A DNA stretch of 40,714 nt, from the NCBI GenBank assembly GCA_031274925.1, contig JAISPL010000019.1, forward strand, positions 1 to 40,714, read 5' to 3'. This document shows, piece after piece, positions 1 to 40,714 of this stretch (position 1 is its first letter; every line of letters starts with the position of its first letter). The position numbers were made by a program, and so were the translations under genes. Source of the DNA: Syntrophobacterales bacterium (GTDB lineage Bacteria > Desulfobacterota > Syntrophorhabdia > Syntrophorhabdales > Syntrophorhabdaceae). A model generated the notes under the pieces. It did not search any database. It was not told the DNA's origin and was given only the letters and a program-made list of their open reading frames with translations.

Positions 1-1
1 A

Positions 2-112
2 CTAAACTTGATTGAACGTTTCTGGGGCTGGCTCAAATCTCGGCTGCGTAGTATCTTGCATCTATTCGATTCATTTGACGATGCCCTTGCAGACTGTTTT
101 AAAGTAGGGTGA
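2..112 (+). CDS. IS630-family transposase, C-terminal end (partial at window edge)
   Basis: An open frame enters from the left edge and stops at 110-112. Its 36 residues begin LNLIERFWGWLKSRLRS, which matches the last catalytic block of IS630/DDE_3 transposases (N-L-I-E-R-F-W, with the final acidic residue of the DDE triad). The gene start lies outside the window, so whether the element is complete cannot be judged. The enzyme family cuts and joins the ends of its own insertion element. No terminal inverted repeat could be defined after the stop because the other end is not visible. Confidence 0.75.
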   Translation, partial: LNLIERFWGWLKSRLRSILHLFDSFDDALADCFKVG

Positions 113-762
113 GTATAACTGGTGGAAAATTGACAATTACAACAAACATGATAATACCTCTTTATTCACATGGACCACAATGTCTGACTCCAACCCCTTT
201 AGGGCACCTAGGCTTCGGAACTGTCCCACTGATACCTTTCTCATCGTCTCCTGCCATATATACAATCTGGCGCAATTTCTATTCGTCTAAATATGGAAAC
301 AAAACTCCATTATACAGGTATATCGATAAAACAGACGAAAGATGGCTGCGACACATCACAACTACCGTGAGTCATACTCTCATCATTTATACGCCGAACC
401 AGTTCCCCCCCCCTCCTGTTGGCTCTGCAGATAGAGATTATAGAGCCAGTAGTAACGTCATATTCTATCACTAGTGATGGGTAAGTCTATATACGTTTCA
501 TAAGGGATCTCTCAAGAAAAGATGCAGCCCTTACCCATAAAGACTTAGCGAAACATACAGCATCCTCAAAGAACCCATCAATTCTTAAAGTCTCTCCAAG
601 AGAGGTTTGAGATAGAAGCTGAAAAAAGAAAGATTGCCTTTCCATTCGCCTGATATCCATATAAGACCTCACTTGCTCGCCGTGAAAGCTAATAATACAT
701 CATAATAGATAAAATAGAATAAAAAATTAATAATTAATATAAATATGAGTAATATTAGATAA
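113..762. other. Gene-poor stretch, no confident gene
   Basis: About 650 bases separate the IS630 end from the cytochrome gene. A plus-strand frame at 109-474 and a minus-strand GTG frame at 487-672 have no recognisable domain, no good ribosome site and no clear neighbours, so they are not called. A 31-codon minus-strand frame at 162-257 ends in a short Cys-rich tail (CPKGVGVRHCGPCE) but lacks a ribosome site. The last 70 bases are very AT-rich and probably carry the promoter of the cytochrome gene. Confidence 0.5.
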
Positions 763-1212
763 ATGATGAAAATAAAGGTAAAAAATAAAAAACTTGACAT
801 TAAAATGATATCAGAGCTAATGTTTAAAAATCGTCTTTTTAATTATGCCATGCAAAAGATATCTCTTTCGTCTATCATTTTGGTTTTTGCATCTGTTTTT
901 GCCACCACCTTTTGCGACGTAAGTTGGGCGCAGGAAAAGACACCCACCAAAACAATGTCCATCAAAGCGGAGGGAGCTAAAATGGCGGCCGTTCCATTCT
1001 CCCACCAGACTCATGCGGACAAGGACAGGATCACCTGCAACATCTGCCACCACAAGGCAAAGGAAGGCAAACAATACAAGAAGTGTGTGGACTGCCATTC
1101 CCTGAAAGACACGAATAACGACGCTCCAGCCGCAAAAGATGCATTCCATAAGCAATGCCAAAACTGTCATAAAGAAATCATGAAGAAATGCAATGAATGC
1201 CACAAAAAATAA
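763..1212 (+). CDS. Periplasmic tetraheme c-type cytochrome (c3/c7-like)
   Basis: Four CxxCH heme-binding motifs are visible at about residues 92-96, 108-112, 132-136 and 143-147, with extra histidines (FSHQTHAD, HH) that could be axial ligands. This fits a small class III multiheme cytochrome that shuttles electrons in the periplasm. The 149-residue frame has a long N-terminus. A basic segment then a hydrophobic stretch ending SWAQ is a Sec signal peptide, so the true start is probably Met20 (820) or Met30 (850), and the mature protein starts near residue 57. No start has a strong ribosome site. The neighbouring resB and ccsA genes are the assembly machinery that would attach its hemes, and the three genes overlap as an operon. 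Confidence 0.85.
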   Translation: MMKIKVKNKKLDIKMISELMFKNRLFNYAMQKISLSSIILVFASVFATTFCDVSWAQEKTPTKTMSIKAEGAKMAAVPFSHQTHADKDRITCNICHHKAKEGKQYKKCVDCHSLKDTNNDAPAAKDAFHKQCQNCHKEIMKKCNECHKK

Positions 1213-2512
1213 AAAGAATATGACCGGCCCGGTTCCTTTTCACGGCGTAACGGGCAAGATATACGGTTTTTTAGCTTCTCTTAAGTTCACCATACTTCTC
1301 TTCTCGCTGATCGCGACCGGTTCTGTTTTTGGAACTGCGATCAGACAGAGAGTCTCGCTGGAGGAGTATCTCTCTGCATACTCGGAACACACGGTAAGAT
1401 TGATAAAATTTTTCGGCCTTGACGACGTGTACCACTCCACATGGTTTTACAGTCTTTTGGTCCTCTTTCTTATTAATCTCATTCTTTGCACCGTGCAGCG
1501 CCTCTCTAGGTTTATGAAGATCATGCGCTCCGAATTGGTACTGCCTGACGAAAAGAGCCTCTCGGCTATGGAATTGTCGTTCGTCATAGAGACGGAAAGA
1601 AGCCGGGATATGGAGCAGTGGATCGACAAATCATACCGGCGCGTTATGTCTAGCGCAAAGGAAATGGTTTATGAAAAGGGGATTCTGTCCCGCTACGGGG
1701 TCTTTACCATCCATTTAAGTATCGTCTTCATTCTTCTAGGAGGATTTGCAGATACCATGCTCGGCTACAAGGGCTACATGGTGCTCACTAAAGGCGAAGC
1801 GAAAGACCGGATCGTCACAAGGGGCGAAAATACCGTGGAACGTACCTTCAATTTTACCCTGAAATGCAAAAACTTTAAAGTTGCCTTCTATCCAGGCGGA
1901 GAGCCAAAAGACTATGTGAGTACCGTCGAGGTGATTGAGAACGGGAAGATTGTAATGGAAAAAGATGTCCGGGTCAACGATCCTCTGAACTACAAAGGGA
2001 TCCGTGTGTATCAGTCGAGCTATGGACGGGCGCCTTCATTCCTCTTTAATATTAGTGGAGAAAATGTTATTTTAAAGGAGCGTGAAACCTTCAGTAAAGA
2101 CCAGTTATTCCTCATGGTGGTCAGATTCGAGAGCCAAATCCATGGTCTTGGGCCGGGAGTTCTTATCGGGTATCTCGACAAAGGGGAACCCAAGACTGCG
2201 TGGTTTTTCAAGAATGCGGGGAGAATGCAGGAAAGAAATCTTAACGGTGTCGATATAAGACTGGAGAATATTGCAGAAGAGTTTTATACAGGACTTGAAG
2301 TGTCGAAAGACCCAGGGGTATGGATCGTATGGACCGGATTTGTCCTCATGCTCTTCGGCCTTTATGTAAATTTCTTTACTTATTACAGACAGATATTCAT
2401 GAGAAGAAGAGCAACGGATATAATTGTGGCAGGGTTTGCGCCCAAAGGCAAAGAGGCATTCAGGGAAGAGTTTGCTCGTCTGAAAGCGATGGCGGACGGC
2501 AGTGAATCATAA
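1193..2512 (+). CDS. resB: Cytochrome c biogenesis protein ResB (Ccs1/CcsB)
   Basis: System II cytochrome c maturation protein that works with CcsA to carry heme across the membrane and join it to apocytochromes. The protein (up to 439 residues) has an N-terminal KIYGFLASLKFTILLFSLIA membrane segment, further membrane segments near residues 85-100 and 165-185, a large extracytoplasmic domain, and a last membrane segment near residue 380-395. This is the normal ResB layout. The listed start overlaps the cytochrome stop by 20 bases. A second ATG at 1220, just after that stop, gives a protein beginning MTGPVPFHG and may be the real start. Neither has a strong ribosome site. It overlaps ccsA downstream, indicating translational coupling. 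Confidence 0.92.
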   Translation: MNATKNKKNMTGPVPFHGVTGKIYGFLASLKFTILLFSLIATGSVFGTAIRQRVSLEEYLSAYSEHTVRLIKFFGLDDVYHSTWFYSLLVLFLINLILCTVQRLSRFMKIMRSELVLPDEKSLSAMELSFVIETERSRDMEQWIDKSYRRVMSSAKEMVYEKGILSRYGVFTIHLSIVFILLGGFADTMLGYKGYMVLTKGEAKDRIVTRGENTVERTFNFTLKCKNFKVAFYPGGEPKDYVSTVEVIENGKIVMEKDVRVNDPLNYKGIRVYQSSYGRAPSFLFNISGENVILKERETFSKDQLFLMVVRFESQIHGLGPGVLIGYLDKGEPKTAWFFKNAGRMQERNLNGVDIRLENIAEEFYTGLEVSKDPGVWIVWTGFVLMLFGLYVNFFTYYRQIFMRRRATDIIVAGFAPKGKEAFREEFARLKAMADGSES

Positions 2513-3311
2513 AATACTGGGGCTAGTAACTCTTCTCTATCTTCTCATTTGTGTGATCCATCTCCTCTACTTTGCCGTAAAAAAAGAGAAAATCATGGCC
2601 GTCGTGTGGCTGACCATCTACATCACCTTCGGTCTTCACACTCTCGGGCTTATATCCCGCTGGATGGAATCCTATAATGCGGGAATAGGTCATGTGCCTC
2701 TCTCGAATTTTTACGAATCCCTCATTTTCTTTGCATGGTGCGTCTCCTTCGTCCTCATAATAATGAAAAAACGGCTTCCCTACCCGGTGATCACGGGGTT
2801 GACGTCCCTTATGTCCCTATTCTTAATGGGTTATGCGTCCCTCTCCCCCACAGTACAGAGGACTATTCAACCTCTCGTGCCTGCTCTGCAGAGTAACTGG
2901 CTCCACATCCATGTGATTACGTGTTTTCTCGCTTATGCGGCGTTTTCAGTCTCTTTCATAGCAAGTCTCCTCTATCTCGCAAAATGGAAAAGTATAGTCC
3001 CCCCAAGAGAAATCCTGGATGAAATTAACTACAGAAGTATTATTGTTGGATTTCCAATGCTAAGTGCTGGTATACTAACTGGTGCCGTGTGGGCCCATTA
3101 CGCTTGGGGCGCTTATTGGAGTTGGGACCCGAAGGAAACATGGTCCTTGATTACGTGGATAATATATGCCATATATCTGCATGTACGGCTCGTAAGAGGG
3201 TGGAAAGGCAAAAAAATTGCTTTGGTATCGATTATCGGTTTTTTGAGTGTCATTTTTACCTATTTTGGAGTAAATTTTATACTGTCAGGATTACATAGTT
3301 ACGCAACATGA
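2502..3311 (+). CDS. ccsA: Cytochrome c biogenesis protein CcsA (ResC)
   Basis: Heme handling partner of ResB in System II cytochrome c assembly. The 269-residue protein has about eight hydrophobic segments and the WWD-type heme-binding signature near residues 200-215 (WGAYWSWDPKETWSL), with conserved histidines in flanking loops. The start is a GTG at 2502, inside the end of resB (11-base overlap), giving MNHKILGLV. The stop overlaps the ATG of the next gene. Together with the cytochrome and resB it forms a compact assembly operon. It is a little shorter than many CcsA proteins but looks complete. Confidence 0.93.
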   Translation: MNHKILGLVTLLYLLICVIHLLYFAVKKEKIMAVVWLTIYITFGLHTLGLISRWMESYNAGIGHVPLSNFYESLIFFAWCVSFVLIIMKKRLPYPVITGLTSLMSLFLMGYASLSPTVQRTIQPLVPALQSNWLHIHVITCFLAYAAFSVSFIASLLYLAKWKSIVPPREILDEINYRSIIVGFPMLSAGILTGAVWAHYAWGAYWSWDPKETWSLITWIIYAIYLHVRLVRGWKGKKIALVSIIGFLSVIFTYFGVNFILSGLHSYAT

Positions 3312-4141
3312 TAAAAATAAGGAAACCGCAAAAACCTAAAAGCTTAGTTCTGTTCGGAAACGGCATTAACTGCGAATACGAGACAGCATACACCCATAGA
3401 CTTGTGGGGTTCAAGCCTGATTTCCTCCACATTAACGACCTTATGGGTAACCCCCGCATCATACATAGCTATTCGTTTATCAATCTACCCGGGGGATTTC
3501 TTGACGGAGACGATCTTGGGGCTGCCAAGGCACAGGCTGTAAGATGGAAGTATCAGGTAATCGGCGATACCGGAAAAAGATTTATTGATGAAGTGGTAAA
3601 ATTCGTGGGCGATGGCAAGATTGTGTTAGGTATCTGCAACGGGTTTCAGCTTCTGATAAAAACAGGTTTGCTTCCAGGCTTCAGCAGTACTGATGAAACT
3701 CAACCAGCAACGCTCACCTTCAACGATTCAGGAAAGTTTGAAGACAGGTGGGTGAACCTCAAAGTCAACCCCCTTTCCAATTGCATTTTCACAAGGAACA
3801 TGGAGACCGTGTATCTCCCAGTGAGACACGGAGAGGGCAAATTCGTCACGGATAGTGCCGACAACCTCGCAAAGGCGCAGAAGGGAGGCCATGTGGCTCT
3901 GCAGTACATTGACGAAAGTGGATGTATTACCATGGCCTACCCCCATAACCCAAACGGTTCCGTTGAAGCCATTGCCGGTATTTGTGACACGACAGGAAGG
4001 ATATTCGGACTCATGCCCCATCCGGAAGCCTACGTCACCTATACGCAACATCCTAGATGGACACGGGAGAAACTAGAGAAAGAAGGAGACGGTCTGAAAG
4101 TATTCAGAAATGCGTTCAACTATACAATGGAAAATAGATAG
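3308..4141 (+). CDS. purQ: Phosphoribosylformylglycinamidine synthase, glutamine amidotransferase subunit (PurQ-like)
   Basis: Class I glutamine amidotransferase that would supply ammonia to PurL for the fourth step of purine synthesis (FGAR to FGAM). The nucleophile is Cys110 in GICNGFQLL, and the His-Glu pair is in LMPHPEA near residue 245. LPGGF near residue 60 matches the family. At 277 residues it is longer than the usual 225-235 of small PurQ. The FEDRWVNLKV and VRHGEGKF blocks resemble the amidotransferase domain of the large fused PurL. The ATG overlaps the ccsA stop (ATGA), so it is probably co-transcribed with the cytochrome genes, an unusual neighbour. No purL or purS is in the window. 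Confidence 0.9.
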   Translation: MIKIRKPQKPKSLVLFGNGINCEYETAYTHRLVGFKPDFLHINDLMGNPRIIHSYSFINLPGGFLDGDDLGAAKAQAVRWKYQVIGDTGKRFIDEVVKFVGDGKIVLGICNGFQLLIKTGLLPGFSSTDETQPATLTFNDSGKFEDRWVNLKVNPLSNCIFTRNMETVYLPVRHGEGKFVTDSADNLAKAQKGGHVALQYIDESGCITMAYPHNPNGSVEAIAGICDTTGRIFGLMPHPEAYVTYTQHPRWTREKLEKEGDGLKVFRNAFNYTMENR

Positions 4142-4153
4142 GAGGTACCTACA

Positions 4154-4432
4154 ATGAATAAAACGGATATAATCAATAAAATAGCCGAAGAATTGAAGCT
4201 CAATCAGAAGATAGCGAAAATTGCGGTGGATAATATTCTGAACACGATAAAAGATGCAATTATAGACGGCAAAAGAGTCGAAATAAGAGGATTTGGAAAC
4301 TTTTCCCTGAGACAATACAAGGCGTACAAAGGACGCAACCCCAAGAGCGGGGACGTGGTGAATGTGGAACCGAAAAAACTTCCCTATTTCAAAGTAGGGA
4401 AGGAGTTGAAAGACATGATCTGGAAAAAGTAG
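4154..4432 (+). CDS. HU/IHF-family DNA-binding protein
   Basis: A 92-residue histone-like protein that bends DNA as a dimer. It shows the family arrangement: two N-terminal helices, then VEIRGFGNFSLRQ (the dimer-core beta segment) and the DNA-contacting arm with GRNPKSGDVV near residues 59-68, where the conserved R-N-P sits. A strong ribosome site (AGGAGG ending at 4145) precedes the ATG by eight bases, which fixes the start. It follows purQ by 12 bases and is likely the last gene of the operon. Its stop is only three bases from the end of a convergent pseudogene. HU and IHF subunits cannot be told apart here, so no symbol is given. Confidence 0.92.
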   Translation: MNKTDIINKIAEELKLNQKIAKIAVDNILNTIKDAIIDGKRVEIRGFGNFSLRQYKAYKGRNPKSGDVVNVEPKKLPYFKVGKELKDMIWKK

Positions 4433-4435
4433 AGT

Positions 4436-5230
4436 CTAAAACTCTCCCCAAACGGATTTTATCGCAGCTTTCACTTTATCGACAACTTCCATGGTATCTT
4501 GTGACTGGTTTATCGCTTTACGCAGGTTCCGAGGGAGTTTTCTTTTCAGTTCTAGGATTGGGGCGGTAAGCCCTTGTAATGCACCCTATTACGTAATATC
4601 CTCTATCAAGAGCGAAGGCCATTTTGCCTCCGCAATCTCTGTCGGCAATGTCGAGAAGTATCCGCGTCATAAAGACAAACCAGGTCTCCATGACCGCCAT
4701 GCCCCAAGGGCCGTTGCAGTAGTATCGAATTGAGCCAAACCCAATCGGTCCAACGCAAGATGCGTAAATTCCTGAATACATATCCATGCTCATTATCGCC
4801 CATATCATAGAGAGCAGCACATTGCCCGTATAATCTCTCCCCTCTCCTTCCATGCCTTCCCCCATGCTCCCGCTGCCAGGATAACAAGAATGCTGGCGTG
4901 TTGAAAAATAGAAGACTCCTGGTTGCCGTAAAAATTGTGTTGTGTCCCGTTTCCAGGATGGAGATCAAAATCGACGATCAATGTCCGTCTGAAATCATAT
5001 TTCTTCAAAGGCACCACGTACCGACGGCAATATTGCTGGAGATGCAGAACCCCATGGCATCATACGGAGTGCTCATGAGCCATGGGGACTAGAAGGCCCT
5101 ACCAGCGCAAAACCCGAATTCATCGCGCCGCACTTGATCGTATCCACAGGCTCTAAGGCTTCACCATACGGTTGCGTAAGCACCCATCGCACGGCTCAAA
5201 TAAATGTCATGCTTTACAATACTCGCCGCT
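4436..5230 (-). pseudogene. Histone deacetylase/AcuC-like family hydrolase, multiply frameshifted
   Basis: Reading the minus strand in alternating frames recovers an entire zinc-dependent deacetylase-family protein in pieces. In order these are DIYLSRAMGAYATVW, then ALEPVDTIKCGAMNSGFALV, then AMGFCISSNIAV, then RRTLIVDFDLHPGNGTQ (the family's metal-binding D-x-H block), then GEGMEGEGRDYTGNVLL, then MTRILLDIADRDCGGKMAFA, then a C-terminal VVDKVKAAIKSVWGEF ending at 4436. At least four frame changes and one or more stops separate the pieces, and the signature His-His and Gly-Gly blocks are damaged, so it cannot make a working enzyme. The family deacetylates acetyl-lysine or small acetylated amines. 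It lies tail-to-tail with the HU gene. The 5' limit is approximate. Confidence 0.8.
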
Positions 5231-5481
5231 ATAGATCGTTCTTATCTTAAAGGGATCATATTGCCCGTGCAAAAAAAATCAAGCCGCAAAAAGTCACGTG
5301 TCCGGACAGGTTTTGTCGCGACCTGAGATGAAAATAGCATGTGGTCGTTGCCCGCTGACAATTGGTCGACACCCGGGCGCCACAAACCTTCCCATTACAG
5401 GCAAAGATTATGGAAACGAGCAACACAACTTAAACCTGCATCGGACCTGCCTCAATAGTTCCTTAAGCCAAGCCGTTTTTC

Positions 5482-5510
5482 TTGACATTGGGACAATTTT
5501 ATTGTTTACT
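5482..5510 (+). promoter_or_regulatory. Sigma-70-type promoter of tRNA-Asn
   Basis: TTGACA at 5482-5487, a 17-base spacer and TTTACT at 5505-5510 (four of six matches to the -10 consensus) sit 19 bases before the tRNA. The preceding 250 bases (5231-5481) hold no gene I can support. Confidence 0.55.
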
Positions 5511-5529
5511 CTTTACCGTTACTTTTCAT

Positions 5530-5603
5530 TCCCCGGTAGCTCAATCGGCAGTAGCGGCTGGCTGTTAACCAGTAGGTTGCAGGTTCAAGTCCTGCCCGGG
5601 GAG
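5530..5603 (+). tRNA. tRNA-Asn (anticodon GTT)
   Basis: A full cloverleaf can be drawn. The acceptor stem TCCCCGG pairs with CCGGGGA at 5596-5602, followed by discriminator G at 5603. The anticodon stem GCTGG/CCAGT encloses loop CTGTTAA with anticodon GTT. The T arm GCAGG-TTCAAGT-CCTGC is perfect. The 3' CCA is not encoded and must be added after transcription. Confidence 0.95.
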
Positions 5604-5626
5604 CTTTATAAAATATAATAATTTAA

Positions 5627-5657
5627 GGGGGGTTCAAGTTTTTTGACCCCTGTTTTT
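5627..5657 (+). terminator. Rho-independent terminator after tRNA-Asn
   Basis: A GGGGTTCAAG arm and a TTTTGACCCC arm (one mismatch) form a hairpin at about 5629-5650, followed by a T-rich run at 5651-5657. It begins 24 bases after the tRNA 3' end and would end its transcript. Confidence 0.65.
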
Positions 5658-5906
5658 CTATTACCAGTTTGCCACAAAACGCCACTAATCCGACAACATG
5701 CCTTGGTCCACTTTCTTGAGTCACCACGTTTGCTCTTCCTCCCGGCGACAGGTGTCTCCTGAAATCTTTCAATGCGTTGAATAGGGGATTGCCGATCCCC
5801 CCAGCCACAGATTTGGTAAACATCATACCTCAGTTAGCGGACGTAATCCTCCTTGACCGGGTAAAGTCCTTGTCTGAAGTAAATTGCACAAAACATGATA
5901 AACAAA

Positions 5907-6093
5907 TTACATTTGGATGTTGGAATTGTTTTCGAAGATTTTAGGCGTTTTTACCAGAAACTCTTCTCGCCAACGATAGCACTCAGATTGAGTGATTTGG
6001 TGTTCGTTGCAGATATCGGCTACCAGCCGACCTTTCAAATCCCTGCAACACTACAAGCGCCTTGGTCTTGAAATCCCATTTCCTTCGTTTCAT
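5907..6093 (-). pseudogene. IS3-type transposase OrfA, frameshifted remnant
   Basis: On the minus strand an ATG at 6093 opens MKRRKWDFKTKALVVLQGF. After one extra base the frame continues KGRLVADICNEHQITQSECY followed by RWREEFLVKTPKIFE, and it stops at 5907. This is the helix-turn-helix DNA-binding protein (HTH_Tnp_1 type) of IS3-family elements, about 60 residues when the shift is repaired. No OrfB with the DDE catalytic core is visible next to it, so this is a dead fragment. The flanks 5658-5906 and 6094-6381 hold no gene I can support. Confidence 0.7.
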
Positions 6094-6381
6094 GGCTCGT
6101 TATCTCTGAGTCATTTTACTCCCTTAAGTAGGGTTCTGTCTTATAATGGGGTGCAGTATAGAGACCCCCTCACACACCTCCCCCAACAGAGAGGTGTATT
6201 GTCGTAATAGGCGAAACGGGGGAGAAATGATCCCTCCATAATCTGATGTAAGAGAGATGCCGGGATAGGCAGTCAGGAGAGAGAGGGGGGATGGAGAGAA
6301 CCAAGTTGAAATTTCCTTATAAGCCATGATAGGCTTCACCCGTCTGTACTCAAGAATTTTCAGATATCTAAGGAGGTTGGA

Positions 6382-6891
6382 ATGGGACTCAGATATGAAG
6401 AAGTGACGGATGATGTTCTCGAGTTGTTGCATGATGTTCGCGCCCAGTACTTTCCGGAATTAAAGAATGCCAAGATCAAGGTCTTATTTGATGTAAAAAA
6501 GAGGTCCTCTGGGGGGAGGATTACACTCGGCAGAATCATGAAGACGAACGATCTTTTGAGGCACCTTACGATAGATCGGGTCGATCCCATTGAAGGTTAT
6601 GACTACATCGTCTGTTTGGATAAAACCTGTTGGGAAGCCATAGAAAAGGAAGACAGGGAAAGGATCGTCAGACACGAGCTGAGGCATGCCTATTTTGACA
6701 TAGACTCGGAAGAGAATCCCTACAAACTCGTCGATCATTCTATACTTGATTTTTATGAGGAGTTGGAGGCAAACAGGGAAGATCCGAGATGGAGGGAGAG
6801 GGTAGGGACCCTGACCGAAGATATCTACCAGCAGAGAAAAGAAGAGATCAACGAGGCGAGAGCCAAGAAGATGAAAAAGAAAGCATTCTGA
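6382..6891 (+). CDS. Putative zinc metallopeptidase (phage-metallopeptidase-like)
   Basis: The 169-residue soluble protein has an HExxH zinc-binding motif, HELRH, at residues 98-102. A downstream FYEELEAN block could supply the third metal ligand and resembles small phage-type metallopeptidase domain proteins. A strong AAGGAGG ribosome site at about 6370-6376 fixes the ATG at 6382. The C-terminus is rich in Lys and Arg (RAKKMKKKAF). There is no signal peptide or membrane segment, so it acts in the cytoplasm. It stands alone and converges on hemW, and the substrate is unknown. It could be a domesticated mobile-element gene, but nothing phage-like lies beside it. Confidence 0.7.
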   Translation: MGLRYEEVTDDVLELLHDVRAQYFPELKNAKIKVLFDVKKRSSGGRITLGRIMKTNDLLRHLTIDRVDPIEGYDYIVCLDKTCWEAIEKEDRERIVRHELRHAYFDIDSEENPYKLVDHSILDFYEELEANREDPRWRERVGTLTEDIYQQRKEEINEARAKKMKKKAF

Positions 6892-6924
6892 CTTCGCACG
6901 GAGTTCCTTGCGAGAGACAGTCTC

Positions 6925-8097
6925 TCAGACGGCAAACATAAGAGGGATACGGTCGGCCACAAGAAAACCCTTTTCGGTCGGGGTGATTTGCCCGTTCCGA
7001 ATCATAATAAGCCGAGCCTTGATAAGCTCCTCAAGTACTCTTGATACCCGGTCCTCTGGGCCAGGCAGATCAAGGACTGCAAGGCCCTGTGCCGTTCTGA
7101 AGCCAAAATAGAGGCTCTCCAATTTCATCTGGTCCTCGGTGAGAATCTCAAACCCCTCGATAGGTGCGACTCCGTCATGGAGGGCGGCGCAGTAACGGTC
7201 GACAGACCGATAGTTCCACCAACGTTTCCCGTTGAGGAATGAGTGAGCCGCAGGTCCTATGCCAAGGTACGGCGCGTGGGTCCAATACTTGGTATTGTGA
7301 TGAGAGATGCAGCCCTGCCCCTTCGCGAAGTTTGATATCTCGTAATGGATAAATCCGTGGTCCGAGAGAAATAAGGATGTATCGAAAAAAAATTTTCTCT
7401 GCACCCCTTCCTTTGGTATCGTGAGGGCACCCTTTGCTTTCAGCAAACCGAAGGGCGTTCCACTTTCGATGGTCAACTGGTAACAGGAAAGGTGAGAAGG
7501 ATCGTACTTAACGGCCTGTACGAGCGTGCTCAACCACTTTTCTCTCGTTTGCCCCTTGAGGCCGTACATGAGGTCAATTCCAAAATTGGCGAAACCGCAT
7601 GACCGTACCATTTCGATGGCCCTCTTGGCCCAAGTGGCGGTATGTCTCCTTCTCAAGAACTTAAGTTCTCTGTCGTCGAAAGACTGGACGCCGAGACTGA
7701 GCCTGTTTACACCCATTGACCGGTAATGGGAGAGTTTTTCTCTGGTTATGTCGTCTGGATTTGCCTCAAGAGTAACTTCCTCGTCTGGATTTCCGGGCCA
7801 GTGACTGCGGAGGATCTTCATCAGGCGTTCGAAGGTCGGCGCGTCAAGTAGTGAAGGGGTTCCTCCTCCGAGATAAATAGAATCGAAATGAGGGAAGAGC
7901 TCTCTATATATCCCGATCTCTGTCTTTAGGGCGCCGAGCCACCGGTCTACCGAGTCCGTGTCGGTGACGGAGTAAAAATCGCAATATGGACATTTTGTTT
8001 TGCAGAAAGGAATGTGGACATAGAGTCCTGGCAGTTGGGATTCAGGGCTCGGAATAAGTGATTCTGGCGTGAGGATAGGCCAGGTATTATTCATCAT
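6925..8097 (-). CDS. hemW: HemW, radical SAM heme chaperone (coproporphyrinogen oxidase-like)
   Basis: Radical SAM protein of the HemN/HemW family. The cluster motif CKTKCPYC has cysteines 32, 36 and 39, preceded by GLYVHIPF, and the SAM-binding GGGTPS lies near residue 98. HemW members, unlike HemN, lack the N-terminal cysteine-containing extension and end with a short HemN C-terminal domain. The 390-residue length and direct linkage to lepA fit HemW, which delivers heme to membrane proteins rather than oxidising coproporphyrinogen. The ATG at 8097 lies inside the end of lepA (11-base overlap), so the two are co-translated. An alternative ATG follows immediately. A heme chaperone makes sense in a genome with multiheme cytochromes. 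Confidence 0.9.
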   Translation of the reverse strand: MMNNTWPILTPESLIPSPESQLPGLYVHIPFCKTKCPYCDFYSVTDTDSVDRWLGALKTEIGIYRELFPHFDSIYLGGGTPSLLDAPTFERLMKILRSHWPGNPDEEVTLEANPDDITREKLSHYRSMGVNRLSLGVQSFDDRELKFLRRRHTATWAKRAIEMVRSCGFANFGIDLMYGLKGQTREKWLSTLVQAVKYDPSHLSCYQLTIESGTPFGLLKAKGALTIPKEGVQRKFFFDTSLFLSDHGFIHYEISNFAKGQGCISHHNTKYWTHAPYLGIGPAAHSFLNGKRWWNYRSVDRYCAALHDGVAPIEGFEILTEDQMKLESLYFGFRTAQGLAVLDLPGPEDRVSRVLEELIKARLIMIRNGQITPTEKGFLVADRIPLMFAV

Positions 8098-9883
8098 CTG
8101 TCTTGAGGGCTGCCATGAAAGCGCTTTGCGGTATCTCTACATTTCCTACCATGCTCATCCTCTTTTTCCCTTTCTTCTGCTTCTCGAGGAGCTTGCGTTT
8201 CCTCGTGATATCGCCGCCGTAACATTTTGCCGTGACATCTTTCCTGTACGGTGAAACGGTTGAACGGGAGATAATCTTTCCGCCGATAGCGCCCTGGATC
8301 GCAATCTTAAAAAGCTGTCTTGGAATCTCATCTCTCAGCCGGTCACAGACTCTGACTGCCCGCTCGCGGGCCCTCTCCTTATGTATGATCATAGAAAGGG
8401 CATCGACTTTCTCCCCATTTACCAGGATATCTAGTTTTATCAGGTCACTCTCTCTGTAATCGATGATCTCGTAATCAAAGGAACCGTAACCTTGGGTAAT
8501 GCTCTTGAGTTTGTCGTAGAAATCGAAGACCACTTCGGCAAGGGGCATGTCAAATGTGATCTCTATTCTGCCGGGACTCGGGTATGCGAGGCGTGAGTTC
8601 ACCCCTCGTCGCTCCAGACATAATTTCATTACAGCCCCCACATATCTCTCTGGTACGAGAATACTTGCCCTGATGTAAGGCTCCTCGCCTCTCTCTATTT
8701 TTATAGGATCGGGATAGTATTGGGGGTTGTCGATGGTGAACTCCATGCCGTCCTCAAGAAAAAACCGGTACTGCACGCTGGGAGAGGTGAGAATAATTGA
8801 CTGATCAAATTCCCGTTCGAGTCTTTCCTGGACGATCTCAAGATGGAGGAGGCCTAGAAATCCACACCGGAATCCCTGCCCGAGGGCGGCGGATGAGTCC
8901 TTCTGGTAAACCAATGCTGCGTCATTCAACTTGTATTTCTCAAGGGCTTCAGCCAGAGAAAGATAGTCATCCGACGCAATGGGATAAATAGAGGAAAAAA
9001 CAACGGGTTTTACTTCCTTGAACCCAGGCAGGGGTTTGGCCGCAGGATACTCGTCAAGAGTGATCGTATCACCTACTCTTGTGTCGCTTACCGTCTTTAT
9101 TCCTGCGATTATATACCCCACCGAGCCAGCCGAGAGTTCTTTCCTGGATTCCATCTTCAGGCGGAAAATACCGGTCTCCTCCACCTTGTATGTTGCTTTG
9201 TTTGACATGAGACGAATGATATGGCCGGGGCGGATACTCCCGTCAAAGACTCGGCAACTTACGATAGTGCCCCGGAAAGGGTCATAGTGAGCGTCGAAAA
9301 TAAGGGAGGACAGAGGTTCGCCGTTGCTCCCGGTGGGTGGCGGTATCCTGATCACAATGGCCTCAAGGATATCCTCTATGCCGGTACCTTCTTTTGCGGA
9401 GCAGAGAACGACAGAGTCAGGGTCAAGACCGAGCTCCTGATCTATTTCTTCCTTCACGCGGTCTATATCGGCGGATGGTAAGTCTATCTTATTTATAACG
9501 GGAATAATTACGAGATTGTGTTCCATGGCGGCGTAAAGATTGGCAAGGGTCTGGGCCTCGACTCCCTGAGATGCGTCGATCAGGAGAAGCACTCCCTCGC
9601 AGGATGCAAGAGCTCTCGACACTTCGTATGAAAAATCGACATGGCCTGGCGTGTCGATCAGGTTCAGCTCAAACTCTTCTCCCGCGCGGCTGGTGTAGGG
9701 GATATTAATCGTCTGACTCTTTATGGTGATCCCCCTCTCTCGTTCGATGTCCATTGTGTCGAGTATCTGATCGCGGAACTGCCGGTCGTCTACAAGGTGT
9801 GCATACTGTATCAGTCGATCGGCCAGTGTCGATTTCCCATGGTCAATATGAGCTATGATGCTGAAATTTCTTATCTGTTTCAT
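8087..9883 (-). CDS. lepA: Elongation factor 4 (LepA), back-translocating GTPase
   Basis: Ribosome-associated translational GTPase of 598 residues, the normal length. The G1 motif AHIDHGKSTLADRL is near residue 11, G3 DTPGHVDFSYEVSRAL near residue 78, and G4 NKIDLP near residue 132. These are followed by domain II, the EF-G-like domains, and the LepA-specific C-terminal domain ending near KKGKKRMSMVGNVEIPQSAF. The start ATG at 9883 gives MKQIRNFSIIAHIDHGKST, typical of the family. It is the first gene of a lepA-hemW pair. Nothing in the sequence suggests damage. Confidence 0.97.
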   Translation of the reverse strand: MKQIRNFSIIAHIDHGKSTLADRLIQYAHLVDDRQFRDQILDTMDIERERGITIKSQTINIPYTSRAGEEFELNLIDTPGHVDFSYEVSRALASCEGVLLLIDASQGVEAQTLANLYAAMEHNLVIIPVINKIDLPSADIDRVKEEIDQELGLDPDSVVLCSAKEGTGIEDILEAIVIRIPPPTGSNGEPLSSLIFDAHYDPFRGTIVSCRVFDGSIRPGHIIRLMSNKATYKVEETGIFRLKMESRKELSAGSVGYIIAGIKTVSDTRVGDTITLDEYPAAKPLPGFKEVKPVVFSSIYPIASDDYLSLAEALEKYKLNDAALVYQKDSSAALGQGFRCGFLGLLHLEIVQERLEREFDQSIILTSPSVQYRFFLEDGMEFTIDNPQYYPDPIKIERGEEPYIRASILVPERYVGAVMKLCLERRGVNSRLAYPSPGRIEITFDMPLAEVVFDFYDKLKSITQGYGSFDYEIIDYRESDLIKLDILVNGEKVDALSMIIHKERARERAVRVCDRLRDEIPRQLFKIAIQGAIGGKIISRSTVSPYRKDVTAKCYGGDITRKRKLLEKQKKGKKRMSMVGNVEIPQSAFMAALKTDDE

Positions 9884-10024
9884 GATGGTTTGCCTTTGTT
9901 AATTTGAATTACGGTCTTCAGATAATTCCCCGGATATATCGCCTCCGTGGCTGACCCTTAGTTGCCGGTAGATGTCCACACGGCTTCGTTTTACCAGAGA
10001 GAGCCAGACGGGGGTGGGGGACGC

Positions 10025-10813
10025 TTATTCAGCCCCTGTGTCCGTCCGATCCATGAAGATCCGGATAGCTTTAAAGTATTCGTGTAGACCCACGAACATC
10101 ACGTCATTGTGATCCGCCGCAGGGATCATAAGAAGTTGTTTGTCTTCTGATTTTATATTGTTATACAAGTCCTCCGCTTCAGCGAAAGGGACTAGATTGT
10201 CATGTTCCCCGTGGACGATAAGGACGGGCAGGGTAATCATGCGGACCATGGCAATACACTCGTCTTCAATTCCCGGGAGTTTGGGCCCGTCAGTCGTTAA
10301 ATCCAGATGATCAAGTATTCGCGTGATGCTCAGGAACCCGCTTTCAATTATTATTCCTGGCAGGTTGTATTGATAGTGGTATGCAAGTTCCAGTGCTGAC
10401 AGACTGCCAAGAGACCTGCCCATAACCCACAACTTATCCTTAAGGCCTCTGGCTGCCAGTTCCTTTTTTACTGCCTCAAGCACCTTATGAGCATCGCCGA
10501 GCATGTCTGTGATGGTTGGCGTCCCTCCGCTTTTTCCATATCCACGGTAATCTACCACAACTAAGTTGATGTTCTTCTTGAAATAGAACGGCGATATCTC
10601 GTCATAATCGCTGATTACCTCACCGTTCCCATGGAAGAAGAGTATCCATGGCCATTCGGGATTGCCTCTGTAAAAACGGCAGGAGATGGAAATGTCTTTG
10701 TCCACGGGTACCGGCAGATCAAAGGCAAAAGCCGGGCACGGACTGTATGTATCACGGGGATAAAAAATATATTCCAATGCCGAAGAGTTGTCGAGGAGCG
10801 TGTAGTCAGGCAT
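10025..10813 (-). CDS. Alpha/beta hydrolase (BAAT/DLH-like esterase fold)
   Basis: The 262-residue cytoplasmic protein has a complete alpha/beta-hydrolase triad. Ser134 is in the nucleophile elbow GRSLGS, Asp205 is in HGEHDNLVP, and His235 is in ADHNDV. HGNGE near residue 61 provides the oxyanion hole, and VVDYRGYGKSGG follows. This arrangement is seen in the alpha/beta hydrolase family annotated as FrsA- or BEM46-like, and the substrate cannot be deduced. There is no signal peptide. It lies 141 bases upstream (on the plus strand) of the lepA start on the same strand and could be transcribed on its own. The stretch 10814-11027 before hdrC holds no other gene. Confidence 0.85.
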   Translation of the reverse strand: MPDYTLLDNSSALEYIFYPRDTYSPCPAFAFDLPVPVDKDISISCRFYRGNPEWPWILFFHGNGEVISDYDEISPFYFKKNINLVVVDYRGYGKSGGTPTITDMLGDAHKVLEAVKKELAARGLKDKLWVMGRSLGSLSALELAYHYQYNLPGIIIESGFLSITRILDHLDLTTDGPKLPGIEDECIAMVRMITLPVLIVHGEHDNLVPFAEAEDLYNNIKSEDKQLLMIPAADHNDVMFVGLHEYFKAIRIFMDRTDTGAE

Positions 10814-11027
10814 CTTCTCTCCTAATCACGTAATGAGTAAAAAAACAATAATATTATCTCATATCATAATGTCTTATGCAAGGAGGCTTTGCCCTCCCTG
10901 AAGTGGTGACTCAGTGGTTTTTTAGAAAATTTGGTTGTGAATAATATCCTAATATGATTGACAATAACATTAAGGCTATGATAACAGTATACGCCCAATA
11001 CATTAAGAATAAAATAAGGCGGATTCG

Positions 11028-11593
11028 ATGGATGGGTTAAATCTCTCAACAAGCATTGACTGGAGTTTTATTGAGGATGTGGGTCCGATAGCGGGCAGGA
11101 ACCTTCTCTGTGCTATCAATGCGGCAACTGCACTGCTGGCTGTCCTTATATCCGGTATTTTGATTACCCAGTGAGTTAGATCATGGGGTTTCTTCGGACC
11201 TGGCAGAAAGGAATAGTCCTTACCTCAAAAGCAATCTGGTTATGCGCCATACGTGAGACATGCACGACAAGATGCCCTTGCAAGATCGATGTAGCGAACG
11301 CAATAGATGCGTTGCGCATCATAGCTCGTCGTGAGAACAAGGTATCCGAGAAAGATATAAAGCTTTTTTATGATACCGTACTTGCTTTGATGAAACAGTA
11401 TGGAAGATTGTTCGAGATGGGCACGCTTATGGCGTGCAATATTAATCAAGGACATTTCCTTGCTGACGCAGAACTGAGCCCCAAAGCGATGGAGAAAGGA
11501 AAAATCGGTTTCTTCCCCAAGAACATTAATGGAATAAGTCGGGTAGCGAAAATTTTCACGAGATTTCAGGATAAGGCAAAAAAACGTGATTGA
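11028..11593 (+). pseudogene. hdrC: Heterodisulfide reductase subunit C-like (hdrC), frameshift plus amber codon
   Basis: The ATG at 11028 opens MDGLNLSTSIDWSFIEDVG, a typical HdrC N-terminus. Near 11105 one base is missing. After it, another frame carries the first iron-sulfur motif CYQCGNCTAGCP (about 11111-11146), then a TAG at 11177 where the family has Gln (VS*IM), then continues unbroken to 11593 with the second cluster region and C-terminal helix. In that second cluster CAIRETCTTRCP replaces the usual CASCETCTTRCP, so one ligand cysteine is lost. HdrC would pass electrons from HdrA to HdrB through two 4Fe-4S clusters. With a frameshift, a stop and a missing ligand it is not functional as read. 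The piece from 11183 alone is open but lacks the first cluster. Confidence 0.85.
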
Positions 11594-12568
11594 GACAGGG
11601 TATGCGTATTACTCGGGATGTTCGTTGGAGGGCGCGGCGGTTGAATACAATATGTCGATGCGGAAGGTGTTTGATACTCTCGGCATAGACATAAAGGAGT
11701 CCGAAGATTGGAGTTGCTGCGGGTCTGCTCCGACCCATACGGTGGATCACATTTTTGCGGTTGCTCTTGCGGCACGTAATCTTTCCATCATTAAGAAAAT
11801 GGGAACCAGGACCGTTATCGTCCCATATCCTTTTTGTCTTTCTGTGTTCAAGAGAGCTCATGTCGGAATGGATGGTGACGAATCCTTCAAGAATGAAGTA
11901 AATGAGCTTCTTGATAAACCTTACAATGGCGGAGTGAGCCCTAAGTCAACGTTGCAGGTAATGTACGAAGATATCGGTCTTGAGGCCATAGCCGCGAAAG
12001 TTATCCCATGTGTTGCCTGACTTGGTGGTTGCCCCTTATTACGGATGCATTTTGACCCGACCTCCTGTTATTGCCCGGTTTGATGACCCGAATCCAGTTT
12101 CCATGGATAAAATACTGGAAGCAGTGGGTTTCATGGTGAGCAGTTTTACCTTTAAAGTAGAATGTTACGGCGCGGCATTCGGAGTACCGAAACGGGATAT
12201 GGTCAACAGGTTTGCTTACAAAGCACCCAACATGGCCCTCGATTCAGAGAAACTGTATAGCAGCCGCCTGTCCGTCCGCTCTGCCAGCAAAATCTTAACC
12301 TGCGGCAGCGCCAGGTAAATAACATTATGGGCACGGGCTTCAATATGTCGGTTCTTTATTTTTCACAGATCGTGAAACTGACCTTTGGTCTTTCTTTCAA
12401 GGAATTGGGCCTTGACAAACTGATCGTAAACTCTAACGGCCTGATCCAGTCACGGATCACTGTTTGAGGAAACGGTAAAGCAGGTAGAGGCGGCATAAGG
12501 AATCGGAAAAGACAGAAAAGGCCGGGAAGGCCAAATCGAAGGAAAAAATAAAGGCGGAGGAGACCTGA
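11586..12568 (+). pseudogene. hdrB: Heterodisulfide reductase subunit B-like (hdrB), multiply frameshifted
   Basis: A GTG at 11586 begins YAYYSGCSL, and the first CCG domain is visible (WSCCGSAPTH near residue 43). The frame stops at 12020 and resumes in another as PYYGCILTRPP through VECYGAAFGVPKRD, where the second cysteine of the CCG motif is Tyr. It shifts again near 12270, where CIAAACPSAL remains of the last cysteine motif, then GTGFNMSVLYFSQIVKL, and ends in a charged tail KESEKTEKAGKAKSKEKI stopping at 12568. HdrB holds the noncubane 4Fe-4S clusters that reduce a disulfide. At least three shifts and lost ligands make this copy dead. It sits just before an intact hdrA, whose GGAGGAG ribosome site overlaps its tail. 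Confidence 0.87.
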
Positions 12569-12571
12569 CAG

Positions 12572-14533
12572 ATGCGGGTTGGAGCATTTATTTGTCATTG
12601 TGGAAGTAATATTGCTGGGACCATTGATGTGGCGAAGTTGACTCAGGAAACGAGAAAGCTGCCGGGTGTGGCGTTTGCCACAAATTATATGTACACTTGC
12701 TCCGAGTCCGGCCAGGAAGAGATAAAACAGGCAATTAAGAGGGAAAAACTTAACCGGATTGTGGTAGCGGCCTGCTCACCGAGGATGCACGAACTTACTT
12801 TCAGGCGCACCATTGAGAAAGCGGGACTTAACCGTTATTTCCTTGAGATGGCCAATATAAGGGAACATATCTCTTGGGTGGGCCTTGACAAAGAGGCCAA
12901 TACCAATAAAGCGATGGAAACGGTCATGATGGCGGTCGCAAAGGTCATGCAGAACAAACCGCTTTTCTCGTCATCCTTCAAAGTGAATAAGAGGGTGTTG
13001 GTGATCGGCGGAGGTGTGGCGGGAATGCAGGCAGCGCTTGACTGTGCGGACGGTGGGCTTGATGTCATTCTTGTCGAGAAGAGTCCAAGCGTGGGCGGCA
13101 TGATGGCCCGTCTCGACAAAACCTTTCCTACCATAGATTGTTCCATCTGTATCTTGGGACCGAAGATGGTTGATGTGGCCCAGCATGATAAGATAACCCT
13201 GCATGCCTATTCCGAGATTGATGAGATCAAGGGATATGTAGGGAATTACCAGATCAAAATCAAGAAAAAAGCAACCTACGTAGACTGGACAAAATGTACG
13301 GGTTGTGGTCTCTGCATGGAAAAATGCCCCTCCAAGAATGCCTACGATCATTTTAACTTCGGAGTGGCACCAACGCGGGCCATAAATATTCCTTTTCCCC
13401 AGGCTATTCCAAAGAAGGCAAAAATTGACGCGCAATATTGCCGGCAATTCGTAAAGGGGAAATGCGGTATTTGTGCAAAGATATGCCCCACCGGTGCAAT
13501 TAATTACGAGATGCAGGATGAGATAGTTGCGGAGGATGTTGGTGCCATCGTGGTCGCCTCCGGGTATGGCCTTATGGATATAGACAGGCTTCCCGAGTAC
13601 GGTGGCGGCAGATATCCGGATGTTATTACAGGAATACAATATGAGAGGTTCCTCAATGCTTCCGGTCCTACGGAGGGCAATATCCTGAGACCTTCCGATA
13701 AGACCGAACCTAAAACGGTAGTATTCATTTCATGTGCCGGGTCCCGTGATAAGTCTTTCGGTATACCATACTGCTCTAATTTTTGTTGCATGTATATTGC
13801 CAAGCAGGCAATTCTTACAAAGGACCATATACCAGACTCTCAGTCTTTCGTCTTCTATATGGATATATGCTCTCCGGGTAAGGGTTACGATGAGTTTACT
13901 CGCAGGGCCCAGGAAGACTATGGGGCTAAATACATTAGAGGAAAAGTTTCCCGCATATACCTTAAGGGTAAGAAGATGGTCGTAGTGGGTACTGATACGC
14001 TTCTTGGTACCCAAGTGGAAGTTGAAGCGGACCTTGTAGTTCTCGCCAGCGCAGTAACGGCAGCCCCCGGTGCTGTAGGACTTGCCGAAAAACTGCACAT
14101 CTCTTACGATGCCTTCGGATTTTATGTGGAGAGTCATCCCAAGCTGAGACCAGTTGAAACCAATACGTTGGGCGTCTACCTTGCCGGAGCGGCCCAGGGA
14201 CCAAAAGACATCCCTTCGTCGGTAGGGCAGGGAAGTGCCGCCGCAAGCAAGGTTCTTGCTCTTTTCTCTAAAGACATGCTTGAATCGGATCCAGCGGTGG
14301 CCAAAGTTAACGAAAATACTTGCGTCGGATGCCTCAAGTGTATGAGGACCTGTCCTTTTCAAGCCATTAAGGAGAAAGAATTGAGGGGTGGAGAGGTCGT
14401 TGCGAGTGTTATTGAAACAGTCTGCGCCGGTTGCGGGGTCTGCACAGCGACCTGCCCATGCGGGGCCATACAGCTCTCACATTTTACGGATAATCAATTG
14501 TTGGCGGAGGTTAATGTAATATGTCAGAAATAG
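12572..14533 (+). CDS. hdrA: Heterodisulfide reductase subunit A-like flavoprotein (HdrA)
   Basis: The 653-residue HdrA is the electron-bifurcating FAD subunit in Hdr complexes. It has an N-terminal domain (residues 1-135), then the FAD-binding VLVIGGGVAGMQAAL near residue 142-156. A first ferredoxin motif CTGCGLCMEKCP is at residues 242-253, and a second follows (CGICAKICP near residue 300). The Rossmann-type middle contains CCMYIAKQA, and two 4Fe-4S motifs lie at the C-terminus (CVGCLKCMRTCP, CAGCGVCTATCP). All ligands appear present. The ribosome site GGAGGAG precedes the ATG. The gene overlaps flxD by 13 bases. Its partners hdrB and hdrC just upstream are broken, so it may serve another HdrBC pair or work with the Flx proteins alone. 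Confidence 0.95.
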   Translation: MRVGAFICHCGSNIAGTIDVAKLTQETRKLPGVAFATNYMYTCSESGQEEIKQAIKREKLNRIVVAACSPRMHELTFRRTIEKAGLNRYFLEMANIREHISWVGLDKEANTNKAMETVMMAVAKVMQNKPLFSSSFKVNKRVLVIGGGVAGMQAALDCADGGLDVILVEKSPSVGGMMARLDKTFPTIDCSICILGPKMVDVAQHDKITLHAYSEIDEIKGYVGNYQIKIKKKATYVDWTKCTGCGLCMEKCPSKNAYDHFNFGVAPTRAINIPFPQAIPKKAKIDAQYCRQFVKGKCGICAKICPTGAINYEMQDEIVAEDVGAIVVASGYGLMDIDRLPEYGGGRYPDVITGIQYERFLNASGPTEGNILRPSDKTEPKTVVFISCAGSRDKSFGIPYCSNFCCMYIAKQAILTKDHIPDSQSFVFYMDICSPGKGYDEFTRRAQEDYGAKYIRGKVSRIYLKGKKMVVVGTDTLLGTQVEVEADLVVLASAVTAAPGAVGLAEKLHISYDAFGFYVESHPKLRPVETNTLGVYLAGAAQGPKDIPSSVGQGSAAASKVLALFSKDMLESDPAVAKVNENTCVGCLKCMRTCPFQAIKEKELRGGEVVASVIETVCAGCGVCTATCPCGAIQLSHFTDNQLLAEVNVICQK

Positions 14534-14958
14534 CCTTCAAAGAGCTTAGAATTGTTGGTTTTCTCTGTAACTGGTGCTCATATGGTGGAGCAGATACGGC
14601 AGGAGTCAGCCGCTTCAAGCAGCCTACGGATCTCAGGATCATCAGGGTTCCATGCTCGGGCCGGGTTGACCCTCTGTTTGTGGTAAAGTCGCTGCTCAAC
14701 GGGGCGGATGGCGTACTTGTTTCCGGTTGCCATCCGCGAGATTGCCATTATACCGACGGCAACTTTTACGCAAGGCGCAGGCTTGAAATGCTGAAGCGGC
14801 TTCTACCTTTTCTTGGCATAGACGAGAAACGATTTCATTACACATGGATATCGGCTTCCGAAGGAGTTCGATGGCAGCAGACGGTGACAGATTTCACCAG
14901 AAATATCCACAAACTGGGTCCATTGCATTCTAAGGTGGAGGCACAAAATGGGTCCTGA
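14521..14958 (+). CDS. flxD: FlxD / MvhD-type iron-sulfur subunit linking Flx to HdrA
   Basis: The 145-residue MvhD/FlpD-family protein carries the 2Fe-2S cysteines in FLCNWCSYGGADTAG, CSGRVD and SGCHPRDCHYTDGN. The family docks a hydrogenase, formate dehydrogenase or Flx oxidoreductase onto HdrA and transfers electrons to it. The start ATG lies within the end of hdrA and its stop overlaps flxC (11 bases), showing tight coupling. In Flx-Hdr clusters of sulfate reducers and syntrophs this subunit is called FlxD (FloxD). The absence of hydrogenase genes nearby favours the Flx assignment over an Mvh hydrogenase. Confidence 0.9.
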   Translation: MSEIAFKELRIVGFLCNWCSYGGADTAGVSRFKQPTDLRIIRVPCSGRVDPLFVVKSLLNGADGVLVSGCHPRDCHYTDGNFYARRRLEMLKRLLPFLGIDEKRFHYTWISASEGVRWQQTVTDFTRNIHKLGPLHSKVEAQNGS

Positions 14959-15901
14959 GAAGCTGAAAGAAATTATTAATAAAATTATTAAGGATGTTGA
15001 TGTGGTGGTTGGGTATAAGGAAGGGTTTGATAAACTTCATGCCACACCCTGTTTTATTACCAAACCCGAACAGACTGATCGGATAATTTTAAATGCCCTG
15101 TGTGCGCAGAATCTTGCAAATTATCTCCTATCACTGAAGAGCAGGAAAATTGCCATGGTGGTCAAGGGGTGTGACAGTCGCACGATAGTCCAGTATATGC
15201 AGGAAGGTTTGATTAACAGAGAAAAAGTGGTTGTTATCGGGGTGCCCTGTACCGGGGTTGTGAGCGTGAAGAGAGTTCTCAGCAACGTCAACAGCCAACC
15301 TATTTTGGATGTAAAGTTTTCAGGGGATGAGATAGCGGTTATAACGACAGCGGGGGAGCAGAAATTTTCCATAAGAGACGTGGCACCCGACAAATGCAGA
15401 ACCTGCCTTTACCCTACTCCGGTTGTATATGACTACCTTATCGGGGAGGCAATCCAATCTGACAAAGCCCATGAGGGTGTCTATAAAGATGTGGAGGAAT
15501 TAGCCGCCATATCTCTCGAAGAGAGAAAAGTTTACTGGGAAAAGGAGTTTGACCGTTGCATACGTTGCTATGCGTGCAGAAATGCCTGTCCCATGTGTGT
15601 ATGTCAGGACAGTTGCATCGCTGAAAGCAGGGAACCTCACTGGATTAGCCAGAAATCCAACCTCACCGAAAAGTTCATGTTTCACATGATTCACACATTA
15701 CACCTTGCGGGAAGGTGCGTGGAATGCGGAGAATGCGAACGGGTCTGTCCTATGGGGATACCGGTCAATATACTCAAGAAGAAGATTAATCGTGATATGA
15801 GAGAGCTTTTCAACTACGAACCGGGGGTAAAGCCGGATGAAAAGCCACCAATGTTTACTTTCAGCATTGAAGAAGAGAAGATAGAGGAGCATAAACTCTA
15901 A
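14948..15901 (+). CDS. flxC: FlxC-like iron-sulfur subunit (FrhB/FdhB-family N-terminus, 4Fe-4S C-terminus)
   Basis: The 317-residue protein has an N-terminal half like the coenzyme F420 hydrogenase/dehydrogenase beta-subunit fold (VVVIGVPCTGVV, then CRTCLYPTP). Its C-terminal half has ferredoxin motifs CIRCYACRNACPMCVCQDSC and CVECGECERVCPMGIP. In flxABCD-hdrABC clusters this subunit wires electrons between the flavin subunits and FlxD/HdrA. It overlaps flxD upstream, and its stop directly precedes the flxB ATG. The assignment rests on position and motifs. An alternative name is FdhB/FrhB-like 4Fe-4S protein. All cysteines expected for two cubane clusters are present. Confidence 0.85.
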   Translation: MGPEKLKEIINKIIKDVDVVVGYKEGFDKLHATPCFITKPEQTDRIILNALCAQNLANYLLSLKSRKIAMVVKGCDSRTIVQYMQEGLINREKVVVIGVPCTGVVSVKRVLSNVNSQPILDVKFSGDEIAVITTAGEQKFSIRDVAPDKCRTCLYPTPVVYDYLIGEAIQSDKAHEGVYKDVEELAAISLEERKVYWEKEFDRCIRCYACRNACPMCVCQDSCIAESREPHWISQKSNLTEKFMFHMIHTLHLAGRCVECGECERVCPMGIPVNILKKKINRDMRELFNYEPGVKPDEKPPMFTFSIEEEKIEEHKL

Positions 15902-16980
15902 TGGCTGACACAGGTTTTATCCCAAAAGAGAAGTGGGCGACATTCATAGAAGTTCTGAGTGCAAAGGAGCAGGTCCATGTACCCTGCCTTGAGGGTGACA
16001 TGATTATTTTCAGGTCTTTCGAAAAAGGGAGGACGCTTTGTTTTGAGAGACCGGCGAATATGCCACCCAAAGCCGTGATCTTTCCGCAGAGCGATACGCT
16101 TTTTTCTTTCAAGTTCATAAAGGACCCAGAGAATCCTCAAAGGGTTGGTGTGGAACTGACGGAAAACAAGGATTTTCCCAAAACTATTCTGATTGGGGCC
16201 AGGCCCTGTGATGCGAAGGGTTTTACTATATATGACAGACCTTACACTGAGACGGACACCCCTGATCCTTATTATAAGGGCAGGCGAGAACAGACGACCA
16301 TTCTGACCCTGGCGTGCCAGGACCCCTCGGCTGGTTGTTTTTGCACATCCGTCCATAGTGGCCCGGCTGATAAGGAAGGTTCCGACGCCCTCATCACCGA
16401 GGTAGAGAAGGGTTATTTTGTAGAAATCCTTAGCGAAAAAAGCAGTACACTTCTCAAGGAAGCTGGTGTGGAAGACGGTAGTGCCTACCAGGATGAAGCG
16501 CATAAGAATCAGGAAGCTGCCCGCAGTGCGGTAAAACAACCTTTTGCTGACAATTTGGCGCCTAAGGTTTCAAAAGAGCTTTACGGGAACGATGAGTTCT
16601 GGAAAGAAGAGCTCGCCAAATGCCTTAGCTGCGGCGTATGTACGTACCTTTGCCCTACCTGCTACTGTTTTAACATTACCGATGAGCGGGCTACGAATAG
16701 GGGAGAGCGGATCCGAAGCTGGGACAGTTGCATGTACCAGCATTTCACCTTGGATGGCAGCGGTCACAGCCCGAGATCGACGAAGTTTCTACGGTTCAAG
16801 AATAGGATAGGGCACAAATTTCTGTTCTACCCGGAGAAGTATAATAATGCTATTGCATGCTGTGGATGTGGCAGGTGTGTGAGATTCTGTCCCGTTTCCG
16901 TGGATATACGTGAAATAGTGTCAAAACTGCAGGAATCAGGCGTGAGCGCGGCTCAGCAGGGTGGGAACGATAAGAGTTGA
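15901..16980 (+). CDS. flxB: FlxB-like 4Fe-4S dicluster subunit (sulfhydrogenase beta / AsrA-like)
   Basis: The 359-residue iron-sulfur protein resembles the beta subunits of sulfhydrogenase and anaerobic sulfite reductase A. Its N-terminal domain contains ILIGARPCDAKG near residue 98 and LACQDPSAGCFCTS near 138. Two C-terminal cluster motifs follow, CLSCGVCTYLCPTCYC near residue 241 and CCGCGRCVRFCPVSVDI near 320. It would pass electrons from the NADH-oxidising FlxA towards FlxC. It starts one base after the last base of the flxC reading frame and is followed by flxA with a clear ribosome site. The order D-C-B-A is the reverse of the commonly drawn flxABCD, but every member is present. Confidence 0.87.
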   Translation: MADTGFIPKEKWATFIEVLSAKEQVHVPCLEGDMIIFRSFEKGRTLCFERPANMPPKAVIFPQSDTLFSFKFIKDPENPQRVGVELTENKDFPKTILIGARPCDAKGFTIYDRPYTETDTPDPYYKGRREQTTILTLACQDPSAGCFCTSVHSGPADKEGSDALITEVEKGYFVEILSEKSSTLLKEAGVEDGSAYQDEAHKNQEAARSAVKQPFADNLAPKVSKELYGNDEFWKEELAKCLSCGVCTYLCPTCYCFNITDERATNRGERIRSWDSCMYQHFTLDGSGHSPRSTKFLRFKNRIGHKFLFYPEKYNNAIACCGCGRCVRFCPVSVDIREIVSKLQESGVSAAQQGGNDKS

Positions 16981-16993
16981 AGGAGTAAACCCA

Positions 16994-17830
16994 ATGTCTG
17001 ACAATAAGAATCCTTATTTGCCTGAAATGGCGACTATCATGGATGTTATAGAAGAGACGCCCAATATCAAGTCTTTTCGCGTAGCGTTTAATGACCCGGA
17101 AAAGATGAAGACTTTCACTTTTGAACCCGGCCAGGTAGGTCAGCTTTCTGTTTTTGGGGTTGGTGAGTCGACCTTTGTGATCAATTCACCACCAACGAGG
17201 ATGGAATACCTTCAATTCAGCGTTATGAAAGCAGGAGAGGTTACCGCGGCGCTCCATGAGCTTTTCCCGGGAGATCAGATGGGAGTAAGGGCGCCTCTGG
17301 GCAACTGGTTTCCTTATGAGCAGATGAAGGGCAAAAAGGTACTCTTTATCGGCGGGGGAATAGGACTTGCTACATTGAGAACACTGATCCTTTACATGCT
17401 TGATAACAGGGGTGACTATAAAGATATTACCATCGTTTACGGCTCCAGAACTCCACCCGATCTTTGCTATAAGGAGGACTTGAAGGAGTGGGAATCGCGC
17501 AGTGACGTGAATTTGATTCTTACTGTGGATACTGAATTTCCTGGATGGAGCAAACGCGTCGGTTTTGTTCCTAACGTGTTAAACGAAATCGCCCCGTCTC
17601 CTGACGACACGATTGCCATCACATGCGGGCCTCCGATTATGATCAAGTATGTGTTGCAGAACCTGACTCAGTTGAAGTTCGGCGATGAAAATATCGTGAC
17701 TACTCTGGAGGCGAGGATGAAATGCGGCATAGGTATCTGCGGGAGATGCAATTTGGGGGCGAAATATATTTGCAAAGATGGTCCGGTCTTTTCCCTTGCT
17801 CAGCTAAGGGATCTTCCAGGGGCTCTGTAG
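16994..17830 (+). CDS. flxA: FlxA, FAD/NAD-binding oxidoreductase subunit
   Basis: Ferredoxin-NADP-reductase-fold protein of about 278 residues that would oxidise NADH for the Flx-Hdr complex. It shows an FAD-binding beta barrel (FEPGQVGQLSVFGVGE), the nucleotide-binding VLFIGGGIGLATLRTLILY, a CGPPIM block, and a C-terminal 2Fe-2S cysteine set CGIGICGRCNLGAKYIC, like sulfhydrogenase gamma and dihydroorotate dehydrogenase K subunits. The chosen start ATG at 16994 has AGGAG at 16981-16985. A longer frame from 16961 overlaps flxB but lacks a ribosome site. It is the last gene of the hdr-flx operon. Confidence 0.9.
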   Translation: MSDNKNPYLPEMATIMDVIEETPNIKSFRVAFNDPEKMKTFTFEPGQVGQLSVFGVGESTFVINSPPTRMEYLQFSVMKAGEVTAALHELFPGDQMGVRAPLGNWFPYEQMKGKKVLFIGGGIGLATLRTLILYMLDNRGDYKDITIVYGSRTPPDLCYKEDLKEWESRSDVNLILTVDTEFPGWSKRVGFVPNVLNEIAPSPDDTIAITCGPPIMIKYVLQNLTQLKFGDENIVTTLEARMKCGIGICGRCNLGAKYICKDGPVFSLAQLRDLPGAL

Positions 17831-17920
17831 GAGACCTTTTCGGGGACCCCACAAAAACGACTTCTACCCCGCCTGGGGACCATTACGGTGAAGTTTTCTA
17901 TTTTACTGCCGGAAAGCCTT

Positions 17921-18883
17921 CTAAAATCGATATGCGATACCTGACAGAACAACATCGGTATCCCGATCATAGTCAGTTGTGACGCGGCCCCAAGTTGCCC
18001 TTATCGCCCAGTTATTATGGATCTGGTAGCTCGCGCTTGCGCTTACGAGCCAGTCCACCTTCGTTACGTTACCGCCGCGAGATGCTTCAAAACCGAGGTA
18101 TGGTCCCGCACCGACACCAAGAGAGAACCTGTCGTCAAAAAACTTCCTGCTCGCCCAAATCTGTGTCATAGGGCCTTTGCGGGAAACAGGTCCTCCTTCA
18201 ACGAGCCAGCCGGTAGACCATTCCAGATAGCGGAACAGGTTACGTCGATACTCCAGAGCGCCTGTCCAACCTGTTCCGTGATCAGCCCACTCATTGATTG
18301 CTGACACGCCCGCCAGGATAGCGACTTCGTTGTTTCCTGACGGAGAGGTTTTATGTGGCGATTCATTATGTGCGTCTTTTTTTGTGGCTCCCTCAAGTTG
18401 ATAACCTATCCCTATCGTGGTCGCGAACGTGTTGGCGTTTTGAGATGTCCAGGTCCAATTCGAGCGGGCCTGGAATAGAAAGCGGCTTTCGGTGTACAGA
18501 GTGGCTGAAACGCTCATTACGGTGCCCACTCCATGGGTATTTGAGTAGGAATTATCGAATGACGGCCGCGTTGTATCGAAATACATATAAGGACCAATAC
18601 CAGCAGCCAGTGAAACAGAGCGGCCGAACAAGGGATACCGTCCCCAGAACTGCAGCGAGAGACCATCACGCTTATGGTTTGGGATGTGCCCTTCATTCAT
18701 ATAGCTTACGCTCCATGCAGCATAGTCGCCTAATCCATGGAGATAAGTGAGTCCCCATGCGTAGGAGCTATCGGACGAGTCGGTCCGGTTTGTCAATCCG
18801 CCATGGACATAAATTTCCTGGGCAAACGCGGGACATATCGTGAAAAAGAATCCAAAAAACACGCAGAAAACGGTTTTCAACAC
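17921..18883 (-). CDS. Outer-membrane beta-barrel protein with signal peptide
   Basis: The gene starts at a GTG (18883) or the next TTG, both placed well after an AGGAGG ribosome site. A longer ATG frame from 18913 would read through that site. The product of about 320 residues has a hydrophobic signal peptide (FCVFFGFFFTICPAFAQ) and then alternating aromatic/polar strands (SYAWGLTYLHGL, WSVSYMNEG, SLAAGIGPYMYFD). It closes with a terminal Phe strand (VLSGIAYRF), the signal read by the outer-membrane assembly machinery. Two similar halves separated by a charged linker near residue 165 may reflect an internal duplication of the barrel. Function is unknown. It converges on flxA 90 bases away and faces the IS1595 remnant region. 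Confidence 0.75.
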   Translation of the reverse strand: MLKTVFCVFFGFFFTICPAFAQEIYVHGGLTNRTDSSDSSYAWGLTYLHGLGDYAAWSVSYMNEGHIPNHKRDGLSLQFWGRYPLFGRSVSLAAGIGPYMYFDTTRPSFDNSYSNTHGVGTVMSVSATLYTESRFLFQARSNWTWTSQNANTFATTIGIGYQLEGATKKDAHNESPHKTSPSGNNEVAILAGVSAINEWADHGTGWTGALEYRRNLFRYLEWSTGWLVEGGPVSRKGPMTQIWASRKFFDDRFSLGVGAGPYLGFEASRGGNVTKVDWLVSASASYQIHNNWAIRATWGRVTTDYDRDTDVVLSGIAYRF

Positions 18884-19091
18884 GCTCACCTCCTGAACGA
18901 GAAAAAATTCCACAGTCAGTTTGACGGTAGCCTTCCAAAGACTGAAATGCCGACGGGCCGATATAATATCGTCTCATATGATGTAACATAACCCATGCCG
19001 CTTTATTGGTCCAGTGTTTTTGTCGGGATGTTGTGAGAATTTCGAATTGACTCCTGATAAATTTTATCCTTACTGATTTCAAAATAGGATC

Positions 19092-19175
19092 ATTGATTTA
19101 ACACTCAACCACAGCACAGAGTTTGCTTGCGGCAGAAATCACATTAACGGGGCAGTGCTGATCGGCGCTTACGGC
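19092..19175 (+). pseudogene. IS1595-type transposase fragment
   Basis: The plus strand reads LNHSTEFACGRNHINGAV, which matches the conserved N-H-x-x-E-F-A-x-G-x-N-H-I-N-G block near the end of IS1595/IS1016-family transposases, including the catalytic-domain asparagine-histidine pair. The segment is only about 25 codons and stops at 19180. A related remnant at 39634-39875 on the opposite strand shares a near-identical 25-base core, so the two form a long-distance inverted repeat. Confidence 0.6.
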
Positions 19176-19406
19176 CCGCATTGAAGGGGAAATATGTTTC
19201 CCCGCCGAAGAAAAACCCATTTACATCTGGACGCTCTTGGTGGTCTACAATGCCTGCCGCGAATCAAAGAAAGCGGCGGACAGGAGGAACAATTGGATAA
19301 GGGAAGGCGGGACCTGGATGAGGAGAGGGGGTACTTGGGTCAGCAAAGGACCGAGGTTTTTCGGCGTTTTACCGACTGCGTGGAATGTCATGTTTTCATT
19401 GGATAT
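19176..19406. other. Stretch between transposase remnant and the conjugation operon
   Basis: No gene is called. A plus-strand frame running to 19509 without a start near 19153 reads EGEICFPAEEKPIYIWTLLV and looks protein-like, then becomes Gly/Arg/Trp-rich and overlaps the 3' end of the coupling-protein gene. It may be the relic of an unknown mobile-element gene. No convincing terminator for the conjugation operon is seen. Confidence 0.35.
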
Positions 19407-21086
19407 TCATGGTAAAACCGGCTGCTTTATTAGTTCCTCCTGCTTTTGGACTACTTCCTCCAGAATATATTCGTCTTTGATTATAAATGAGGGTTCTTTC
19501 GCCGGATAATCTCTTATCTCGAATTTGCTCAAAGTGATGGATGGGTTGTTCGGTATCTTCACGTAGGCGTGAAGGTCTGGAAGGTTCATAAGTTCAGAAT
19601 CAAGGATTAAGCGCTGCCTTTTTTCCCGTTGCGTGAGAGACACGCCGTCCCGATAGTTAGATACTCCCATGTTAAAGGTTTCTTCCGTTTCTATGATTTC
19701 TTCATCCCCGATTTTGTCCACCAAATATTTCGCCGTTTTGGGATCGGATACCGCAAATATGACGGATGAACAACAGGCATTTACAATCGTGTCGGCCGCG
19801 TCCGGGGTATAGAGATTATTCAACTGCCTTATATCCTGTATCCCTATCCAGCAGGAACCTCCTTTGCTCCCGGAGGCGATAAGAAGTTCCTGGATACTTG
19901 ATAGCCGCTGCAGCGTCCCGAACTCATCGAGTAGAAAAAATACTCTCCTTTTGAGATCATCGGGAAGAGAAAGAAGTTTCTTCCCGAGAAAGTCAACAAA
20001 GAGAGAAAGGATAGGCTTCAATGTGTCGTCTGACTGATTTGTCACAAAGATGAACCCCGGTCTGTCATTTGAGAGCCAGTCGGTCACAGAAAAGGCGCTG
20101 TCTCCATGGGACATATATTGGAAGGCATGGGCGTACTGCGTCATGGCAGCAAAGACCGAGGAGAGTGTCTGCCTGGAACCCGCATCTTCAATGTAGCGAT
20201 ACCCCGCCTGGCCTTCCGGGGTTATTCTTAACCACTCATGTATTTTTTTAGCCGGCGCGGCAACTCCCTTCCATATGTCTGAATTGGTCTTGAAATTATT
20301 CCTCCAGAGATAGTGCAGTATGCCGGAAAAGACCTCTCTCGCTGCGTCGTTCCGGAATGTGTCGCCCGTATAAACAGGAGGTATCAATGAGGTAGCCGCG
20401 ACGTTAATGTCGCGCTTGGTCTTAATGTCGGAAAAGAGGTTCCATTCGACAGATCTTCGGTCTAAAGGATTGAAAATAATATCCCTTCGGGGATCATAGA
20501 ATCTTTCAACATAACCTCCATTAAAATCATAAACCACTGCTTTGGCTTCTCGTTCAATGAGTCTCTCCGTCACCTGAGAGAGAAAGACCGTCTTTCCCGC
20601 GCCCGGTCTCCCTACCGTCAGGCAGTGTTTTATCTCTTCCTGTTTGGGCAATCTGAATGAACCGAAAGGCAGATCCCCCGGTCCGATCTGCCGGGCGAAC
20701 TCCTGGGCGCTCACAAGCCTCGCACCGCGAAGGTGCTTCGTCTCAAGCTGCCTCTTTGATTTTCTTTTAAACATGGCAATCACAAAAGGACAGCCGCAAT
20801 AAACTACCGCGGTGAAAGTTAAAACATAGATAAAGTTCACGGAGAGATAGTCGAAATATGACCGCAGGATATATGTATCTGGCATATGGCCCGCTTTCAC
20901 TGAATCAAGCAGGTACCGTCCGAGAACCGCATACCTCTTTCCCTGAAGAAAGTAGGTTACAGTCAAAGCGGTGATGATGTGAATGACAAAGAATGCGAGG
21001 AAGACATACAGGTGCATCTTGAGCGCCATGCGAATGCCGTTGAACCATGTCTCAAACCCTTTATATGAGTTCGTTTTTTTTATCAT
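19407..21086 (-). CDS. Type IV coupling protein (VirD4/TraG/TraD family ATPase)
   Basis: The 559-residue ATPase would connect the relaxosome to the secretion channel. It has two N-terminal membrane segments (residues 26-45 and 86-105), Walker A GRPGAGKT at residues 159-166, Walker B RVFFLLDEFGTL near residue 355, and the conserved QD-type sensor (WIGIQDIRQL) near residue 390, all intact. The C-terminus is short with a charged tail. The ATG at 21086 overlaps the stop of the upstream small gene (ATGA). It is the last gene of the minus-strand transfer operon. No relaxase gene is in this window, so its DNA cargo partner must be elsewhere or lost. Confidence 0.92.
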   Translation of the reverse strand: MIKKTNSYKGFETWFNGIRMALKMHLYVFLAFFVIHIITALTVTYFLQGKRYAVLGRYLLDSVKAGHMPDTYILRSYFDYLSVNFIYVLTFTAVVYCGCPFVIAMFKRKSKRQLETKHLRGARLVSAQEFARQIGPGDLPFGSFRLPKQEEIKHCLTVGRPGAGKTVFLSQVTERLIEREAKAVVYDFNGGYVERFYDPRRDIIFNPLDRRSVEWNLFSDIKTKRDINVAATSLIPPVYTGDTFRNDAAREVFSGILHYLWRNNFKTNSDIWKGVAAPAKKIHEWLRITPEGQAGYRYIEDAGSRQTLSSVFAAMTQYAHAFQYMSHGDSAFSVTDWLSNDRPGFIFVTNQSDDTLKPILSLFVDFLGKKLLSLPDDLKRRVFFLLDEFGTLQRLSSIQELLIASGSKGGSCWIGIQDIRQLNNLYTPDAADTIVNACCSSVIFAVSDPKTAKYLVDKIGDEEIIETEETFNMGVSNYRDGVSLTQREKRQRLILDSELMNLPDLHAYVKIPNNPSITLSKFEIRDYPAKEPSFIIKDEYILEEVVQKQEELIKQPVLP

Positions 21087-21266
21087 TCTTCGTGCTTTTC
21101 TCCGTTTACGGTTACTTTGAGCTTCTTAAAACGCTCATTCAAGTCGTTGTTGTGGTGTGAATAGGCGATGGGATTTCCGGATATAGTCCGAAATGCTCCT
21201 GTCTCCCTTGAGGCGTTGCAATATTTTGTGCTCGCTATCGCTCAACTTAACCGATATTTGGTTCAT
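21083..21266 (-). pseudogene. Small ribbon-helix-helix-like gene with a probable frameshift
   Basis: The ATG at 21266-21264 overlaps the stop of the repaired ssb frame (TAATG). It reads MNQISVKLSDSEHKILQRLK then GDRSISDYIRK, a pattern like ribbon-helix-helix DNA-binding proteins of conjugative elements. As written it stops at 21135 after 43 residues. If one base is skipped near 21183 the other frame reads NPIAYSHHNNDLNERFKKLK and then VTVNGEKHEE, and it stops at 21083, overlapping the coupling-protein ATG. The tight overlaps at both ends suggest the 61-residue version is the ancestral gene. A relaxosome accessory role is inference. Confidence 0.5.
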
Positions 21267-21608
21267 TACTTCTCTCCGGTTTCCTGCTCCGAATCTCCTG
21301 CTTTTTTGAGAATAATCTCTATCTTCTCGACGTGGACGTTGTAATAGACAGTCCCATCTTTTTCTGTTGGTTCGCATATCGCCGGATAAAAATACAAAGT
21401 CGCCTTTCTTAACCTTGAGATTTTCAGCCATCTTACCAAAAACCTGACAGTTAAACCAGTCCTCATGAAAAATACTTTCGCCTGCTTCGTTTTTTCCATC
21501 GTACCGCTTTGTGCCGATGCTGAAAGTTGCCATCTTGCCATGCGCCGCATCGATGATTTTTGGTTCCCTTACATAGCCTGTAATTTGGATCCGGTTGACC
21601 GATTTCAC
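21266..21608 (-). pseudogene. ssb: Single-stranded DNA-binding protein (Ssb) with a one-base frameshift
   Basis: A GTG start at 21608 has a strong AGGAGG four bases before. The protein begins MKSVNRIQITGYVREPKI and has the OB-fold blocks IFHEDWFNCQVFGKMAENL and KKGDFVFLSGDMRTN (residues 46-81). At an A-run near 21366 the reading frame is lost. Skipping one base restores DGTVYYNVHVEKIEIILKKA and the end GDSEQETGEK, stopping at 21266 with overlap onto the next ATG. The repaired protein is about 114 residues, a normal short plasmid Ssb. Without the shift the product runs on to 157 residues with a nonsense tail. Ssb would coat transferred strands. Indel, sequence error or programmed shift cannot be told apart here. 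Confidence 0.8.
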
Positions 21609-21633
21609 AAGTCCTCCTTGTTTAATTCTGACT

Positions 21634-22947
21634 TTATGCAGCCTCTTTATACTGCTTAAGTATCAGATCCTTATTTACATACACATTGAATTTCATGCCT
21701 GGTCTGATCTCTATTGTGGGCTGCACGTTTAAGTTCCTGTTCGTAATATTCGCCCCCGCGGTGGAGATCTGCTGGGCCGCGCCCGATACCGCCTGCTGGG
21801 GGAATGTGGCGGTCCCTACGTCGTTGTTTCCCGCGGCTACCTTTGCGCCAGCCGAGAGTGTAGAGCTTAGTATCACACCGGCAATGAGCTTGCCGTAATG
21901 GTTATTTACCTTATCTTTCATGCCCGCATAGCCGGAGAGATCCACTCCCGCCATTCCTTCAAGGTCAATGGAATCGCCGTTCGGGAATATAAGTCTCGTC
22001 CAAACGATAAGTACTCTTTCCTGAGCGTAAGCTACCTTGGAGTCATACTTTCCGATTACCCGTGTTCCCTGCGGTATCAGCAGATACCTTCCGGTGACCG
22101 TATCATAGACATTCTCCCGCACTTGTCCGGTAAGATTGCCGGGCAAGTCGGAGTTGACCCCTGTGAGCATAACCCCGGGAATAATGGAACCCGCCTTGAC
22201 TTCATACTTTGATAGCGGTGATATGAGGGCGCCTTTTACATAGACGTCCTTTGTGAGGTTTTCATGATCCGATACAAATTCCCGCTTCGCGGTCTGCATG
22301 TTCTGATCGTCGTCCTTCTGCCACGGCATGATTGGCATGTTGAGCTGGGGAGGCATCATGGCGGGGATCGTCGGGAGAAATGGCGCTGCCGCCGTGGGCG
22401 TACTCGCTGAACCTAAGAATTTTATCGGGCTCTTTCTCGCGTCAAGACGATCCTTTTCCGCGTCCGACATCTGGGCCATCTGAGGGACGTTGCCGCCTGT
22501 CTGGGCGTTATATTGGCTGATGGAGGACGGAGATATGCTCCTTACGCTCCCCACGCCGCCCATATCCTGATCGGCAGCGGCTGCCTGCATTTCACCTTTT
22601 TTGATCTGCTGCGCCTCGTGAAAATCTCTCAGGCCGTCATAGGTGTCAGGCGCGTTGGAGATCACCTCCGTCGCAAGGACGTTCTCGGGGGAGGAAGGGG
22701 CCTTCTGTGACGCTTCGGCGGCCTCCTGGGGCGTGAGTTTCTTCGGGGGCTGAAGTGCCGACATAAACGTAAAAGCCATGACAAGTCCTGCCACCGAGGC
22801 GAGGATTATGAGCATTTTACGGTTAAATCTCGTGCCCGTAGGAGTAGGAGGATGGATAAAGCTGCCCGTTACCTCCTTGGGTTCCTCCGGCGGTCTGTCT
22901 GTCTTCTTCCTGACGAATGATGCGAGTTTATCCGGGATCTTCAACAC
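21634..22947 (-). CDS. trbI: TrbI / VirB10-like channel protein
   Basis: The 437-residue inner-to-outer membrane bridging component of the type IV secretion system has a short cytoplasmic N-terminus and one membrane segment (residues 44-64, MLIILASVAGLVMAF). A long Pro/Ala/Met-rich periplasmic region follows, then the conserved VirB10 domain with LIPQGTRVIGKYDSKVAYAQ, LIFPNGDSIDLEGMAG and the antenna-type hydrophobic helix KLIAGVILSSTLSAG. The frame opens with GTG-TTG, and TTG at 22944 has better spacing from GGGAGG. It follows trbG by nine bases. The order trbL-F-G-I matches the Ti-plasmid trb operon except that trbH is absent. Confidence 0.93.
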   Translation of the reverse strand: MLKIPDKLASFVRKKTDRPPEEPKEVTGSFIHPPTPTGTRFNRKMLIILASVAGLVMAFTFMSALQPPKKLTPQEAAEASQKAPSSPENVLATEVISNAPDTYDGLRDFHEAQQIKKGEMQAAAADQDMGGVGSVRSISPSSISQYNAQTGGNVPQMAQMSDAEKDRLDARKSPIKFLGSASTPTAAAPFLPTIPAMMPPQLNMPIMPWQKDDDQNMQTAKREFVSDHENLTKDVYVKGALISPLSKYEVKAGSIIPGVMLTGVNSDLPGNLTGQVRENVYDTVTGRYLLIPQGTRVIGKYDSKVAYAQERVLIVWTRLIFPNGDSIDLEGMAGVDLSGYAGMKDKVNNHYGKLIAGVILSSTLSAGAKVAAGNNDVGTATFPQQAVSGAAQQISTAGANITNRNLNVQPTIEIRPGMKFNVYVNKDLILKQYKEAA

Positions 22948-22955
22948 GTCCTCCC

Positions 22956-23951
22956 TTAGTCTTTTTCGATTTTCTTGATAATTACTCTTTCTTTGCCGTT
23001 TATCAATTCCGCCTGGGCAAAGAGGCGGTCTACTATGTAGTAGTTCCTCTTGACCCTGTAGTTAACGAGCATCAGGTTCTTCCCGTCGCTTACAAAGAGA
23101 GCGGGGGCCTCGCCTGATGACATTGTAGGGGACATCTGGATATAAGTTTTCATTCCGTCGTCAAAGACCATTCTTGGCGTCCAGGAATAGGAACCTCCGA
23201 AAAGACCGCTTTTTTCCTCTATTTTGTAACTAAAATTTATCTTCTCCGGGGTGATAAGGCCAGATACCTGCTCTTCTTCCTTTTCCTTCTTCACGGCCTC
23301 CTGCCGCAGGAAAGCCGCCTTCTCATCAAGCGGATAGGTCCATCCTATGATCGGATTGTAGGATTGCCCGGCGCGGGCCCTGATCTGGTAGGATCTTCTG
23401 TCCGTCGTGATTATGAAGTTGGTAGAGATGTTTGACTTCAAAGGTTTTACATATATGTGCCACTGCTTTGTATCTCCGCTTCCCGACTGCGCCCGGTCCA
23501 CCATCCAGCGGGTAGTATCTCCGCCCCCTACAAAGACCACTTCCTCTCCCGGTTGGAGCTGTATATCGGTTAAGTGCCCCTCGTGACAGTAGATCTGATA
23601 TATGCCGGTCTGTCGGTAGAAGAAGATGGATTTGGCACTGATCTGCACGGCTTCAGAAGCGTTCTCCACGCCCTCCCGCTCGGCTGCCTCTATGGATTTA
23701 GCTGCCTTGAGAGAGTCGCTTTCTTCCTTGGGGGTCATGGGGTCTTCATCCGGGGGCGTTGGTGTTGTTGTCTGTACAGGGCCGTCTCCCGCTCTGGCGG
23801 AAGGGATGACGCTTGCGTAAGGTAACAGGCAAAGGGCGATAAGCCCGGCGCCGAGTACGGCCACGAGATACGCCCTGTAGGCGTCTCTGAATGGAGAATC
23901 ACCTCCAAAAATGTTCCTAATTGCCTTATATGTGTCTTTGATGGCTTTCAT
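22956..23951 (-). CDS. trbG: TrbG / VirB9-like outer-channel protein
   Basis: VirB9-family periplasmic/outer-membrane subunit of the secretion core. The start at 23951 (MKAIKDTYKAI) has an AAAGGAGAGG ribosome site; a longer frame from 23984 would overlap trbF and lacks one. A hydrophobic export segment (YLVAVLGAGLIALCLLPYAS) is followed by an acidic Pro-rich linker and the family blocks IYQIYCHEGHLTDIQLQPGE, WHIYVKPLKSNISTNFIITT and YTWTP-like YSWTPRMVFDDGMKTYI. The C-terminal domain FVSDGKNLMLVNYRVKRNYY that binds VirB7 in other systems is present, although no trbH/virB7 lipoprotein gene is recognisable. It lies between trbF and trbI. Confidence 0.92.
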   Translation of the reverse strand: MKAIKDTYKAIRNIFGGDSPFRDAYRAYLVAVLGAGLIALCLLPYASVIPSARAGDGPVQTTTPTPPDEDPMTPKEESDSLKAAKSIEAAEREGVENASEAVQISAKSIFFYRQTGIYQIYCHEGHLTDIQLQPGEEVVFVGGGDTTRWMVDRAQSGSGDTKQWHIYVKPLKSNISTNFIITTDRRSYQIRARAGQSYNPIIGWTYPLDEKAAFLRQEAVKKEKEEEQVSGLITPEKINFSYKIEEKSGLFGGSYSWTPRMVFDDGMKTYIQMSPTMSSGEAPALFVSDGKNLMLVNYRVKRNYYIVDRLFAQAELINGKERVIIKKIEKD

Positions 23952-23965
23952 TTGTTCCTCTCCTT

Positions 23966-24658
23966 TTAAAGTTCCCTGGACCATGAAAAATCGCTTATGT
24001 ATAGTCCCAGCGGGTTTATCATGATCTCTTTTTCGCTTGAGGGCGGGGTAAAGTCGATGGTGATGAGACCGGTCATGCGGTAGGACTGCTTGGGGGAGCC
24101 TTCCTTGGAGAATACGTCTTCGGTCCAGCGTACCTGATAGGTCTTCTCCGACATCTTGACAATCGCAGTCGGTGTGACCGATATGGTCTCTTCCCCGATC
24201 TTGCTCATGGGATCGTCCTTTTTCAGGATCTCATTCATCTTGATCGCCGCTTTTTGCCGCATGGAGGCATACGCGCTTACGAAGGACTGCTTCTTGACCA
24301 CCGCGTCAAGAGGCAAGGCCCTTATATCTTTAACCCACTTGCCGAGAAAGTATTTGATCTCATTCTCGTTTGCCGAGCGGTTGGCCTGGGTGGCCTTACT
24401 CACTGCAAGGAGTTCCCCGGCCTGGCCCACTTCGATGATGTAGGGGGCTACAGATGATTTTGTTGACTGAAAGATTAACCCGAGGATTAGGACCAGGCAG
24501 AGACCCATGGCGGCGAAGGCGATGAGCCGCCAGTTATACGCCTGCATCCGCGCGGTCCCTATGCGGTTATCCCATATCTCCTTCGCCTTGAGGTAGGGGG
24601 TAAGAGGCAGGCCATCCGGTTTGTAGGTTTGGGTCGGCTGGTTGAATTCACTGCTCAT
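23966..24658 (-). CDS. trbF: TrbF / VirB8-like scaffold protein
   Basis: The 230-residue VirB8-family inner-membrane scaffold has a cytoplasmic N-terminus with YLKAKEIWDNRIGTARMQAY, typical of TrbF. One membrane segment (LIAFAAMGLCLVLILGLIFQ, residues 45-64) precedes a periplasmic domain with the family strands YQVRWTEDVFSKEG and YRMTGLITIDFTPP. It nucleates assembly of the channel by contacting VirB9/VirB10-type partners. The ATG at 24658 overlaps the trbL stop by four bases. Length and motifs are normal. Confidence 0.93.
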   Translation of the reverse strand: MSSEFNQPTQTYKPDGLPLTPYLKAKEIWDNRIGTARMQAYNWRLIAFAAMGLCLVLILGLIFQSTKSSVAPYIIEVGQAGELLAVSKATQANRSANENEIKYFLGKWVKDIRALPLDAVVKKQSFVSAYASMRQKAAIKMNEILKKDDPMSKIGEETISVTPTAIVKMSEKTYQVRWTEDVFSKEGSPKQSYRMTGLITIDFTPPSSEKEIMINPLGLYISDFSWSREL

Positions 24659-25938
24659 GATTTATCTCCTTTCGGGTCTGGTTTTGCGCTTCCTTTTGTG
24701 GCAGAAGGGGGAACTTTGTTATCTGCGTGATTCATGCGGGTTTTCATGGCCGCATAGTCCATACCGCTGGTACCGGAAAAACTGCCCCATCCTGCGCTGG
24801 ATGAGCCGCTTCGTGATGGCGGGCTTTTCCCTGCCCCGCCTGAACTCTTTATAAATCCGTCAGGGTCGGCAACGGCCCGCCTGCCGGTATTGTAGGATGA
24901 TTTTAAAGACTCTGTAACCGTGTTGATTCCCTTTGATATATAACCCGCGGCGAGGCCGGCTACTCCTCCCATTCTTCCTTCCCCTCTCATTTTTCCTTCC
25001 TTGGCGGCGCCGGCGGTCTGACTTATTCCCCCGGCGGCCGCCTTGACTGCGTTATAACCTTGCTTTGCCACGCCGGCAGCAGCTCCACCAAGTGTGGCTG
25101 CTGCCGAACCTGCGGAGGCTGCCGCGCTTGCGGCAGTCCCGGCGGTAAGCGAGGGACTCCCGGAGAGAAGGCTCGTTGCCACGGTAGGCGCGTGCCAGGC
25201 GAGGAAGGTAATTGCGAGAGAGCCGAGGAGAAGACAGAGGTCTTGTTGCAGGGTCGGATCTACAGGTAAGGTCCATGTCTGGACGAGAGGAATGGAAACA
25301 GCGGCGATAAACGCAAGGACCATGAGCTTAATTCCGAAAGAAAGAACCGCACCGATGGCCTTCTCCCCGAGAAAGGCGGTACGCCTGTTGACTCCAAAAG
25401 GGAGAAGGATAAGGGCCAGCGTGGATACAACATAGAATTCAAGGTAGGTGATGAATATTTGTATGCTGATGATGAAGAATAAAAAGACGATGAGTAAGCC
25501 GACAAGACCGGTGAAAGCTATGTCCGAGAGATTTTTCATCATGTCCATCACGCCTATATTTTTGATGTGATCAAAGATGGGAGCCGTGAGTATGATGCCT
25601 TGATCAGCCAGAGCAGACGGGTCTGTCAGTAGGGCGCTACTAAGCGATCCCCCTCCGGCTTTGAGACCTATTGCCGAAAAAGTGTTCGAGACAGTATTTA
25701 TTAGCATCTTATAATCCATGACGATCCATATAAAGAAGCCATATTTCAGAGTCTTCTGAATAAGGGTTTTCATATGGTCGCCGTCGCTGAGATTGAGAAC
25801 AACGGCGAGCACAAGGTCTATAACTATGAGTGTACCGAGAAGCCACTTGGCGTCGCCGTGGATGAAACCGATGCCGTTGATAAAGGCGAGACCGAAGCTT
25901 TTCAGGATAATAGTAAGTATTCCAACATCGGGTGTCAT
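24655..25938 (-). CDS. trbL: TrbL / VirB6-like polytopic membrane protein
   Basis: The 427-residue P-type conjugative transfer protein has five to seven membrane segments in the first 260 residues, including KWLLGTLIVIDLVLAVVLNL, LVGLLIVFLFFIISIQIFIT and STLALILLPFGVNRRTAFLG, the last being the family signature. A long Ala/Gly/Ser-rich cytoplasmic tail follows. It forms part of the inner-membrane pore. The ATG at 25938 follows eexN copy 1 by nine bases. Its first 80 codons are duplicated upstream at 27459-27719 with clearly similar nucleotide sequence. Confidence 0.93.
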   Translation of the reverse strand: MTPDVGILTIILKSFGLAFINGIGFIHGDAKWLLGTLIVIDLVLAVVLNLSDGDHMKTLIQKTLKYGFFIWIVMDYKMLINTVSNTFSAIGLKAGGGSLSSALLTDPSALADQGIILTAPIFDHIKNIGVMDMMKNLSDIAFTGLVGLLIVFLFFIISIQIFITYLEFYVVSTLALILLPFGVNRRTAFLGEKAIGAVLSFGIKLMVLAFIAAVSIPLVQTWTLPVDPTLQQDLCLLLGSLAITFLAWHAPTVATSLLSGSPSLTAGTAASAAASAGSAAATLGGAAAGVAKQGYNAVKAAAGGISQTAGAAKEGKMRGEGRMGGVAGLAAGYISKGINTVTESLKSSYNTGRRAVADPDGFIKSSGGAGKSPPSRSGSSSAGWGSFSGTSGMDYAAMKTRMNHADNKVPPSATKGSAKPDPKGDKS

Positions 25939-25944
25939 TTTTTT

Positions 25945-26032
25945 ATCCTAATATTGTTGTATTCCCGGTCCTTTGCCCGGTCCGTCAAGCGGTCTTCTCG
26001 GGGGGCCGAAATCAAACTGTCTTTTCAGATTG
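25945..26032 (-). repeat. Tail repeat copy A (3' end of eexN copy 1)
   Basis: Encodes RRPLDGPGKGPGIQQY plus the upstream QFDFGPP. The sequence is nearly the same as copies B and D, including the bases just after the stop. Confidence 0.8.
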
Positions 26033-26220
26033 GTGGCAGAATATGCATCAATAGCGGCACTACATTCCCTGTCAATCATTTTCTCGGCACTGGACAGACG
26101 CTTGCATTGTTCGATTTTTGCCTTCATTTCTTCTGGATGTTGTTCGTAATATTCAACGGTTTTTGACCCGCAGGCCGGAAATAACATAGCAATGGCAACA
26201 AGAAGTAATAGTTTTTTCAT
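25948..26220 (-). CDS. EexN/TrbK-like entry-exclusion lipoprotein, copy 1
   Basis: The 90-residue predicted lipoprotein has the signal MKKLLLLVAIAMLFPACGS, with the lipobox Cys at residue 17. The mature part VEYYEQHPEEMKAKIEQC contains the W/Y-Y-x-x-H-P-E-E pattern and paired Cys of the EexN family (the second is ECSAA). Such proteins in the mating-pair apparatus block entry of related elements into a cell that already holds one. A ribosome site AGGAG precedes the ATG. It lies in the trbK position between trbJ and trbL. The last 25 residues (NLKRQFDFGPPRRPLDGPGK onward) are not typical of the family and are almost identical to the TrbJ tail. Confidence 0.8.
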   Translation of the reverse strand: MKKLLLLVAIAMLFPACGSKTVEYYEQHPEEMKAKIEQCKRLSSAEKMIDRECSAAIDAYSATNLKRQFDFGPPRRPLDGPGKGPGIQQY

Positions 26221-26225
26221 AAATT

Positions 26226-26282
26226 CTCCTAGAATTATTTGATGTGGGAACCCTTACCCGGTTCTTGTAAAGGGTCTTTTAT
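26226..26282 (-). repeat. Tail repeat copy F (3' end of eexN copy 2, divergent)
   Basis: Encodes KDPLQEPGKGSHIK. It is the most diverged of the six copies but keeps the PLxxPGKG core and the same position relative to the next ribosome site. Confidence 0.65.
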
Positions 26283-26519
26283 AATATACTTATCAAGCGG
26301 ATTCTCTAGAATTATTGGAAGAAATTGATTGGAAGCCGCCTCTTCGGCTGCCGTGCACTCTCTGTCAGCCATTTTCTCGGCTTTGGACATTCGTTTTCTG
26401 CACTCTAGAAGTTTCTCTCTCAGTTCTACGCGGTGTTTTTCATAATACTTTGCATCCTTTTTTGACCCACAACCCGGAAATAACATAGCAATGGCAACAA
26501 GAAGTAATAATTTTTTCAT
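26235..26519 (-). CDS. EexN/TrbK-like entry-exclusion lipoprotein, copy 2
   Basis: The start ATG at 26519 follows AGGAGAT. A longer frame from 26600 runs through the trbJ 3' end and is rejected. The 94-residue product has the same lipoprotein signal (MKKLLLLVAIAMLFPGCGS, Cys17) and core DAKYYEKHRVELREKLLEC, with a second Cys in ADRECTAAEEA. In this copy the H-P-E-E pattern is H-R-V-E. Its middle differs from copy 1, and its tail KDPLQEPGKGSHIK is a diverged version of the shared tail. It lies between trbJ and eexN copy 1. Divergence among copies suggests different exclusion specificities, which is inference. Confidence 0.78.
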   Translation of the reverse strand: MKKLLLLVAIAMLFPGCGSKKDAKYYEKHRVELREKLLECRKRMSKAEKMADRECTAAEEAASNQFLPIILENPLDKYIIKDPLQEPGKGSHIK

Positions 26520-26526
26520 GTTTGAT

Positions 26527-26618
26527 CTCCTAATATTGTTGTATTCCCGGCCCCTTACCCGGTCCTGCAAGCGGACTTTTTCTCGGGGGGCCGAAGTCAA
26601 GCTGCCTTTTCAAATTTG
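26527..26618 (-). repeat. Tail repeat copy B (3' end of trbJ)
   Basis: Encodes LKRQLDFGPPRKSPLAGPGK and on to GPGIQQY at the end of TrbJ. It carries one additional codon relative to copy A and is otherwise closely similar. Confidence 0.8.
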
Positions 26619-27321
26619 TCTCCGACATTGCCTGCTTCTGCGCTTCCGCTGCAAAGTACGATGTTTGCGCCCTATTGCTCGCGGCGACTATTTCCTGAAG
26701 GCGCATAAGCTGTTGCACGGTCATACCTGATAATTGATTTCCTACCTGGGCGGCAGAAACAGCGCCTGATGCTGATTGGGATGCTTGTATCAGGCTTCTA
26801 AGGTTGGCTTCATCATCTCCTATCTGTGCGGTCAGTCCCTGCGCTCTCATGGCATCGTAGGCGCTGTTGCTGCTTTGGTCTAAGAGCTTTTGAGCCTGAT
26901 TTGCATATTCTTTGGCGGGAGTGTTGTTATTGTAGCTCGCAAAGTTCTTATATACGCTGTCATAGGCGTTTTGGAGCCGGGCGTAGTCCATGGAGATACC
27001 GCGCATGCTGTCCCTTACCGTGGCAAGGGCCGACATATTGGCCTGTATCCGGGACAGGGAAAGGGACGCGGCAGAGGGACTCATGTGCTGGAGATTTCTC
27101 GCCTGGTTCTCCAAGGCTCGCATCTGATTCTCAATCTGTGTGGCTGTGTTGGACGCTGTCTCAAGCTGCTTGAGATAGCTCTGGATCGCCTGCACGTAGA
27201 CGGACGGATCAAAGACTATATCTCCGACTCCGAGTATGGCTTGGCAGGGAGAATACAGGAGCATGGACAGCAGTAAAACAATACCGATAAAAAGGTACTT
27301 TAGGTACTTCCAACGAATCAT
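26530..27321 (-). CDS. trbJ: TrbJ / VirB5-like minor pilus protein
   Basis: The 263-residue secreted component has a signal peptide (residues 1-28, ending SPCQA) and a long helical coiled region (AIQSYLKQLETASNTATQIE, then NQMRALENQARNLQ). The C-terminal helix MTVQQLMRLQEIVAASNRAQ is characteristic of TrbJ. It is thought to sit at the pilus tip or base and aid host contact. A strong AAAGGAGG ribosome site supports the ATG at 27321. The last 28 residues (NLKRQLDFGPPRKSPLAGPG onward) match the tails of the neighbouring exclusion lipoproteins, so this end has probably been exchanged or duplicated. Confidence 0.9.
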   Translation of the reverse strand: MIRWKYLKYLFIGIVLLLSMLLYSPCQAILGVGDIVFDPSVYVQAIQSYLKQLETASNTATQIENQMRALENQARNLQHMSPSAASLSLSRIQANMSALATVRDSMRGISMDYARLQNAYDSVYKNFASYNNNTPAKEYANQAQKLLDQSSNSAYDAMRAQGLTAQIGDDEANLRSLIQASQSASGAVSAAQVGNQLSGMTVQQLMRLQEIVAASNRAQTSYFAAEAQKQAMSETNLKRQLDFGPPRKSPLAGPGKGPGIQQY

Positions 27322-27458
27322 TCATTACCTCCTTTTAGGTTTTTTTCTTCTAACAAATATTATGTAACCGGTTCTCTTGCTTATACACCCTTTAAACGGC
27401 CTTCCAGCCTTACTCTCCCAAAGGCTAGCGGGGAGTACAGACCTCAAAAGCCGAACGA

Positions 27459-27719
27459 TCATGCCTCAAAACCTGAATTTACGAGGCTCCTGTAATCCAT
27501 GACAAACCAAATAAAAAAACCGTACTTCAAGGTCTTCTGAATAAGGGTCTTCATATGGTCGCCATCGCTGAGATTGAGAACCACGGCGAGGGTGAGGTCT
27601 ATGACTATGAGCGTACCGAGAAGCCATTTGGCGTTGCCGTGGATAAAACCGATGCCGTTTGTAAAGGCATCGCGGAAGCTGCTTAAGAGTGTGGTAAGTA
27701 TACCGGCATCGGGTGTCAT
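27459..27719 (-). pseudogene. Truncated duplicate of trbL (first ~80 codons)
   Basis: The frame begins MTPDAGILTTLLSSFRDAF and continues NGIGFIHGNAKWLLGTLIVI, the same as the start of the full trbL at 25938 with scattered changes. After YRSLVNS it diverges and stops. Only the first two membrane segments remain, so it is unlikely to work as a pore. It has its own ribosome-site-like AGGATAG and sits directly after eexN copy 3, repeating the eexN-trbL order found further along. The 139 bases between it and trbJ (27322-27458) hold no gene. Confidence 0.85.
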
Positions 27720-27724
27720 TTTTC

Positions 27725-27778
27725 TATCCTAAAATTGTTTTATTCCCGGTCCGTTACCCGGTCCCTGCAAAGGATTTT
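27725..27778 (-). repeat. Tail repeat copy C (3' end of eexN copy 3)
   Basis: Encodes ENPLQGPGNGPGIKQF. It shares the CCCGGT-rich core and the ATTGTT end with copies A, B and D. Confidence 0.75.
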
Positions 27779-27989
27779 CTTTTATGGTACTTTTGAAGAA
27801 GCGTTTGGAAATAACATTGTTAACCGCCGCACACTCTCTGTCAGCCATTTTTTCCGCTTGAGACATCCTGCCGCATGCTTCTATCTTCGCTCTCATCTCT
27901 TCGGGGTGTTTTTCATAGTATTCAGCGGTTTTTGATCCGCAGGCCGGGAGTAACATAGCAACGGCGACAATAAGTAATAATTTTTTCAT
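27729..27989 (-). CDS. EexN/TrbK-like entry-exclusion lipoprotein, copy 3
   Basis: The 86-residue lipoprotein has signal MKKLLLIVAVAMLLPACGS with lipobox Cys17, core AEYYEKHPEEMRAKIEAC, and second Cys in ADRECAAVNN. The Y-Y-E-K-H-P-E-E block is the closest of the four to the EexN consensus. AGGAGGATAAAACC precedes the ATG at 27989, a strong ribosome site. The tail ENPLQGPGNGPGIKQF is the shared module. It is followed by the truncated trbL copy, so the eexN-trbL pair exists twice in the operon. Confidence 0.8.
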   Translation of the reverse strand: MKKLLLIVAVAMLLPACGSKTAEYYEKHPEEMRAKIEACGRMSQAEKMADRECAAVNNVISKRFFKSTIKENPLQGPGNGPGIKQF

Positions 27990-28003
27990 GGTTTTATCCT
28001 CCT

Positions 28004-28081
28004 AAAATTGTTGTATTCCCGGACCCTTGCCCGGACCGTCAAGGGGTCTTCTCGGGGGGCCAAGGTCAAACCTACTTTTCT
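28004..28081 (-). repeat. Tail repeat copy D (after the amber codon of eexN copy 4)
   Basis: In frame with eexN copy 4 beyond its TAG, it would encode SRFDLGPPRRPLDGPGKG and on to PGIQQF with a stop at 28002. It is closely similar to copy A. Confidence 0.8.
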
Positions 28082-28262
28082 ATTTGGCATCAATGGCGGC
28101 GACACACTCTTCGTCAGAAAGGATCTCCATTATGGTCATTCGTTCACACTTTTCCAGCTTCGCCTTCATCTCTTTAGGGTGTTTCTCGTAGTACTCTTTG
28201 GTCTTTGCCCCGCAGGCCGGAAGTAACATAGCGATGGCAACAAGAAGCAATAGTTTTTTCAT
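28080..28262 (-). CDS. EexN/TrbK-like entry-exclusion lipoprotein, copy 4 (amber-shortened)
   Basis: The 60-residue lipoprotein has signal MKKLLLLVAIAMLLPACGA (Cys17), core KEYYEKHPKEMKAKLEKC, and second Cys in DEECVAAIDAK. It stops at a TAG (28080-28082), but the same frame continues for 25 more codons through tail repeat copy D to a second stop at 28002. The ancestral protein was therefore about 86 residues and has been shortened by a nonsense change. The EexN core is complete, so the short form may still be exported and function. AGGAGAATAAAATC precedes the ATG. Confidence 0.78.
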   Translation of the reverse strand: MKKLLLLVAIAMLLPACGAKTKEYYEKHPKEMKAKLEKCERMTIMEILSDEECVAAIDAK

Positions 28263-28266
28263 GATT

Positions 28267-28542
28267 TTATTCTCCTAAAAATGTTGTATTCCCGGACCCT
28301 TCCCCGGTCCCTGTAAGGGGCGCTGTATATGGTCTCCGCGGTACATTTGAATAAAGGTTTCCCGCTTGAGGAGGAAACTTCCCCTTGGGTGCGATCTTCT
28401 CCCGGACTTCCTTGGCTTGTGTCTGCGCCTCTGTATATATTTCCTGACCGGCGTATCCCGCGATACGCTCTAAGAGAACTTTTGTTTCTGAATCAATTTT
28501 AGTAAATTCTTCCCCTGCTTTTTTGGTTTCGTCATCCATCAT
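28267..28542 (-). CDS. Small hypothetical protein between trbE and the exclusion genes
   Basis: The 91-residue hydrophilic protein is not recognised. The ATG-ATG start overlaps the trbE stop. The body (AGEEFTKIDSETKVLLERIA, then GQEIYTEAQTQAKEVREKIA) is helical and acidic/basic with no signal or membrane segment. Its 3' end overlaps tail repeat copy E, but a one-base length difference puts the repeat out of frame, giving PYTAPLTGTGEGSGNTTFLG instead of GPGKGPGIQ. Either the tail frame was lost by an indel or the repeat was acquired without regard to frame. The position suggests a T4SS accessory role, which is only inference. Confidence 0.55.
   Translation of the reverse strand: MMDDETKKAGEEFTKIDSETKVLLERIAGYAGQEIYTEAQTQAKEVREKIAPKGKFPPQAGNLYSNVPRRPYTAPLTGTGEGSGNTTFLGE
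28270..28325 (-). repeat. Tail repeat copy E (3' end of the small gene after trbE)
   Basis: Contains the CCGGGAATACAACA core followed by TTTTTAGGAG, one base longer than copies A and D, so it is read in a different frame. Confidence 0.7.
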
Positions 28543-30959
28543 GATTCTTCTCCTTGTACAGTCTCAAAGAATGATGAATCAAGATTCTTGTATCTCAGCC
28601 AGGCGTTATTAAAATCTTCCCCGGCTGCCTGGATCTCGCTCACCATCTTTCGGTCATCGGGGGAGCTTGATCCGCAGTAAGCGAGAGCCAAAGGCCCAAG
28701 GGCAAGATCAAAGAGCCTGGATCCTTCGGGCGACTTGTAGTAATACTGCCTTTTAGGGGTGGCCGTGCCGATGATCTGCACTTCCCGAGAATTGAGGCCA
28801 TAACCCTGGTAAATGGCGGCCATCCGCTCATCAAGAGCGTTGGAGTTGGGGAGATAAATCTTGGTGGGGCAGGATTCCTTGATCACGGCCGATATGGAGC
28901 TATTCTCCACATCCTGGAGCGACTGGGTCGCAAATACCACTGCCACGTTGGCCTTACGTAAGACTTTGAGCCATTCCCGGATCTTCGCGGCAAAGATGGG
29001 ATTGTCCAAAAAGAGCCAGCACTCATCAAGAAAGAGGATGGTAGGCGATCCGGTAAATCTCTGCTCAAGGCGATGGAAGAGATAGGAGAGGGCGGGCGGC
29101 ACTGCCGCTCGTGTCTCCATGAGCTTCGCCATCTCAAAGACCTGCCAGCGGCCATAGGAGAGCGTGTCGTGACTTGAGTCGAAGAGACGGCCAAAGGAAC
29201 CGGCAATGGTCGCGGGTTCCAGGGCTTGCCGGAGTTTAGTGTCTTGAAGAAGCAGAGTAAAGCCGGTCAGGGTGCGCTGCTCAGGAGGGGAAGATGAGAG
29301 AGACTTCAGGGCCGTCCATACGGCCTTTTTGACGTCGGGGTTGACTTCTACATTTTCTGCCCGGAGGAAGTCATATATCCACTCGGCCGCCCAGGAGATC
29401 TCAAGCTCGTTATCAATCGCGGCTAAGGGCTGAAACGAGAGCGTCCCCCCCGATGTATCTGCGCCGAGGTCGTAAAAATCCCCTCCTACTCCCGCCGTGA
29501 GCGCCTTAATGGAGCCGTCCTTGTCAAAGAAGTATATCTGGGCGTCTTTATATCGCCTGAATTGCGCGGCGAGGATTGCAAGGAGCACCGACTTGCCGGA
29601 ACCTGTCGGTCCGACTATCATGGTATGGCCCACGTCGTCGATGTTAAGGTTGAGGCGGAAGGGCGTGTTCCCTGAGGTCTCCGTGTGCATGAGGACCGGG
29701 GCATTTAAGTGAGTATTCATCTCAGGGCCTGCCCACGGAGCCGATAAGGGGAATATGTGCGCGAGGTTCATGGAACTCATGAGGGGCCGCCTTACATTCG
29801 CTCGGGGGATGCAGGGGAGCGAGCCGAACCAGGCGTCGACCGCGTTCACTGTTTCGTTGATCACCGTAAAACCCAGACTGGTTATTGTCTTCTCAACGGC
29901 CCGTACTTTCTTTTGCGCTAAGATGGGATCTTTATCCCATACGATAATCGACGCGGTGTAGTATCCATAACTTACAATGTCGTCGGCCACCTCCTGTAAA
30001 GCTGCGTCGGCGTCGGCCGCCTTATTCATGGCGTCGTTATCCACCATGGCGCTTTCTGTCTGGGTGATGGTTTCCTTGATAAGGACTCCGACACTCTTTC
30101 TTTTGGCAAACCATTGGCGGCGGTATTTGCCAATCTCAGATAAAGCGTCGCGTTTATCCATGGGAAGGTACCGGGTCACCCAGCGGTACCCAAAGTTGAG
30201 TCTGTTGAGATTATCCAGCAGGCCAGGCACGGTTGATCCAGGAAAGCCCATAATGGAGATAACTCTAAGGTGATAGTCTCCAAGGCGTGGTTCAAAGCCG
30301 GAGATAAGGGGGGTGTCCGCAAGTAAGGCGTCGATATACATGGGTATTTCAGGGGCTATAACCGGGTGTCTCTTGGGGGAGATGCAACTGTGGAGATAGG
30401 TTAGCGTCTCGCTGTCGGTAAGCGGCCTTGCCTCAGGAAGAACCTCTGAGAGAAGGGAATAGATCCTGTCCGTTTCCGTGATAAACGCCTTCAGATGAGC
30501 CTGATATGTCTCCTGCTCTTTTTCATGGCCCTTGCCTCTTTCGATGAAGGCTTTCTCTACCTTCTGGTGGCGCTCCGGGGGAGGAAGATAGAGCAGGGTA
30601 AGATAATATAGACTCTCGTAGTGGTTGCCGAGAGAAAAAAATACCCTCCTTTCTTCCTCAATCAGAAGAGTCACCGGGTCAGGGAACCCCGACTCTGGGT
30701 ATTCCTGGCTGCGCATCCTTTGCGCCTCGGTATAGATTGCCCAGCCGCCGGAGAGGCGCTTGATCGCATTATTGAGCCGGGCGGTGATTGAGACGAGCTC
30801 GGCAGGGGTGGCGCTGTCCAAGTCCGGCCCCCGGAAAGCATAAGATTTCTGGAAGGAGCCGTCCTTGTTGAGCACCACCCCCGGAGCGACGAAGGCCGCC
30901 CAGGGGAGGAAGTCGGATAGTTTGTCAGATTTTTTCTGGTATTCTCTGAGATTGAGCAT
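28539..30959 (-). CDS. trbE: TrbE / VirB4-like conjugation ATPase
   Basis: Large motor ATPase of the secretion channel, about 806 residues from the preferred ATG at 30959 (MLNLREYQKKSDKLSDFLPW, the usual TrbE start). A longer frame to 31010 overlaps trbD by 50 bases and is less likely. The CagE/TrbE/VirB4 N-terminal domain covers the first 240 residues. Walker A GPTGSGKS is at about residues 450-457, and Walker B is in TILFLDECWLF. Later ATQSLQDVENSS supplies the sensor region. The protein appears intact. It starts just after the trbD stop and overlaps the next small gene at its 3' end. Confidence 0.95.
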   Translation of the reverse strand: MLNLREYQKKSDKLSDFLPWAAFVAPGVVLNKDGSFQKSYAFRGPDLDSATPAELVSITARLNNAIKRLSGGWAIYTEAQRMRSQEYPESGFPDPVTLLIEEERRVFFSLGNHYESLYYLTLLYLPPPERHQKVEKAFIERGKGHEKEQETYQAHLKAFITETDRIYSLLSEVLPEARPLTDSETLTYLHSCISPKRHPVIAPEIPMYIDALLADTPLISGFEPRLGDYHLRVISIMGFPGSTVPGLLDNLNRLNFGYRWVTRYLPMDKRDALSEIGKYRRQWFAKRKSVGVLIKETITQTESAMVDNDAMNKAADADAALQEVADDIVSYGYYTASIIVWDKDPILAQKKVRAVEKTITSLGFTVINETVNAVDAWFGSLPCIPRANVRRPLMSSMNLAHIFPLSAPWAGPEMNTHLNAPVLMHTETSGNTPFRLNLNIDDVGHTMIVGPTGSGKSVLLAILAAQFRRYKDAQIYFFDKDGSIKALTAGVGGDFYDLGADTSGGTLSFQPLAAIDNELEISWAAEWIYDFLRAENVEVNPDVKKAVWTALKSLSSSPPEQRTLTGFTLLLQDTKLRQALEPATIAGSFGRLFDSSHDTLSYGRWQVFEMAKLMETRAAVPPALSYLFHRLEQRFTGSPTILFLDECWLFLDNPIFAAKIREWLKVLRKANVAVVFATQSLQDVENSSISAVIKESCPTKIYLPNSNALDERMAAIYQGYGLNSREVQIIGTATPKRQYYYKSPEGSRLFDLALGPLALAYCGSSSPDDRKMVSEIQAAGEDFNNAWLRYKNLDSSFFETVQGEES

Positions 30960-30960
30960 G

Positions 30961-31209
30961 TCAAGTTCCGTAGTATGATTTTTGTTTGATGTGGCGGCGG
31001 AAACAGTCAAAGAACTGGGGGTCGCGCTTGGTCATAACGACTGCCGCGATGTGGACGAAGAGACAGAAGGGGATCACATAGAAGGAGTGGAGGGCTATAC
31101 CAAAGGCGGCGCCGATGGTGCCGTTAAGAATGGCAACCGACCGGGGTACTCCCCCCATGAGGATTTGTTCGGTTAACGCCCTGTGAAGCGGTATCTCGTA
31201 TCCCTCCAT
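30961..31209 (-). CDS. trbD: TrbD / VirB3-like membrane protein
   Basis: The 82-residue inner-membrane protein has the family pattern IPLHRALTEQILMGGVPRSV followed by two hydrophobic stretches (AILNGTIGAAFGIALHSFYV and IPFCLFVHIAAVVM) and a basic end DPQFFDCFRRHI. VirB3-type proteins pair with the VirB4 ATPase, whose gene follows directly. It starts four bases after the trbC stop. Confidence 0.92.
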   Translation of the reverse strand: MEGYEIPLHRALTEQILMGGVPRSVAILNGTIGAAFGIALHSFYVIPFCLFVHIAAVVMTKRDPQFFDCFRRHIKQKSYYGT

Positions 31210-31213
31210 GGCC

Positions 31214-31522
31214 CTACCTCATAAAGCAGCCGCCGGTGAAGCCGAAGAAGGCGAGACCGAAGGTGCTTGCGGAGAAGGCTATTGAGAGACCGAAGACTAT
31301 GCCCAGGGCCTTTTTCATGAGGCCGCCGCCTTCTCCAAAGGCAAGGCCAAGGCCCGTCAGGGCGATGGCGAGGACACCGGCGATCTTAGCGACAGGTCCC
31401 GTTATGGAATCAAGGATCCTCTGAAGAGGACTTTCCCACGGCAGACCGGAACTTGCGGCATGGGCGAGGACGGGCAGCAAAAGGATTGCCGCCATGATCA
31501 ACAAAACCGAATAGCGCTTCAT
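31214..31522 (-). CDS. trbC: TrbC / VirB2-like pilin
   Basis: The 102-residue prepilin has a signal peptide cleaved after AHA (residue 22), then two long hydrophobic helices (IAGVLAIALTGLGLAFGEGG and ALGIVFGLSIAFSASTFGLA) separated by a short loop. In RP4-type systems TrbC is trimmed and cyclised by TraF, whose homolog is encoded upstream in this operon, so a circular pilin is plausible. A strong AGGAGG ribosome site lies in the end of trbB. Confidence 0.92.
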   Translation of the reverse strand: MKRYSVLLIMAAILLLPVLAHAASSGLPWESPLQRILDSITGPVAKIAGVLAIALTGLGLAFGEGGGLMKKALGIVFGLSIAFSASTFGLAFFGFTGGCFMR

Positions 31523-31533
31523 ATAAAAACCTC

Positions 31534-32492
31534 CTAAAGTAAGTTCTTGACGACATAATCGCCGCCTGTAAATCCCGTCACCTCGATGATTTCCTGGATT
31601 CTTCTGGAGTGACGGTAACGCTCAATGTAAATAACGTTGTTCACCGCCTCGGCGATAAGGGCCTGCTGCGGTGTTGGTATTGCCTCCTAATTAGCTGCTC
31701 AAGGCGGGTAAGTCCCCCTTTTGCGCTATTGGCATGAACTGTGGCAACGCCTCCGGGGTGGCCCGTGTTCCATGCTTTGAGTAAGGTCAGGGCCTCCGGG
31801 CCTCTCACTTCTCCGACGATAATTCTATCCGGCCGGAGCCTCATGGTGGCCTTTAAGAGATCATTCATGGAGACATGATCCCGGGAGCGCAGGAATACAG
31901 TATCCGGCGCGGTGCATTGGAGTTCCAGGGTATCTTCAATGATTATGCAGCGATCCTGGGTTTTCGAGACTTCATGGAGTACCGCGTTGGCGAGGGTGGT
32001 CTTGCCGGAACCCGTCCCGCCTACGATAAGGATATTCTTTTTTTGCTGGACCGCTTCGATGATTTTTTCTTTTTGAGACTCGGTTATAATGCCGTCTCTG
32101 ATGTAATCGTTGAGCGTAAAGACCATGAGCGCCTTTTTGCGTATGGTAAAGACGGGAGTGGAAGTGACAGGGGGCAGCATCCCCTGAAAGCGGCTTCCGC
32201 TGCCCGGAAGTTCCGTTGATACCATGGGGTACGCGGCATTGCATATTGATCCGGTGGAACTGGCGGCGAGCTCAATGACACGCTGGGCGTCCGCGGGGGA
32301 CATGGTGGCTCCGGTATCTGATCTGCCGGCTCCCAGGCGGTCTTCCCATAGACGGCCATCGGGATTAAGCATCAACTCTACTACCGAGGGATCGGCAAGA
32401 AGTTTATTCACGTGAGGTCCAAGGGCCGTACTTAGCATCTCAAGCAGTCTGTGGTCGTGAGTATCTGTGTGGAGATCCCGTACATTGTTCAT
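31534..32492 (-). CDS. trbB: TrbB / VirB11-like secretion ATPase with a C-terminal frameshift
   Basis: Hexameric traffic ATPase. The N-terminal domain covers residues 1-125. Walker A GGTGSGKT is at 158-165, followed by the Asp box IIIEDTLELQC, Walker B-region RPDRIIVGEVRGPEAL and the His box GGVATVHANSAKGGLTRLEQ. Near 31687 the frame is lost one base short (after RLEQLI). As read the protein ends at 31641 with a nonsense tail. The neighbouring frame continues AIPTPQQALIAEAVNNVIYI to a stop at 31534, restoring a normal end of about 318 residues. The catalytic core is intact in both readings. The ATG overlaps the stop of the upstream transglycosylase gene. Confidence 0.88.
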
Positions 32493-33094
32493 GGGGCGTC
32501 GTCCTTACGGTAAAAGGTGATAGCATTGATGGGTTCGCAGGGGATTGTGCGGAGGGAGTGAGTGCGAGCTGAGCGAGTTGATACGAGACGGGTAGTGTGC
32601 GTTGGTAAGCAATCTATGCCGCGGGCTTTTTTGAGGATTTTTGTAACATAGCGGGTTCCTTTGTACGGAGTGCCGGTATTGTAAGAAGAAAGGGCTTTAA
32701 GAAGAATAAGGTCAGGAGAATCTTTGGGGTTTTTGTCCCGATGGCGATAATAAAAGTCTGCTAAGATCTCCGTGCCGACCCTGATATTTGTACAGGGATC
32801 GAAAAGGCTTTCATGGTCTATTTTTTTCTTTCTCAGGTGCCAAGAGTTGATCTGCATGAGGCCCATGTCTATGGAGCGGCCGCTCTTAAGGAGTCTGCTT
32901 GCAATCTCGGCAGCCTCGGTGCGGCTGGAAGGAGTGTAGGAGGTTCCGGTGTCGTTATCGTGGATGGCGAGAGGGTTGCCGGAACTTTCTACGTCGATTA
33001 TGGCTTGGGTGGTCGCAGGATGGACCTCGGGGCCGCAGGTTGTAAGTGTGGACAAACCAAAAACGCCGGCTAAGAAGAAGATGGCCCCGATCAT
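32489..33094 (-). CDS. VirB1/TrbN-like lytic transglycosylase
   Basis: The 201-residue exported murein hydrolase would open the peptidoglycan layer for the channel. A hydrophobic N-terminal export segment is followed by AIIDVESSGNPLAIH, with the catalytic Glu36, and by the family GLMQINSWHL block and ALSSYNTGTPYKGTRYV. These are standard SLT-domain landmarks. The C-terminus is a basic Thr/Ser/Arg-rich tail. It lies between traF and trbB, overlapping trbB by four bases. The position differs from RP4, where trbN follows trbM. Confidence 0.88.
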   Translation of the reverse strand: MIGAIFFLAGVFGLSTLTTCGPEVHPATTQAIIDVESSGNPLAIHDNDTGTSYTPSSRTEAAEIASRLLKSGRSIDMGLMQINSWHLRKKKIDHESLFDPCTNIRVGTEILADFYYRHRDKNPKDSPDLILLKALSSYNTGTPYKGTRYVTKILKKARGIDCLPTHTTRLVSTRSARTHSLRTIPCEPINAITFYRKDDAP

Positions 33095-33103
33095 ACCCTG
33101 CGC

Positions 33104-33643
33104 TTACCAATACCAGAGGGGGGTCGCTTTACCTTTAATGGAACTTACCGGAACAGCACCGAAGTATCTTCCGTCAAAAGAGCGTGAATAAGGGGAGATG
33201 GGCAGAAATGTCCCTGACTTAACTGTGTGGATGCCTGTAATTCTGGGTAGTGTTCCTCCTTCGCCGTCTTGGGTATAGACCGCGCCGATGTACTTATTGT
33301 TGATACAAAAAGAAGCGCCCTCTATGGAGAACGTATCTCCGGCGAGGGCGCCGATTTGCTTGATGAGAGGCCAGCCTGCCGGGAGCCAGCGGCGGCCATA
33401 AATATAGGGGCGGGCCACCTCAGGGGGGTCAAAGACGACCAGATCACCCGGGGTGAGGGCGGCAGCGGGGGTGATCTTATAGATGCCAAGGGGCATACTT
33501 GATGAGAGGTTCAGGTAGTAACGCTTTTGAGGGTTACTTGCGAGAATAGACAGAAGCGGCAATATTGTTGCTATGGATATTATAATCAGAATGTTACGTT
33601 GCCGTGTTGATACAGAAAAAGAATTAGTCCGTGCGCTTCTCAT
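33104..33643 (-). CDS. traF: TraF-type conjugal transfer peptidase (S26 family)
   Basis: The 179-residue membrane-anchored serine peptidase has an N-terminal membrane segment (residues 18-36), the nucleophile Ser49 in LSSSMPLGIYK, and the general-base Lys95 in PLIKQIGALAGD, both typical of the S26 signal-peptidase fold. TraF in RP4 processes and circularises the TrbC pilin. It is the first gene of the long transfer operon, with two promoters and palindromic sites just upstream (33657-33811). Confidence 0.92.
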   Translation of the reverse strand: MRSARTNSFSVSTRQRNILIIISIATILPLLSILASNPQKRYYLNLSSSMPLGIYKITPAAALTPGDLVVFDPPEVARPYIYGRRWLPAGWPLIKQIGALAGDTFSIEGASFCINNKYIGAVYTQDGEGGTLPRITGIHTVKSGTFLPISPYSRSFDGRYFGAVPVSSIKGKATPLWYW

Positions 33644-33656
33644 TCATCATTCCCTT

Positions 33657-33684
33657 ATTTGGGTAGAATTTATCCTAAATAGGG
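33657..33684 (-). promoter_or_regulatory. Palindromic operator-like site upstream of traF
   Basis: Imperfect inverted repeat CCTTATTTGGG and CCTAAATAGGG separated by about ten bases and overlapping the -10 region of the proximal promoter. A related half-site (CCTAAAGAGGG) occurs in the distal promoter at 33789-33799. A repressor-binding role is inference. Confidence 0.5.
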
Positions 33685-33696
33685 TGTAACTGTCAA
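33669..33696 (-). promoter_or_regulatory. Proximal promoter of the transfer operon
   Basis: On the minus strand TTGACA (plus 33691-33696) and GATAAA (plus 33669-33674) are separated by 16 bases, about 26 bases before the traF start. Confidence 0.6.
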
Positions 33697-33729
33697 GAAG
33701 AAGCCACCATAATTTATCGAAAGATTTTA
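33670..33729. repeat. 60-base direct repeat, copy 1 (promoter-proximal)
   Basis: It matches 33785-33844 at 57 of 60 positions. It carries one promoter and a relic of the 3' end of the MobC-like gene. Confidence 0.9.
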
Positions 33730-33783
33730 TTGATGTACTAATAAAAATACAGACAATATTTAGAGGATGTAACGTATATCTAC

Positions 33784-33811
33784 ATTATCCTAAAGAGGGT
33801 GTAACTGTCAA
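33784..33811 (-). promoter_or_regulatory. Distal promoter of the transfer operon
   Basis: On the minus strand TTGACA (plus 33806-33811), a 16-base spacer and GATAAT (plus 33784-33789, five of six matches) form a better promoter than the proximal copy. Confidence 0.65.
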
Positions 33812-33844
33812 GAAGAAACCATCATAATTTATCGAAAGATTTTA
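33785..33844. repeat. 60-base direct repeat, copy 2
   Basis: It overlaps the last seven codons and stop of the MobC-like gene, so this is the original copy and 33670-33729 is the duplicate, offset by exactly 115 bases. Confidence 0.9.
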
Positions 33845-34061
33845 CGAGTTTATCAAGCACTTCACGATTACGTTCAACAAAGTTGAAAAAATTGATGTCT
33901 TCCTTAAAAGAATCCAGGGCACAGTACAGAATAGCGAGGCGACGCATAAATTCAGAATCATTAAGGCCGAGGGATTTAGCGTAACTATGTATTTTTTCCT
34001 TCTCGGCGGTGGGAAGTCTTACATGAATCCGGTCATCTTTAGCGGTTCCAGCGGTTCTCAT
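33822..34061 (-). CDS. MobC-like / ribbon-helix-helix DNA-binding protein
   Basis: The 79-residue protein begins KDDRIHVRLPTAEKEKIHSY then AKSLGLNDSEFMRRLAIL, the strand-helix-helix layout of CopG/MobC-type proteins that bind oriT as relaxosome accessories or repress their own operon. The ATG at 34061 follows AGAGGGAC. It is the gene immediately upstream of the transfer operon in the same direction, and the operon promoters overlap its 3' end. Either an autorepressor or an oriT-binding role fits. The lack of a relaxase gene beside it is odd for MobC. Confidence 0.7.
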   Translation of the reverse strand: MRTAGTAKDDRIHVRLPTAEKEKIHSYAKSLGLNDSEFMRRLAILYCALDSFKEDINFFNFVERNREVLDKLVKSFDKL

Positions 34062-34370
34062 CGTCCCTCTGATAAAATGTAATTTTGCGCATTAAGCCTT
34101 TTTGCTATATGTAGTATGTAGGCTAATCTCTACTACGACATATGGAAATAATCAAGACATATTTCCAAAATCTCAATCCTTTCAGAGGATATACAATAGA
34201 GATTTTGTCGCTGGAAGGATAATTAGTAATGAACGATCTGAAAAAGTATTTGGATGAGCAGCCATCAACAGGATAGAAAACTGGAGTTGCAGTCCCACAA
34301 TTAACAATCGGCTTCGGGCCGGTTATTGGACAAGGCTTTGTGAAAAGACGCTGGCTATCGTGTTCAGTTA
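34062..34370. other. Non-coding stretch upstream of the MobC-like gene, possible oriT region
   Basis: It holds inverted repeats (34143-34167, and AAAATCTC/GAGATTTT at about 34168-34207) and a tiny frame at 34210-34257 with a GGAAGGA ribosome site that reads MNDLKKYLDEQPSTG and stops. That looks like the truncated start of a helix-turn-helix antitoxin gene. Confidence 0.4.
34143..34167. repeat. Perfect 8-base inverted repeat, oriT-like candidate
   Basis: TGGAAATA and TATTTCCA flank a nine-base loop, 82 bases upstream of the MobC-like gene. The location suits an oriT or an operator, but no known nick site was recognised. Confidence 0.35.
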
Positions 34371-34441
34371 AGCCCTGTCAACATATAAGACGAAATATAC
34401 CATACTATCTCTATGGAAATTAACGAAACTCAATATGCACT
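34371..34441 (+). mobile_element. Left-end relic of the IS element whose intact start is at 40.6 kb
   Basis: About 70 bases match 40600-40671, including AAGACGAAATATAC and the transposase start (ATG at 34413, MEINETQYALM). After that the similarity ends and the frame runs into unrelated sequence with a stop near 34530. The relic looks like one end of an IS5-family (IS427-type) element left by a deletion. The following bases to 34610 hold no other gene. Confidence 0.7.
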
Positions 34442-34610
34442 GATGGTTGCCGCATCCGATAGGAACGCCGTAGTATTTTCACTTTCAGGAGATGCACCGC
34501 AAGGACGTAGCCGGATATGGTTTGCTCTTTAGACCGACATATCATAAAGGATAGAATTTGAATCTAGGTTTGTGGGTAATGTGGTCAACAAGAACAGGTC
34601 GGCCTGAATA

Positions 34611-35273
34611 TCATTTGTGAGACCTCGATTTTCCGAAAAAATGGGCGATCCTTCTGTCTAAACCGAGTAGGATAGGGGGGACAAACAGGTTGGCCACATC
34701 TTTCCATGAATTGCCTTTCTGCTTCAGCCAACGGACCCTCCATTTCTCAAATTCCTCATAAAACTTTTCAAGAGGGTATTGCCTGCCTTTGAAACCGATC
34801 CCGACCACTGTGTGTGGAAACCTGTCGATCCCAGCATAGCCGACAAAAGAGGAGGCAAAAGGCGCAAGAAGGCTTCTGAAGCCGTCAGGGGTAAAACGCC
34901 AGTAATCATATGGAGTGGCGTGAATTCTGAAGTCGAGTACCGATGTTATTACGACGATCCCGTCCGGCTTAAGTATTCTGTGTATTTCATGAAGAGCGGT
35001 ATGTGGAAATTCCACGTGCTCAAGGGTGTCGAGTGTGATGACTGTACCTACCGTGCTGTCCGGCTGGTCAATGTGGTGGAGGTTAAGGACACGGTCGACG
35101 CCGGTACCCTCACGCATGTCACATCCTACGTACTCCTTGCCCGAAAAAAAGGACCTCAAATCGGCGATTCCTTCCAGACCAGGCAATTGAAGGGCACCAA
35201 ATTCGTAAACCGGTTGCTCAATAGGCAGGGTCTTAGCGATGATTCCGGCGAATTGCCTGATAGATTTCCTCAT
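34611..35273 (-). CDS. Class I SAM-dependent methyltransferase
   Basis: Methyltransferase of about 220 residues from the ATG at 35273 (MRKSIRQFAGIIAKTLP), preceded by AAGGATAAGGATA. A longer frame to 35339 is possible. The SAM-binding parts are VYEFGALQLPG (motif I variant), YVGCDMREGTGVD (motif II acidic loop), and VGTVITLDTLEHVEFPHTAL with the following HRILKPDGIVVIT, typical of Methyltransf_11-type enzymes. The glycine-rich loop is unusual (E-F-G-A-L-Q). The substrate is unknown. The enzymes near lipopolysaccharide genes have this look, but no such genes are here. It is divergent from ilvD. Confidence 0.8.
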   Translation of the reverse strand: MRKSIRQFAGIIAKTLPIEQPVYEFGALQLPGLEGIADLRSFFSGKEYVGCDMREGTGVDRVLNLHHIDQPDSTVGTVITLDTLEHVEFPHTALHEIHRILKPDGIVVITSVLDFRIHATPYDYWRFTPDGFRSLLAPFASSFVGYAGIDRFPHTVVGIGFKGRQYPLEKFYEEFEKWRVRWLKQKGNSWKDVANLFVPPILLGLDRRIAHFFGKSRSHK

Positions 35274-35486
35274 TATCCTTATCCTTGATCCTTCTCTTGA
35301 AGACTGGCTGTTTTTTAAACCGGTCCGACTCCATTCCATCCTTTGATTGGTATATTAATAGAACAAAACCATGGAGAAATCAACCGTGTGATAGTATAAT
35401 AATTTTCTATCTTATGTATAAAACCAGGCCGCCGCGTCCCGTGAGTAATAAGGAAATTCATGGCCTGTGCCTAAGGAGAGACAATA

Positions 35487-37145
35487 ATGAGATCGGACAG
35501 AATGAAGAAAGGGATCGAAAAGGCACCTCACAGAACTTTGTTTAGCGCGATGGGTTGCCTGCCCGAAGAACTTGAAAGACCGATAATAGGGATCGCTAAT
35601 TCAGCAAATGAGCTTATACCGGGACACATCCAACTGAATAGGGTCTGCCAGGCCGTCAAGGACGGCATCAGACTGGCGGGCGGTACGCCCATGGAATTTT
35701 CCACTATAGGTATTTGCGATGGCATTGCCATGAACCACGAGGGTATGAAATATTCTCTCGGCTCAAGGGAACTGATCTGCGACTCCGTTGAAGTAATGGC
35801 GAAAGCATACCCCTTTGACGGCCTTGTGCTCATACCTAATTGCGATAAAATTATTCCCGGGATGATGATGGCAGCGATGAGGCTCAATATCCCTGCCATC
35901 ATGATAAGCGGGGGTCCTATGCTTGCGGGAAGATTTAAAGGAAAAGCCGTGGACTTAATATCCGTCTTCGAAGGTGTGGGAAAAGTAGCTGGAGGTCTTA
36001 TGACCGAGGAGGTTCTTTCCGTGCTTGAGCAGTGTGCCTGCCCTGGCCCAGGCTCCTGTGCCGGTATGTTTACCGCCAATTCCATGAACTGCCTCTCCGA
36101 AGCGCTTGGTATAGCCCTTCCTGGCAATGGGACGATCCCTGCGGTGCATGCGGCACGCATAAGACTTGCCAAGGTCACGGGGAAGAGAATTGTAGACTTG
36201 GTGAAAGAGGATCTTAAGCCGAGAGACATTGTGACCATGGATTCCTTCGTAAATGCCATAACTGTTGACATGGCCTTCGGGGGGTCCTCAAATACCGCCC
36301 TCCACCTTCCGGCCGTAGCCCATGAGGCTGGCATTAACCTGCCCCTTTCTCTTTTCGACGAAATTTCCGAGAAGGTACCTCATCTCTGTAACATGAGTCC
36401 TGCCGGGCCCCATCACCTTGAGGACCTGTGTGAGGCCGGAGGTGTATATGGCATCATGAAGGAGCTTTCGAAGAAGAAACTTATCAACAGGAAGTGTGTA
36501 ACGGTGGCGGGCAAAAAAGTGGGAGATCTCCTCAAAGATGCTACAATTGAAGATAGAGAAGTGATCCGCCCCTTTAGTGCACCTTATCACGAGAAGGGCG
36601 GTCTCGCTGTATTGAGCGGCAGCCTTGCTCCCGATGGCGCGATAGTGAAGCGGATAGGCGTTCATGAGAGCGCCTGGCATTTTAACGGGAAGGCAAGAAT
36701 CTTTGAGAGCGAGGAGGACGCAGGATCAGCAATCATGGAAGGAAGGGTTAAACCAGGAGAAGTGCTGATAATACGGTATGAGGGTCCCAAAGGAGGCCCT
36801 GGAATGAGGGAGATGCTTACCCCCACGAGCGTTCTTGCTGGAAGAGGGTTGGATGCTCAATGTGCTCTCATAACCGACGGAAGGTTTTCAGGAGGAACCA
36901 GAGGGTTGTGTATAGGCCATGTCTCCCCTGAAGCTGCCGAAGGAGGCCCAATTGCCTTCGTGCAGAACGGAGATATAATAGAGATTGACCTCATCAGGAA
37001 AAGTATAGACCTGAAGGTGAGCCCCAGGGAGTTGGAAAAGAGAAAGAGGGCGTGGAAGCGTCCTGAACCGAAGATAAAGACAGGCTACATGGCGCGCTAC
37101 GCGGAGAAAGTAACGAGCGCGGCGACCGGGGCGGTTTTTAAGTGA
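35487..37145 (+). CDS. ilvD: Dihydroxy-acid dehydratase
   Basis: The 552-residue IlvD converts dihydroxy acids to 2-keto acids, the third common step of valine, leucine and isoleucine synthesis. Iron-sulfur ligands are seen in [16 protein letters not shown] near residue 122 and [18 protein letters not shown] near residue 190-208, and the C-terminal [20 protein letters not shown] block is present. AAGGAGA precedes the ATG. The length is normal. The upstream gap 35340-35486 is short and no leader peptide or riboswitch could be recognised. Confidence 0.97.
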
Positions 37146-37215
37146 AACTTTGGATGCCTGACCGATTCGAAAAAGGTGTACGGGAATTCGGGCGGAAGAG
37201 GAGATAAAGAGGAGA

Positions 37216-39285
37216 ATGAAAGCCGATAGCTCTTTTTTCAATCTTTATCATCATAATTTCGTCCGTCTCGCCATGGCGGTGCCCGAGGTAAGGGTTGCGG
37301 ACCCTGCCTTTAACGCGAGGACGACAATAGACCTGGCGAAGAAAGCAGAGGAGGAAAAGGCCCTTATAGTAGTATTTCCGGAACTGGGACTGTCGGCCTA
37401 TACCTGTGAGGATCTTTTTCATCAGCAAGCACTTCTTGATGGTTGCCTGGGAGCACTTTCGGAGATATGCACAGCCTCCAGGAACTTATCAGTCGTCATT
37501 GTGGCAGGACTGCCCCTGAAAGTCGACCACATGCTCTTCAACTGCGCAGTCATCGTTTTTCGGGGCCAAATTTGCGGGGTTGTGCCCAAGACCTATCTGC
37601 CCAATTACCGGGAGTATTATGAGTTGCGCCAATTTACAACCGGAGACTGCGTTCGTGAGGGCAGTCTCCGTCTTCTGGGGCAGTCTGATATTCCTTTTGG
37701 TAATAACCTTCTTTTTAAGACTAACAGCCAGCCGCTTTTGACGCTTCACATTGAGATATGCGAGGACTTGTGGGTACCGATCCCTCCTTCATCCTATGCC
37801 GCACTGGCAGGAGCCACTGTACTCATAAACCTTTCCGCGTCGAATGCGACTGTGACGAAAGATGATTACAGGCGCCAGCTTGTATCCAATCAGTCTGCCA
37901 GATGTCTTGCCGCATACCTCTATACCGCTGCCGGAGTCGGAGAATCCACCACTGATCTGGCATGGGACGGACATGGGATGATCTGCGAGAACGGTACCAT
38001 GATAGCGGAGACGAAACGGTTCTCTTATGAGCCGCAACTGGTTACCGGAGACGTCGACCTCGACCGTCTGATCCAAGACCGCCTGCATCAAAACAGCTTC
38101 AGCCGGAATGCCGAGAGAAACTCCGCAGATCTTGCCGGATTTCGCACTGTGCTGTTGGAAGTACCTCTTCCTGTTGAGGAAACGCTATTTCTTCGCAGGA
38201 GTTATGAGCGTTTCCCTTTTGTTCCAAGTGGCCGGTCCAGTCAGGATGACAGGTGTAGAGAAGTTTACGAGATCCAGGTTCAGGGACTGGTGAAGCGTCT
38301 TCAGGCCACCGGCATAAAGAACGTAGTAATAGGTATTTCCGGAGGGTTGGATTCAACCCATGCCCTTATTGTGTGTTCCCATGCAATGGATGTGATGGGT
38401 CTCCCAAGAACTAACATAATAGCGTGCATGATGCCAGGGTTTGCCACAAGCAATCGCACTCTTGACCAGGCCCGACGGCTGACCGCTGCAGTCGGGTGCA
38501 CAACTCACGAGATTGACATCAAGCCGAGTTGCATGCGGATGTTTGAGGACATCGGTCATCCTTATGCACAAGGGGTACCGATATATGACATTGCCTTCGA
38601 GAATGTACAAGCCGGTGAGCGGACAAGCCATCTTTTCCGGATTGCGAACCTGAGGCAGGGGATAGTGGTGGGAACGAGTGATTTGAGCGAGCTTGCGTTA
38701 GGATGGAGCACATACGGAGTTGGCGACCACATGGCCCATTATCATGTCAATGCTAGTGTGCCCAAGACGCTCGTGCAGTATCTGATACGGTGGTTGGCAG
38801 ACAAGAGGGAACTTGGGATGCAGGTGAGCGTGGTGCTTTACGATGTACTGGCAACTTCGATCAGCCCGGAACTGGTGCCTGGATCAACAGATGAGGAACC
38901 AGGTCAGCATTCCGAACATGTGATAGGCCCTTATGAATTGCAGGACTTCCACCTCTATTACTTGCTCCGGTTCGGTTTTCTTCCAACCAAAGTCGCTTTT
39001 CTGGCCTGGTCTGCATGGCATGACAAAATGAAAGGCACTTGGCCGGATATTCCTGAGGGACAGCGTCATCAATACACAATTGGAGAGATCAAGGCGTGGC
39101 TCAAAGTTTTTATCAGGCGTTTCTTTAAATCCAGTCAGTACAAGAGAAGTTGCATCGCAAATGCACCGAAAGTTGGGTCAGGAGGGTCTCTTTCCCCCCG
39201 GGGTGACTATCGTGCGCCGAGTGATAGTGAGGCCACGCCCTGGCTTGAATCACTGGAACGGATTCCCGAGACCGAGCCTGACTAA
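37216..39285 (+). CDS. nadE: Glutamine-dependent NAD+ synthetase
   Basis: The 689-residue two-domain enzyme makes NAD+ from nicotinate adenine dinucleotide. The N-terminal nitrilase-type glutaminase has Glu56 in FPELGLSAY, Lys in VPKTYLPNYREYYEL and the nucleophile Cys in HIEICEDLWVP. The C-terminal synthetase has the P-loop ISGGLDSTHALIV near residue 375-388 and GTSDLSELALGWSTYGVGDH. All key residues are present. GAGGAGA lies close before the ATG. It follows ilvD by 70 bases and may be co-transcribed. Supplying NAD(H) fits a genome with NADH-linked Flx chemistry, but no direct link is implied. Confidence 0.96.
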   Translation: MKADSSFFNLYHHNFVRLAMAVPEVRVADPAFNARTTIDLAKKAEEEKALIVVFPELGLSAYTCEDLFHQQALLDGCLGALSEICTASRNLSVVIVAGLPLKVDHMLFNCAVIVFRGQICGVVPKTYLPNYREYYELRQFTTGDCVREGSLRLLGQSDIPFGNNLLFKTNSQPLLTLHIEICEDLWVPIPPSSYAALAGATVLINLSASNATVTKDDYRRQLVSNQSARCLAAYLYTAAGVGESTTDLAWDGHGMICENGTMIAETKRFSYEPQLVTGDVDLDRLIQDRLHQNSFSRNAERNSADLAGFRTVLLEVPLPVEETLFLRRSYERFPFVPSGRSSQDDRCREVYEIQVQGLVKRLQATGIKNVVIGISGGLDSTHALIVCSHAMDVMGLPRTNIIACMMPGFATSNRTLDQARRLTAAVGCTTHEIDIKPSCMRMFEDIGHPYAQGVPIYDIAFENVQAGERTSHLFRIANLRQGIVVGTSDLSELALGWSTYGVGDHMAHYHVNASVPKTLVQYLIRWLADKRELGMQVSVVLYDVLATSISPELVPGSTDEEPGQHSEHVIGPYELQDFHLYYLLRFGFLPTKVAFLAWSAWHDKMKGTWPDIPEGQRHQYTIGEIKAWLKVFIRRFFKSSQYKRSCIANAPKVGSGGSLSPRGDYRAPSDSEATPWLESLERIPETEPD

Positions 39286-39337
39286 AAATAGATGGAGTCG
39301 AAGCCGAAGAGATCCGTCATCTAAATCTTATTTCATT

Positions 39338-39633
39338 TTAATAATAAGATTTTACTGTGAGGTGTGTTTTCTCTATCAAGTCGGACAGGCATATGATGAA
39401 ACTGTATTTGACATACTCCTCCGGAATGGAATCAGTGGGCAGAAAATTAGCATGATGATGGCATTCGATAGTTTTGGGTATGATATTCGATAATTGCCAG
39501 TGATGTACCAATTTGGATCCTAAAATGGCACGGTTGATGCCGTAAGATGTCTCCTCTATACCGATGAGCGGTAAATCGGATGCGACTGGTTCAGGAATAA
39601 AGCATTTTCCTATAGGGTCTTTCCACGAACTTC
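39338..39633 (-). pseudogene. HDOD-domain protein, C-terminal fragment
   Basis: The minus strand reads GINRAILGSKLVHHWQLSNI then IPKTIECHHHANFLPTD, which matches the G-x-x-H-x-x-x-G-x-x-L-x-x-x-W-x-L-P core of HDOD domains, with Asn-Arg in place of the usual Asn/Asp-His. It ends at 39338 after YVKYSFIICLSDLIEK. No start codon or N-terminal part is visible, because the frame is cut at its 5' side by the IS1595 remnant. HDOD proteins act in signalling. This piece is a remnant. Confidence 0.65.
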
Positions 39634-39875
39634 CTAAAATTTCTTGACTATTTTCACTAAAATATCATAAACGTCTTCGTTTCTGAAGTTAAATCTGAAT
39701 TCGCATTCTTTGATGTGCTAGTAAACTCTGTGCTGTGGTTGAGTGTTTATATCCGTCTAAAATCAAACCATCGCAGGCTTTGTAGCAATACTATGCTTAA
39801 GGGATGAACTTTTTTGTTGATTATTGCCCTTGAAGTTCGTCGGGGATGACTTCCGTAGGTCGTCCAAAAACATTT
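39634..39875 (-). pseudogene. IS1595-type transposase remnant
   Basis: The minus strand carries, with frameshifts and stops, TEVIPDELQGQ, then KACDGLILDGYK (the D-G-L-x-L-x-G-Y-K-H block), then LNHSTEF, then after a deletion HIKECEFRFNFRNEDVYDIL and VKIVKKF with a stop at 39634. These are the C-terminal landmarks of IS1595/IS1016 transposases. The LNHSTEF core is shared with the plus-strand fragment at 19092-19175. The remnant is clearly dead. Confidence 0.7.
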
Positions 39876-40333
39876 AATAATTTTGTAATCACTTAATTTA
39901 CTATGTTTAAGCATATCTTGACATTATTTCCTTTTGGTTTAGTTGGAAAGATCCTAAAGTTATTTTACACAGTTTTAATCGCCTAAAAATACGTATTACG
40001 TCCTCCTGTCGGGCCAAAGAGACACCTCTATCCGGCTACGGACCGCGCGGTTGTCGCTGTTTTCCCGGGCGATAGCGAGAGCGCCATGAACCCTTTCTCG
40101 GCCATACAAGGAAGAACCCCAACGATAGTCAAGGGAGATTTCAGATAAGAGAATGGGAGGTGGTCTGGCGCGGCTGAATCAGTCTCTTGGCGTGCTCTAA
40201 GATATGATGGTAAGTCTCCATCCCTTATCTGAAAGCACAGATCTCGAGAATACAAAGCAAAAGAGATATCTGGACAACGATTTATTGATACTCAGAATGT
40301 AGTTTGTCCCTTCCATGACAAATGTAACCGTAC
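39876..40333. other. Gene-poor stretch with a hairpin-ended repeat
   Basis: Only the inverted repeat at 40139-40234 stands out. A minus-strand frame at 40028-40255 reads through that repeat, lacks a ribosome site and has no recognisable domain, so it is not called. Confidence 0.45.
40139..40234. repeat. MITE-like element with 11-base terminal inverted repeats
   Basis: TTTCAGATAAG at 40139-40149 is the exact reverse complement of CTTATCTGAAA at 40224-40234, and the similarity continues inward with GAATGGGAG against CTCCATCC. The 96-base size and hairpin ends resemble a small non-autonomous element or a structured RNA. Confidence 0.45.
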
Positions 40334-40360
40334 TTGACAGATGGTAGAATGCCCTATAAA
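40334..40360 (+). promoter_or_regulatory. Promoter-like pair upstream of the Cys-rich frame
   Basis: TTGACA at 40334-40339 and TATAAA at 40355-40360 with a 15-base spacer lie just before the small Cys-rich frame. Confidence 0.4.
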
Positions 40361-40372
40361 CTTGGTTTGTGA

Positions 40373-40600
40373 GGATATCCCATCGGACTAAAGAGCGGCT
40401 TCTGCGTTAATTGTGACAACAAACATGGCTGTAAATCAAGACGACCGCCGTGTATTGATCAAATGGAACGAGATGGAGCGCTTGGAATCTCAGGCAAACG
40501 GTACCTGATGGAATGTGGCAAGATCGGGAAATGTAAAGAAGAGTGTTACTTCTTCCGTTCATGTTGGAATGAAGAGGAGTACAGTCGGATGATTGGCTAG
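40373..40600 (+). CDS. Small Cys-rich protein frame without a normal start codon
   Basis: An open frame of 75 codons runs from a stop at 40370 to TAG at 40598. It reads SGFCVNCDNKHGC, KSRRPPCIDQ, CGKIGKCKEECYFFRSCWNE: nine cysteines, several in CxxC or CxxxC spacing, like small metal-binding proteins of anaerobes. No ATG, GTG or TTG occurs before the first Cys pair. The first ATG is at 40463, in mid-frame. A GAGG four to seven bases before ATC (40382) might allow a rare start, or the 5' end may have been lost or frameshifted. The function is unknown. It ends right where the IS element begins. Confidence 0.5.
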   Translation, partial: GYPIGLKSGFCVNCDNKHGCKSRRPPCIDQMERDGALGISGKRYLMECGKIGKCKEECYFFRSCWNEEEYSRMIG

Positions 40601-40640
40601 GGCTTTATCACCATAAGACGAAATATACCTACTATACTAT

Positions 40641-40714
40641 ATGGAAATTAACGAAGCTCAATATGAACTGATATCAAGCCGTTTTCCAAAACACAGGAGA
40701 CCTGCAGATATAAG
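40641..40714 (+). CDS. IS5-family (IS427-type) transposase OrfA, N-terminal start (cut by window end)
   Basis: The ATG at 40641 opens MEINEAQYELISSRFPKHRR and PADI up to the window edge, similar to the DUF4096-type N-terminal part of IS5/IS427 transposases (I-N-x-x-Q-Y-x-x-I-x-x-x-F-P). The element's left end probably starts near 40600 (GGGCTTTATCACC). The same left end occurs as a relic at 34371-34441. Confidence 0.65.
   Translation, partial: MEINEAQYELISSRFPKHRRPADI

Follow-up and report, generated by a model that had tools for sequence, protein, structure and literature searches.

A C-terminal tail matched between TrbJ/VirB5 and EexN-family lipoproteins is a candidate self-recognition element of MPF_T entry exclusion

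We analyzed a conjugation locus in a window of 40,714 nucleotides from a Syntrophobacterales bacterium (contig JAISPL010000019.1), together with related operons and classical plasmids. By sequence comparison, we show that VirB5/TrbJ ends in an element-specific C-terminal peptide and that the exclusion protein Eex ends in a copy of the peptide of the same element's VirB5. The common tail is probably (at roughly two chances in three) a self-recognition element of MPF_T entry exclusion, with Eex displaying the tail of its own VirB5 as a decoy. The initial annotation of the window had offered two readings of the tail, a recombination joint or a functional peptide. The second is supported and proved to be general, with matching TrbJ/VirB5 and Eex tails in many unrelated operons and a sequence specific to each element.

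The genes of the locus lie on the minus strand in the order trbE, 91-aa ORF, eex_d, eex_c, trbL fragment, trbJ, eex_b, eex_a, and trbL (Table 1). All four lipoproteins scored above the cut-off of the curated profile NF033894 (33 bits), which places them in the EexN family, and the larger protein scored above that of the curated profile TIGR02780 (100.55 bits), which identifies it as TrbJ. They are ordinary members of the EexN and TrbJ families. Sequence inspection revealed an Eex N-terminal signal with a lipobox cysteine, MKKLLLLVAIAMLFPACGS and variants of it, in which Cys17 is invariant. The trb genes follow the order trbB-C-D-E-(eex)-J-(eex)-L-F-G-I, and the eex genes adjoin virB5-like or virB6-like genes (trbJ-eex_b-eex_a-trbL and eex_d-eex_c-trbL fragment). 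No convincing homologue of the 91-aa ORF was found in the five genomes searched.

Table 1. Features of the trb/eex locus, in positions of the window
Feature	Position	Strand	Remarks
trbL (VirB6-like), gene after eex_a	24655..25938	-	PF04610 3.4e-25; TIGR02783 141.3 bits
eex_a, EexN-family lipoprotein, tail intact	25948..26220	-	NF033894 45.3 bits; tail codons 25951-26034
eex_b, EexN-family lipoprotein, tail degenerate DPLQEPGKGSHIK	26235..26519	-	NF033894 40.5 bits; tail 26238-26276
trbJ (VirB5-like)	26530..27321	-	TIGR02780 110.8 bits; tail 26533-26619
trbL start, truncated duplicate	27459..27719	-	83% DNA identity with 25696-25983; TrbL family match
eex_c, EexN-family lipoprotein, variant tail SKRFFKSTIKENPLQGPGNGPGIKQF	27729..27989	-	NF033894 40.4 bits; tail 27732-27809
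eex_d tail sequence, past stop codon	28005..28079	-	1 TAG within match
eex_d, EexN-family lipoprotein, ends at in-frame TAG	28080..28262	-	NF033894 42.7 bits
Small ORF, 91 aa	28267..28542	-	
Tail copy, out of frame in small ORF	28278..28325	-	looks like leftover trbJ end
trbE (VirB4-like), upstream	28539..31010	-	84% identical to UBA2221 TrbE

A repeat encoding (P)L-x-GPGKGPGI-x-x-[YF] occurs in six copies at gene ends, all on the minus strand between 25951 and 28325, as the initial annotation had described. Five copies contain an exact match to ATNCCNGGNCCNTTNCCNGG, against a chance expectation of 0.40 (allowing up to 2 mismatches), and none of 100 shuffles reached five copies. The initial annotation had placed the next ribosome site just after the repeat; in nearly every copy, the tail stop codon overlaps the Shine-Dalgarno sequence of the following gene (TTAGGAG...). 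The tail had been placed at the ends of all four lipoproteins and of TrbJ. An intact, in-frame tail is limited to TrbJ, eex_a, and eex_c; that of eex_b is degenerate, and that of eex_d is preceded by a stop codon. The common stretch, TNLKRQ(F/L)DFGPPR..., covers ~28 residues and is thus longer than first noted; the eex_a and TrbJ tails are identical at 25 of 28 residues, and the eex_c tail resembles that of UBA2221. The small ORF reads its copy in another frame, as had been observed. The nearest counterpart of this copy is the trbJ end in a second remnant of this genome (C45), and the copy seems to be what is left of a trbJ end rather than a sixth carrier protein.

Related operons were located with trbE as the anchor; a TrbE scan of viral contigs gave no matches. 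UBA2221, from another family of the same order, has the simple operon trbE-trbJ-eex-trbL, and its TrbJ and Eex tails match each other in a sequence of their own (RPLQGSGKGPGAREY and RPLQGSGNGPGAKQY). The initial annotation had counted a tail limited to TrbJ and one lipoprotein against its proposals. That pattern is indeed seen in UBA2221, and it supports a functional peptide instead since it is the pair that forms the unit. TrbJ/Eex tail pairs were also matched in HGW-Deltaproteobacteria-1, a fen Syntrophaceae, Geomonas, and an unclassified proteobacterium. The matched-tail hypothesis was written before a wider survey, which took in loci with a recognized small gene beside trbJ (and so left out, for example, L039 and L043-L045). 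Matched tails were found in pTiC58, R751, IncP-alpha (represented by plasmid pBS228), an E. coli 303-kb plasmid, IncI2, PromA-like, Pseudomonas fragi, P. syringae, and Piscirickettsia elements, Ti- and IncP-like elements in genomes, and further EexN operons. Matches were weaker in R388 (IncW), R46 (IncN), and IncX. Examples of VirB5/TrbJ and Eex tails are REQFFNAPTNDIRGGQTMEPRW and RERFFGGDPDRDVRGGQEMKPRW for Ti, LRQGSYRASPARTW and LRRGGDFKPSPKREW for R751, QQLNAPTADLNNL and KQLNAPTPDLNNL for locus L109, and SSGEPFELD and SSGEPFELN for locus L115. The tail sequence thus varies between elements and agrees between VirB5/TrbJ and the cognate Eex within one.

Cognate and swapped pairs were compared by local alignment of the last 30 residues of VirB5 with the last 45 of Eex, with each VirB5 family represented by a single pair. 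In 24 VirB5 families, cognate pairs had a mean score of 48.1 and swapped pairs one of 17.9. The cognate mean was not equaled in any of 100,000 permutations, and the cognate tail ranked first in 15 families. When only the 18 families added once the hypothesis had been written were used (L036 was also excluded), the means were 33.3 and 17.5, and again no permutation reached the cognate mean. The TrbJ/Eex pair of this locus scored 131 and ranked first. No signal was obtained when three other VirB5 segments were compared with the Eex tail, or the VirB5 tail with two other Eex segments (including the N-terminal part). Cognate pairs also scored above swapped pairs within families (stratified permutation, p = 5e-5, in a total that excludes the Tn4371-type families, which lack co-variation with the adjacent gene; p = 4e-4 for IncP-like families alone), and the two tails therefore diverge in step. 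Three of the 24 families (pKPC_UVA01-type, L037, and L053) had no tail match, and in the KlebMPFT family the tail of the adjacent gene scored at chance level. The IncN (R46) and IncW (R388) pairs were unremarkable alone, ranking 24th of 325 and 118th of 1,430 tail pairs on those records.

We propose that Eex, held by a lipid or transmembrane anchor with its C-terminus predicted to be in the periplasm, would present the peptide of an element already in the cell to an incoming donor machine. The peptide would occupy the site needed by the donor's own VirB5 tail, and transfer would abort. Because the peptide varies between elements, this tail site would itself have to be element-encoded. VirB5 forms the tip of the pilus, and no receptor for a T4SS is known (PMC12624023, PMC9259494). 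The favored candidate for the site is VirB6/TrbL, which carries VirB5 as a pentamer in the R388 machine (PMC9259494) and whose F-type relative, the VirB6-like TraG, is the target of the exclusion protein TraS (PMC12624023); VirB5 itself would come second. A recipient with either TrbJ or TrbK alone is protected against the RP4 machine, and one with R388 or R6K is not (PMC11045733). Exclusion by IncP TrbK requires the C-terminal region of the protein, IncP-alpha TrbK is less effective against IncP-beta, and the donor factor or partner of IncP TrbK is not known (PMC8923210). The AlphaFold model of Eex (67) has a hairpin of helices and, after it, an unordered tail, and so is compatible with a decoy; that of TrbJ is all-helical with a pLDDT of 47, too low to use, and no solved relative was found by sequence. 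In IncP-alpha TrbK (pBS228), the 8 C-terminal residues fall in the common tail. Haase et al., in an abstract of 1996, reportedly found that RP4 TrbK minus its 8 C-terminal residues lost exclusion and kept its processing. For MPF_T as a whole, we consider it reasonably probable, if with somewhat less assurance, that exclusion operates by molecular mimicry, the match between the peptide and the donor's VirB5-tail site serving as an identity code for kin and stranger.

The likeness of the tails could have arisen in DNA, if the repeat were a module of gene end and next ribosome site through which eex genes are swapped or duplicated in frame and undergo gene conversion, the peptide being functionless. 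Copying has taken place at this locus. The spacings of the copies (eex_d/eex_b, 1,743 bases; eex_c/eex_a, 1,769 bases; trbL fragment/trbL, 1,781 bases) and the identity of the two trbL starts, the truncated one of which had been missed earlier, show that a block of ~1.77 kb was tandemly duplicated long ago. The C45 remnant comprises the end of a TrbJ and an Eex. Their tails hardly differ at silent sites (pS 0.11), and DNA-level copying therefore does occur; the overlap of stop codon and Shine-Dalgarno sequence within the repeat also favors a joint. The eex cassettes at the locus multiplied by tandem duplication, and possibly by gene conversion, with the help of the repeat spanning tail and ribosome site, and several of them are decaying. 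The recombination joint of the initial annotation thus holds for some local multiplication but not for the general pattern, of which it is a distinctly unlikely cause. The likeness is in protein, with DNA identity falling to ~0.5-0.6, and silent differences far exceed replacement differences in most pairs: pS and pN were 0.38 and 0.05 for TrbJ/eex_a of this locus, 0.78 and 0.26 for UBA2221, 0.69 and 0.21 for Ti, 0.55 and 0.15 for HGW, and 0.60 and 0.24 for L036, with pN somewhat lowered because local alignment chooses the best-matching residues. Silent sites are often near saturation though the peptide is kept. The likeness therefore cannot in general be put down to recent copying of DNA, and the silent-site counts rule out purely recent tandem duplication without selection on the tail codons, which had been raised as an objection to both readings. 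At this locus, the codon comparison shows the peptide to be kept by selection in TrbJ and at least eex_a. The tail is also common where eex is not beside trbJ. In Tn4371-type elements, an EexN gene ~7 kb from trbJ, beside a LysR-like gene, carries the TrbJ tail (RKRFYGDGETPYTP and RRRFLGDG-TPYTP; scores 44-59), whereas the lipoprotein adjoining trbJ (TrbK-alt) has tail scores of only 21-25 and has in common with TrbJ only an RxRF[LF] motif, without co-variation. The tail match is likewise present in Geomonas, where eex is found on the far side of trbL. Judged by these cases, tail likeness tracks function rather than position.

Two further accounts give the peptide a function. It might be a common docking or sorting signal by which both proteins bind one T4SS partner, VirB6 or another, in the same cell, with exclusion as a by-product. 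Such a signal would suit two co-encoded, periplasm-facing proteins, one of which rests on VirB6 in the T4SS of R388 (PMC9259494), and from sequence it is only partly separable from a decoy. We regard it as unlikely, given that Eex/TrbK is dispensable for transfer (PMC8923210) and that a general sorting signal would not vary with every element; a universal sorting signal is ruled out by the differences in the tail between elements. The Eex tail might otherwise pair with its counterpart on the incoming VirB5 tip and not bind VirB5's partner, as the many pairs with identical or near-identical tails and the protection given by recipient TrbJ could suggest. Pairing of like with like has no structural support, however, and is very improbable in our estimation: some families have tails rich in Gly and Pro and others have charged, helix-like ones, which makes a common self-pairing chemistry unlikely.

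The decoy that we propose for Eex can be set beside known exclusion systems. EexN/TrbK lipoproteins (IncN pKM101/R46, IncW R388, IncP RP4/R751, and Ti TrbK) have the same family or virB5-virB6 position and likewise a lipoprotein or membrane anchor, and characterized members act in recipient-side exclusion. They are known as single genes with a donor target not known, whereas four copies are present here. To our knowledge, no copied VirB5 tail has been described for F-type TraS-TraG. In that system, a recipient membrane protein recognizes a donor VirB6-like protein in an element-specific manner (PMC12624023). The trbK of pKPC_UVA01 also lies between trbJ-like and trbL-like genes, and the C-terminal region of its product is essential (PMC8923210). 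This TrbK differs in its length (~152 aa), in a tail without a match to its TrbJ, in its broad range, which includes IncP and IncN, and in that a donor copy is also needed. It excludes without the common tail, so tail matching is not the sole route to exclusion. Its truncation data were considered as direct support and dropped because of the lack of a tail match. The literature searched, outside which lay most subscription journals and all preprints, contained no description of a VirB5-Eex common tail, in agreement with the initial annotation, which knew of no such system; the match is likely new.

Among Gram-negative bacteria, MPF_T conjugative plasmids form a very large group, many of whose members carry antibiotic resistance. 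Their entry exclusion, familiar for decades, has no known donor-side target (stated for IncP, PMC8923210). A peptide common to the pilus-tip protein and the exclusion protein is a sequence-level candidate for the exclusion code. If true, this code would make exclusion groups predictable from sequence and would account for the protection that both TrbJ and TrbK give a recipient against the RP4 machine; it would also point to short peptides for probing or inhibiting conjugation.

The trb/tra block of the window runs from a coupling protein gene to one for a NikA-like protein, and no relaxase gene was recognized with it. Judged from sequence, the genes on either side look chromosomal. Both trbB and an ssb-like gene lose their frame near the 3′ end. 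Taken with eex_d, an EexN-family gene that ends at an in-frame TAG, and with the truncated duplicate of the trbL start, this suggests that the element has partly decayed or that the assembly contains sequencing errors.

Features of the window and of two compared loci
Feature	Locus	Coordinates	Remark
trb/tra block	window	19407-34061	coupling protein at 19407; NikA-like protein ends at 34061
LepA-like gene	window	8087-9883	flank; named by eye from sequence
IlvD-like gene	window	35487-37145	flank; named by eye from sequence
trbB	window	31641-32492	frame lost near 3′ end
ssb-like gene	window	21135-21608	frame lost near 3′ end
two adjacent eexN genes	L103	2210-2764	IncI2 plasmid pGD27-63; after virB5-like gene
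small protein gene	L036	2311-2586	after trbJ; non-lipoprotein, apparently membrane-anchored

On the IncI2 plasmid, the tails of both eexN products resemble the VirB5 end. In Tn4371-type elements (L131, L132, and L134, with L071, L074, and L069), a second gene for an EexN lipoprotein lies next to a LysR-like gene, ~7 kb upstream of trbJ. The TrbJ tail is matched by this distant EexN and not by the lipoprotein encoded adjacent to trbJ. TrbJ and TrbK of the pKPC_UVA01 type (L141, 25095-26365) have no common tail, and this TrbK, a broad-range exclusion protein, therefore probably has a different mode of action. In L036, approximately the last 32 TrbJ residues are closely repeated in the small protein, a candidate exclusion protein outside the EexN family.
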